Shown piece by piece: positions 1 through 64,000 of a DNA stretch of 64,000 bases. The position numbers and the translations under genes are program-made. The stretch is from NCBI GenBank assembly GCA_014706295.1, contig JACSVZ010000010.1:20240501-20304500 (forward strand), in the 5' to 3' direction. Source of the stretch: Lycocorax pyrrhopterus obiensis (lineage: Eukaryota; Chordata; Aves; Passeriformes; Paradisaeidae). The number at the start of each line of letters is the position of its first letter. Position 1 is the first letter of the stretch. The notes beneath the pieces were generated by a model that saw only the letters and a program-made list of their open reading frames with translations, made no database searches and was not told the DNA's origin.

Positions 1-2552
1 GAGAATGATTTTGTGGCCACTTTGAAATGCACTGGCTGCCCTGTTACTCTAGGGCATTGCCTGAGGATTATTTCTGCCAGAGAAACAGTATAAAATATAT
101 AAATTATGTAAAATATAGAATAGAATTTCTGTAATATTTTATATGTTTATATATATTATACATATAAAATATATTTTTATTTATATTTGTAATTTAAAAT
201 ATATTAGTGACTGAGCAGATGTTAAAAATGGCAGAATCCAGCTGTGTCTGCTGTGAGCTGGTGTTGTGAGACCAAACTTCACAGGGAGTTTAGTCATTAC
301 TTGAGAGCACTGTTGAACCCCTGTGGTCTCCTTGCCATATGCTGAGATTTGGGAGATGCCAACCATGCTGGGCAAAAGTGCTTCATAGCACTCGAAGTGC
401 CTCAAAAAGCCCCTGGCCGTGCAATTGGTGCATGGAAGGTCTCTGAGTGCAGCTCAGCTGGGGTCAAGCATGACCCCACACACGGCCTGGAGCCCAATGC
501 CCAGAGCTTGGGAGGGACAGATGTGACTCCTGCAGCCACAGGAATGAGCCCATGTTGGGGCTTCCAGGGTGATGCTGCCTTTTCTTTTCAGCCTTGGCTT
601 TTCCTCTTTTTCTGCATTTTATTATCCTTTGTTATCCCTTCTTGAAATGCCCTCCACAGCTCTCCTGGGTGCTCAGCTTGGTAGGTGTGCCCACACTTGG
701 CATCCCGAACCTTCCAGCTGCCCGTGGGGGCTTGTCTGTCATCTGCCCCGCCTGTGAGTGCCTGTCCATCCCCTGCCCTGCCAGTGAGTGCCATCATTTT
801 TGCCGTGGGATGGGCAGGGTACAGCCTCTGGCCTGGCTCGCTTCCAGGACTGCAGCTGAGTCAGAGCAGTTCATATTGGAGAACTGGCCTTATCCTCCTC
901 TTTCCCTTGATATTTTCACCCCACCCTACCTCTGACTTCTTTGAAGACTGTGCCCTGCCTCTTTCCCATGTGCATCCCTAGCACAGGCATCGTTTTCTGA
1001 GTCTTCAAGCCCAGGACCTCTGGGAAGAGCCCACCCCTCAATTTTGGGTCTAGGAAATCTTGGCTGTTATCTTTTCCAGTGCCAGCATGCAGGCCCCTGT
1101 AGACCACTGCTTTTACTGCAGGGAAAAGAGGTGATTCCTTCCTGGGAAATGCCACTCTTCTCAGCTGTCCATGTCCTTATCTCCAGAGGTGGCCTGGTTA
1201 CCAGTGGTGCCTGGAGAGGAATAGGTGGCTTTCTTCCAGGGGGTGTGGGATGTCCCAGCAGGACAGCTTGCTCCGTGGTACAAACCTCCTGTGGGTCTTC
1301 AGGCGATATTTACAGCCCTGTGAAGATCCCTCAGGACGGAGTACAGGAGTACAGCCATGCCCTCACAGATGTTTATCATCACCAGCTTTGTTGTTCTGTG
1401 TTAATGGGGTGTCTCAGGTCTGCCTTATTACCAGATCCACTCCCTTTTTTCTTCATGGGCTTGCCTGCTCATTCATCTGTGACAGAAACTGTCTGAGAGA
1501 TGCTCAGCAGCCTCCAGAGCTGCTACAAGGAGGGTAAAGAGCGGGACAGGTCTGTGACGGTGTGAACACACTAAGTGCTTACAACTAATGCATTCTGCAG
1601 TTTGCTCAGCTGAAAGCACTTGCTGAGGGTTCAATGAGGAAGCCCTTGGAGAGCTCATGGTCTGTTCTCATCATGTACTGTTAGAAGTGAAATGGCCACA
1701 TTAATGATCCTCTGAGCCTGTTGTCTCCTGTTGAAAAGATTTCTTGGTGCTGTCCATAGCCAGGTGATTTCTGTGCCATCAAGGAGCAGGGTCAGAGCAA
1801 CTTCGCCCCTGTCTCATGCTCTTTGAGAGGTGTCCTTGAGGGTGGGAGTAAATAATGCGGACAGCCAAGAAGAAAAAATACAAGAGTGGTGAGGTTTTGC
1901 CTCATTGTAGGCTCTTCCCTAGGCTAACTCGCTGAGTGTGTGCAATGGGGTTTCTTACAGTCCATTCTCACTAGAGGATGAAGGTCCTGCGGGAATTAAT
2001 GAAGCCCCTTCATCAGAGTCATTGCCAGAGAGACACTGGGCAGTGCAGCCACAGCCAGAGGCAGCTTTAGGTAGGACACAGCTGACTCTGGAGTAGGTGC
2101 CCTGTTAGCCCTGGCCTCTTGCTGCCTTTTGCCTTTGCCTGCACTGAGGTTCCTCTGCTCTGCTGTGTCAGGACAGCGACCAGTACAACCACAACAGCTT
2201 GGCCACGACTGTTCCTGATCTGGTTCCTTCTTGTGGTGTCCCTGCAGTGCCCTTTGGAGTTAAGCTTGGCCTTCTGGTTTGTCTTGACACACTCTCAGTG
2301 TGCCGGCAGTACCAAAGAGAAATTGGGCCATCTACAAACTGATGGTCTTAGAAGACACTACTCCAGTCTAGTGGTGTGGCTGTTCCTTCACTCAGACATT
2401 GCTCTGCATGGTGTGGGTTTCATCTGTGGGTTTGTGCTTCAGTCTCTTTGAAGCACACCCTCTTCTGCAGCTGGGGAGCCTTTGGCATCTCCTGGGTCAT
2501 TAAGTTGTCCTTGTTGCTCACCCTTCATCATCCTCATCACCTGGAGCCCCCA

Positions 2553-3041
2553 GCAGAAGGAAGATATGGATCTGTTAGAGCAGGTCCAAAGGAGGGGCAT
2601 GAAGATAATAAAGGGGGAGGGCTGGAGCTCCTCTCCTCTGGAGCCAGGCTGGGAGAGCTGGGGATGTCCAGCCTGGAGAAGAGAAGGCTCCAGGGAGACC
2701 TCAGACCCCCTTCCAGTGCCTAAAGGGGCTCCAGGAGAGCTGGAGAGGGACTTTGATCAAGGGCCTGGAGGGACAGGACAAGGGAGAATGGCTTCCCACT
2801 GCCAGAGGGCAGGGATAGATGGGATATTGGGAGGGAATTCTTCCCTGTAAGGTTGATGAGGCCCTGGCACAGGGTGCCCAGAGCAGCTGTGGCTGCCCCA
2901 TCCCTGGAAGTGTTCAAGGCTGGGTGGGGCTTGGAGCACTGTGGTCTAGTGGAAGGTATCCCTGTCCATGGTAGGGAGTGGAACTTTAAAGTGGAGTCTT
3001 GAAGTCTCTTCCAACCCAAACTATTCCAAGATTTTATGATC
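2553..3041 (+). mobile_element. CR1 LINE 3' end (SORD intron)
   Basis: This is a 5'-truncated CR1 fragment. It shows the typical series 'gagccaggctgggagagctg', 'ccagtgcctaaaggggctcc', 'cttcccactgccagaggg' and a 3' end of the 'ttccaaccc...ttctatgat' kind, here ending attttatgat. CR1 is the dominant LINE of birds. Close copies lie at 39.2 kb, 45.5 kb and 59.6 kb. Confidence 0.88.
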
Positions 3042-3184
3042 ATTCTCTGCCTGCCAAGAAGGAGTGAACTCTCACATCTTCTGGTTGTGCACTGCCCTGT
3101 ACACACAGGTAGTGAGCAGATGCCAGGTTCAGTTTCTTTCTCCTCTTTCACATAATGCTTCTTGACTTGATTTTCTTTCCACAG

Positions 3185-6100
3185 ACTTATCTGCCTCTCG
3201 CCTGCAAACAGCCAAGGAGGTGGGGGCAGATTTCACCATTCAGGTGAAGAACGAGACCCCGAAGGAGGTGGCCTCCAAAGTGGAAAGTGTGCTTGGCTGC
3301 ATGCCTGAGATAACTGTGGAGTGCACAGGAGTGCAAGCCTGTATCCAGGCTGGAATTTATGTGAGTACCACTTGTTCCCAAGGCAGACCAGTGATGGCGT
3401 TGGTCTGGTTTTTTCTGGGATGGTGCAGTGAATGAGCTATTTCACTCCCACAGTGCTTCATTTAAGTGGGCTTGGTGTGGGGAGAGAAGGTGCTCATTAG
3501 ACAGTAAACAAAGAGAGACAATTAAAGTATTAACATCAGCATGGGGATAATTGATAACTGATTTGATGCCTGTGTGCTTAAATACTCACCAAGGAGACCC
3601 CAGTAAAGACCCTGAAACCCAGGGAGAAGGACAGCACCTTCCACTGAAGTTATGTTCAAATAAGAAGAATAATCAAGAAAATTAATTCCAGAAGCAATGA
3701 AAGAAGCAATTAAGAAAGGGATGTTTTGCTGCCATTGATGCCTTTTCCTGGTCTTAAAATAAAGAGTCAAACATGGTTAGAAGGGAAAAATTTATTTATT
3801 TTAAGGATCCTTAGGTGCACTACGTCCAGGTCGAATGCACCTCAATGCACACCACAATGCACCCCCGTAAAAGATCTGGTCTAACATTATAGGTCTGTCT
3901 CGGTTTGAAAGACAGGTGTCTGTCAAGGAAGACAGGAGCCTCCCCTGAAAATGGAAAATGCAACCCCCTTCCCTCCGAATTATTATAATTTTGAAATCAA
4001 GGGGCTTTCAGGCAAAGATATGAGGGGTAGGAATAACAGTTCTTTACTAATATATATATATATATATGTACGGCAAGGCAAACAAACAACAATAATTATG
4101 GCAGTAACAGCAAACACAACCACAAACCCAGTGCCAGCCTCTCTCGGCTATCAGGCACCCCTCCCCCTCGCTTCGGTGCAGTTCCAGTCACAGCTGGCAG
4201 GGGCGGCTCGGGGTCCCAGGAAAGGAATGGACGAAAAGCTTCACAAACCCTCTGGGCGGCTGATCCCGGTGTCCGGCCGGACCCTCGGGAGCAGCAGGCT
4301 GGAGCAGCAGAGACGAGCACAGATCCCGGGTGGCAGACGAGATGTATCCAACTCCGGGGCTGCGGTGGGAGCTCCGGGAGGTCCCAGCCAGCAAAGGGTG
4401 TGTAGGGTTACAGTGCAGCGAAGGGTCCAAGCGGCGGCAGAGGCAGGGCGGCTGCAGCCCGGCTCCCAGCAGGGCAGGGAAAAGTGGGCTTGGGAATCCG
4501 GGTTTCTCAGGTAGAAGGAAAACAGCCGAAAAGCAGGAACCTCCAGCTCTGACCAACTCCCTCTCCACACTGTGGGCACCAGCAAACCCTGCCGCCCCCA
4601 CCCCCCAGGTGAAAAACAAGTAGCTAGTTGTACCCCCACCCTCTGTGGCTGGCTCTTTTGTTCTTCTTAAGCACCCAGTAATTTGTCCTCCTGGCAACAT
4701 ATATGGGAAAAATTCTTTAAGAGAAAAAGAAGAACAGGAGAACTCCTAAAACCCCCAACAAGGTCTTACTAATTAGCATATCTATCAAAAATTCCCTAAT
4801 GAGAGGCTCGAATGAACCCCTCTCCCCAAGGAACCTTCCCCTGGATTGTTCTATCTTAGTTTACAAAATGTGTTCTGGAGAGGACCTTGGTGTCTGGGGG
4901 CATTTTGATCTCTAACTACAAAACTTCTAAAATATTTGGTCTCCTAGCTTGACGAACAAGTCTAAGAATGCAGGCAAAAAGCAGTAAGAATACAGAAGTT
5001 GTAAAAAGGTATAAAAGGGGTATGAAAGAAAAGGCAAAAAATCATTATGGCATCACCATGAACGTCCTAACAGGAGGATGGGAGAAGGTTAATGGAAGGT
5101 TAATGGAGTTTCACAGTGAAAGGACAGGAGGGGAATGGGACAAACTGCAAAAAGAGTAATTCCAGTAAAGCAACAAGCTCTTAGTTTTAGATCTCTCCCA
5201 TTGAAATCCCAAAGTACTCTCTGTAGTCCTAAATGCCAGCCGTTTTTCAGAATGGGGTTTGGATACCAAAATCCTTCAGAGATTTTCAAAAGATTGCATT
5301 TTTAGCTTTGATTACCATGTGTTTCACTCTTACAGACTCCTGACAGCATCCTGCCTCTCCCCAGCTTCTCTGCTGTGCCCCCATTGCAGCCACAAAGGGG
5401 GGCTTTATTTTTGACAGACCCTGCACAGGCTCCTGCAGCTGTGTTTTGCAAAATGTAACCTGTTTGTGTGTTTGCTCTCCAGGCCACTCGTTCTGGTGGG
5501 ACCTTGGTGCTGGTGGGGCTGGGGCCTGAGATGGTGACAGTGCCCATTGTGAATGCTGCCGTGCGTGAAGTGGATATCCGTGGGATATTCCGCTACTGCA
5601 ACACGTGAGTCTCGTGCAGGGGGTCTGACGTGTCTCCAAGTGAAAATTCTTCAGAGTTGTACTTTCTTGCTAATGGAGCAAGTATCTTTGCTTAATCTGT
5701 AGCTCTCCAGGAAGGATTTATGGGATATTGTCAAGCTCCTTCTTAAAATGAGAAGTATTATTAAGTAGGCAGTTTGAAAATTAGATTAGCTGCTGCATTC
5801 CTTTGTATCCCTGTTGCTCTAACTTGGCCCATTCATGGATGGACTTGATGATCTTGGAGGCTTTTTCCCACAGCGATGTTTCTATGATTCTAAATGGAGT
5901 TGCAAGGCGATCCATTCGAGAGACTCAGTGCCAGAGAAGAGGTTGGGGGCTGACTAAAGCTTTTCCTTTTTTCTCCCTGCACTGAGTCCATGAGTTTGAG
6001 CCCCACCATGGTCAGTGTGCAGGCAAGGAGGCCGGGCAAGAGGAGAGCAGAGCACAGCAGTTTTGGTTTTCATTCAGGGCTCCCAAACTAGTATTTTCCT

Positions 6101-7140
6101 GTGATTTTTTCACTTTCTTCCTGTGATTCTCCCAACTGTCTGTGTAGCAGTGCCTGTCTTCTCCAGAGCTTGACAGCCCAGAGCAGTTGGCTAGTCCCAT
6201 CTCCCATACCAGACACTTGAGGTTCCCTCCCCAGAAGATTTTTTGCAGGCAAAACTTCCCTGGGCTAAGGAAAAAACTGTGATGATCCAGGCTGCTCCGT
6301 TGTAGCAGGTTCAGTTCGAACCAGGCAGAAACACTAATTTAGTGTAGTGGTTGTAAGCCAAATTATACATTACTCCCCTGATGTCTTTTCTGTGAGATAA
6401 GCATTAGGAGAAAAAGCAAAGCAGGCACACAACTTGACAGAATATAAAGAGGTTTCTTGACAGATAAAGTGAAGAAGGCAACACCAGAACAAACTTTCAG
6501 AACTCTTTTTCTCTCCCACTTTTCCCCTCTCCCAATCAGTATCACAGTTATAGGAAAGGGAAGAAAAAAGGGTTTTTTTCTCTTGCTTTACATGGTTTTA
6601 CAAACTGCCACCATTTGCAGATTTGCTTAGAATTAAACAATCTCTGCTAAGGTGTAACACATCTCTTTTCTATGAGCCCTCTCACACAGCTCTTTCAACT
6701 GTAAAACACAGGCCCTCACATGGGGTTATTACTCGTTTAAGGATGAATCATTAGGGCCCACCCCTCCCCCTTTCCCGTCCCTGCACCCAGCCGGAACGGA
6801 AAAAACCTCTTAAAATCTCGCCTTCCATGGGGTTTAAATATGTAAAATTGAGAGAAGCGTGATTGGTCTGAAAAGCTGCCTGTCGATTTAGGATCAACCC
6901 ACTACATCTGTGCTCTTTCCTTGGACTCCAGACTAGTGGCTGCTCTCATCCCTTGCTCTCTGCTTCCCTTGCAGGTGGCCTGTGGCCATTGCTCTGCTCG
7001 CATCCAAGCGGATCAACATCAAGCCCTTGGTTACGCACCGTTTTCCTCTGGAGAAGGCTCTAGAGGCCTTCGAGACCACCAAGAGGGGTGAGGGGGTCAA
7101 AGTCATGCTGAAGTGTGACCCCACTGATCAGAGCCCCTGA
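3185..7140 (+). CDS. SORD: Sorbitol dehydrogenase, last three coding exons (5' part outside window)
   Basis: This is the zinc-dependent medium-chain dehydrogenase that oxidises sorbitol to fructose with NAD+ in the cytosolic polyol pathway. Exons read from the sequence are 3185-3360, 5483-5604 and 6975-7140, with stop TGA at 7138-7140. All junctions are AG/GT and the phases agree. The joined reading encodes about 154 C-terminal residues of a family that is usually near 357 aa. Recognisable stretches are [73 protein letters not shown] and the terminus [11 protein letters not shown]. They cover the end of the Rossmann nucleotide-binding fold and the C-terminal catalytic segment. The N-terminal zinc-binding exons lie left of the window. 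Introns carry an LTR-like insertion (3.9-4.9 kb) and a CR1 copy. The gene is tail-to-tail with DUOX2, as in other vertebrates. Identification is secure; only completeness is limited by the window edge. Confidence 0.95.
3770..4925. mobile_element. LTR-retrotransposon-like insertion in SORD intron
   Basis: This block has composition unlike the surrounding intron. An AT-rich, A-tract-containing start is followed by a sequence beginning TGTCTCGGTTTGAAAGACAG at 3896. Then come an (AT)n tract at 4049-4068 and a GC-rich core (4.1-4.6 kb), and a candidate end in CA near 4920. The start and the TG...CA limits resemble long terminal repeats of songbird endogenous retroviruses as I remember them. I did not find a clear target-site duplication. 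Open frames inside it (for example 3951-4514) are not credible genes. Orientation is not assigned. Confidence 0.5.
5828..5898 (+). mobile_element. Short CR1-like 3' remnant
   Basis: The stretch 'ggacttgatgatcttggaggc' followed by 'ttctatgattcta' matches the terminal part of a CR1 element. It is short and diverged. Confidence 0.5.
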
Positions 7141-7997
7141 GCTGTCCCAGTGCCCAGCTCTCATCCCTGCTGCTTGTAACTAGAAAATCACATATAACGA
7201 GGGTGAATGGCCCTGGGATACAGCATTAGAGCATTAATAGGTAACTACAAATGGACATCCAATAGTTTGAATCAAAATGCTGAATTAGAGATGATGGTTT
7301 GCACAGTTGGTGGCTCTTCTCTGCAGACCACACGTGCGGGAGAGCCTGGCCAGGTTCCTCTGTGCCCCGGAGGGTGTCTCCGGCATGTGGCACACCAAGG
7401 GTGGAGGTGCTGGCACTCCCCCTTCCTACCCCGCACTGCCCTGGCTGCAGCATTTCCTGCGTGGCAGTCCCTGGATGCAAGATAGCCCTATGTGTGTATC
7501 CCCCCTTCCCGTGGCACCTTCTCTCATGCGTGCTCAGGGACCGTACAGCCTGTGGAACAAAGCCTGGCCATCCCCACTCCACGGGAAGCACTGGCACATT
7601 CAGGTCATTCTCTCCATGCTCTTCGCAAAGCTCAGAACCTGGGGTTTTTGTGGAACTTGGAGGCCAGCTGGGGCCACATTTCCTGTGTCATCCCCCAGCA
7701 GCTCCTCGTGGGACCACTGTAGGCAGGGAAACTGGAACTGCTGAGAGCCCTGTCCTTATGTGGCTCCCATGAAGGGGCTGTTGGGGAGCACAGGTGAGAC
7801 ATGAGGGGACAGCATCACTCAAAGGTTTTACCACTGCGAACAAATCATTATTATTTGGGAATATCAAGCCTTCCTGCTGTTTGTGAGCCACAAAAAAGGT
7901 ACTAACAAGGTAGAAAAACCTAATCTTTGATTACAGTCATGTTAATTTTAGTACTGAGAGATCAGTTCCTTCCTTGGGCTGATACTGAACTTTCCTC

Positions 7998-8003
7998 AAT
8001 AAA
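7998..8003 (+). terminator. SORD polyadenylation signal (AATAAA)
   Basis: AATAAA lies 858 bases after the SORD stop codon and is the first canonical signal in the 3' flank. The 3' UTR would then run from 7141 to about 8020. No other gene is visible in that stretch. Confidence 0.6.
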
Positions 8004-8767
8004 TTCTGGCTACCTGAGACCTTCCAGACGTGTCCATTAAAATGTGGGGTGGGGGGTTGGAGGGGTTTGCAGGGGGCTGTGCAGACCTAGGCCTTGCCAG
8101 TGTGCACATCGAGCGCAGTGTTGGCAGGACTGTGAAACCTCAAATGACCCAACTGCTTGGAAATCAAATCTCGTGTTTATTCCAGATGTGGCCATGTTAA
8201 TTCTGGCAGAGATGGAAGGCCCCAAGTCCATGCTGAATTTTACAGGGATGAGACATAACCCAGGGGAACTTTCTGTAGTTGGAAGAAGTGGTCAAAATAC
8301 GTGCTCAGCACGTTCTCATGCTGGGAGGAACCCCGTTGGCATGGCTGGGGATTCACTGGCCATTGCAAGACTGTTCTTACTGGGAAATGGAAACTTACTC
8401 CCTGTAGTCTTAGGGGGCTGTTTAGCATCCTGAGGGCTGGAGTTCTTCCCACAGCTCAGCCTGGTTGGGCTCCTTGTCTGATCTGCTCCCTCATCAGGTC
8501 TTGCTGGGGACATTGACAGTGCAGGGGCATTGCTGGGGTCGATAGGTCTGGTGGACACAGCCAGTGGGGCTGTGCCTGTAATCCCGGACCCCACCTACGT
8601 CACCAGTGCAGGGGAAACTCACTCCAATGTAGCCCATTTCCCAGTGGGCTGGAGTTAATGCTCTGTGCCAGGAGCAAGGCCAGCACTATGCCACAAGTAT
8701 TACAAGTCTCCAGGTGACCAAGACCCAACTACAGGAGGCAAGAAAGTGTTTTAAAAGTTCAATCAGC

Positions 8768-8773
8768 TTTATT
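8768..8773 (-). terminator. DUOX2 polyadenylation signal (AATAAA on minus strand)
   Basis: TTTATT on the plus strand reads AATAAA on the minus strand, 722 bases past the DUOX2 stop. It sits in an otherwise non-coding stretch (8774-9495) taken as 3' UTR. About 760 bases separate it from the SORD signal, so the two genes are convergent. Confidence 0.6.
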
Positions 8774-9495
8774 TGAGCTCAACCAACAGCCTGCAAAAGC
8801 AGCAGCAATGCAAAGCCAGGCATTACTTAAACAAGCACAACCGATCCCTGATCGAAGGATGGTGACATTGCTGGAAGAAACCAATGCAAACACAACTAAG
8901 GCCCTACGCAAACCCAGGGAAGGCTCGGAGAGTTAACAAGCAGGCACTGAAGAGTGTGTGAGGAAAGCTGTTTCAAGAAGAGGGATAGTGAGGAGCTCTC
9001 TGGCTTCTCGCCCCATCTCTTCACCACACAGGTCTTGGAACAAAATGCTGTGAATTCAGGTTATGTGGGCACCAAGCTGTTCCCCAAAACTGGTCAGAGA
9101 CATTCCCTGAGTCCCCCAGCAGAGCGCAAGCTCTGTCTTGTGGGATTAAGGTGGCAGAGCTGGGTTTAACTCAAAGAGTGGCTTTTCTGGATTGGGACAC
9201 ACCAGCCTGACCCTGGGTGTGGGGCTGCAGGGATGTGTGGATGGTAGCAGGATGCCCTGGGCTCAGGAGTTCACAAGGGGGCCATGTGGGACAATGCTGG
9301 GATGGCAAGGCTTTACTGGCACACCGGTCTCAACTCTGCGGGTCTCAGCATCCCTACTCTCAGCTGTGGATGGCTTTCCCCTGGGGAGGGTGACGGGTGG
9401 TAGCCTGGGACCATGGCCACCTGAAGCATTGCTGCTAGGTGCTGGGTTGTAACAATGCAGGCTGCAGCCAGAGAGTGAAACAGTGTGGGGTTGGG

Positions 9496-12400
9496 TCAGA
9501 AATTCTCATAGTGATGTGCAAAGTAGGTCTGGTCCTTCTTGTTCATCTGCCGGCAAGCCTGTTCCACGCTCTTTGTCATCCCGGGCGGGCCACAACTGAA
9601 CACCCCGATCTTTTGCACCTGGAAAAGGAGGGAGCCAAAGGGGTCAGACTGCAGCATCAGTTCTCCCCACAGTCCAGCCCCCCTTGATCCCTTGCTGTCT
9701 GACAACTTGGGCCATGGATGCTGACTGAGAAGTCTGTCAGCCTCCAGAGGCTTTTGGGGAGGTTGTCACCTCCCCATGGAGCTGCCAGGGCTGTGGAGGA
9801 AGGATGGGAGCCCTCCAGCTCTGGTCAGTGATTGCAGCCAGGGTCCTGCAAAAGCAGGGGGTGTTTAGCTGGTACAGGGCACTGCTGACTCTTGCAGCTC
9901 AGCCTGGCACCAGAGGGAAAGCAGGATTCATTCCACTTCTGCCCTGTTCTTGGGGCAGATGCCACTGAGGTCTCCAGGACCTTGGGGACAGGCTGGGACC
10001 AGTCCTCCACACTGACCTCAGGGTGCACCTCCTGCAGCGAGTTGAAAAAGGGTACGAAGGGAGGGCGCCCAAAGTGGGTGATGGAGCGCAGCCCTGTGAA
10101 CAGGCTCTTGTTTAGCACCTTCTGGAAATGCCGTTCACAGATGTACTGAAAGAGAGATCGGTGCACATCAGATGGCCCAGCACAGCCCAACATGGCCCTG
10201 CACAGCCTGGCATGGCATGGCCTGGCATCCTTCCCATTGGATGTCCAGGCTCACCAGCATGGTGGTGCGCAGATCGAATTTCTCGGCCAGTTGTGTGATG
10301 TAGATGTGCACAGAGACCAAGTTGTTCTTGTCTGACTCTTCCACCTCCCGGATGATGTCCGTCAGCCACTCAAACTGCCGCTGAGTGCGCGTCACCCAGA
10401 TGAAGTAGATCTGTGGCACATTGGGATGAGGCTCAGAGTGGGGCCGGCATCCTTATGAATGTCCATAGACTCCACAGAGGATTTTACCCCCAAAGAGGCC
10501 AGCAGCAGTAGGAGGCATCTCAGAATCACAGAATCAGATTGGAAAATATCTCTGAGATCATCAAGTCCAACCTCTCAGGGGGGCTCATCTTTCAGATACT
10601 TTCTCTTACCTTCTTACACAGCAGCTTGGAGTTTATGGATGACTTGAAGACCAGGTCCTTGAGAATGGATGCGAAGGGTGTCACCCCGATGCCTCCTCCC
10701 ACCAACACCGACACCTCAAACTTGTTCCACTCCTGGTGGCCCTCCCCAAAGGGCCCGTCCAGGTAGAGCTGGAAGGGAGCCAGCCGTTAGCAGAAGTCTC
10801 TGCTTGCCAAGGTCTTGGCTGCCCTTGGGGCTGGAGAAGAGCCTCAGGCTTGGCACAACCCATTGCCGAGATGCTCTTGGGCTCAAATGTCCCCATGAGT
10901 GAGATCCTGTTCAGGGCTCACCTTGGGCAGTGTGCCGAGGAGGGCCAGGTTCTCAGGAGAGTAGAGCTCCCGCAGACGGGTGGTCCAGGGCCCCACGGCG
11001 CGGATGTGCAGGCTCAGCGTGTCGTCGTGCGGCGCCGAGGTCAGCGTGAAGGGGTGGTACTCGGTGGTGCCCAGGGCCACGCAGGCAATGCGCACCCACT
11101 GCCCGGACTTGTAGTCAAAGTCCTGTGGCCGCTGGAACTGCAGGTGGGTGACACCTGTGGGGAGATGGGGAAGGGGGCTCCATTAAGGTGGAGCTGTTGA
11201 GGAGTTGATGTTCCTGCATTGCTGCAGCCCCTGATGCTCTTGCGGGGAGCCTGGGCTGGGCTGCTGCTGTGTGGCCAGGGATGTTGTGGTACCTGAGGGC
11301 AGGAGCTCAGCTTTCACCACACTGATCTCCACCTTCTTCCTGCTCAGGCTATGCAGCTTGTCCGCACTGTAGATAAGAGCCGGGATGATGAAGTAGATAT
11401 AGAAACGGGGCTGCTGGATCAATGCGTAGCTGCCATGGATGATGACCTGGGCAGGGAGCAGAACCCTTCAGCAAGGTGATTGTCACCCCAGGGATGATTT
11501 GGTGTCAGCTCAACAGCAATGGGGAGCTAGGACTGGGGCCACCATCTCACTTGGGACCACCCCAGCTATTCCATCTCATCAGCTACACTGACTTGACCTA
11601 CAGGCTTGCACTGCATTGGCACCATCCCTCCCTTCCAGCCCAAATCCTTTACCAGGATGTAGAGCAGCACATAGAGGTGGTGAGTGATCCAAAAGCCCTG
11701 AAAGCTGACGCGTCGGAAGTGGTGGGTGGCAAACACGTACATCACAGCAAGGACCACGAGAAGCAGCACTCCTGTCATGCCTGTGAGAGAAAGAGTGGGG
11801 AGGCCCTGTAGGCGGGAACAGGGCAGCCCCACAGGGGCTCTACCTGGCCTGGGCAGAGGGCTGTCCATCCTGGGCACAAGTGTGCAGGTCTGTCTGCTAG
11901 GTGTTCTCACCTGGAATAGTCTGGAAGAACCACCAGTAATACTTCTGTGGGAGCTGTGACCTGGAGAAAGACAAGAGATTGCACTACGGAGTGAGCAGAA
12001 TGAACGAATGGTTTCCATTTTCATTTCTGTCCATGGCCAGGACACTCTGTCTGGACTCTGCTTTAAATTCCACCTACCCATCATTTGTAAAGACACTGGA
12101 GAAGAGGCAGGACAGCACACTGAGAGGTGTGACTGAGAAGATGTAGACGTTCACTACATGACCTGCGGTGTGAAGCACTGTAAGGGACAAAAACACAGAG
12201 AAAGAAGCATCACTTGATGTGGATGGATATGTGTCAGACTCTGCTGATGTCCCCAGGGACCCAGACATGCCTCCTCTTCTGTAGTGCAAGACATCTATGT
12301 CTCTGCAAGGTCTTTAAGCTTCTGCCTGGTCCTGCTATGGCGTGATGAGCTTGTCCTCTGCTTGTGGGTGGCACATCCCCCAGCAGCCCACCTACCTGAG

Positions 12401-15400
12401 AAAATCAGGGCTGCCATGGCAATCCAGCGGTGGAAATCGACAGCGGCATCGAAGGGGATGTAGTGATTGAGGAAGGTCTCCCGCAAGACGGTGATGAGGT
12501 TGCGGCACATGGTAAGCAGGATGTAGGAGTACATGAAGGAGATGGAGGCAGCTGCTCCCCGGGAGATGATGATCCCCACGAAGGTGGTCTGTGCAATTCC
12601 AGTGCTGGGGGATGCAAAGGCATAGTCTGGGGAGAGAGAGTGGAGGGGGTGTCACGTGCCTGGCGCTGAGGGCCATGACCCTTCCCGCAATAAGGGGACA
12701 GCCACCTGTGTGGCTCCACCAAAAAGAGGACACCAGGAATGGGTTTGTGTGGGGAAAGGGGCACAACAACCCAGAACTTCTGGATGACAGGGTGTCCTTG
12801 GAGATCCAGGGAGGAGAATGTCCACCTGGGAATCTGCACCTTGGGGCTGTGGCCTCAGTTGGGGAATCCAATATAAGAGGTGTCCATAAACTGGAACGAG
12901 TCCAGTGGAGACCACCAGGATGGGTGGGAGCTGGAGGACATCATGTAAGGGAAAGGCTGAGGGAAATGGGCTTGTTCAGGCTGGAGGAGATGGGTCAGGG
13001 AAGCTGGCTGTCTGCAGCCATTTCATGGGCACACAGAGCAAGTCTTTCTCAGGGATGCACAGTGGAAGGATGTGAGGCAAGAGCACGAGTTTCACTGTAG
13101 AAAATTCAGTTTTGATGTAAAATAAAAACTCTTCACAGGGAAGATGGTCAAAAATTAGCACAGGCCCAGCAAGGCGGTGAAATCACCAGCCTTGGAACTC
13201 TTCACACCTTCTCTAGACAAGGCCTTCAGCAGTCTCATTCCGCTTTGGAAAAGGGTTTTCTCTGAGCAGGGCACTAGACCAGATCCTTCCAGGGATCCCT
13301 TCCAACCTCAGTGATCCTTTGGTCATTCCAGGGGAAGACTGACACTGTTGCCCAAAGTTGTGCCGGACAAGTCCCCATCACGGCCCAGGCAACCACCAGC
13401 TTTGAGCCCACAGTGGGGCTGGGTGGGCACTCACAGTAGGCTCTCTCTGCAAAGACGCCGGTGGTGATGGCAGAGAAGAGGACGACACAGACAATGTGGC
13501 GCCGGTAATTCTCAACGAAGCGCTTGAACTCCTGGATCTTCTGCTGAACTCTGTTCCTCTCGTACTTCTTCCGTTGTGCTTCTGTGTACAGATGCAGCTG
13601 GTACTGGTTTGCCCTGGCAAATACAGGAGTGCTGGTGTCACCACGAGGTTTTCCCGGCAAGGAATGGCTCAGGGCCCAGTCTTGGGTTTCCTCCCAAAGT
13701 ACCATGATCACCCCTGCACATCAGTGACAGGGGTGACCTGCAGAGCACACCATCAGAGGGTGATCTCAGGTCAGCCTGCTCTACAATGCCTTCAAAAGCT
13801 GATAACAAATGTGGAGACAGTGACTCACATATGAAACTGTAGATAAGAACTGTAAAAGAAAATTTCATAGTAATATTCAACTGTCAAAAATTATCCCACA
13901 AAAGGGGAATTTCCTTATTTGTTGCAACTAAAGCAAACCAAGATATTCTGGCCATCAATAACAACAGCTGAGCTGTTTCCTTGAAGAAATACTTGCTGCT
14001 GCCACAGCAGGGAAGACCAAATTCTCTCCTGCAGTGCTTGTAGGCAGCCCAGGCTAACCAGCAGCATCCCAAGGGGCAGAGGAGCATAGGCAGGAACTGT
14101 CAGACAAGACCCCTCTCTAAAAACCACTATCCCAACCTCTGGAGTTGGCCACTTCATTTGTTTTTTTTTTTTTTGGTAGAGATATATCACCCAGACCCAG
14201 ATACGGTACTGTCCTGTTAAGATGGGACTGTTTCTGTAGTTCCTTGGCCAATGAGTGCCTCCTTGGAGTAGTGTCATTTGACTGGAGGGCTATGCAGTCT
14301 GACATGGAGATGTGAGAAACAGCAAACAGGCTGAGCCCGAGCCTCAGAGGCACAGCTGGCGAGGGAACTCACTTTCTTCCTGGTCTCTTCCTCAGTTCTT
14401 GGCCTTTTTGCTCCATGTAGTGACTCACAGTGTCGAGATTTGAGTCTATCTTCTCCTCTGATATGGGTCTGTGGAAATAGAGCTATGTCTAGCCCAAAGC
14501 TCTATTTGCCAGAAGTGCCAAAATTTTCCCCTTTTCTCCACTTCCCATCTCAGGCTCAGCTGGGAATATGTCCAGCTTTTTCCCACAAGCCTGCTTGCAT
14601 TAACTTTAATTGCACATGGCCTGGATTCACTCCAAGATAACCCTTCCCTCTGAAAAGCAAGGCAGGACTCCCATCTCCACGCAGAGAATGCAACAGGGCT
14701 CTACAGGAGGCAATTCTCCCCTCTGGCTGTGCCTGGGGAGGAGGATGGCAGCCCTGCTGCAGTGCCCAGCATGCACCTCCCACCCCTTCCCCAGCGCTGG
14801 GAGTTCCAACATCTGGTTGGGAGCAATTGTTGGAAGGCTTGGGGTGAAGGATAGATGTGAGTCAGGGCAGAAAGAGAAGGAATAGCAACAGTGACACTAA
14901 GGAAGGGAGCTTACCCTTTCGGCTCTTTCTTTTTTATGAAAGAGACACAGTTTTGCAAATTTTGCTTGAACACTTCAGGGACACCTTTGAGGAGACAAAA
15001 GGACAAACAGCCATTCAGAAGATGCAGGACAAAGTTTAGGAATCTCCTGTGGGCAGGGAAAAGCTCGGAACTGACCCAAATGTGTCACACATGAAGCAAC
15101 AGCTGATGCCCCGTTACTGCAGTTGGGTTGGGGGAGACTGATGAGACAGGATTTGAGAGTTCCATATTGGGTGCTGCCCATTGCCTCCAGCCTTGCAGGG
15201 CCTGGGGCTTCCCAGTGCTCGTGCCCACTGACCTTTGACGCAGAGCTGGGTGAGCCGAAGCTCGCTGTCGTGGTCCCGCAGCATGTAATGGAAATTCTCC
15301 CATGTCAGCTCATCCCTGTCCTGAAACCCCGAGGCCCGAAACATGGACTCGGTCACCTGCTCTGCCTGTTCTCTTGACAGGCAGTTGTTGGAGATCTCAA

Positions 15401-18400
15401 TGAAGGACCTGGAGCAAGGAGACGAGATGGAAACACCAGCTGAGTCCCTCAAATAACACAGGGCAGAGTCCCAGACCAGTTTCATGGGAGAAATGGGCTG
15501 TTAGTTGCAAGTGTTGAGCCCATGGTCTTCATTGGGCCTGAAGCACAGAAAGTGGGAGCTGCTTCTGAAGACATTGTGAAAACATTAGGAGAGAGGAGGA
15601 AGAGTACCTGAGCATCCTCAGAAACTCCTCCTTGGAGAGGAACCCATTCTCATCAATGTCATACATCCTGAACATCACCTTGGACTTCTCCTCTGGGGAC
15701 CCTGGTGGGGAGGGAGAGAGGCAAAGTAAGAACAAGATCCTATTTTCATCAACAAAGATGCTTTCATATGTTGTTTTTGAGTGTCTGGACTTGCAGCAGT
15801 GAAGCCTCACCCTTCCACTTGACTTTCTCAAGTGCAAGGTGAAATATTGGGTAGACACACATTCTTTCTTGTGCATTATTTTTCAAAGTCAAGGTGTGCT
15901 TTAGCACAGCAATGATTTTTCTGGGACTTGTTTTGATTGAATCTGGCATTCAACACCTCCACCTATGAATCCACCTTTCCAGTGATCATTTAGGGAGAAT
16001 CAGATATGAGACACAGTTGCTACGGTCTCTCAAGTACAGGATGCGCAGCCCCTTCAGGAGACAGGGCAGACACGTCTGTGGTGGTGGAAGCCAGCTCCCC
16101 TCGCGAACCATCTTCCAGAAAACACAATTGCATTGTCATGCCCCATAACCCAAGCTGAAGCTGTCCTGAGTGAAGGGAATTTAAATCTGTAGCAGTGCCT
16201 ATAGGTTGATCTGCTGGGTGAATCTTGTCCTCCACTCTGACAGAGCCTAGAAATGGGACCAAGGGCAGCAGATGGAGGCATTAACCAGCTCCAGCTCCCA
16301 CCTTTCATGAAGACCACCAAGATGTCCAGGAATTCCCGGAAAGAGATGTAGCCATTGCCATCTTTGTCAGCCAGGGAGAACATGGACTCCACAAACATGG
16401 AGTGCTCTTTGAGCCCCAGGGCTTCAGCAAACTCAGCCCTGGTCAGCTCACACGTTAGAGACTCCCTTGCCTTCTGTGAAGATTCAAAGCTGAGTTCCCC
16501 GGCATCGGATCTGTTGATTTCCAGCACCTGCAGGTTGTGTCCCACAAAAGAAATCCTGTGAGTGATGGCAGAGCAGAAGGCTGGTGTTTCCTTTCTGACC
16601 TATTGCACAAAGACTGGTGGCTCCCTGGCACAAAACTCATGGCAGATATCATGGGGAAAGTCCTGTGCCTCTCCTACACAGTGTGACTTTTCACACTCCA
16701 CACGACTGACCACTCTGGAGACCTGTTACGTCACCCAAAAGTCTGTTTGCCACTTTAGACACTTGTATCACTGCATCAGATCTCCCTTTGTCTTCTGCAA
16801 AGGAAAATGTCCCTCGGTCCTGGAAGTATTGGCAGCTTCCTTGTGTGTGGCTTACCAGCTCTTACAGAGAGTACCAGCCCCAGCATTCATTGCTTAATCA
16901 ATACAGAAATACCTTCCCCCACACATCAGGGCCTGCTACACCTATACACACCTGAGCAAACAGGTGCCTGAAGAAAGTCTCCAGAATTTGTTTTCTCTGC
17001 TCCTGGGTGACTGCCCGTTTCATCAGGCTCTGCTCCTTCATCTCAGACAGATGCAGGTCAAATCTGCTCTCCTTCAAGTAGTCTCCTAGCTTCCCGACAA
17101 AGATGCTCCTCTCAGCCTCCTCACTGAAGAGCAGCACCTGCAAAGGACCCACCAACTGGCCGTGATCATCAGAGGCTCAGCTCCACGGTATTTGCTGGAC
17201 TTGGTGGTTCTCAGGAGGCCACAACCTCCCTTCAAGGACTTACACTGCTCCCAGTGCCCCTAGCTGAGTGGTGCAGAGGACTGTGGACGGTTCGGGAGAA
17301 GGCGTCATACCCCAGGCACCATGATACTTACCAGGTCGTACTCCTTGGGGCTCTTCAGGAGCAGAGCTTTGTTCCCTTTGTTGTTGGAGAGGATTACCTC
17401 CACTCTTTGGTGGGCTTTCAGGTTGATGCTCCGGATCACAGACCCTCTGCTATCCAGCACTTTGAGCACTTTGTCAGCTTGGAGCTGAATGTAGACAGGA
17501 GAGTTGTCTGTCTTGGGCCCATGCCACTCCATGGCTGGTGGGAGAGAGCACAGGACTCAGCTGGAAAGGCTCCTACTAATCCCAAAACTTCCTTCACTGA
17601 CAGTCAGTTTGGGAGTGATTTCATAACCAGGCACATCTTAAAGGAATAATGATGACCTCTTAACTGCAGAGCTCGAGCACATGGACACAGGAGGAGTACA
17701 CACTACGGAGCAGGGAGGCAGGATTTTTCCAGTGTGCAGAGCAAGGAGATACAGTCCCTGTCCTGGAGCTACTGGTGAAATTGCTCTACACAGGTTTCCT
17801 TCAGGCAAGGTGTGATCTGGGGAGGATTGGAATTAGAGTGGCATAGGATGATTCAGGATGGAAGGGACTCAGATTGGAAGAGTATCTTGCCCAACATCCT
17901 GCCCAAAGCAGGACCAGCCACAGGTCAGTCTGCTCAATGCTTTATCTGGTCAGGTCTTGGATAGAATGGGCTACCAAGCTCTCTGGGCTCCCTGTTCCAT
18001 TGCTTGACTATGCTCCTGGGGAAACAGTTCCTCCTTACATCCCATCTGGGTATAAGCCCCAGGCCCAGCCCTGCCTCAGTGTGTGCCCTGACTGCAGCAG
18101 CATCACCAGATGCCATCGCAGGGTTGATAGTGGCACCTCACCGTGTATGGCCTCTCTGGACACCTCCCTGCGCACGCTGGTGCCCTGCTTCCTCTGCAGC
18201 TTCTTGAAATCTCTCTTGCGGAAAGCGGCAACAACCCAGGCAACGAACAGAGTCACTGGGGACACATGGGAGAAGGAGGCATGAGAGATCACAAAGCTCC
18301 TTCCCACTTTTGGCTCCCTCCTGGTGCCCAAGGACCCTGCCATCTCAAGGACCTCAGGAGTGACCGTGACTCCGCAGCTCCTGCTGGGAGGTGCTTTGTG

Positions 18401-21400
18401 CATGGGAACTCAGCCCCTTTCTCTGGTGGAGAGGTGCAAGAGGAGAAGGGTTAAGAAACAGAGTGACAAACCCAGGGGCAGACAGCAGAGGACGACGATG
18501 ATGATCCCGAAGCCTGCGCCGCTGCCTGCAAAGTAGTCCAGCACCATCATGGGCGTGCAGTTGGCCAGGTGTCGAGCTGTTAGCTGCTGGGGCTGGGGGC
18601 ACGGGTCCCCTGCAAGGGGGAAACAGGCTGTGAGCGTCATTGACCTTGTACCCAGCTCACCTGCATCGCCCCTAGGGACCTCTGCATTAAGATGTTGATG
18701 GTGTTTGTGGCTGAGTGACTCAGGGAGCACTGCAAAATTGGGGTGCTTGAGTTAAACTCCAGATCCTGGGGACAGCCTTTGGGTTTGGGTTCAACCTTTG
18801 CCTGCCACAGCAAACCAAGCACAGAGCTGGACTCTAGTGCTCTGGAGGTTCAGCACCATCACCTCTCCTGATGGGATGGGCTGACCAAGGGGCACCCTGA
18901 GCCACAGCAAACTGGGGCTCAGAGCCTCTGCTCATCCGGATGCTGCAAATCCAGGGAGTCCTCCTGCTGTGATTACAAGGAATGCATACCAAGGAAACAA
19001 AAACACCTTGCAAGGGCTGGAACGTGACCCAAATGAAATGCTTACAGTAAATGGAAAGAGTGTGGCAAGATTCCAAGAGGAAAAGGCATATTGCCAAACA
19101 CAGTAATAGGGATTTTCCCCTTGGGATCATGCCTGCACTTCAGCTCTCTTTCAACATCTGCATCATGCATCAACATCTTGCTCACAAGCAACCCTTGCAT
19201 TTTGTGCTCATTTTGCTGGTTTAGGGTCATAGCAAGTGTGAGGCTTGAGAAACTCCAAACCTGATGTGTTCCCTGTGTCACTGAGTCGCTGGCCGTGTCA
19301 CTGGGATGACTCTGCTTTTCTTGCTGCCTTGCTGCAGCCATTCCCTCCCTGGTCCCTCCCATTGCATGGTGCACTCACCCTCTCTCCAGATGAACACGTG
19401 GGGCTGGAGGTCTGTGGATTTGGCATAGGTGACGGCAGTCAGGACACTGTGAAAGGTGGTGTTACGGATCTCCTTGATTTCCTCCTCTGTAAACAGCCTG
19501 AGGAAAAGGATGTGGAGACAAGTGGTGGCCCCAGGTGTCACTGACCAGCAACAGGAGGGAAGTGAGGAAGCTGGAGGATGCTTTTTCCTCCAGCCCCAGT
19601 TTCCACGTGTTACTGGGGTTTGAAGAGCAGCTACTAGATAGGGACAAGGCCATTACCCATTCTTGGTGTTTTCGAACCAAAACCTGTCGCTATCACGCAG
19701 GCGCACAAACTGGTCCAGGATGATGGTAGAGAAGAGGGAGCCATCAGCCTCCAGCATGCCTCCAGGGAGCAGCTCCAGCCCAGCCACGTTGTTGGCATAC
19801 AGGGCAGCGACGTTCTGCAGGACCTGGTGAGAAACCCCCACCACACGTGTGTGAGCACAGGGAATTCTGCCAGGGCATCAGAAAGTCTTGGCAAGCCTTA
19901 GGAGGCGTAAAGAATGTGCATTTCCCAGGCATCACACACTTCTGTGGGCTGGGAGGATGCTGAGCCTCACAATGCCTCAGGCTCATGTCTTGAACTTGAG
20001 TGACTGAGCATCGCTCCCAGAGCATCTCAGCTTCAGGAAGAGCAGAGTGCCTGGTGGCCTGGGAGTTTAGCACTGGGGCAGGATGGTTTATTCATGCCAT
20101 GTAATTACACAGTTACCCCAATGCAAGAATGAAAATTACACAGCTACCCCCCTGCAGGCATGAAAATCAGCCAGGGTGGGACATGCATGGATCTCCCTAT
20201 GATGCTGCAGAATTCAGTTCCTGCCTGAAATGTCCCATCATCCTTTGGCCACATACATTCCTTGCCCAGACCAGTTCCCTGTTACCTGTGGCTCCAGATG
20301 TGAGGCAAGGTTTGACCAGTTTTGGAGAGGTTTCAACCCAAATCGCTCCCGGACTTGGTTATAGGTTGGCAGGCCAAGGTCTCGCCCACGCTGAACCCAG
20401 CTGGCCACGTAGTCAGTGCGGGAGTACTTCAGGGGCCCATACCAGTAATCTGTGGGTGGATTTGAGGCCATGGTGATGGCAAGGCAGAGCCAGAGGAGCC
20501 ATCCCAACTGCCATAGCTGCTGGCCTGGCCTTGTCCTCTGCCACGGGCTGTGCCAAACTTGGAGATCATCTCCATGCCCTTGCCAGAATGGTCCCACGGA
20601 CAATGCACCTCCATTAACAAGGCTGAAGCTGAAGCGTGTGGTTGGGTGCTGCTGGAGGAGGCAATGGGACCTGCCTCCCCACCTTGCCCCCGGCACAGCC
20701 TCAGGCATAGGGGTTCCCCACCAAGGCACAGCTGCAGTACAGACCTTGAAGATCTTCCACCACAACATTGTCCTCCCTCTCTGCGATCTGTGAGCTCATC
20801 CCCAGCAGGAGGTTGTCCACATCTTCTGCCTGCTGCAGCCCAGGCCTCTGAGAGGTATGGGAAGAGCAAGTGATTTCTCTTGCATGAGGGAGGACAGACA
20901 GTAGCCCCACAACTGGTACCTCCAGACCCATGGTGTAGGGGAATCGGGGACTTTCTCCAGGCTCATTTTCTCCACATCAGCTCAGCCTTGAGGTCTGAGC
21001 CTGACACAGCTGAAGGCTGAGGATGCTGGAGGGGGAGGACCTCTCACCCCTTGTCTGGCTGTCATACTCTGCACCTAATTTCCCTTTCAGAACCCTGTGG
21101 GGTCCCCCATAACACAGAGCAAAGGATGAAGCCCCCTGGCCAGCCTGCCACATCCTCAGGACCCCGGTGCTCCCTCCCCTGTACCTCTCTGCTCCAGTAG
21201 CTGTTGCAGAGCCGCACTGCTGGGAACGAGCCACTGGAGACAGACACGTTCTGGAACCGGCACTTGGTGTCTCTGGAACAACAGAGAAGGATTGGACCCA
21301 CAGCCCTGAGCCAGGGCTCCCTGGAGCTGTCTCAGCCGAGGACAGGACATGGGGAAGGGACAGAGGCCATCCCAACAAAGACCATTCCCAGCCACCAACC

Positions 21401-24400
21401 CAGCTCGGGCATTCCCTCCCCTGACACAGGCACTGCAGTCCCATAGTCCTGCCAGGCTGTTCCTACCTCTTGTAAACACCTGGAGGCACCATGGTGGCCA
21501 GGAATTGCCCTGCAGCTGCCACGAACTCTGGAGAGAGGCTGGGGTCCAGGTGCTGCTGGTAACCTGTGGGGCAGCAGCCAGGCTGGAGGGAAAAGGGGCC
21601 AAGCTCCCTCTCCCTCCCCACCCACCAGCTCCCCTGGTCCCCCTACCCCTGCTTCCAATACTCCATTGTCTGCCTACCCCTCACCTTGGTACTCCGGGAC
21701 CTGTGTGCCCAGCAGGGTTGGCAGCCACTCATACAGAACAATGCTCTAGGGAACAGGGAAGCTGGGTCAGGGCCAGAACCATGCAGGATGTTGGGGGTGC
21801 CAGCAGAGCTGGGGGGTCCCGTCCCTCACCTGGAAAGTGGCAATGACCCTCTTGCGAGTGTGCTGGAAGAGATCCTCATCGGACCAGGCAGGATGCTTCT
21901 GGGCCAGTGCTTTGGCCAGGTGGTTGTGGTACCGAAACCAGGCGATGCTCTCAGCCTGCAGGAAGGGGTTCTCGTTCCCCCAGGCAGTCCCCAGGTCTGC
22001 AAGAGCCACCATGACCATCAGCGGGGGATGTCACCACTGGGTCTAGCTTTGCCCATGGCTGGAGGAGCACACCTAGCCCTGTGGATGCAGCCCAGTGTCC
22101 CCTTGTCCCCTTGCCCTTCCTTCCTCCCCAGGCAGACCAGCAACCTGAGCAAGTGAGAAGCAGCACGGGGCCCCCAGCATGGATGAAGGGTTGGGCAGGT
22201 GAGGAATTAAAAGCAAGCTGAGCGAGTTTGTATCAGCAGCAGCCCTTTTCCCCAGAGGAGTTCGCCTGGGATCAGAGCTGGTCTCTGACATGGCCTCCTG
22301 GGCATGTGGCCTCTGGAGTTTCTGGTGTGTCCTTGCTGATGTCTTCACTGGGGCTCAAATCTTCCTCTCCCTTGGGAAACTGCCTGCTCTCCCACAGCCT
22401 CCTGACCCATGTGTCCTGCCTCCCTGCATCTCCTGCTCTTTCCCTTTCCTGGGGTCCACTCTGGGCTCAGCTCCAGGGACCTCCTGCTCCCCCTGCTCCC
22501 AATCAGGGATGAAAAACTATTTGAATGCCACCATTACCATAGATCCCTTGGGGACCACCCTGTCCCGTGGATGGATCCAGTGCCTTCCACATGGGAACCC
22601 TCCCGTCAGTCTGCCTCGGGAGGCTCCTGTTGGGCCCCGATGCCAGCTGTCCCCCCGAGAAGCTCCTCAGGGCATCGCTCCAGGAGTGCGAGGAGCCGTA
22701 GATGGAGCTGCCGTCCAGCCAGCCTGTCACCTCGTTTGTCTAGGGCAGGCACAGGGAACAGGCATTAAGAGGTGCCAGGATTTCCCTGGAAAGGTGTAAA
22801 AAAGAGGTCTGGAAAGCCCCAGTCTGTCTCTTGTTCTTCCAAAGCAGTCTGTTTTAACCCTGTTTTAACAAGAGCTCTCAGGAAGCAAACAAATACACAG
22901 ACAATCTCTGTGCAAACTTTGGGAATTAGCACCAGGTAGAGGAAAGACCAGGTCCAGGCTTTTCAAAAGTACATTTGAGGTTGTTTTTTCCCCAATTATT
23001 TTGACTATGCCCAGAAGCAGACATCTGTGAGTCCCTATGTAGGCTGGGAGGAGACAAAACCCATATTTTGGGAAACTGGGAACACCAGAGCTGACCTCCC
23101 AGCAGGAAGTCCCACTGTCCTGGCAGCATGTTGAGTATATCCCCTGCCAAATGTTTGCATGGAAACATCCTTTTCATTCTGAAAACATGCTGGAGCTTCC
23201 ATTTTTTTTAGCTTTTAAATGTTGATAAAAACGTGACTTGCTAAACTGGTCCCTTCAGGGTTTGTCACGTGAAAGGTTCAGGGGGGTATTTCACTTTGGT
23301 GATTTTGGCTGGGAAGATCTCCAGCATGAAAGAAATCTGGGGAACACAAGCAGAACAGCAAAATCCAGAGAAATTGGGGGAAAACCTGGATTTATTTTCC
23401 AAAATGGCTGAAATTCAGGGAAGCATTACAACTTTGTGGTAGTGCCAGCTCAGCTTTGTGATACATTATTAAAGATAGGACTTGGTACCTAAAACAATGT
23501 GCAATAATTAACTGACCTAATTACCTTTTCTTTGTCCAGGAAATGCTTTGACCTTGGGCAACCACTAGTGTTGCTCAGTGTGTAACTTGGAGGTTGACTT
23601 GGGGTTCATTTCATTGGTTCAAACACTTGAGAGATGTATATTTTTAGGGAAATGGTGGTGGCCTCATTTTATTTTTGCAAATTATCTTGGCTGCTACAGA
23701 CCCCGATGGTGGGTGAAGAAGAATCTAGATGAAAGGCAAAGAGCAGAGGAGACCACACCTACCTGTTCCCTGGGATTGTTGGGACTCTGCCCCGTCTCTG
23801 CTGCCCAGCGCATGCGCTGGAAGGGCAGGACCACATGTCCAGTGCCGGCAGGGTCAAACACTGGGTCTCCAGATGGGATGTAGATGTTGAGGAACTCAGC
23901 AGGGCAGCCAGGTTTCTCCGTCTCCAGGATGTCCAAGAGCACATGGAGACCTGACAGAGACCAAAGCATGGTCAGCAGCTGCAAGGACTGTCCCCAGCAC
24001 CTGGAGCAGGATATCAGGGTGGGCAGCTGTAGGTGGGCTGAGGGGACCACCATGTGCAGCAAGGGTGATCAAGGCCAGGTTGAACAGGGCTTGGAGACAC
24101 CTGGCCTAGTGGAAAAAGATGACCATTGAGGTCCCTTCCAGCCCAAACATTCTGGGATTTTATGATTTCCCAGAGACAGACATCTCCGGACCTGGAGACC
24201 TAAGACCCCACTGAGCTCCTGGAAGACAGAAAAAACTGCTCCAACTCACAGCAGTTCAGCCCAGCACGGCTCTTATCAGACCTGTCCGGTGTTTTTGCCA
24301 TGGGGGAACTCAACTGCTAAAACAAATGAGGAAATTCCCAACCGACAAATATCAGCACTTGGGTCAACTGGCAAAGGTCACCGAAAATCCACACAAACTC

Positions 24401-27178
24401 TCCTGGCTGGACAGTGCTGTGGTACAGTGGTACCCAAGGCTTTGTGGGGCTGATATCCACACGTGGGTCTGCTAGGGAAGGCTGGGTGAGAAGCACTCTG
24501 ATGCATGGCCTTGGGTGTGTGAGAAACCAACACTTTTCACCCAAACCACCATTTTTCCAGTCGGTGTCAGGCCCCAGGTCTTACCGAAGAAGACAGCCAG
24601 GACAGTTGTGTTCCTTTGGGAGGGCAGCCCCGAGGGTCCCCGTGCCACCGCGTTGCTGAGCTGGCGAGCGTTGGGCACGTGGGGCTCCTGCAGTGCCTGG
24701 TAGACGCCGTCCGCGTAGTTGGCTGGCAGGAGACGCAGCAGCCTGGCCCCTGCAGCACCAAAAAACAAGGAATGGATTCTGTGGTACCCAGTGGGAGGCA
24801 CAGCCACAGTGGGATACACAGATATGTGTGCAGGTCCCAGAAGAGGGTCAGAGGATAGCATAGGTTCTTAGAGTGGCCAAGAACAGGCAAGTTTTGGTGT
24901 CATCACCCAAAGCTTCTTGCAACACTGGTATCAGTCCTCTTAAAACCAGGAGGGATCCTCCATCCTCCATCTTCCTCTCTTCCACTTGTCCTTCTCTTGT
25001 CTATGTGCATCCCTGTTGCCTCCTGGAGGTCTGGGGTGGTGCTCCAGTGGGTAACTGGAGCGATGCTAATGTCCCATGTTTACTGTGCAATCCTACACGT
25101 GTGGTGTTTGCCAGCACCACAGGGAATGGGAGAGGGAACAGCCAGAGAGGCAGCGAGACAAGTGCAAAGATGAGAGAGAAACACCCTGACTTTGCATGCA
25201 CTGCTGGTCCCAAAACTGAAAAGCCCAGAGGCAGGAGGTAATTTCTCACTGGCTTGTCACCAGTGTGGTGGGCTCCATTTGCTGGAGCTCCCCAGAGCTG
25301 GGGGAAATCCTGAATTTCTGCCTTAGTTTGTGGCTTAGTTTCCATATGTCAGTTTCCAAAAGTTAAGGTCTGACCCGTTTGCTCTAGAAGAGGAAAACCT
25401 GATCTGCCAGGGCTGGTTTTCTCTGGCAGGCTTTGGTGTTACTAAAGGGCTGGTGACACACGTCATGTGGGAGAGCCCTTTGGACTCAGAGGAAGCTGAG
25501 CAGCTGCCACTGCACCTTGTGCCACTGTGTCACCAGAGCAGTGGCCAACCTGGGCTGCCAGAAATGAAGATTCAGAAACTTCAGTGTTTTATATAAGATC
25601 CTGTCTGATCTGTCCTGGTCCCTGGCTCAGGGATATCTGGAGTTGAGCCCATGGGCTGGCTGTAGGCATGAGGAAGCGGTTTACCACTGGCAGAGGGAAA
25701 TCCTGAATGCCTCTCCCAGTACCAACCAGTACACGGTATCAACTCTGTGCAGGGCAGAAAATCAATAGGTTCAGCATTCCTGGACCATGAACCCTTCCAC
25801 CTTGTGTTGAATCCTGGTTGAACTGCACATTGATTTTGGCTAAAGATGTTTTTTTGCAGCACTGGGATCCCTGACCATCACAGAAACACCTGCTGGAAAG
25901 AGCTGGGTCCTCCCTGCCTTGGATATTCTGAGTGATCTCACAAAGGCACAGCTTTGCTCTGGGACAGATCCAACACCAGCATGACCTGCAGATTGTGCCT
26001 GGGCAGCAGCTAAAGGTGGCAATGCCCAGACATGGGCTGCCTGGCCCCTCCACACTTCTCTATCAGGGCTCTCAGGTGCTTCTAGGGTCTAGAGGTCTAG
26101 CTTCAGTGGTCTGAGGGCTGTGGGAGGTGGCATTGTCTGCTCACCTGCCTGGTTCAGGCTCAGGTCAGAAAGGTTTCTGTCTCAGCCACAAAGCAAGCCA
26201 GATGCGCAAGGGGCAGCTCACCTCGCCCCATCCCACCATTCCTGTCCCCAGGCCTGGCACTCACCCACGGAGCCATGGCTGTGGTGCAGCAGGTTGTTGT
26301 ACCAGCCATCATAGCGCTGGACCTCCCAGGAGATGCTCTCCTGGGCTCCTGGAAGAGACAGGACCCACTTGATGAGCAGCAAGAAAAAAGCATGAAACAA
26401 GCATCACCACTAGAGAATTATATTTATATTGTGATCTTTTCCCATATTCTTTCTGCAACTTCCCAAATATGCAGTTTTTTAGACAAGTTTTGCAGTCCTT
26501 TTGAGGGACAATAGCTAAAATCAGGAATTTGTGCTTGTGATCCTGATGTCCCTAGATCAATTTGTGGCCACCACCAGTCTAATCCCAAAAGACATTCCTT
26601 TTCTCTTTCTCTCTCACTGGATCAGAAACCTCTCCTTACTTCTGACTCCTGCAATGTCCACATGAGCCAAGGAAAGATCTTGGCTCTGGAGTTGCGCTTT
26701 TTTGTCAGCATCAGCCTTATTTCCTTCGTGTTAATTTTTATTGTTTTTACTTCTACTTTTTACTTTGCTAATACTAGCAAAGAATTCCAGTTCCTGCTTG
26801 CAAGCTGTGTACTCATCTCAGCTGCAGCAGGGCAGTCTCTCAACCTGCACTTGGCTCCAATTTTTTCTTATCTCTTCACAAACTGCATCATAGAATCATA
26901 TAATCATAGAATTTGGGTTGGAAGGCACCATAAACACCTGGTTCCATTCACCCTGCCATGCCATTCACACCTTCCACTAGATCAAGTTGCTCTGATATGA
27001 TGCCCTGTGGGTCAGAGGAAATTCCCTGGAGGGGCATCAGCTACCCAGGATCTCCCCTTGGGTTCCCTTCCCAGAAATCGCACTTACTCCCCAAGGTCCA
27101 TGTCGCCACCAGAACCACAACCAAACTCAGCATCATTGCTGCAGGTTGCATCAGCCACTGGGTCTTTGGAAGCAGCAT
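9496..27178 (-). CDS. DUOX2: Dual oxidase 2 (calcium-activated NADPH oxidase producing H2O2), complete
   Basis: This is a membrane oxidase that passes electrons from cytosolic NADPH through FAD and two haems to O2, releasing H2O2 outside the cell for thyroid hormone synthesis and mucosal defence. I followed 33 coding exons with AG/GT ends and matching phases from ATG (27178-27176) to stop (9498-9496). Together they give 4641 nt, or 1546 aa, against about 1548 in mammals, with no internal stop. The order of parts is: signal peptide (about residues 1-30), peroxidase-homology ectodomain (about 30-590), first membrane segment (about 597-620), two EF-hands (loops 833-844 and 869-880), a six-helix haem-binding ferric-reductase core, FAD motif YHPFT, NADPH motifs GGGIGVTPF and CGPPGM, and the conserved terminus HHYENF. 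Synteny next to SORD and head-to-head with DUOXA2 says DUOX2 rather than DUOX1. Exon coordinates are given in the three block entries. Confidence 0.95.
10520..10580 (-). mobile_element. CR1 3'-end fragment (DUOX2 intron)
   Basis: The sequence 'agaatcacagaatcagattgg' followed by 'gagatcatcaagtccaacc' is the reverse-oriented terminal part of CR1. It sits about 30 bases downstream of exon 30. Confidence 0.7.
12880..13318 (+). mobile_element. CR1-family LINE fragment (DUOX2 intron)
   Basis: It contains 'cataaactgg', 'gggaaaggctgagggaaatgg', 'gcttgttcaggctggaggag' and a 3' end 'cccttccaacctcagtgatcc', all typical of CR1 subfamilies. It lies antisense to DUOX2 between exons 23 and 24. Confidence 0.75.
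14373..18255 (-). other. DUOX2: DUOX2 coding exons 15-22: first membrane helix, intracellular loop and EF-hands
   Basis: Exons: 18142-18255, 17332-17534, 16952-17137, 16302-16527, 15608-15701, 15233-15408, 14915-14984, 14373-14468. Exon 15 finishes the first transmembrane segment ([12 protein letters not shown]) and turns into a basic cytosolic stretch. Exon 18 holds EF-hand 1 with the canonical loop [12 protein letters not shown]. Exon 19 holds EF-hand 2 with the loop [12 protein letters not shown]. All calcium-ligand positions are acidic or polar as expected, which supports calcium control of activity. Exons 21 and 22 are short and diverged ([13 protein letters not shown], then [18 protein letters not shown]). 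This is the least conserved part of the family, and here the assignment rests on splice sites and phase. Confidence 0.9.
17845..18080 (-). mobile_element. CR1 fragment (DUOX2 intron)
   Basis: Reverse-oriented CR1 3' part: 'ggatgattcaggatggaagg', 'ttgcccaacatcctgcccaa', 'agcaggaccagcca'. It ends about 60 bases from coding exon 15. Confidence 0.75.
24058..24168 (+). mobile_element. CR1 3'-end fragment (DUOX2 intron)
   Basis: 'gatcaaggccaggttgaacag', 'ggtcccttccagcccaaac' and 'ttctgggattttatgat' form a short CR1 tail on the plus strand. Confidence 0.8.
26887..27000 (-). mobile_element. CR1 3'-end fragment (DUOX2 intron)
   Basis: 'catagaatcatataatcatag' and 'tttgggttggaaggcacc' are the terminal repeat and tail of CR1 on the minus strand. 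It lies about 90 bases from the DUOX2 start exon. Confidence 0.85.
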
Positions 27179-27179
27179 C

Positions 27180-29860
27180 CTGCAAATGGAGAGGAGAAGG
27201 AGGGAGCTGGAGGTGGGCTGCTCCCTGAGGGTGGAAACATGCACAGACCAAAACCTCAGCTCCTTTTTGTGGTTTCTGCTGCTGGGTAAAACCCCACTGC
27301 TGCCACCATCCATCAGCAGTGTCTCCTGATTTGGGCTGTGGGAAGTTGGCAGGGGTCATGTGAGACCCTGTCACCTTGGGAAAGCTCTGTCAGGATGTGT
27401 CAGCTGACCTGAGAACACCTTCCCGCTGGAGCAGGACCAGTGGCCCTGCCTTGGGGTATCCCACTTACAGACTCACAGCTCATCATCCAGTTGTGCCTGC
27501 TCCATTACAGAAAGCCCTTCATTACAGAAACAGACACATTTCAGCTGGAAATTTTTCTGGCATTGACCCATCCAGCTGTGAATATGATGGAAAAGCCTCA
27601 GCACACGGTCAGACATCCCAAAGTATGCAAGTACCGCTGACAAGGCAACTTGATCCCCTCTGAGCTAACCTGATTGCCATCCCTCCTGACCAGCCTTTCT
27701 CATGATGCTTTACCACCTCCCTTTCCACAAAAGCCCTGGATCCAGAGCAGATTTCATCACTGGGAGCTGAACCTTTAAAATCCCAGGCAACACCTGGCAG
27801 AAGAGAGGGATTCCGAACCCTGAACTGTGAAGTGATTTAGAGTCACAAATGTGACAATGCCATGCACAGAAATGCCAAACCTGGATTTAACTCCAAGATG
27901 GGGTTTTCAACTAAATATGGCTCTTTGTCCGTGTCTCAGTGTGTATCCAAAGATCAGCACTATTTCAGAAGAGCTGTGCTGCCAAGAGCTGCAGCAACGC
28001 ACAGGTTTCAGCTTTTCCTACACCACTCTGTCACATCCAAAGTGATTATTTTAATTTTTTTTTCATTATTTTAATTATAACTTAAAGAAAATCTGTGTTT
28101 GGAAAGACTTACACATTACCAGAAACTCTGTAGGTTTTATTTTGGATTTACTGAGAATTGCAGTGGAGATGTTTCACCTATATCTCCCAGTGGTGCAAAC
28201 TGCAAAACGTGAGTTCATGTCCCACCGTCTGCTTGGAAAACAAAGTGGTCTGAGACTTAAATATTATCGTTTGCACTCACATTAATTACATTCATCAATT
28301 TAAACACTCATCACTAGGCTGTGAGCAGAGCACGTAAGCCGTGGTCAGTCCTTCTGCCAGAGATCCCTGTACTTTTGGTCTTTTACATTAGAAAATAAGT
28401 TGTGTCTGAAGAAGTGACATTTCCACACTCCTTCACCATCACAACAGCTCTTCCACCCCACATCCTTTCCATCCCACAGCCCTGTGCTTAGCGTGGTCTG
28501 GTGGATGTGAGATTTGCGTTGTGCAGCTGGTGGGAACTAGAGGCTCCGTGAGCCCCATCCCGTACAAAGAACATGAAAGTTTGGCTTCTGGTGACACATA
28601 GAGATGTCTGTGACCTCTGGCAGGAGTGGCAGAGCCCTGTCACCATCATCACATGGGACTCTCCTGCCTGAAAGCTCTCCCCGCTGAAACAGCCCCTTCC
28701 CTGAGCGTCAGCAGCAGTTGTGGTTGACTTGTGTGCAGAGGTCCACGTGGCCTCCTGTGCCATGGGAAGGGAGACCCCAGAGACACAGCTGACTCAAAAT
28801 GGACAGAGTTGCAACCCCCATGCAGAGGGAGGTCTGAAGGTGCCACAGAAGTGGCTCAGGAGACATGGAACAAAGCCAAGGCTCAAAGCACATCGCCACA
28901 GCCACAGCACAGATTCTCTCCCCCTTCCCCTGGGTCTTCTCATAGAGTTCAAGCAGAACAAGTGTTTTAAAATTCCTTCTGTCACTGAGCACACCTCCCT
29001 TTTCCTCAGGTATGGGAATTGCTCTTGTCCCAAGCTGTGAGATGAGATGCCAGTTCTCACGGACCCTTTATGTCTCCGTGCCTCAGAAATTAAAATTCAC
29101 TTATTGCCTTATCAATCCAAGACTCTGAATGTTTTCCAGTCTGGATCATGGCCAATGTGATACAGTAACAGTGGTGATCTTGCAGACTGACCTTGGAAGC
29201 CCACAGCGCAGCTTGCTGAGGGAAAGCTTGCCAAGTGTGGTTTATTTCCACAGCCTTGTCAAGTTTTCCAGGAATATTGCAATAATGGGCCATCCAGACT
29301 CTTCCACAGATTCCCTGTGCCACCTTTGGAAACTCATTCCCTCCCTCTGCATATAGTGAAATAAAGCTTGTCAGCCTTGTTTTCTCCCATCGGAGAGGAT
29401 CCCTGTACCCTGTCAAAGCCTGAAGTTTCACACCCCTCCAAAAACTGTGTCAGATAGTGCAAACACACAGCTTCCCACAGAGCAAGGATCTCTTGTTCCA
29501 CCTGATCCCAGCAGATTTGGCTCCCCTAAAGTTAGGGCTTCAGCCTCCAAAAGTCTCCTGGGCTCTCCCCAGGGCCATAGGTCACCTGGGATTGTGGAAA
29601 ACACCATCATCCTGAGAGAGCATCAGCCCCACGGCAGAACCTAAGTGTGGTTACACAGAGGACAGCAGATCCAAGGCATTCCAGAAGCCTGGAGCCTGAT
29701 CCCTATGGTCCTTGTGAGTGCCAGATAATTTCTATCTCTTCCCAGTGCTGGTGGGACACAACTGGGGGCTGCCACCTTCCCCCGCCCACCAGTCAGTCTT
29801 AGGATTTCAGAACAGGCTTCAGAACAGGTCTCTCCAGCCTTGGATCCCGGAGTATCCTAG
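27180..29860 (-). other. DUOX2 first intron: no gene seen
   Basis: No convincing coding exon was found on either strand. The sequence is mixed-composition intronic DNA. It becomes GC-rich towards the promoter from about 29.7 kb. Confidence 0.5.
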
Positions 29861-29865
29861 ACATG

Positions 29866-30750
29866 TGCACACTCCACGGACAATGCGCACACAGGGACGA
29901 GTGGTGTCTCCATCTTCCCCCTGGGGCCGGATGCCCCAGTGCCCCAGAGCACAGCAGAGACTCTGTCCCCTGGAGGAACATGAGGGGTCTCTGCCTGTGC
30001 CTGCGGCGTCCTGTCCCCGCGCAGAGACACGCTCTGTCCCGTGCCCGCTCCCTCACCGGCAGGGATGTGCGTGGCTCCGCCGCACCCTGCAGGTGAGCAC
30101 ACGCACGGCCCCGTCTCACCGTCCTCACACATCACCCAGAGCCCTCCGGCCCTCAGGACGGGCAGTGACATGGGGACATGACCCGAGCCCTTCCATCCCC
30201 CGGGCACGGCCCCATCCCAACGTGTCCCCACAGCAGGAGAAAGCGGGAGCAGCACCAGCCCCTGTCCCCTCCAGAAGTGACAGCAGACCCCCCCGCAGGT
30301 AACAGCGTGCATGGCCCTGGCTACCGCGTCCCCGGACGGGGCAGGGGGGTCACGCGAGCTCGCGGTCCCGCAGCTTCCACGCAAATAGGAACACGCGTGG
30401 CCCGATCCCGAGGACCCACCCCACCCATGCAGGCAGGGACACGAGTGGCCTCGGTCCCCCCAGACATCCTTCCAAGTATGGACACGCGTGGCCCTCAAAC
30501 ACACCCCCAACGGGGAACGTGAGTGTCCCTGATCCCTCAGTCTCCCCCCGGCAAGCAAGGACGTGCGTATCCCCAGCCCTCCTATCTCCCTTTTCTCCAC
30601 GCAAGCGGGGACACGCGTGTCCTCCATTCCTTCGAGCCCCTACGCAGACGGCTACACGCGTGTCCCGAGCCCCCTCTTAGGCAGTGACACGCGTGTCCCC
30701 GGGCCCCCGTGAGCGCTGTCCCCCCCCGAGGTGTGACACGCGTGCGGCGG
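29866..30750. repeat. Degenerate GC-rich minisatellite with CACGCGTG core
   Basis: Units of roughly 33-51 bp repeat a core related to GACACGCGTGTCCC. Exact CACGCGTG octamers occur at 30392, 30483, 30612, 30655, 30688 and 30737. Degenerate cores lie between them (30440 CACGAGTG, about 30517, about 30561), and looser ones reach back to about 29.87 kb. At 30610 the core extends to the 14-base perfect palindrome GGACACGCGTGTCC. Spacing from 30392 to 30737 averages about 43 bp. The array abuts the DUOX2/DUOXA2 promoter. Confidence 0.8.
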
Positions 30751-30759
30751 CGGCCTCAC

Positions 30760-30800
30760 CTGCGTGCGGCGCGGCGGGAGTGCGGCGGGGCGGGCGGTGC
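30760..30800 (-). other. Probable non-coding first exon of DUOX2
   Basis: The DUOX2 start exon opens one base before ATG, so an upstream untranslated exon is required. On the minus strand CGCAG|GTGAGG gives a strong donor at 30759/30760 within the CpG-rich promoter. The 5' limit is a guess. Confidence 0.45.
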
Positions 30801-30835
30801 CGCGGGTTACATACGGCCCGCGCCGCCCCGCCGCC

Positions 30836-30841
30836 TATAAG
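30836..30841 (+). promoter_or_regulatory. TATA-like element of DUOXA2
   Basis: TATAAG lies about 25-30 bases before the inferred DUOXA2 start and about 60 bases before the first donor site. It is immediately preceded by GC-rich promoter sequence. Confidence 0.55.
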
Positions 30842-30864
30842 AGCGCGGTGCGGGACGGAGCCGC

Positions 30865-30900
30865 CCGAGCCGCCGCCCGCAGCCGCAGCAGCAGCAGCAG
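30865..30900 (+). other. Probable non-coding first exon of DUOXA2
   Basis: A GC-rich stretch after the TATA-like element ends in GCAGCAGCAG|GTAGGT, giving a donor at 30901. It can splice to the acceptor at 33491-33492 in front of the DUOXA2 ATG. The 5' end is estimated. Confidence 0.5.
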
Positions 30901-31049
30901 GTAGGTGGTGGGTGGTGGGCGGTGGGCGGTGGGACGGACCGGCCTCCCCCGCCGCCCTCCCCGGCCCCTCTCTCTGCGAGCGGCCCCCGGCGCTGCCCGC
31001 CGCGCTCCGGGCGTCCCGGCTCGCAGGGACGGCGAAGGGAGGATGCTTC

Positions 31050-33490
31050 CTATCTGGAGCAAACCCTCGGTTTCTTCTATTCCACCCTGTTACAGGGTCA
31101 GGAAAGTGCAGCGAGGTTGTCCCCTCGCCCCTCCTTCTCCACCTGCGGATTGCAGCTCTGATGATTCAGTTTCCAGGGGACAGGATTTCTCTTTTTCCTA
31201 AGGAAAGTATCACCCTGCAGCCCGAAGCAACTCAGCTAGGATTGCTGCTGGCTCTGCCACCGGGAGTTTTTGGCTGAGCACTTTAAAAAAATCCTTTTAT
31301 CTCGATTCATTCTGGAGCACGGAAATGGAGTTTTTGTAAGGAGAAGCTTCTGGGGTTTGGGCAAACTGTCTGCCTTCTTTGTCTTTCTCTCCTCCAAGTC
31401 CAGAATATTTTAAAACATAAGATAAATTGTCTATTTCTGCTGAATTGCTGACCCTTCCTTGAAGATGTTTCCAGTTTTCCCCCCCTCCATACACTGTGAC
31501 AGAGGGAACCACAGGGGCTCTAAAGTCGCAGCAATGCTTCAGTGTGGAGGATGCTTTCCAAGGTGCAAAAAGTTCCGTTTCTCTTGCCGTGAACTGTAGG
31601 CAAAACTTTTCCACTTGAAAGCTGCAAAAATGCCAAAGAGCTGGTCTTCTGTGAAGGGCAATCAAGGGAGAAAGATGGGCAGGCAGCAAAAGAGTTGTTT
31701 TCCTGGAAATTCTGTATTAAACAAGTCCCAGAAGTTGCAAAGTGTACAGAAATGCAGACATCCCTCGGTGTTGGTTGAAAGTTAAATTTAGATTTAACAA
31801 GGCCGCATTCTCCATGTTATGTTCTGGTTTTTAATTTTTTAAGCTGTGAAGAGTTGCATTTTGGTGAATACAGACTTGAAATTCTTTCCTTGCTTCATTG
31901 TATCTCATAGGAAATTTGGGCAAAGATACCCGGAAACAAGAGGAATTTGAGCCATTAAGATTTAATCTGTCCTAGGTTAAACTGCTCATTTGTTTGTTTT
32001 CTTGCAGCAGCTCTGACTGTTCTGTGGGCACTTTTGCTGGATTTCGGTAGCATCGGGAATCAGCTACAGCTCCTACTTGCCAGGTAATCATAGCACTTGA
32101 GGGCTGCCCTTCTCCGGGTTTGGCTTTCCAGGGAAATAACCCAAAGCTCTTACAGCAAAATAGCCCCAAAGAAGATTTGTAAGAGCACACCACAGCTCTG
32201 TTAGTCTGGAGCAGAGACAAGATAAATTCAGGTCCAGGTCTGTTGTAAAATCCCAGTCTCCATTAAACTCTTTGCTGTTATTACCTGGGTTACTGGACAG
32301 AAAATTATTCTCAAATCAAATATTGCTTTATGTATTGAAAAGCAATTCAGCCATCCAAGCAAACTGTTTTATGATAGCTGTTGTGATCCCCACTCACTTC
32401 TAGGGATTTGGGACCATTTTTTTGTGGCTGAATTGTTCTGGGTTGGATCTTACCTAAAAATATGAGTAATACTGTTCTCGGAAAATGAGAATAAAATCAC
32501 CTGCTCCGTACAGGGACAGAATAAAATGCTGTTTGGTATGAATCAAATCAGCTCTGGCATTGCCTGACTTTGGCAACCTTCCCGGGATGGTTACATGCAG
32601 AGAGGCTATTAAATAAGCAAAACAGGAAGACTAAACATATTATCAGTTTTATTAGAAAAGATCCAACTCAGGTGCAGGAAGAAGGTGTATAATTGCTGGA
32701 ACTGGAGTGTCAAAAGAAGTTCAAAGTCATCTGTGGGAAGGACACGCCTTTTCATCTTGTGTAATTCAGCTTCCTTTAGACTTGAGATGTGCTCCCAGAG
32801 TTTGTATGTTCTTTGGACCCTCATCCTGGGACTAGGGGCTGCTTCTGGCCGCTCCGGACCAAGTGCAGGACCAATCCTTCCTCTTCCTCCTTCACCAGAC
32901 CAGCAGCTCTTGGGGAAAAGCTTCTTGGAAGAAATGGGCAGGAATGGGAGTAGTGGGGTTTGTTCCACTTGGCACTGCTGGCCCTTGGCTGGGAATAATT
33001 TTGCTATTGTGAAATCCATGTTTTCAGTGGTTCCTTGTAATTTTGAAGGAAAACACTTCTGCAGTGGTCACTGGCTTGGGCACTTCCCCTAAGGGTTCAT
33101 CCCAAAGCGGAAAGCCCTGGCTGCTCCTGCTGGAGAGAAAGACCCAGCCCTGTCCGGGCAAGAGCTGCTCAACAGGTTCCTGCTCTGGGGCTGCTCCTCA
33201 CACTGCAGCAGTTCAGGGGCTCGTGGTTCCTTGTGCTGCCACAGTCCCTCGGGCTGCTGGAGCCCTGCCCCAGGCACCTCCTCTTCTCTGCTGAGGGCTT
33301 TTGGGTGGCATGTTCTCTGCTGGGGAGTATTCCACCCGCCTGCTTGCTTGCAGCCTCACATTTCCTTGTCCCTCTGGGGACTCTTTAGGTGAACCTCCCT
33401 CAGCTGGTATTTCCAGAACTGAGCCATCATGGCCTGGAGGCATCTGGGCAGGGCAGTGCAGGGTCCCTGCTGTGACCACTCCTCTCCCAC
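31050..33490 (+). other. DUOXA2 intron 1: otherwise empty
   Basis: No coding exon was found apart from the candidate untranslated exon near 32.0 kb. Open frames here lack homology or splice support. Confidence 0.5.
32008..32083 (+). other. Candidate alternative untranslated exon in DUOXA2 intron 1
   Basis: A strong pyrimidine tract and acceptor (TGTTTTCTTGCAG) precede 76 bases that end CCAG|GTAATC. It could be an optional 5' UTR exon. There is no protein evidence for it, and it may be a chance pairing. Confidence 0.3.
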
Positions 33491-33509
33491 AGGCTTCTGG
33501 AGGTGCAGG

Positions 33510-36500
33510 ATGACTCTCTTTGATGGCGTCTACCCCTTCTACCCGCAGCAGAGGAAGGCTGCTGTGTTCGACATCAGGACCATCATAGTCATCGTGGTCT
33601 TCCTGACGCTGGCTTGCAGCTTTCTGCTCATCATCCCAGGCATCCGTGGACGGGCGGTGCGTGACCCTGGGGATGGGCAACTGCTCCCCTTGTTCTGGAT
33701 GCTGGGACCTTCCCAGGTGGTTCAGGGTGAGGCAGGAGGAGAGCCAGGGTTGCTCCTCCTTGCCTGATGTCCCACCTCTCTCCCTGCAGAGGTTGTACTG
33801 GACCCTTCGTGTTCTCCTCAGCCTCTTCGTGGGAGTGGTGATTGTTGGTGAGTGCTGCGCAGCCCTCAGGGATGGGTCTTGGGGCAGGATTAAACCCTGA
33901 GGCAGGGTCTGTGTCTGGGAAATGTGAGCTGGGGGTCACAGCCACGGCTGGTTGTGGGGTTCTACCTTACACCTGCTCTGCAAAGCAGTCGCGCGTCTTC
34001 CCAAAATGGCTTTCCCTTCCCTGGTATGGGGGCTGAGGGCACTTGGAGGTGCCCATGGTTACTTCTGGGAGCTTTGCTGGCTGTAACTCAAGCAGCCCCA
34101 GCTCCATCAGGCTGCACAGCTCCACATTCCTCCGACCGTGTGTGTGACCTGACACAGACAGGGTGCAGAAACAACCACAAAAGTGAGGATGAAATGCAGA
34201 GAGCAGATTTATTTTCATTACCTCACCCTCGGGGGGATCCCCAAAGCAGCACTGGGCAGGGACAAAGAGGGGACCGGCACCACGGAGCTCAGTCCATGCC
34301 AGAGGATCACCAAACCTGATGTTTTCACCTGTATTTCAGGGATTTGTGCAGGTGTAGTTCACTGATGTACTTTAATCTTTTCTGTAGCAGGGTAGGATCT
34401 CAAGCCTGTTAAATAGGTGCTTCTGAGCTGTCTAAACAGACATGTCCACTTCTCCAACACACAAGGCTAGACAGTGGTTACTGTGATCTCTGGGTTTTTC
34501 TACACCCCAGCTACACATCGGTTGAGTGTGTTTACAATCCTCCTCACCAATTTTCCATTATTTCCCCCACTATGTGAGCCCTCTTGTGCTGCCTGGGGCT
34601 GCAGCCAGGACGCTTGGAGGATGTGAGGAGCCTTGCGGTGATGTGGAGGGAGCAGGTCGGAATAAAACACAGGCAGGGCAGAGGTTGCAGTAGTGGGGTA
34701 AAGACCTCCCAAGGAGCAAGGTCAGAGGAGATGAAGGAGAGGATTTAATTTAGTAAAACCCAGGAAATCTTCTGTAATAACTAATGGTGGAAACCAGGCA
34801 GTGGGATTTCCAACTCGGACAGGGCAACAGGATGGGTAAGAAAAGACACGCTGAGGGGATTGAAGATGACAGGTGGTGGGAGAAACCAACCCTGACCCTA
34901 AATCAAAGAATCCCTCCTGCTATGAAGGACAAGATGGATTACAGGACTGCTCAGAAAGGGATGATGAAGGGATAGGGATAATGATAACCTAAAAGATTTT
35001 AGCCCTGATTTGGCCAGGCACTAGAAGCAGGTAGCCAGACTGGGACCAGCTGCAGGATACATGGGCCATCTGGCACGCAGTTGCCGTCCTGGGGGTGTCC
35101 AGGTTCTGGGAGACGCCACCAGAGCTGCCTGGGAACCAGGCTGGAGGTGGCAGAGGGGTGGAGGCCAGGGCTGACTCCACAGCCCCCTATCCAGGTCAGC
35201 CCTGTAGAGCCATCCAGCCCCACTCCCTGACAAGGCTGCAGCCGGGCTCTGCTTGGGCACATGGGAGGAATGAATTGTTCTGAAGCCAGCGTCAGACTTT
35301 CTGTCTGGCAGCAGCAGGGCACACTCACTCCTGCAGCCAAAAAGCATTCCTGTGGAGCTCCCACTGCATCAGTGCCCTCACAAGTTGACTCAGTAACTGA
35401 ACTTTTTCTCAGGAAAGTTTTGTTCACCCTGACATCAAATCATCGGCTTTACTTTCCTGTTGGAAAATGAAGCCCACTGCAAAGTGGAAGTGCTTCAGAA
35501 AAGGATACCTTGTGCCAAAAAACATAAACCAGAAATGCTTCAAATTTTTCTTTTTCTCCCAGCTGGAATGACTGACTGAGCTGTGATGACACTTCCCACC
35601 CCTCTCCACTGCCTGCATTTGACAATGACCTTTACTATTCACTAATAGTCCAATTTAGGGAGCTGAATGTGTGAAATGAGACTCACCCCTGTTCCTGTGG
35701 CTGACAAACAGGCTCATCTCTGAGCCTCGTCCCTGGGGGCTGTGGTGCTTGCCATGGTGGGGAGCTTGCAGGGAGGTTCTGGAGAGGATGTCCAAGGAGA
35801 AATCAGGTCATGATGTTCATCCCTGGGGATCTGAGCTCTGCTGCTCCCGGATCCAGGGAGTGGATGCTTAGCAAGGGGAGGATCTGAGCTCTGCAGGGTG
35901 TGGGAGCTGGTTGGGGCACATCCTGGTGGCTGAGTCAGCACTCCTGCCCTCCTAACACTCCCTTCCAGTGCCATGGTGGGAATGCTGCCACTCACCTGTG
36001 ATTCTCCCCTTGAGCACAGCAAGGCCTGAAACTGGACCTGCTTTAACCCCAGCTTTATTTTTCCTGGCAGTTGTCCAGTTCACAGGAGACTGGGAGACGG
36101 GCTGGGTGCAGGCAAACACCTCCTACAAGTCCTTCAGCCCTGTCCAGGTGAACGTGGACATCGGGCTGCACATCGGCCTGGCGGGGGTGAACATCACACT
36201 CAGGGGTGAGTGCATATCCCAACAGGAGAGGACTGGCTGCAGGTTTGGCCCCTGTGCACCTGGATACTGGGGCTGTGGGCCCCGCATCAGGAAGCCTGGG
36301 AGCTTCCTCCAATGCTGAGGAAAGGTCCTTAGTCTTCATCACCTGGCAGGAAACCCAGTGAACCAGATCAACGAGACCATCAACTACAACGAGCACTTTC
36401 CCTGGAACTTCGGAGCGGATTATGACCGCAGCTACAGCGAGGGGCTGGAGAAGGGGCTGCCCAGCCCCATCCTCTACGTGGCAGAGAAGTTCAGCACGCA

Positions 36501-38458
36501 GAGCCCCTGCGCCGTGCACAGGCAGTACCGCATCGCCGGCCACTACGCCTCAGCCATGCTCTGGTGAGCCCTCCTGTCCTGGTGAGCCCGCCCGTCCTGC
36601 TGCGGGCGTGGGAGATGCAGGGATGCGAAGGCCTTGGCTGCCTTTCCCCTGGGCCTTTGGGATGGGTGGGATTGGATCCTTCTGGGAGGGAAGCTGTGTG
36701 CATGGAGGGGTCCCTGCCGGGCACTGTAGACACTTTAGGATGAGCAGAGAGGAAGTCCTGGTTCTCTCCGCTGGGTAAATCCAGCAGGGCTGAGCACAGG
36801 AGAGAGGAACATGGTGCAGGTCCTTGCTGTGATGTGGTGATGATGGCAGAAGTCCATCCCCATGGATGAAGTTGAAGCTGCTGTCCTTAGTAGCCCAGAG
36901 AGGCCCATGGACACATGAAGAACTCTCCCAACCTCACCTGTGAGTGTGTTTTGTGCCTAAGATTGGGATCATGTGAGGAAAAGATGCTGCTGCTGTTATT
37001 GTGGAGTTGACCTTGACTCCTTGGCAAGGTCAGACATATGTCACTGCCCACTTGGGCTGGGCGAGAACTGGTCCCCAGCTGACAGGAGATGGTCCCTTCC
37101 ACCACATTATCGGCCATCAAGAGCCATTGCAGTGCTGTTCTCCCTACTTGGTGTTTGACAGCAGGGACACAGAAACTAGGAAAGGAGCCTGGCGATGCCA
37201 TGGAGCAAGACCTCCTGGTCCGTAGCTGAGGGCTTCCTCTGTAGCCCAACTCTTCAACAAGTGCAGAGCTTTGCCTGCTCCTGCATTTATCTCAGCCCTG
37301 GGTGCTGCTCTCAGGGTCTGTGCTGCCCCACATGTGGAAGGGCAGGGAACTGGGATGGTCCAGATACACTGAGTGGGCTGCCACAGCCTCCTTGGGGCTG
37401 GTTCTGTCTGTGGGCTGAGCAATGGGAAGAGGAAATCTATGTTTCTGCCTTTTGGGTGCAGCAGTGGGAGCCTTGCACATGTGCTTGCTCAGTGTGGGGA
37501 TTAGGGATCATTCCTGCCTGCCCACAGAGCTTCTCCACCTCATACAGTGCACTCTGGAGCCCAGATTCCTCCTCCCACATGGAAGTCCTCACACAGAGCA
37601 TCCTAATCCGTGGCACTCGCACCACTCATCTGTTGGTCTTCTCTTGTCTCCAGGGTAGCCTTTTGCACATGGATTATCTCCAACATCCTCTTCTCCATGC
37701 CCGTCCTCGTTTATGGAGGATACATGCTCCTGGTCACAGGGGCCTTCGTGATCTTCTCCCTGCTCTCGTTCTCCACTGTGAGGAACTCCCCGATGTGCCT
37801 GATCCAGATTGGGACCGGGACCCTGCACGTAGCCTATGGGGGGTCTTTCTGGCTTGTGCTAGCAATTGGTAAGAACATCAGGGTGCCCCAGGCCACATCA
37901 CTGTGTCCCTCTGGATATACAAGAGTCCCAGTGCTTCCCTCCCAGGTGAAGCCAGAGCCCCAGCCTGTGCCTTGGCAAAGCAGATCCTGGCAGAGATGTG
38001 GAGAGGGATAGGAAAATGGGGAACACCATCTCAAGGGCAGTGGAGGCATTTATAATTCCTGAGGTGCAAAGATATTGGGATCACTTGCCTGGGATTTCAG
38101 ACTGTGCCTGGGTTTTAAGATGCTCAGAACAGCTCGTACAATAGAAGGCGACCTTCCATAAGCAAAGGCATTGTCCTCTGGCAGGGGACCATCCGAGAAG
38201 AGCTGTTGGGTGGGGACAGTGGTGGAGTGACAGGAACCAAATCAGAGAGCATGTTTGTTTCCAGGCCTGCTCTGTTTTGTGGCTGGGATCACCATTGTGG
38301 CAATGCACCACCTCAATTTGGACCTGCTGAAAGCCTTCTTTGATCTCCGTGAGGACAAAGCAGAGGAGTACCGGGAAACACCTGAGGTGTTCGCCAACCC
38401 TCATTTCGTGAACAAGGGCCTGTCTCCTTCTCAGCCCTCTGAAATCAACAGCCTCTAG
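33510..38458 (+). CDS. DUOXA2: Dual oxidase maturation factor 2, complete
   Basis: This multi-pass membrane protein binds DUOX2 in the ER and is needed for its glycosylation, surface delivery and H2O2 output. Coding exons are 33510-33656, 33790-33847, 36071-36205, 36350-36563, 37654-37868 and 38265-38458. All have AG/GT ends and consistent phases, giving 320 aa, the family's usual length. The N-terminus is [12 protein letters not shown]. Membrane segments lie near residues 24-44, 51-70, 185-205, 206-226 and 253-275. The large extracellular loop (about 70-183) holds N-glycosylation sequons NTS, NIT and NET and the motif [17 protein letters not shown]. The start is preceded by 17 bases of UTR after an acceptor at 33491-33492, so the 5' UTR is spliced. 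It is head-to-head with DUOX2, which identifies it as DUOXA2. Residues about 79-180 are nearly identical to DUOXA1 at DNA level. Confidence 0.95.
36100..36548 (+). repeat. Inverted-repeat arm 1 (DUOXA2), shared with DUOXA1
   Basis: It covers most of exon 3, the whole 144-bp intron and most of exon 4 of DUOXA2. It matches the reverse complement of 46154-46602, base i pairing with 82702-i. I saw one mismatch, T at 36155 (GTG against GCG). Identity stops sharply at 36099 and at 36549. Confidence 0.9.
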
Positions 38459-39174
38459 AAGAAAGTTCTCACTCCTTCCCTGAAGATGGACCCAAAAGGG
38501 CAGATCACAGACTCTTCTTGATGTCCCCAGAGACACATTTCCCCATCCTACTGCCTTTGAAGTCCGCATTGGGATAGGTCCTCTCTGGGAAGTGCCTTCA
38601 CAGACTGTATCTCCCTGGCAGTGCCCTCTGGAAGGGGCAGGCTGTTCTGGTGGGCTGCCAGCAGAGCAGCTCACAGCTCCAGAGACTTGAGCTGCACAGT
38701 CACCTGGGGATCCCTCTCCCAGGAGGAATGCCCTTCCTGCTCCGTGCCCTGCCACAGCGCAGTGCAGGGGTTCTCCAATGGTCTGTTCCTGCTGAAAATG
38801 AGAAACAGCTCATGGGTGACATTTCACCCTGGGAGTGCCTGCCACTCCGAAAGCGAGGGATTAAACCTGCCCATTTCTTTCCCAAACATGACGTTTCATG
38901 GTTTAGGTGTATCCAGGAAAGCCAGGCGTGGATCCAGCTTCTGCAGGCTGGATGCTGCAGGAGCTGGAATGAAAAAAACTGCTCCAGAAACAAAGACTGA
39001 GTAAATGTGCCACAGAGCTTGTTGTGGGGGATGTGGTGATGTGATTCTTTTCACTTTCAAATTTGGCCTTTATTAGACAAAACTTGCAGCCTAGTGTGTG
39101 CCAAAAAGATGTCATAGGAAAGAAAGGAGAGAGAAGAATGAAGTTATCCCTGTCCAGCTGGAGCAGCAGGGGAG

Positions 39175-39700
39175 GGAGGGGAACCTGTGCCTCTGCCCCA
39201 CTCAGGTGAGACCCCACCTGCAGAGAAGGACGTGGAGCTGCTGGAGAGAGCCCAGTGGAGGCCACAGAGATGCTCTGAGGGCTGGAGCCCCTCTGCTCTG
39301 GAGCCAGGCTGGGAGAGCTGGGGGTCTTCAGAGAGGAGAGAAGGCTCCAGGGAGAGCTCAGAGCCCCTGCCAGTGCCTAAAGGGGCTCCAGGAGAGCTGG
39401 AGAGGGACTTGGGACAAGTGCCTGGAGTGCCAGGACAAGGAGGATTAACTTCCCACTGCCAGAGGACAGGATTAGATGGGATATTGGGAGGGAATTCTTC
39501 CCTGTGAGGGTGGGGAGGCCCTGACACAGGTTTCCCAGAGAAGCTGTGGCTGCCCCTGGATCCCTGGCAGTGCCCAAGGCCAGGCTGGATGGGGCTTGGA
39601 GCACCCTGGGGTAGTGGAAGGTGTCCCTGCCCATGGCAGGGGGTGAAACGAAATGAGCTTTAAGGTCCCTTCCAACTCAAACTATTCTGGGATTCTGTAT
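39175..39700 (+). mobile_element. CR1 LINE 3' end (downstream of DUOXA2)
   Basis: It shows 'actcaggtgagaccccacct', 'ggagccaggctgggagagct', 'gtgcctaaaggggctccagg' and the tail 'cccttccaactcaaactatt'. It is one of the best-preserved CR1 copies in the window. Confidence 0.9.
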
Positions 39701-39870
39701 CTGCATGCTGGAAACCTGGGCACCTTCATTTCAATTAATTGTAAAGTACATAATTTCAGTATTTTGACTTTTCTTTCTGAGAAAAGACCCTTGCTGGTAA
39801 GTTACTTTTTTTCTGTCAGATGATATTTGTGTGTCACTAGCGTGGTTTGCTCTGCGCAGGAATTATTTTC

Positions 39871-39876
39871 AATAAA
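39871..39876 (+). terminator. Candidate DUOXA2 polyadenylation signal
   Basis: AATAAA here is the first canonical plus-strand signal that I noticed after the DUOXA2 stop. It would give a 3' UTR of about 1.4 kb containing a CR1 copy. A second group lies near 40440-40455, so the true end is uncertain. Confidence 0.4.
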
Positions 39877-39899
39877 ACTTTACTAAAACTCCTATCCTT

Positions 39900-41700
39900 T
39901 GAAACACTGTGGATATTTGGGGGGCTGGTTTCTTAAGGAGGGGCCATGGGGCACAGCTGAAGGTCTTGCACTTCTGGCAAGCCCCCAGCAGCAGCATCCT
40001 TCCCATGGGGGCGAAAGTCTCACTTGCACATTTCAAGGTCAGCCACTAAGAAATCTTTGTCACGAGGAGCTGTGAAGAGACAGGAGAGCCTCAAAAGGAC
40101 TTTAACTGGCTGAGAGCTGGGACCAAAGCTGTAAGATTAAATTCCCTTAGACAAAGGAGGATCCTTCCTTGAGAATTTCTTGCATCCAAACACATCAGAT
40201 CTGAAGGCCCTGATGGGAAAATGGTACACCCAACCACAAATTATTGGGGCTGGTATGGGACAGAACCCATGATCTGAAGACACAGGAGGCTGGGGGGTTT
40301 CCCAGCCTTTTGGCCATTGCCTCTGGCTCTCTCCAGCCTCATCTCCTGCTTTAGGGCATGATTCCTACCCAAGAGCATCCTCATCAGCAGGAAAACTTTG
40401 TCCTCTTGTATCAGACATACAGGAGCATGAACCCAAATAAATAAAGCTTAAATAAAATTTGATCTGTTTGAAGCACCAAGACACCAGATCTCTGTGTGTC
40501 TTGTCTGCTTCCTAGCAAGCACAGGATGGCTGGGATTTCTGCAGCAGGTCCTGCACGGGGCCAGCTGAGCTGTGACAGTGACATGATGGGGGATGCAGAG
40601 ACCCTTCAGGCACTGCAGGGGCAGGTCAGGACAGACGGGGCTGGCTGTGTCACGGGGATTGGCCGCCTGCAAGAACACGTGCAGGTGGAGGGGTTCTTCC
40701 CTTGGCTCCACACGGACGGGCACAGCCAGGGCTGTTGCTCTGGGGTGATTATTTGCCTCACTAGGTCGCAGCAGCTTCTTCAGTTGCCCTGTAAGAGCTG
40801 TAGTTGAGCAGCCCCTGCATTGTGCTGCTGCAGGTCCCACCTCCTCCCTCCACCGCAGCTCCCAGCTCAGTTTCCTGGCTGGACTGAGGTGTTGTTGGAC
40901 AACAAGAGGTAAAATGGTCACCACTCAATCCCCGGCTCTTGGCCCATGTGGACTCTGACCTCTCAGTGTCCAGGGAATCTGGCATCCAGCCAGAGTCAGT
41001 GCCAGCAATGGAAAAAACACTGTGAGCATCTCAGGGAGCGCACCCTGGGGCTCTGCAAGGACCGTGGTCCCCTGCCCTGGTGGCACTCACTGCAACCACC
41101 ACGGCATCTGGCAGGCAGCCACTGCCCTGCTCCCCAGGCAGGAACACACCAGGGAAAGGTTTGTGAGGCCTGAATTTCAACTGACTAAATCAAAGGCATT
41201 TGTTGCACCTTGGATCTAGTCCATCTGCAGGCTGAAGCATCTCCTGATAGGTGTCATTGGGAACATCCCAGCTGAGATCTCCCAAGCTGAAGGAGTTCAG
41301 CTCCAAACCCTTTTGGGTCCTCTAGGTTCTCATTGAAGGCTCTTCTCATTGGAATGGGATGGGAGAGGATGCCATGGCTGAGTTCCTCCTCCCTAGAGGG
41401 CCTGGCCCATGGTGGTTCCTCTGCAAACCTCTCTGTGGGGCTGGATATTTCTCCCATCAAACCTCCCACATGCTCAGGGGCACACCAGGAACTAAAGTCC
41501 TCCCATATTCCCCCTGCTTGTTTGCTGGGGATATTCCAATACGCTCTTTAGGGTGCACTGACTTGGCTTCATTGCCCTGCACTGGCTGGCCGTGGTTAGG
41601 TGCCCCATTCAGGACCACAAAAGGTCTCTGCCTTTTCTTTATTCCTTCCCTGTGGCTGCCATGTCACAGCAACAGCCCTCAGAGGGACACCTCTATCAAC
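39900..41700. other. Intergenic stretch between DUOXA2 and DUOXA1
   Basis: No gene is visible. Open frames are short and not supported by splice sites or recognisable protein. Confidence 0.5.
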
Positions 41701-41727
41701 AGGCAAGTGAAAGGCTGGGTCAAACAT

Positions 41728-41733
41728 TTTATT
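41728..41733 (-). terminator. DUOXA1 polyadenylation signal (AATAAA on minus strand)
   Basis: TTTATT on the plus strand lies about 810 bases past the DUOXA1 stop. The stretch between them contains no other gene and is read as 3' UTR. Confidence 0.5.
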
Positions 41734-42540
41734 GAGATAGAAGGGAAAATAAGCGAGCACAAAACATAAAAAAAGTTGTGAAACCCTGAGAGAGGTAAGG
41801 GGGGCAAAGCTGAAGCGTGCACCCTCTCTGCCAGTGTGGACAAGGGTCCTGCTGGCTGCCAGCAGCCTGGAGTGGCTTGGACAATTCTGCCTTGGGCGTG
41901 CAGAATTTCCGTGTCTCTTGCCCCTGACATGAGTATTTCCACAGCTGAGCAGGAGGAGCCCAGACTGGAGGTGCTGCTCCCCTCTCCCTAATTGGTTATA
42001 GCTGATCTCCAAGGCACTGTTGCACCTCCCTTCCCACCTCCTCCTCTCCTTCCCCCCCCAAGCCTGGTACCTCCAGCATCCTACTGTATCATATTCCTCT
42101 TTGCCATCCTGCTCTTCACCCCAGACCAAGAGATGTTTGGTACAGGGCACCCTGGGCAGCGCAGCTCCATCTGCACTTCCTGACTGCTGATGGGAAGAGC
42201 ATCCAAGGGCAAGGGGACTTTTTGAGGGTTTTCAGGGTGAGGGGGCTCTTGTGGGGGCTCTACTTCTCTTTGGTTCATATCTATGAGTCTGCAGTTACTT
42301 GCTTTCTCCCCAGTTTGTTCCAGTTTAATCTCTGTGTCCTGGGGAAGACTCAGGGATGGACAGAGGGGAAGGGCAGAAAAACAGAAAAAAAAAAGGCAAA
42401 CTGTTGTATTTGAGACACCTTTTCAGATTTGGATATTCTCATCACTTGGCTCTTGTCATGTCTCTTCCCACCTGGCCTCTTGATGGATTTGGTGAATTAA
42501 GGAGCAGCATCTCCAGGCCTTGCCCTGCCTCCCCTGTGCC

Positions 42541-45500
42541 TCAGAGCTGGGTGGCTGTCACCTGGCAGAGCTCACCCAGGGGGACCATGAGCACATCCTG
42601 TGCAGAGCAGCTGGGCTCAGCTGACAGGCAGGACTTGTCCCACACCTCCTCTTTGCTGCTCTTGTCCAGGCTAAAGATGAGTTTCAGCTTCTCTGGCTGC
42701 ACGGAGTTGAGGATGATGATGCCCAGCCCCAGGAGCAGGCACAGCAGCCCTGCAATGCACAACATGCAGTGACACCACTGGAGGAGTCCTGCTGGGTCCC
42801 AGCTCCATCCACACCCAGCTGGACACGAGGGACGTGTGCCGTCACCTGGCACGTCAGGGGAAGGTGTTGATTTCTCTTTCCCCATCTCGATTTTAGCATC
42901 ACTTTGGGCTCCCCAGTACAAAAGAGAGGTCCATAAACTGGGGCAGAGAGTTGGAGATGGAGCCCACTGTGCATAGGGAAAGGCTGGAGGACCTGGGCTT
43001 GTTTAGCCTGAAAAAGAGGAGTATCCAGAGGGAATTCATTACCATCTGCTTCTGGAAAAGGTCTGGTATCCCTGGAGGTGGATGTCATAGCACGGAAAAT
43101 TCTGGTTTGAAAGGAAACAATTGCTGCCCGCATGTGGGGCAGGTCCTGAAAGGCAGAGGGAATCTCTATCCAGCAGGGAACTTCAGACATTCAGATCTCT
43201 TGACTGCTCATCTCTTTTTCTCCCCAACCTTGATAATTCTAATCTAAAATCTTCTAACCCAAAATTATCATTTTCTGTGACCAGCCATGGAGAAAGAAGG
43301 GATGAGGTGCTGTTGGGGCATCATCTCTGTAGGGATGGACAAGAAAAGCCCCAGAAGCAAGCTGAGCACTCACCTGTCACTCCTGTCAGCCAAAAGGATT
43401 CACCATAGTCTGTTCTCAAGGAAACTGGGCCGAATTGGATGGGGCACTTCGGGGTGTTTCTCGCAGTGAAGAAGAAGAGCAGTGAGAAGAGGATCAGAGC
43501 GGCAGTGAGCAGAAGCATGTGGCCACCATAGAGCAGGATGGACATGGAGAAAAGCAGGATGGAAGTGAGCCATGTGCAAAAGGCCAGCCTGCAAAAGGAC
43601 CACAAAACCGAGCAGAAAACATCAGGGTTAGAGTATCTACTCGGGGTCTCCTCTCCATATCCCAATGGAGGGATAAAGCCCTGGGCAACCTGGTCTAGCT
43701 GGCCTTGCTTCAGCAGATAGCTGGACAGCCTAATCTAAAGAGGTCCCTTACAATCCAAACAGTTCTGTAATGACATGAGTGCTGGAGCTGTGGGACAGAT
43801 CCTGCAGCAGTGCAGAGGGATCTCCACACCTGGGAACATTCAGTGTTGAATTCCCTGAAGCCCCCAAGCACCTTGGTATGGCTTTGGCATCAGCCCTGCT
43901 CTGAGTGTGGGACTGGAGTAGAAATCTCTGGAGGTTCCTGTGAGGGACTGAATTGTTAATGTTTAGTATCTCAAATATTTGGCCATTTGCAGAGGCAGCA
44001 GATGCTTTGCTGGGGCCGGGTTTTCATCCCACGGAAGGGGGGAAGGAGGGGTTTTGGGTGTGTGGTGGCAAACCCTCTGATGTGCATCAGACAGCGGACC
44101 CAGCCCAGAAGCTCTTGGTTTTGAGCCCGATGAGGGAGAAGGCTGATAAGAAGCAGACCCTGGAGAGGCAGGGTGGTGTTTATTATCATTCCAATGTCCT
44201 CCGTTACACAACTGACTCAGCTGGAAAACTCGCCCTTCCCGCCCGTTCATACGGGACATTTTTCCCGTTCACACCTCGGCCTGAGGGTTTTCATCCCTTC
44301 TGAAGGGGCAGAACCGATTCAACGCTGGCATGAGAGGCAGGGTCATGTCTTAGAAGGGATCATAAACCATTAAAGATCCCTGAAGTGCCCGCAGGCTCTC
44401 AGAGCCCTTCCACCAGAAAAATACACCTGATCCACAGTGTTGCAAAGGGTAAAAGTCACCCTGCAGGGAAGGTACCGGGGCATTCCCACCTAAACCTGAA
44501 CCTGCATTGAACTCTGAGTTTCATGGCACCCCCACCACTGAGAAGACCAGAAGAAGAGGATCAATGGGACACTGTCTGGTTCCATGGGTGGTCATATTTT
44601 TTACTTAATCTGTCTCTCTCTCTCTCTCTTTCCTCCCTCCTTTCCTTTTCTATTTCTTTCTATCTTTGTCTACCTCATATTTACTGTGACATAAAATCCA
44701 TAGTCGACTTCAGCATATGGTCTCATTTGCACCTTAATTTGGGCAGAGGCATCTCTCTAATAATCGGATCTTAACAGTCCCTCCAAAGTAACTTTTTTTT
44801 CTGATTCTTGTGATTGTCCACAACTGGTCACCCCCAGGCAGTTCCCACATGTTCAGAGGAACAATGGCATCGAGGGACACCTTTGTTTGGAGAACTGCAC
44901 CATGAGCTGTGCCTGGACCTGATTCAGCACCTGGAGTGCACCCAGCTGCCAGCCCTACCCTGTGCTTGAGGCTTGGGTTTAGCTCCCTGGGGGGTGAGCC
45001 TAACAAATTTTTCTGATTTCAAGAAAAAAAACAAAAAAGAAGTTTTTGTGAACACTTCTGCTTTGAAGTACAGGAATGTTTGGGTGGGGATAATTATTTT
45101 TCCTGAAAATAAAAAAGGAGATGGGTACAGGGACCTGGAACCTACATTCAGGGGGGAGTTGCAAGGCTCGCTCTTCCCTGCGGTGCCTTTCCCACCACCT
45201 CTGAGAATCGTGGGGGTGTTCTGAGATTTCACAATCACAACGCACACAAGGGCTCTCAGCTTCATACCAAGAGATGAGCTCTGAGCACCCTCTTGATGGT
45301 CCCTCCTGCTCCCCTTGGGCAGGTCTGTGCCCACTTGGATGTGCAAAAGAAGACCCTTCACAGCATGTCTTAACTGGGACTCTTTATCTTGGTCCTTGGG
45401 AGAGATCTCGAACCATGAGCCCCACAGCTGCGTCTGTTTTCCCTTAAATGAAGAATAATTCTTCTCAGACTACAGTTCTGTACATCAAGGCAGGGGACAC

Positions 45501-48300
45501 ATAAGAGGAGTCTGCAGACATAGACAAAAGATGCTCCAAGGGCTGGAGCCCCTCTGCTCTGGAGCCAGTCTGGGAAAGCTGGGGGTGCTCACCTGGAGAA
45601 AAGAAGGCTCTGGGGAGACCTCAGAGCCCCTTCCAGGGCCTAAAGGGACTCCAGGAGAGCTGGAGAGGGACTTGGGACAAGTGCCTGGAGTGCCAGGACA
45701 AGGAGGAATAACTTCCCACTGCCAGAGGGCAGAGTTAGGTTGGGTATTGGGAAGGAAGTCATCCCCGTGAGGGTGGTGAGGCCCTGTCACAGGGTTCCCA
45801 GAGAAGCTGTGGCTGTCCCTGGATCCCTGGAAGTGTCCAAGGCCAGGCTGGATGGGACTTGGAGCACCCTGGGATAGTGGAAGGTGTCCCTGTCCATGGT
45901 GGGGGTTGGAGCAACATAAGCTTTAAGATCCCTTCCAATCCAAATCACTCTGTGATTCCACAATTCTATGAATCTGTGACAGACCAGGAAGCATGAAAAT
46001 CCCAGACTCTGCAGAAAGCCAAGGCTTTGGCATGGCCTTACAGCAATGAGGGTGACTCCATAAAGCTTCCTCTGCTGTCCCTGGTTCTTTCCAGCTCCCC
46101 ACTGTGTGGGACAGGGCTGACCCCTCGCTGTAACTCACCACAGTGTGAGGGATGCGTAGTGGCCGGCGATGCGGTACTGCCTGTGCACGGCGCAGGGGCT
46201 CTGCGTGCTGAACTTCTCTGCCACGTAGAGGATGGGGCTGGGCAGCCCCTTCTCCAGCCCCTCGCTGTAGCTGCGGTCATAATCCGCTCCGAAGTTCCAG
46301 GGAAAGTGCTCGTTGTAGTTGATGGTCTCGTTGATCTGGTTCACTGGGTTTCCTGCCAGGTGATGAAGACTAAGGACCTTTCCTCAGCATTGGAGGAAGC
46401 TCCCAGGCTTCCTGATGCGGGGCCCACAGCCCCAGTATCCAGGTGCACAGGGGCCAAACCTGCAGCCAGTCCTCTCCTGTTGGGATATGCACTCACCCCT
46501 GAGTGTGATGTTCACCCCCGCCAGGCCGATGTGCAGCCCGATGTCCGCGTTCACCTGGACAGGGCTGAAGGACTTGTAGGAGGTGTTTGCCTGCACCCAG
46601 CCTGTCTCCCAGTCTCTGGTGAACTGTACAGCTGTGGAGACTTCAGGAGTTAGTTACAGCCCGGCAGCAAGATGTCTGGTGCTGGAAGCACCTGCCAGGA
46701 CAGTCACCATTGTCTGAGCATCACCTACCTCATCCCAAGGTCAGGACTGGGCTGTTAGCCCCAAGGGGCAAAGTCCTGTATGTCCTTCCTCAATATCAAC
46801 CCCGGCCCATGACCCTGAAAACCTCACTTGGATTGGTTTCTCCCCAGCCCTGGTGCAGATCCTAACCCTGGAGGCAGTGGGGCTGATGTGTGGGCACTAT
46901 CTGGGCACTGCTTCTCATCTAAGCCCCTGCCAATTTGCCTGAACCCCCTGGAAGCTGGTGGTGAGCTTTTGGTGACTGCCCTGGATATGACCACCAGTTT
47001 TCAGACTGGAGACAGATGGATGCCTGCACCTTCCACCAGTTGTTGGAACCAGGCCCCAGACAAAAGACCTGTGTCCATCTTCCCCATGAACTCATCCTAC
47101 AGGCTGGTCTTGGCCCTTGACTGATCTATTCATCCTTCCCCACCCTTCCCTTCCATGTCTTGGGCATCGACGAGCTTCCCCCCAGGACCCCAGTACTCAC
47201 TGAGGACCACTGCTCCCATGAAGAGTCCCAACACCAACCGCAGGAACCAGAAGAGTCGCTGTAAGAGGTGAGCAGAGTGGAGGGACAGGTCTCAGTCAGA
47301 TTTTGCCATGGGGACCTCAGGCACCAAGCATGTAATTTAGAAACATCAGATGGTGAGAAATAGACTTGTTCCTCCCCTGGGGAGTCACCCCATGTGCTTT
47401 GTGGGTGAGTGGCATGGGGGATACATGTGGCCAGGGCATCTCTGCCATGATGGGGGGGAGGCAGCAGGGAGATCCAGACAGAGGAAGGAGATCAAAACAA
47501 CCCACTGGAGAAAGCTATGACATCCCCTTTCTTGGGAAGGAGGGTGGAGACATTCCTCCCAACAGTCTTCAGCTGGAATTTCCACTCTTATCCAAACTTC
47601 ATGTTTGGGCCTGTTGACAGCTGGCCACAGCTGTAGGCAAAAGGAGTGACTGAGCATTTGTAGAGTGTCCCCTGGGGGACGGAAGCCCCTCAACCAGCCC
47701 TGCTGCAAAACCAGGCACACAACAAGCACCCGATGTGGCTCACAGCAGGGTCTGTTGGCCACACAGAGCCCAGCGAGCAGTGCTGGGACATGCCTGGTAC
47801 ACACCTCCCTCTTTTATTGAGGTTTCTGGGAAGGTGGAGTGAGATCTTTGAGCCTCACCCTGCTGCTTCACTCTGGTGAAATCATTCAGGCTTGTTCACA
47901 GAGAAATCCAGACAAGATAGATCTGGCTTCCTCAGAAATCTGGGGTGGTGGAGTTTGGTGTCTCTGGGATGGGTGTGCACGCTCGGATGGGCTAGAGCTC
48001 AGCCCCATGGCTCTCTAGAGATCCCAGAGCCCTCGCCCTGGACCCGTGGGCAGGTTTGCTTGCCAAGTCTGTTATCGAGGCTGGGAAGGAAGAGGAACGT
48101 GGAATGTGTTGGCAGGGACCAGAGGTCTGAACTGCCCCTGCCCCTCCACTTACCCCCCTGCCCCTGATCCCTGGCAGGATGATGATGAACATCACCAACA
48201 CGGAGAGGAAGATGGTGACGATGACAGCCCGGGTGGTGTCAAAGGGGAAGCAGGCATTGGCTCCAGGGTAGAAAGGGTAGGAGCCGTCCCACAGTGTCAT
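42541..48300 (-). CDS. DUOXA1: Dual oxidase maturation factor 1, complete
   Basis: This is a paralogue of DUOXA2 with the same role: ER maturation and surface delivery of a DUOX enzyme. Coding exons in transcription order are 48154-48300, 47201-47258, 46497-46631, 46139-46352, 43374-43588 and 42541-42749. The first five have exactly the same lengths as those of DUOXA2. Joined, they give 325 aa. The N-terminus is MTLWDGSYPFYP. The last exon encodes GLLCLLLGLGIIILNSVQPEKL followed by a diverged tail ending QVTATQL. The start exon begins at an acceptor eight bases upstream of ATG. Synteny (tail-to-tail with DUOXA2, facing the DUOX1 position) supports DUOXA1. It is intact by eye, although the neighbouring DUOX1 is decayed. 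Its extracellular loop is almost identical to that of DUOXA2, while the membrane helices and both ends differ. Confidence 0.94.
42928..43070 (+). mobile_element. CR1-family fragment (DUOXA1 intron)
   Basis: 'gggaaaggctggaggacctgg' and 'gcttgtttagcctgaaaaag' match the CR1 segment also seen near 12.9 kb. The fragment is diverged. Confidence 0.6.
43676..43775 (+). mobile_element. CR1 3'-end fragment (DUOXA1 intron)
   Basis: 'ccctgggcaacctggtctag', 'ggtcccttacaatccaaac' and 'gttctgtaatgac' form a CR1 tail. Confidence 0.75.
43980..44800. other. Possible LTR-like segment with (TC)n tract
   Basis: This is a block of unusual composition in a DUOXA1 intron. It contains paired 'cgggttttcatccc' and 'gggttttcatccc' strings, 'gtgtttattatcattcc' and a (TC)n tract at 44611-44630. 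It may be a retroviral LTR fragment. No ends or target duplication were found. Confidence 0.25.
45528..45970 (+). mobile_element. CR1 LINE 3' end (DUOXA1 intron)
   Basis: 'gggctggagcccctctgctct', 'gggcctaaagggactccagg' and the tail 'cccttccaatccaaatcact' followed by 'ctgtgattcc' identify a CR1 copy. It ends about 170 bases from the conversion arm. Confidence 0.88.
46154..46602 (-). repeat. Inverted-repeat arm 2 (DUOXA1), shared with DUOXA2
   Basis: This is the partner of 36100-36548. The intron within it (46353-46496) has the same length and sequence as the DUOXA2 intron. Outside the arm the two genes differ freely in both coding and intron sequence. Confidence 0.9.
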
Positions 48301-49062
48301 CTTGCTGCCTGGAAGGACTGGAAATTGGCACCCAGAGAGGCAGTGGAGAGAAAACCACCTCCACACTTCCACTCCACCCAGCCTTCTCCACGGAACCATC
48401 TCCTGCCCCCTTGCCAGCACTCTGCTGGTCCTGGGCACGGCTGTGTGTGCATCCCAGTGCCTCGTGGACACTGCAATCCCACACTGGGCATGCACTCAAG
48501 CATCTGCCACGGGAACCCCCCGGCGTACAGCCCACAGCAAAGCTGGGTTGGAGCCACCAGGGCATCTGCTACAATGCTCAGGTTGTCCCCAAAGAGGGAC
48601 AGCAAGACACGCAAACACCGCTGGGCTGCTCACTCCCCTCCTCTACCTGTTCTCCATCCCCAAAATCTTCCCCACCCTCCCTAGTTCAGGTCTTTATCGG
48701 ACAGCCTGGCTCCCGCTGTGCTCGGAGCTCTGGGTGAATCACTGCACAAACAGGCTGAGCCCCGTCGGGCTGCTCCTCGCTGAGCCCCGACAGCGTTAAC
48801 TCCTCATCGTCCAAGGAAATGGGAATAACCCGGAGGGGAGAGAGAAACTGCCTGTCCCTGGCTGCGGTGTGCCACCCACCCGGGAGCCAGCTGCGGGTAA
48901 CGGTGGGACCCTGCTCGGGAGACTAAATGTTGTTTTCACCTCAGCACTTGACCGACTCACTTTCCTGCTGGGAAAGAGCTGCTCAGCATCCCCCGGGAAT
49001 GGAGGGTATTCCTGCTGCAGCCAGCAGAAACACCCACATCCCCTTCCCCACCCCGAGCCTAC

Positions 49063-49210
49063 CTCCGCTGCGGCCGGTCTCGGGCTGGGAGCTGAGGCGT
49101 GCGCCGGGATGCTTCGGGAAGGGCCAGGAAGCGCCGGGATGAGCCGGGATGCTGCCTGCCCGCCTGCCCGCGCTTCCTGCCAGGGCTGCGGGCGAGGAGC
49201 CAGCCTGGCG
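49063..49210 (-). promoter_or_regulatory. DUOXA1 promoter and probable non-coding first exon
   Basis: This GC-rich block holds three GCCGGGATG repeats. On the minus strand GCGGAG|GTAGGC gives a donor at 49062/49063, able to splice to the acceptor before the DUOXA1 ATG (48309-48310). In other vertebrates this promoter also drives DUOX1 in the opposite direction; here the rightward partner has decayed. Confidence 0.5.
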
Positions 49211-52200
49211 TGAAGTCACAGCTGTGTTTCTCCCGGTGTGTTTTAGAGTGCCCTCCTCCAAAGGCGGCTGGATCATCTAGCCTAACCCACAGCCGACCAA
49301 CCGCTCCGGCACTCCTGCTGAGCCCCAGGGCACACAGGGAAGCTACGAGCTGGCACAGTCCTGGGAGCGGTTTGCCTTCTTCTCCTTTACTTTTCTTGCA
49401 GAACAGTGAAAAGTCCCGTTCCATACGGCAGGAAGACCCTGGAGCTGCCAGGCCCCTGTGGATCCTGGTTCGAGAGAGCAGAGGTCTTCAAAGCCCTCAC
49501 CTGCACTGCCTGGTGAAGGTTCCCAGCTGAGATCATCGAGCACGGGCTGTGGCTGCGTGGCCTCCTTGATGACCCTGCTCCTTACTCCATCCTTGGTGGA
49601 GTTTCCCTGGGAAGGTCCTGGTTGAGCTACTGGTCACCAGGCAAGGTGACACAGTGACTGGCACGGGGGACCAGCAGAAAGGAATGGGTCTAGAGGTGCT
49701 CCCAGCCCCATTATGCAGAAGATGCTCAGGTTTGTAACCTGGCCACGGTGTGGCGATCATGGAAATTCAAGCTTTTGGCATTTTGGTTGGCTGAAGAAGG
49801 TTGTATTGATACTGAGAGGGACCAGCGTGGCAGAAACACTCTCCTGACCCATGTTTGGGGTCTGAAATTGGCACAGCCATGCCCTGGGTATTTTTTTTTT
49901 GTCCCAGTGAATGGACTGGCTGGGTGCCCACCCCCTTGGCAAAGAGAGGTAAAAACAAGTTTTCACTCATGCCCAACAGGAAATAAAGGCATTTTTTGGG
50001 CAAGGATTTTGCCATTTCCCCTCAAGTCCCCAAATGGTCCTACCCAGTCTGAACACTGAATCCCTCCCCAAGAGTTGTTTTAAAAAATTAAATAAAGGGT
50101 GGCAAGGGTGACATGGCTGGGGAATGCATGTGCAGAGATGTGCTGCGGAGCTGTCTGGTGGGGATGTGGCACCAGCTTCCACCTCTGTCAGCCTCTGCAA
50201 AGAAGAGAGAATCGTGGACTTCACAGCAAACAGAGCAGATCCTTAGCAGTGATCACATGGATACCCATGGGGCTTTGGACCTGTTGGAAAGGTGGAAACA
50301 CCTCTCCCTCCAGTGTGGGAGAGGATTACTGAGAAGGTGGGTGGTAACTGGCAGGATGAAATTAATCAAGGTGGGGAAGATGCAACCACATGAAGTGATG
50401 CGTGGGATGAGGGTCTAAACCACCCCTCTTTGCACTCCCTGGAGCTGGGAGAGGCAGCAGAGAGATGAGCCCTGCACTGGCTTGGATAAACCAAAGTGTG
50501 GAGTTTGCCTTCTGAAGGGATTGAGGCACTGTGGGTTTGGGGCTGTTCAGGTGAGCATCACAAACACGTCCTTTGGGGAGATACCCAACTGCCAGAAATG
50601 AAAACTAGGGAAAGGGAGTTCCCCTTCTTCTCAGCAACACAGGGTTTGTGTGCAAGGACATCAGGGGAGCTCCCAGAGCTGCTCTGGTTCCCTCATCTGT
50701 CCCCAGCAGTGATGGAAATGGGACGTGATGGTGACAGTGGGATGCTCCCCTTCCCTGAACTGCTGATGAGATCATATCCTGGGAAGTGTGAGAAAACTGC
50801 TTGATTTACCCCTCACCCAGCACTCTGCATATAGGAAGAGGCCATTATTAAACTTTGTGTTGGTGTTTTTTCCACCTTTTTAAATTTTAAATTTTAAATT
50901 TTCTGGGTATTTCTGCAGGTACTAAAGGTGTGTATTTCATCACACAGTTTTGAGGGAACATTACACGTTTTCCAGGGAGTTTCTTCTCCCACTGTCAGCA
51001 CCCTGCCCTTGCTGGGGCAGCCCTCTTCCTTGGGCAGCTTCTGCTTCACTCCCTCTGCAGAGATGGATCCCCGATTAAGGATGAGTCATTTGATCCAGGT
51101 CACCGGAGGGAGGTGGGGACGAGGGGAGAAGCACCCATCACCTCTTGTGCAAGCAGACGTTTAGTGCTGGATCAGCCGCCTCTCTCCATGCTGGGAAGTG
51201 CAGTGAGGAAAGAGTGGGTACATGCCTGGGCAGGGAGGTGATTTTGGGGATGGACCAGGAAGATTTCTGACCCATTGGAGCCAGAAAGACAGATGTGATG
51301 CTTGTGCCCAGGTATCACTCTGCCCCAGAGCTGTCCCCATCACCCCTCTGTTTTCCTCCCTGACAAAGTTGCAGCTGGGGCTGGGCTGGGACTCTGTTGT
51401 GATGAAGCCCGTCCCGTGGATCCTTGCCCAGGAATCTTTGCCACAGCTGAATGGCCCATGATGGAGCAGCTTGAAGGAAAGGATAGGAGGAAGGAAGGAG
51501 GGACTCCCTCTCATCAGTTCCACCTTGGTGAGCAGAGAGGCTGCCGTGGCCTTGGTTTGACTCTAGATATATTTGCAAGAAGGATCTATTTTCCCAGCTC
51601 TATTTGGAAGTTACACATTTTCAGAGAAGGAGAAGGTGTTGCTACCCGCTACACTGACCAGTGGGTTTCATATCTTATGATGGAGACAGGTCAGGTTCAA
51701 GTGAAAGGACTGCCAGGAGATGGAGGCAGATCTCAGCAGGAGCCACACAGCATCCTGGTGGGAACTGAAACAGGAGGGGTTTCAGCCACTCTTTGAGGAA
51801 ATCCTCATCTAGAAATTTTGTTGAGTGTTCAGCCCTCTGCCCCTTCCAAGAGCCATCATGCAGGAGAGGAACAAGTCTCTGGACATGGTCTGGACCTTCT
51901 GTGGCACATGACAGGAAGAGCATCTTGCTTTGGGTACTTGATCATCTCTACTTCCAGTCCCAAACAGCTCCTTTCAGCTTCTGCCAGTGTTACAGGTTTC
52001 CATGTGTTCTCAGAGATCCAGGGGACAGAAGCATAGCTGTCCCATTGCCCTCCCAAATATCTCTATCCCACCCAGAGACTCCATGTTTGACCCCATGGGC
52101 ATTACAACCCATGTCTGGGTGGGGAAGGGGCTGGGCCTGGTCCTGTTCCTTCCCTTGCCTTCCTGGGGCTACTCGGCTTGGATGAGGGTCTGAAGGTCCT

Positions 52201-52786
52201 GCCCTTCTCTGCTGTCCATGGACCTCAAGTGCCCCTTCCAGGCTGCCCTAATCCCAGCCCGCAACAGGGATATGGGGAGGGATCACGGGAGGATCTAAGC
52301 AGGTACCCTGATGTCCTGGGAGGCGGGAGGAGAGGGGAAAGACGTCACTTCCCATCTTGCACCTGTTACAGGTGTTTCCTCTCCACCAGACTGTGGATTT
52401 GCCTGCTCCCTCCAGCCTCATCCCAGAGTGTCTCCCTCATCTGACAGAGCTCTTCTGCCCTGGCATGAGCCTCAGGGAAGTGCATTAGCTTTGCAATGCA
52501 TCTCATCAGGGATTTTACTGTCTCAGCTTGGGGAACCTTGTCCCCACAGATAACAGCCCTTCCTGCCAGTTTGATGTAACCATCAGGGAGTTGAACTTTT
52601 CCCAGATTTGCTAGGGCTTGTTAATGATGCACTGTGTGGTAATTAGCACTTTCATCCCTGGCCGCAGCTTAGAGAGAAGATTTCTCTTGTAATCCCTGGC
52701 ATTAGAGGCCAAGTTTAAGCAATAAACATTTTTCCATGGAAACTCCTCTGTCTTATATCTCCCTGCCAGCCTTGGAATCCCTTCAC
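49211..52786. other. Former 5' part of the DUOX1 locus: no recognisable exon
   Basis: Synteny places the first exons of DUOX1 here on the plus strand. I looked for the peroxidase-domain motifs seen in DUOX2 ([32 protein letters not shown]) and found none. The stretch looks like neutral DNA. A short (AAATTTT)n tract lies near 50880-50903. Confidence 0.5.
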
Positions 52787-52859
52787 ACCACCTCCTGAGG
52801 GGTGTGAGCTCCCAGATCTCGGATCAGCAAAGTGAACATTATGGTGGAAGATATCCAAG
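52787..52859 (+). pseudogene. DUOX1: DUOX1 relic exon (equivalent of DUOX2 coding exon 10)
   Basis: The sequence aligns base by base with DUOX2 exon 10 (20745-20847 on the minus strand): CCTCCTG..GGG..TGAGCTC.CAGATC and then TGGTGGAAGAT..TCCAAG. Read across two frames it gives SSQIS and, after a frameshift, IMVEDIQ. In DUOX2 the same exon reads [17 protein letters not shown]. The exon's 5' half is shortened and the donor after CCAAG is no longer GT (GCAG). It lies in the right order and strand for DUOX1. Confidence 0.85.
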
Positions 52860-53214
52860 GCAGATTTGGGGTTGGCCAGGTCTCCCATGCATGTTGTCTA
52901 CCAGCTCTGGGTGTCACAAGAGCTTTGATGGACGATGTTCAGAGCTCTTCCCACCCAGTGGTCCTGTCCCACCACATATCACCCTGGGATGTTGTCTTGC
53001 AGTTGGTGACAGCCCTGCTGTGAGTGAAGGGTTGAACCAGAGGCCCTCAGCAGTCACCCACCAGAATTTACACGAGACTGAAGGCCCTGTTCCTCCCACC
53101 ATAGTCTCACAGACCTCCCAGCGGAGCTGGTTCCCTAAAACCTTTCAGGGTATGTGTCTCCCATCCTTCCAGGGAAAGGACACATGGCAGGGAGCTAGGA
53201 AGCTGGCCCTTCAT

Positions 53215-53317
53215 GAAAGGACGTGGTCTTCTGAGGTCTAGGCCTGCCACCCAAATGTTCCCAGGCAAGAGGAAGAGAGTCCCCATTGTCCCAAGTCCCC
53301 ATTGTCCCAAGTCCCAG
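53215..53317 (+). pseudogene. DUOX1: Possible DUOX1 relic exon (equivalent of DUOX2 exon 11)
   Basis: GGTCTAGGCCTGCCACCC resembles the DUOX2 stretch encoding [10 protein letters not shown]. The reading GLPPKCSQARGRE follows, and a good donor, CCCAG|GTAAGT, closes the block at 53317. Its position between the two clearer relics fits. Similarity is limited to about 20 bases plus the donor, so this is tentative. Confidence 0.4.
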
Positions 53318-53388
53318 GTAAGTATTCCCGTAAGTCCTCCTGCCCTGCCAGGAACTTCCTTATCCCTTCCCATGGGACTTGGATCCAG

Positions 53389-53540
53389 GTCCTGGAGCAG
53401 GTTGCTGCCTCCCACACCAGCAGCATGGCCAGGCTGGAGCTGCTTCCTGAGGCCATGCTGGAGGCTGGTGGGCTCCCTTATCAGTGCCACCATCCTGGAC
53501 CAGTTTTTGCTGGTTTTGGCTTGAAAACACTTGGAACAGG
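53389..53540 (+). pseudogene. DUOX1: DUOX1 relic exon (equivalent of DUOX2 coding exon 12)
   Basis: After an intact acceptor (ATCCAG|GTCCTG) the sequence follows DUOX2 exon 12 (19657-19823, minus). Frame one reads MARLELLPEAMLEAGG, and after a one-base shift the next frame reads GSLISATILDQF. DUOX2 has [24 protein letters not shown]. Roughly 20 bases corresponding to RLRDSD are missing, an in-frame TGA follows (GGCTTGAAAACAC against GGTTCGAAAACAC), and the donor is lost. It cannot be part of a working DUOX1. Confidence 0.92.
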
Positions 53541-55870
53541 CACAGATTCACTCCTGAAGGCAAGGCGTTCCTTGGCACGTGAGAGAGTGGGGGATGTCAA
53601 CAAGGCTGTGGGAACAACAAGAGCAGGAAATGTAAAGAAAGGAGTGTCCTAAGTTTCTATATCCTACCTGGAGTAGGAAGGGGTCTTACTGTATCCACCT
53701 CTGCCTACTCCTTCAGGAAGCAGATTTGCCAGAATTACTGCTTGGCTTGTCTTCCACAATAGGAAAACACCTCAGTGTGGTGGTACTGACCTACACATGT
53801 TTTATAAAATCCATCAATTCCACGGCAATTCTTGCAGCTCTACAATTCCTGGCATAGTCTCAACACTGTACAAGGAGTCCAAAGGGCCACGGTAGGAGGT
53901 GGTTTATGGCACCTTCCTCTGCAGCACAGAGGGACCATGAGCACCATGAGCTGTAACTGGTGCAATTTCCCAGTGCTACATCAGGTGCATCCTGCTCACT
54001 GTATTTTATACTCCATGAGCCTGAAGAACCAATACGGATATGAACACCTTATTCCTATTGGAGTCCTTGGCTTCTTCTCAGCCCTGTATGGAGGTTAAAA
54101 ATGAATAGAAATTAATAGAAAATGGTAGCGACATTGTGTTGCGTTCTCTCACTGCACTCCAGCACCCTGATGATTTTGGGAGTCCTGTGGCAGGAGGGGT
54201 CTCATCCAACCCCATGGCTGGTTTTGCCCCTACTGCTCTGGAGCTGTTTTCATCCCATACAAAAGCCCATAAAAAAAGAATTTGTGGGTCTGTAGCTGGG
54301 ATGATCCCTGTCTGTTGCTCCAAGGAGCAACACTTGGTACACACACACTGTAAGAACATCTCCTGAGCAGGGTCTTATGGAGGACTTTGGGTCAGACACA
54401 GCCCTGAGACCTCCCAGACTGGGTAGGCAGGGGACTGTGATTCTGCTGACACAGCCAAGCACCTGTGCCTCTTTCCTTGGGTTATTCACAGCAGGAGAAC
54501 ACTCAGGATTTCAAGGCTCCATGTTCTGCAATGCCCATGCTGTAGTTGCTGAAGTACAGCCCATCCCAATCCAGAGCAAGGCATATCCTTGGGGCCAGGA
54601 TGAACACATCCCTTGGGGGAAGGTTTGGCTTGGAACCAGCAACACTGGAGTCATTTCATACCCCAGAAGGCTGGGATTTCTCCTAGGCTGAGAAAGAGGG
54701 TCAGGAGAAGAGTTTCCTCTAAAGATCAGAGCAGTGAGAACAGACTGGTGTGTCCAGGGAGTTTGGCCCCTTCTCATTTCCAAGTGAAACTGGAGAACTG
54801 TTGTTCCAGTGTGAAACGGGTTCCAAACTGCTGTGGCTCCCACAGAAGTACCAGATCTCTGTCAGGCCTCTTACTGTCCACCAGAGCACATTCTCTGCTC
54901 ATCTTTAGTTGAATTTCTTCTTGAGGCCTCAGCCAAGACCCAAGGACCTGATGCAATGAAAGGCTTCACCACAAGAAAAAGGAAAAAGATTCTGTGGGTT
55001 GAGATAAGAACAGTTTGATAATTGAAAGATCACAAAAATATAAAAATACTAATAATACTAGTGATACTTCATACTACTACTACTGCTGCTACTGATAATA
55101 GCTGTAATTAAAAAAAAAAGTTAAAAGAACACCCAAGAAAAACAAGGGATGCAGAGTTCATGCTCACCATCTGCTGGCCAATGCCCAGGCTGCCCCTGAG
55201 AGCGACTGGAGGCTCCTCCCAGTTTATATACTGAATATGATGTTCTGTATTATGGAATATCGCTCAGCTGTCCTGGCCACGATTCCCCCAGCTTCCTGGG
55301 CAACTCCTCACTGGCAGAGCGTGGGACACTCGACTTAGAGTGAGCTCAGCAACAGCCAAAACATCCCTGTGCTGTCAACATTATTCTGGTCCCGAATCCA
55401 AACCACACTTCTGGACCAGCTACTGAGAAAAAAATTAACTCTATCCCAGTAAAACTAGGGCACCCCTTACCGATATCACTGATGGAAGGCCAGGTTCCAC
55501 ACTTCCCAAGACCCCGTCACCTTTCTTGTGTTCTGATGGATGCACACACAGAGACCATCCCCGCAGTTGATGGACTATGCCTGTAAAAGTCCATTGAGTT
55601 CGTTTCGACCATGACCTTGGGTTCCAGCTGTCTTTCAGGGCAGCAAAAGTTTGTTCCATGTTAAAGCCAGTTCTTATTCCATCAACACTGCACTTGTCCA
55701 GTTTCATCAAAGTTCATCCCTTGTTAATGTGATGATCAGAGGGGAGTCAGGTTCAGATCCCTGAATCCAGACAGTGCTGTGAAGTGCCCGGTGGGATGAG
55801 GAGTGTATAGAAGTGCCATAGAAGTGAAAATACACAGCATTATGTACCAACTAACTTCATACAATTGAAT
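53541..55870. other. Non-coding stretch after the DUOX1 relics
   Basis: No further DUOX exon was recognised, including the EF-hand and NOX-core motifs. A simple (TAC/ACT)n-rich run lies near 55050-55110. Confidence 0.5.
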
Positions 55871-56295
55871 TTATTAGCTGTTCTCACCCGAGATCAAATC
55901 GCCTTGAGGCACACATTGGCCTTTCCCATCCTCCAGCACCCACAAAGTGGACTCATGTCCTTGAGCAAAAGGAATCCTATAGATGGGGTTTACCTTTGCC
56001 CGAGGCAGGAATAACCCAGATTGTTTTCTCCAGCACATACTTTATGTGCACTGCAGGAACTTTATCCCATTCTACTATACCTAAAGGTCTGGATTGGGCA
56101 GGGCCAGTCCAACAGGCAGATCCCCTGATGTTGACTGAGTAGTTGTTGGCCTCTGTTAAATGCATATCCCAAAGTTTGAAGGTCCTATCACCCTCTCAGT
56201 GCCGTCTTCACCAGTTCAATTTTTCCAGAGGCTGGTGCATGATAGGGAAAAGTGAGCTGGTGGGTCATATCATAAGGAAAAGGCCTTTGTATCCC
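55870..56295 (-). mobile_element. Endogenous retrovirus pol fragment (integrase end), broken
   Basis: Minus-strand frames spell FPYHAPASGKIE, then further left VEWDKVPAVHIKYVLEKTIW, then PASGKGKP, and in another frame GHESTLWVLEDGKG. The first resembles the end of a retroviral integrase catalytic core and the rest its C-terminal region. The parts lie in order but are separated by stops and frame changes, so it is an inactive fossil. A minus-strand CR1 copy abuts it on the right. The class (ERVL-like) is a guess. Confidence 0.6.
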
Positions 56296-56297
56296 TT

Positions 56298-56905
56298 ATC
56301 ATAGAATCACAGGATCATTGAGGTTGGAAAAGACCTCCAAGACCACTGAGCCCAACCAGTGACCAATCCCCATCTTGTCAACCAGACCAGAGCACTGAGT
56401 GTCACATCGAGTCATTCCTTGAACACCTCCAGGATGGGGACTCCCTCTCCCTGAGCAGCCCCTTTCAATACCTGACCACCGTTTCTGTGAAAAAATTTCT
56501 CCTGATGTCCAAACTGAACATCCCGTGGCACAGCTTGAGGCTCCTTCCTCTCATCCTGTCCCTGTGCCCTGGGAACAGAGCCTGACCTGCCCCCGGCTGC
56601 CCGCTCCTGTCAGGGAGTTGTGCAGAGCCACAAGGTCCCTCTTGAGCCTCCTTTTCTCCAGGCTGAGCCCCTTTCCCAGCTCCCTCAGCCACTCCTGGTG
56701 CTCCAGTCCCTTCCCCAGCTCTGTTCCCTTCTCTGGACTTCCTCCAGCCCCACAATGTCCTTCCTGGAGTGAGGGGCCCAGAGCTCCCTCCCAGGACTGG
56801 AGGTGCTTCAGCAGTGCCCAGCACAGGCAATGGGCACTGTCCTGGGCTGTGGCCACACCAGTTTTGCTACAAACCAGGTGCTGTTGGCCTTTTTGGCCAC
56901 TTGGA
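56298..56905 (-). mobile_element. CR1 LINE 3' portion, long copy
   Basis: Reverse-oriented CR1: 'catagaatcacaggatcattg', 'ttctcctgatgtccaaactg', 'cctcctttctccaggctgag'-type text, 'ttggcctttttggccacttgg'. At about 600 bp it is the longest CR1 piece in the window. Confidence 0.92.
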
Positions 56906-59635
56906 ATCTCTATAAGCTTTGAGATCGTACACTGCGTTTAACGTCACCTCCTCTGCACTAGGATGCCCTGCTCCTTGGAAATCATTTGGATGCAGTGCCA
57001 AGCTCTGGAAACCCGCTTCCTCGGGTTGTCCCAGCTTCTGTCCTGGCTGGGTTTACCTTGGTCAGGTCAGGGTTTCATGTCTATATCAGGATATGAAGAG
57101 CTTTCCCTGGAGGAGCATGGGGGATGGCAATGGAATTTAGGAGACTGTTTTGCTCCCTGATGGCAGCCTGCTTCCCTTTCTGCCTCTTTCCCTCCCTTCA
57201 TCACTTCCTGGCTTGTTGGTCTCCTGTGGAAGAGAGGTCTCCAAGCACCTCAGAGGAGGGAGCATCCCAACCTGGGGCCTGATGTCTTTGCGAGAACACA
57301 GCAGGAGAGTGTCCTCTGCCAGTGAGCACGGTAGGGAGCACTTCACTAAGCCTGGGACAACAATGACACCAAGTGGTGGCAGTGGACTTTGACTGACATC
57401 CTTCTGAGCCAGCTCCTACTCTGAGTCGGTCCCACAACCAAAGACGCAAATGTCAATGGTGAAGGTGACTTGTGTCCATTTATCCCACTTCACATTCTTT
57501 GCCCATCCCTGGGGTCGTGCCATGGCAGGTTGTGGGGGAAGCCCAGGAACAGCAATGCTCACAGCTGTCCATGAGCTCTCAGGGCTTCCAATGAAATGTG
57601 TCACAGGTCTGAACACCCCAGGAAACTCATCCCGGTCGACCCAGACCTGAGGGGTCTCTTTGCATCTCTGCTTGTGGCGTGCAGAAGCAGCAAGTTCTGC
57701 TGTGAGCAAGGACTTGAGCCCCAGCAGCAGCGTGGACGGTCATCCTCAAAGCAGAGGAGCAATGGGAACAAACCAGAGCTGGGAAAAAAACAAGAGTGAA
57801 TAATTTACTCATTTTCTAAGCTTGGGCACAAAGCTTTGGTCCTGGAACTTTCCAAAGAACATGGCCTGGTGAGTGATAGGACATTGTGCTAAGCCTGTGC
57901 ATGCTGTGGGCCAGCAGGTAAATGTCAGAAAGGTGGATGAGAGGGCAGAGCTGGCAAACTGCCAAAAAATGATGAGCTTCTTCAAAAGCTTTCCTGATCT
58001 TCTTAGTTTGTAATCTGAATTCAAGAGGGAATAGGGGTTTAGGGCTTGAGTAGTTGTTTGCCTGTGAGGGAGAAATAGAAACATTGAAACAGCCGAGCAG
58101 TGGACCCAGTCTTCATATGTGGAGGTTTTCAAGGCCTGAGTAACCCAGTCTGAGCTCAGGGCTCATGCTGCTTTGGGCAGATGGCTGGACTAGAGATCTG
58201 CTGAGATTTTCTCCAGCCTGCATCATCCTGTGCTTGTAGGATGGTGTCCAAGGCAGGTGTGGGACACTCAGGGCTCGAGGGCCCAACATTGCTCCAGTCT
58301 GTGCAGCAGGTCAGAGGAGGAGGATGAAGAAATGCTCTGTGGTGGAATATGCACTCCTTGAATGGACCACTGCCATGGAAGGCACTGCCTGTGGAAGTCA
58401 TCCATGACAGAGCAGGTACATCCCTCCTGCCTGCAGCTGTTGCTTCCACAAGGGGACTGAGTGTCACCTGCTGTGACAACAGGGAGGAGGAGAGGTGCTG
58501 AAAGTGAGCCTGGCAAAGGGGAGGGCAGGTACCTTCCCCAGGTGTGAAAATGCTTGGGGGGTTTGGTTTTTTCCAAAATTTGAATCAAATACTGATATTA
58601 AATTAATTGACAATAAATTAACTTATATTCCCCAAGGCGAGCCTGTTCTGGCCACGGCAGCAGTCACCAAGTGACCTCCCCCTTCTTTATCTCAATCCAG
58701 AGGAGAGTGATGGGGGGCTGGGGGCAGACAGACAGAGAGGCAGCTGGACAGGTTCTGGCTGGGTCAGTGGGAGAATGAGGATCTCACTTGGGTGTCTCAC
58801 GGCCAGGAACCTGCTCCCCCTCCAGTGAGCTTGACAGGGTGGTCCCATGACACATCAAGTCAGGAACCCCATTAGGCTGTCAGTCCCTCACACTGCTGGC
58901 TGAGTGGCATCTGGTTTCCTCCAGTGTCAAACACAAGCCACAGTGTCATTATTTTTCTTGCTAATAATTAGTTTTAAGCCAAGGCTTTGCTCCAGCTAAT
59001 GAAAAGGTGAGCTGGGGGTCATCTACATCCCAGAACACAACAGCCAGTCTGGGCAAAAAAGTAGACCTTACAAGTAGGATTCCTGCATGAATGACTGCAG
59101 GACAGTGGGAAACCTCTTGAGCAAAGCTGGTGGGTAGGAGACCATGAAGGACTCACGAAGGGAATAGCTACAGGTGATGCTACAGGTGGGCTGTTCACCA
59201 GCAGGATGTAGAACCTGGGAGGCTCAAGGTGATGGTCTTCCCAGGGGCTGCAGCCTAGCAACTGCTCCAGTGAGGAAGAGGAGGCTTCACAGGATCTGAA
59301 CTATCCTTGAAGGGATAGGGAGCATGGTAGGAAGGTCTCCTATCATGGCTTTGACCCCTCTACTAGTAATCAGCATCTTCAGATGCTGGATCATCCCTTG
59401 GCTTGGTGTGACATGGCTCTGAGGTTCCTGTTCCTGGGAGAAGGGCTCTCATCCTGTGGGATCAAAGGATCAGGTTGAATATATTATCAGAATTGTGGGG
59501 AGCAGAGTGTGAAAGTTTATGGTTTCATTTATGGCATCATTCTGGGCTCTGCTGCCAGGTTTTGCCCTTCCTGGGGACATCCCCAGGGCCATGGAGATAC
59601 TCCAAGGAAAGGCTGACACAGTAGCAATTGCTCAG
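56906..59635. other. Non-coding stretch with one unexplained open frame
   Basis: A minus-strand open frame at 57416-57709 has protein-like composition but no family assignment. A CR1 tail lies at 58115-58232. The rest shows nothing recognisable. Confidence 0.4.
58115..58232 (+). mobile_element. CR1 3'-end fragment
   Basis: 'ggaggttttcaaggcctgag', 'taacccagtctgagctcagg' and 'ggctggactagagatct' match the end of a CR1 subfamily in order. Confidence 0.7.
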
Positions 59636-59637
59636 CT

Positions 59638-60003
59638 GGGAGGAGAGAAGGCTCAGGAGAGACCTGAGAGCCCCTGCCAGTGCCTAAAGGGGCTCCAGGA
59701 GAGCTGGAGAGGGACTGGGGACAAGGGCCTGGAGTGCCAGGACAAGGAGAAATGGCTTCCCACTGCCAGAGGGCAGGGATGGATGGGATATTGGGAAGGA
59801 ATTCCTCCCTATGAGAGTGGTGAGGCCCTGGCACAAGGTGCCCAGAGCAGCTGTGGCTGCCCCATCCCTGGAAGTGCCCAAGGCCAGGTTGGACATGGCT
59901 TGGAGCAACCTGGGATAGTGGAAGGTGTCCCTGCCCCTGGAATATGGCTACAAGATGATCTTCAATGCCCCTTCTAACCCAACCCATACTATGATCCCAT
60001 GAC
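59638..60003 (+). mobile_element. CR1 LINE 3' end
   Basis: 'ccagtgcctaaaggggctcc', 'cttcccactgccagagggc', 'gaggccctggcacaaggtgc' and the tail ending 'tatgatccc' identify it. Confidence 0.9.
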
Positions 60004-60610
60004 CCTAAGGAGGGGCTGGCAGCCATGGGGTGCATCTGTGAGCAGCACTTTCAGAAGGTATAGAACCAGAATCTGCTCATGGGACTGTTCCATCACTCAT
60101 TTCAGCCAGGTCACAGCTCCCTTCTCCAGCCATCCTGCCACAAAGGGCCTCAGGGCTGCACCTCTGCCCCGTGCGTGTTTAACTACATGCACGAGGTGAG
60201 GGTGCACCAAGCCATCATCACAAAGCAGCCTCATAATCAGACTGTTTGATGCCAAGGCCAACAAGCCTGTAGTTAACCCTGAGGTGCCACAAGGCTGGGA
60301 CTCTCACTGAGCCAGAAATCCCACCACTGCCAGGACAAGATTTTGCTGGTAATATTCCCAGCAAAGAGGGTCACGAATATGCTCCAGTGGTGAGTGGTGT
60401 GATCAGCTCACCTACGTGTGCTGTTTTGTCGTATCAGGGTCTCCTTCAGTGAGCAGAGGCTGCAGGGACTGAATCCAACCCCTCTGAGCTGTTGAGAGCC
60501 AGGAGCTTCCCTTCGCCCTGCCCCCAAGGTGATCCCACTCCCCCTTCTCCCTGCACAGGCCCTGGGGGGTCTGCCTTCCTACCTCCACAGAAGAGTCTGC
60601 GCAAAGAGCC

Positions 60611-60616
60611 AGTTTT
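60611..60616 (-). terminator. Polyadenylation signal of the right-hand minus-strand gene
   Basis: TTTATT on the plus strand reads AATAAA on the minus strand. It is the first such signal I noticed past the last candidate exon at 60830-60877, about 215 bases beyond its stop. Confidence 0.4.
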
Positions 60617-60829
60617 ATTCACAGCGGCACATCAGACGTCAAGAAAACACAAAACATACAGGAACTATACAGGGAGGCTCCGCTTTTCACACATGCCATC
60701 ACTATTAACAATATTACAGAAAGAATAAATAAAAGTGATGTTGCTATAGAAACCCACAAGGACGATGCTCTCCTCCATTCACCACACAAAGCCGACCTTG
60801 TAGACCTCATTCTCCCCAGATGCACCTCT

Positions 60830-60877
60830 TCAGTTTGAAAAGTACTTCTCCAGCACCTTCGTTAAAAGCCCTGTCTC
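60830..60877 (-). other. Possible alternative last coding exon of the unidentified gene
   Basis: After the acceptor TTGTTTTGTAG the minus strand reads ETGLLTKVLEKYFSN-stop. A polyadenylation signal (TTTATT, 60611-60616 on the plus strand) lies about 215 bases further. Whether it joins the exons at 62.2-63.8 kb is unproven. Confidence 0.3.
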
Positions 60878-62246
60878 CTACAAAACAAGACACAACGGTG
60901 AGACACAGGGTCATGAACACAACCACCACCATCACCATGCTGGGTACCACGGGGCAGATCAGACAAACATCCCATGCTGGAAGCATGATGGCACTTTCAG
61001 GGGTGGCTTGGGACAGCACATGAGAAGGACACAGCCAGAAGCCTCCCATCTGTGCTCCAACAGCTGAACCACAGCTGTCAGATGTCAGAGGGAAACTTCA
61101 TCCCAGTGAGGCAGCAGCCACTGGGCTGAGCTCCAGGTGAGAGCCTCATTCAGCAGAGAATGTGAGAAGGCAAAAAGAGACAGAAAATACAGCAGGGAAG
61201 AGTCACAGAGGGGTTTGTGGGATTGGCACTGCCCACGGGTCCCAGAGCTATGCAGGGCAGCACCTGCCTTCAGGCAGAAGGGCTCTCCCCATACCCCTGG
61301 AGCTGTCCCATTCCACACACATGGTCTCTGCATCCTGGGGAATTAATGCCACACACCCAAGGAGATGACAAAGGATGGGAAGGATCCTCCTCTGCCAGCC
61401 CAATCCTTGTCACACACAGCAACATGGCAGCACTGTGAAGCCCCAGCATGCTGAGCCAAGCCCTGTCTGCCACACGTGGCTGGAAAGTTGAGGTGGAAGC
61501 GACAGATCCTGAGCAGGGCATGGACAGGGAGTCCACAGGGCAGAGCTATGAAAAAGCCTGTGAGGAAGGTGGGAACATGGCACACAGGTCAGTTCAGGCT
61601 GGGTGCTGACACCCAGTGTCTAACAACAGTCACGCTGAGGGGGAAAGCTGTCAGGGTGGCAGGAATTTGGACTGGCACTGTGACAACCACAAGAGCAAGA
61701 AAAGGTAAGGTCACACAGAACAGTATAACCTGGGCAGCACTCAGAGGCACAGGGAAGAAGTAGTTCTGTAATATCCACAACAGCACAGAGGTGAGGATGC
61801 CCTGGGGATGGGTGGGAGAAAGAAGCAGGAGGGCAGGAGGTGGGGAAGTGAGGTGCTCCGAGGTGCCCAAGGAGCAAAACCAGAAACAGCAAGGTGACCA
61901 AGGGGACCAGGGCACTGGCCAAGGAGAAGCTTCAGGCTTTGGGAAGAGAAAGTGAGGGGCAGGAGGCAGCTGAACATCAAGCAGTTCAGCTGTGATGCCG
62001 AACGTGGGCAGGGCATCCCACCTTCCCCCAGAGAGGCACCGGGCACCAAGGCAGGCGCTGGCCAGCACCTGCATGGCCACAGACAAATTGGCCTCCAGCA
62101 GCAGAGCTTTGGCACCCAGTGCCACACCTGGCCAGTACCCACCCCTGAGCACTGGGAATGAGCACTCAGCACCTCTGCACAGGCACATCTGCAACATGAG
62201 CAGCGACCTACGCAGGGGAGAGCCCCAGGGAGCACCTTTACCAAAT

Positions 62247-63826
62247 TCACAACATACGCTCAGAAACAAGGCAGGTCAGCACATCTACCAGTTCTCCCAT
62301 CCTCTCAACAAGTGCCTTCCTGCTCAAAGGTTTCTTGGGGAGGATGGGGAAGGGTCCAGAACCTCCACAGCCCTCATCTTCTTTCCAGTTGCATCTGAGA
62401 AGCAAACACTGCAGCAGCCCAGCACAGCACACTACACAGGGAGTGGGGTGGGCTGATGCCTTCAGCCATGCCCAGCTGGATCTTCACTGTGAAAAGCCCT
62501 CTACCCAATGGGCAAGGCTCTCCAGGAAGCCTCAGTTTACCTTAATCTGCTGAAAGTGAGTCAAGAAGGTGCTTGAACAATCAGTGGCACTCAGGCTCCC
62601 AACTCCGCAACTCTGCTCCACCTGTGCCTTCCCAAAAAAAGCACAGAGGAGCAAGCCCTGCCTAACCCTGCATAGCAGAAATAGCTTTACCTGTGTGCAG
62701 TGCTACTGGACAGCTCCTCAGGCTTCTGGCTCAGTGGGACAGCACAGGTGGAACTGACCTAAGAGGATTTCATCCTTTTTAGACTCCCAGTTACTTCCTG
62801 CAGCGAGTGGAAAGGGTGAGGCACCAGAGAAGTGTGCAGGAGGCAACAAACAAGCAGAGCCGCACAGACTAATTCCATCTATGGACACAGCAATTCCATT
62901 CCTGGACTGAGCAATTCGATCTCCATATCCTGCCTGAGGATCTGTGTCTGTGCATTGCTCCCAGGGGCAGGTTTTCCATGAGGAGCCGAGTGAGCTCCAA
63001 GGTAAAAGCCACAGTGAGGAGGCTGAGGATCTGCCAATACACTGTGAGACCAGTAGAGCTCCTGCCCTCTCCCTGCTCCCCAAAACCAGCTCTGCAGCAG
63101 CAGGACCAATGCACACCTTCCTTCTGCAAGGCTTTGTGCCCTCAGCACTGAGGGATCCCAACCACCGTGACACAGAGCCAAAGCTCTTTGCTTGACAGAT
63201 GCTTTCCCTTCACATACTGTGTCCCTCTTGGTCTCTCTCTGCGGAAATAAGAGGGAGAAAGGATTTCCCTGTCCTTGGAAAATGGGACACCATCCTCTTC
63301 TGCATCTGGCTGAGGAAGACCCAGATGCTTATTAACAACCCCTGGAGATCACCACTGTCACAGCTCCATCGCAGTGTCACTTGCTCATCCTCACACCCTT
63401 CCCAAGCATCTGGGATTATTTGTCACTGCCCAGCTAGACACATGCCTCACGACACTTCTCCTCTGCCCCTTTATGGTTGGTCTTAAGAAGTGGTTTAAGG
63501 AGGGTTAAAAGGAGGGTAAAGGGGGTAGTGCACCTCTAGCAGCTGTGCAGGTGCTCCCATCTCCAGCACAGCTCCTCCACCTTCCTGCTCTGAGCATCTC
63601 CCTCCATGTAAGTCAATATTCACCTGGTCAGTGAGGTCATATTTCCCTTGGTTCTCATCCAATAGTCTCTCTTGCAGGAGGATTTTCAGGAGCTCCCGGG
63701 TCAGCAGTTCCATCATGTCCTCTAGCAAGGCTCGTAGAGAGGGACCGAAGACCATTGGCACTGCAGGCTCCTCCGGAGTCTCCAGGTGTGGGGAACCTGT
63801 GACGCTCTTTTTCCCCATGAAGTGAC
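62247..63826 (-). CDS. Unidentified minus-strand gene, three exons in one frame
   Basis: I do not recognise this gene. Exon 63624-63826 follows an acceptor (GTTGCAG) and reads MGKKSVTGSPHLETPEEPAV..., then a helical, leucine-rich segment LRALLEDMMELLTRELLKI, then KYDLTDQ|GTGAAT. It joins in phase to 62691-62758 (VSSTCAVPLSQKPEELSSST) and then to 62247-62394 (PLSRKALVERMGELVDVLTC, ending VSERML-stop). From the ATG at 63818-63816 the joined frame has 136 codons plus stop. Three exons with good splice sites and a shared open frame argue for a real gene. The N-terminus may lie further upstream, since the frame stays open before the ATG. A donor (GTAAAG) lies just after the stop, so an alternative downstream end is possible. 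Synteny does not name it. Confidence 0.5.
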
Positions 63827-64000
63827 CTGCAACAGCACACACGGTTTGTCTGGGGGGACGCAGGGCTCCAGCTGAGCTGTCACCGGCCACCCTGCACCGG
63901 CACAAACCAGCAAGAAGCACTGAGTGACCTAATGCCCAAACCAGCTGAGTCCAGGGAAACCCAGAAATCCCAGGTCCTCACTCCGCATGGGATTTTTGGG

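Follow-up and report, generated by a model that had tools for sequence, protein, structure and literature searches.

A 449-bp gene-conversion tract between the inverted DUOXA2 and DUOXA1 genes of a bird, and evidence for its recurrence across birds

The DUOXA locus and its DUOX partners

The window (the whole 64-kb stretch of DNA analysed here) carries DUOXA2 on the forward strand and DUOXA1 on the reverse strand, two convergent genes of six exons each that lie tail to tail and encode maturation factors of dual oxidase (DUOX), an enzyme producing hydrogen peroxide. The genes and gene remnants were located as follows:

33510..38458, + strand: DUOXA2, 320 aa; exons 33510-33656, 33790-33847, 36071-36205, 36350-36563, 37654-37868 and 38265-38458; GT-AG introns
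42541..48300, - strand: DUOXA1, 325 aa; exons 48300-48154, 47258-47201, 46631-46497, 46352-46139, 43588-43374 and 42749-42541; GT-AG introns
10687..24747, - strand: DUOX2 gene body as located; open peroxidase-domain exon pieces at 24747-19380, and motifs near 16368 and 11056-10687 that we take to be EF-hand, FAD and NAD motifs
52026..52115, + strand: degraded DUOX1 relic; 50% match to the DUOX2 piece ex_b2 (E 2.7e-5)
53389..53537, + strand: degraded DUOX1 relic; matches of 57% (E 2.9e-6) and 69% (E 0.03) to the two halves of the DUOX2 piece ex_i, in different frames; blastn 79% over 127 columns

The gene models and the best protein matches agree with the names DUOXA2 and DUOXA1 given in the initial annotation. 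Among the best 120 matches of a longer list, the closest relative of the window DUOXA2 was DUOXA2 of Vidua macroura (92%) and that of the window DUOXA1 was DUOXA1 of Rhagologus leucostigma (95%), both species being passerines, which makes a perching bird the probable source of the window. Both window proteins matched DUOXA1 sequences of the PDB (E 2.3e-100 or better) and have the five membrane helices and the claudin-like loop of DUOXA homologues; the relatives listed for both carry PF10204.

DUOX2 was named by its position beside DUOXA2. Of eleven DUOX2 pieces used as queries, ex_b was rejected as an exon since it overlaps ex_b2 in another frame, and ex_f and ex_g are short and were read by eye. 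The other eight pieces, when joined, matched mouse DUOX1 (structure sequence, E 6e-161). On the DUOXA1 side, up to the window end at 64 kb, DUOX2 pieces gave matches no better than E 0.003 besides the two relics, and these remaining matches look like chance; EF-hand, FAD and NAD motifs were absent from the same side within the window. From these remains, DUOX1 appears to be a pseudogene in the bird of the window. Since two DUOX1 relics stand against the open DUOX2 pieces, both DUOXA loops probably serve one partner. A 2007 survey gives a single Duox in chicken, in the part of the text available (PMC1940245). One DUOX with two maturation factors is likely the condition of the bird of the window and perhaps that of birds in general; the suggested link to DUOX1 loss draws on the window and on this chicken statement.

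Repeats were observed at about 2.6-3.0, 39.2-39.7, 45.5-46.0 and 59.5-60.0 kb, which we presume to be CR1. Near the right end, an open stretch at 63498-63977 (- strand) contains AVAGHFMGKKS, which to our eye resembles the end of neuromedin B, and gave a Pfam Bombesin match just under the cut-off (E 0.0035, 17.7 bits, cut-off 18.1); a neuromedin B-like gene may have one of its exons here. Beyond 53.6 kb there are 98 open stretches of at least 60 aa, and a Pfam scan of 10 of these gave a single weak match.

A near-identical segment within diverged paralogues

The two genes share one segment, which had been annotated as a gene-conversion tract whose arms differ at a single base. Its parts are:

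36100..36548, + strand: converted tract, DUOXA2 copy; 448/449 identity, no silent differences
46154..46602, - strand: converted tract, DUOXA1 copy (inverted), from ungapped comparison and blastn
36155, + strand: single tract mismatch, T (Val97) against C (Ala97) at 46547
36206..36349, + strand: intron 3 of DUOXA2, 144 bp, same sequence as the reverse complement of 46353-46496
46353..46496, - strand: intron 3 of DUOXA1, same sequence as 36206-36349 (reverse complement)

Compared without gaps, 36100-36548 and the reverse complement of 46154-46602 have 448 of 449 bases in common, as annotated. The sole mismatch, T at 36155 (Val97 in DUOXA2, + strand) and C at 46547 (Ala97 in DUOXA1, - strand), is the only difference that changes the protein, and there are no silent differences. 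The tract comprises exon 3 from codon 79, the whole of intron 3 and exon 4 into codon 180, and the intron is the same over 144/144 bases, in line with the claim of equal length and sequence. The agreement stops at 36099 and 36549, with sharp borders into diverged, paralogue-specific sequence. The blastn match was wider than the tract (36068-36551, 98.6% over 484 bp), because a short, partly alike stretch lies 5' of it (exon 3, codons 69-78). The two inverted copies are 9.6 kb apart. At E 1e-5, blastn of the 64-kb window found no inverted similarity besides the tract, a match between the fifth exons (75%) and a match between DUOX exons (79%). The CR1-like copies at 39 and 45 kb have the same orientation (judged by eye) and so are not the inverted arms.

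Outside the tract the two genes are highly diverged. Coding differences amount to 1 in 303 bases in codons 79-179 and to 283 in 654 outside codons 79-180. Nei-Gojobori dS was 1.68 in exon 1, 2.56 in exon 2, 1.11 in exon 5 and 1.40 in exon 6. In exon 3, dS was 0.78 in the 10 codons before the tract and 0 inside it. In exon 4, dS was 0.02 in the tract part, a value due to a single difference in the third base of codon 180, immediately outside the tract, and 1.80 in the next 5 codons. Introns 1, 2, 4 and 5 gave no blastn match between the genes, only intron 3 being alike, and their lengths in DUOXA2 and DUOXA1 are 133/895, 2223/569, 1090/2550 and 396/624 bp, respectively. The annotated divergence of all flanking exons and introns was thus confirmed, and equal silent divergence inside and outside the tract was not seen. 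In the coding alignment, the longest run with no more than one mismatch spans 305 bases; over 10,000 column shuffles the maximum was 47 (none of the 10,000 as long).

The proposed recency of the copying also held: one copy overwrote the other recently in the window, where the tract has no silent and no intron differences. Zero differences at about 210 silent and intron sites give an upper 95% limit of about 1.4% divergence. Avian substitution rates are about 2-3 per site per billion years; with such general rates, this limit would make the latest copying no older than about 2-4 million years. The recency is real, yet short-read collapse could have erased a few differences. GC3 is 0.89-0.90 in the tract against 0.71-0.80 outside, while the GC content of intron 3 (0.590) falls inside the range of the other introns (0.500-0.632). 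Long antisense open frames cross both tract copies (36055-36549, - strand, 164 aa; 45997-46653, + strand, 218 aa) and most likely arise from the GC richness of third positions.

The segment covers residues 79-180 and, as annotated, the glycosylation sequons of the extracellular loop (84, 109 and 121). These sequons together with Cys167 and Cys233 are present in both window proteins, the three sequons and Cys167 lying inside the tract, and they are kept in 66, 69, 70, 70 and 70, respectively, of the 70 bird rows (window included). The structure modelled for the relative P0001 (mean pLDDT 75) has strands 77-133, two helices (138-148, 152-160) and the beginning of TM3 (helix 169-198) over the tract. 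The best structure matches of the model were human and mouse DUOXA1 (7d3e_B and 6wxu_B), followed by AMPA-receptor complexes with TARP subunits and by claudins. As the tract is the claudin-like loop, the diverging parts are the N-terminus, the membrane helices and the tail. In the human complex, the available text describes the TM2-TM3 loop as a claudin-like domain that touches both DUOX1 subunits and bears an ordered glycan on N109 (PMC7794343). DUOXA1 is glycosylated at N84, N109 and N121, pairing of DUOX2 with DUOXA1 leaves DUOX2 missorted, and a role in DUOX2 sorting is ascribed to the DUOXA2 C-terminal tail, according to the accessible portion of PMC11555622.

The segment in other birds and in mammals

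Protein searches returned lists of 696, 805 and 305 proteins, the best 120 of each being used, and the bird pairs came from the first two. Thirty-four bird species pairs were chosen by eye, so that species with both genes may be missing, and some rows are partial or misannotated at exon joints (e.g. Cyanistes DUOXA2, Lamprotornis DUOXA1). In all 34 species, identity between the two paralogues was 77-100% in residues 79-180, and 41-54% and 47-63% in the flanks. By part, it was 37-50% in exons 1-2, 51-74% in exon 5 and 30-43% in residues 256-285 of exon 6. The emu (Dromaius, 94%), the quail (Colinus, 98%) and the duck (Mergus, 94%) had high tract identities, the lowest being that of the owl Strix (77%). 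The comparison with other species proposed initially was made at the protein level, and the same segment was homogenised in these 34 further birds with nearly equal borders. Silent and non-coding homogenisation was observed in the genome of the window, the other birds being represented by protein data.

With the window included (35 birds), mean paralogue identity within species was 0.920 in the tract and 0.473 and 0.566 in the flanks. Mean orthologue identity between species was 0.834 (DUOXA1) and 0.844 (DUOXA2) in the tract and 0.81-0.87 in the flanks. In the tract, the two paralogues of one species thus resemble each other more than orthologues of different species do, as in concerted evolution, and the relation is reversed in the flanks. 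The own paralogue was among the nearest sequences in 37 of 70 cases in the tract and the orthologue in 36 of 70, so that for about half of the bird sequences an orthologue was as near as, or nearer than, the own paralogue. In each flank the orthologue was nearest in 70 of 70 cases and the own paralogue in none. Quick trees required 24 changes of gene label for the tract, against one (support 100) for the joined flanks; the tract value is what shuffled labels give on average (23.6), and six changes are required by the well-supported branches alone.

Site patterns in bird species pairs, which are not independent of one another, were 3674 species-type and 88 gene-type in residues 114-180, and 1209 and 404, respectively, in residues 79-113. 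In the flanks the corresponding counts were 84 and 12,399 (residues 1-68), 135 and 6881 (residues 186-255) and, in a third count, 78 and 6800. At the borders, residue 74 had 407 gene-type patterns, residue 78 had 90 species-type patterns and residue 182 had 352 gene-type patterns. Some paralogue-specific residues survive inside the loop, residue 103 having 210 gene-type and 20 species-type patterns. When partners were re-dealt among species, the tract gave 3285 own matches against a maximum of 3053 in 1000 deals, while values as high as those observed in the flanks occurred in 89 and 63 of 1000 deals and were not outstanding. The within-species identity, the mixed trees, the species-type patterns and the re-dealing together indicate that the homogenisation recurs deep into bird history. 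Exon 4 is the core of the homogenised segment, the exon 3 part of the tract having a lower likeness outside passerines (0.846 against 0.950).

The fifth exons (37654-37868 and 43374-43588) form a separate observation. They are 61-74% alike in non-passerines and 51-60% in passerines, above exons 1-2 and 6, and this likeness is perhaps a trace of an older, wider conversion.

Thirteen mammal pairs including platypus were compared, two of them built from sister species (Trichechus, Molossus). Two Myotis and Pipistrellus, with aberrant N-termini, entered the identity means and were left out of the site counts and trees. The platypus proteins (P0357 and P0352) were equal at 97 of 102 residues of the tract, with flanks at 47% and 62%, and concerted evolution may also be running in this monotreme. 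The 12 other pairs were 75-78% alike in the tract. In 10 mammal pairs including platypus, gene-type and species-type patterns numbered 124 and 55 in residues 114-180, and 198 and 41 in residues 79-113. Between species, loop identity was 0.85-0.87 in mammals and 0.83-0.84 in birds. Both DUOXA genes are reported absent from the giant panda in the part of PMC10458973 available; despite this, giant panda DUOXA1 entries (P0260 and P0264) are among the proteins listed (best 120 of 305).

The careful bird-mammal trees took 14 of the 35 bird species. In residues 1-78, DUOXA1 of birds and mammals formed one clade against DUOXA2 (100/99), which places the duplication before the bird-mammal split. With AU p-values of 0.114 for a birds-only clade and 0.054 for a swapped pairing, this great age of the two genes is supported, not proven. 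In the tract, a bird-mammal DUOXA1 clade was rejected (AU p 0.0002) and all birds formed one clade (100/100). In residues 181-290 the birds also formed one clade (97/95), with p-AU values of 0.264 for the normal pairing and 0.261 for the swap; either the exchange may once have reached further or the signal may be too weak.

Gene conversion, its possible causes and comparison with known systems

Gene conversion is the only good explanation for the tract of the window. We are highly confident that the 449-bp stretch is an interlocus conversion tract between inverted, convergent and old paralogues, and the latest of repeated rounds in exons 3-4. The conversion proposed in the initial annotation was therefore upheld, though not as a single event, since it appears as the newest round of a concerted evolution found across birds. 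At the protein level, the exon 3-4 segment was homogenised repeatedly in bird lineages and in platypus, as judged from the alignments, while divergence went on in exons 1-2 and 5-6.

Assembly collapse is a familiar risk where two inverted copies are nearly identical, and an artefact in which two more diverged copies were merged, or one filled the other, has to be considered. A modest collapse could have inflated the exact identity. Nevertheless, one internal difference was kept, both ends continue straight into paralogue-specific sequence, and the same segment is homogenised in the proteins of other bird assemblies, with lineage-specific residues; a purely artefactual origin is very unlikely. 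The idea that the loops stay alike with no exchange of DNA, through strong purifying selection or through co-evolution with DUOX2, has in its favour a strongly conserved loop (40 of 102 columns do not vary among 45 aligned proteins of birds and mammals), which contacts DUOX according to the available text of PMC7794343. The equality of intron 3 and of the synonymous sites speaks against it, the intron already refuting it for the window. Across birds, moreover, the shared residues are often species-specific, and orthologues (0.83-0.84) are less alike than paralogues within species (0.92), so that the chance left to this explanation is negligible.

Crossing over between the arms, with an inversion of 9.6 kb that swapped exons 5-6 and left the identity as a by-product, is permitted by the geometry and finds some room in the nearly equal p-AU values of the 3' half. 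It is hard to reconcile with the two flanks, for which the closest sequence was in all 70 cases the gene of the same name from a different species and never the own paralogue. No swap is thus visible among the 35 birds, and conversion alone explains the tract. A swapped 3' half was an early impression that the 35 birds did not bear out; as a weak rival, such a swap is highly improbable. The window by itself cannot separate one conversion from the last of many, but a single recent event with no wider history is contradicted at the protein level by sharing that is specific to each of several bird lineages and is found in platypus too, and is scarcely credible.

Recurrent interlocus conversion would proceed by homology pairing of the two inverted arms, either on one chromatid or on sister chromatids. 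The exchange would be seeded in the constrained loop, since the flanks are probably too diverged. The raised GC3 would be in keeping with GC-biased repair during conversion, to which the intron GC adds nothing. Conversion may be tolerated or even favoured in a segment that docks on DUOX. With DUOX1 degraded, both maturation factors would probably dock on the remaining DUOX2, and their diverged ends may keep separate roles.

Two accounts of why the conversion persists were weighed. Under a neutral cause the conversion is real and recurrent, exchange can start only where similarity is still sufficient, in the constrained loop, and it would go on with no benefit to the bird. The constraint on the loop, the largely lost homology of the flanking DNA and the raised GC3 fit this account. 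The mammalian loop is about equally conserved, yet gene-type patterns prevail in it, which tells against neutrality without being decisive; we give the neutral cause close to an even chance. Alternatively, birds would have been left after DUOX1 loss with one DUOX2 and two maturation factors, and selection-favoured conversion would keep the docking domains of the two interchangeable while their ends (N-terminus, membrane helices, sorting tail) stay different. Partner loss would then switch the pair from divergence to a concerted docking module, the opposite of therians with their two DUOX. This proposal is doubtful, and we place selection for a shared grip on DUOX2 somewhat behind the neutral cause. 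A matching DUOX1/DUOX2 conversion was absent from the self-comparison of the window, in which the other self-matches were mostly the CR1-like repeat.

The locus offers a clean natural case of module-by-module evolution, in which the binding ectodomain acts as one gene and the other exons as two. For practical purposes, exons 3-4 are an unreliable basis in birds for assigning DUOXA1 and DUOXA2 orthology, scanning for selection, mapping reads or placing knock-down probes. Should the tie to DUOX1 loss prove true, the locus becomes a testable example in which partner number decides between divergence and homogenisation of paralogues.

No report of gene conversion or concerted evolution of DUOXA was found in the open-licence literature. 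The DUOXA1 of the human and mouse DUOX1-DUOXA1 complexes (7d3e, 6wxr; PMC7794343, from the text available) shares with the bird proteins the family, colinear numbering, the claudin-like loop and the N109 sequon. Therian pairs differ from birds in that their paralogue loops are 75-78% alike, with mostly gene-wise divergence. The closest parallel in birds is given by TLR1A/TLR1B and TLR2A/TLR2B, in which gene conversion has homogenised some domains time and again and left others to diverge, and for which co-evolution with binding partners was suggested as an advantage (PMC3125219, in the passages available). Like DUOXA, these are bird paralogues with domain-limited conversion. According to the same passages, TLR conversion affects the C-terminal repeats, the membrane and TIR parts (and the N-terminus in TLR2A/B), whereas in DUOXA only the ectodomain loop is converted, intron included, between inverted and convergent genes. 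In mammals, exons and introns of the neighbouring paralogues BMP8A/B, DDX19A/B and TUBG1/2 have stayed alike for more than 100 million years; GC3 is reported to be significantly higher in DDX19A/B and TUBG1/2, and BMP8A/B is inverted (PMC2720389, in the excerpted text). Unlike DUOXA, which goes unmentioned in the available text of PMC2720389, these belong to other gene classes and to mammals. Domain-limited conversion and long-lived concerted blocks of exons and introns are thus already known elsewhere; the DUOXA case adds to them, and comes with an apparent loss of one partner gene.
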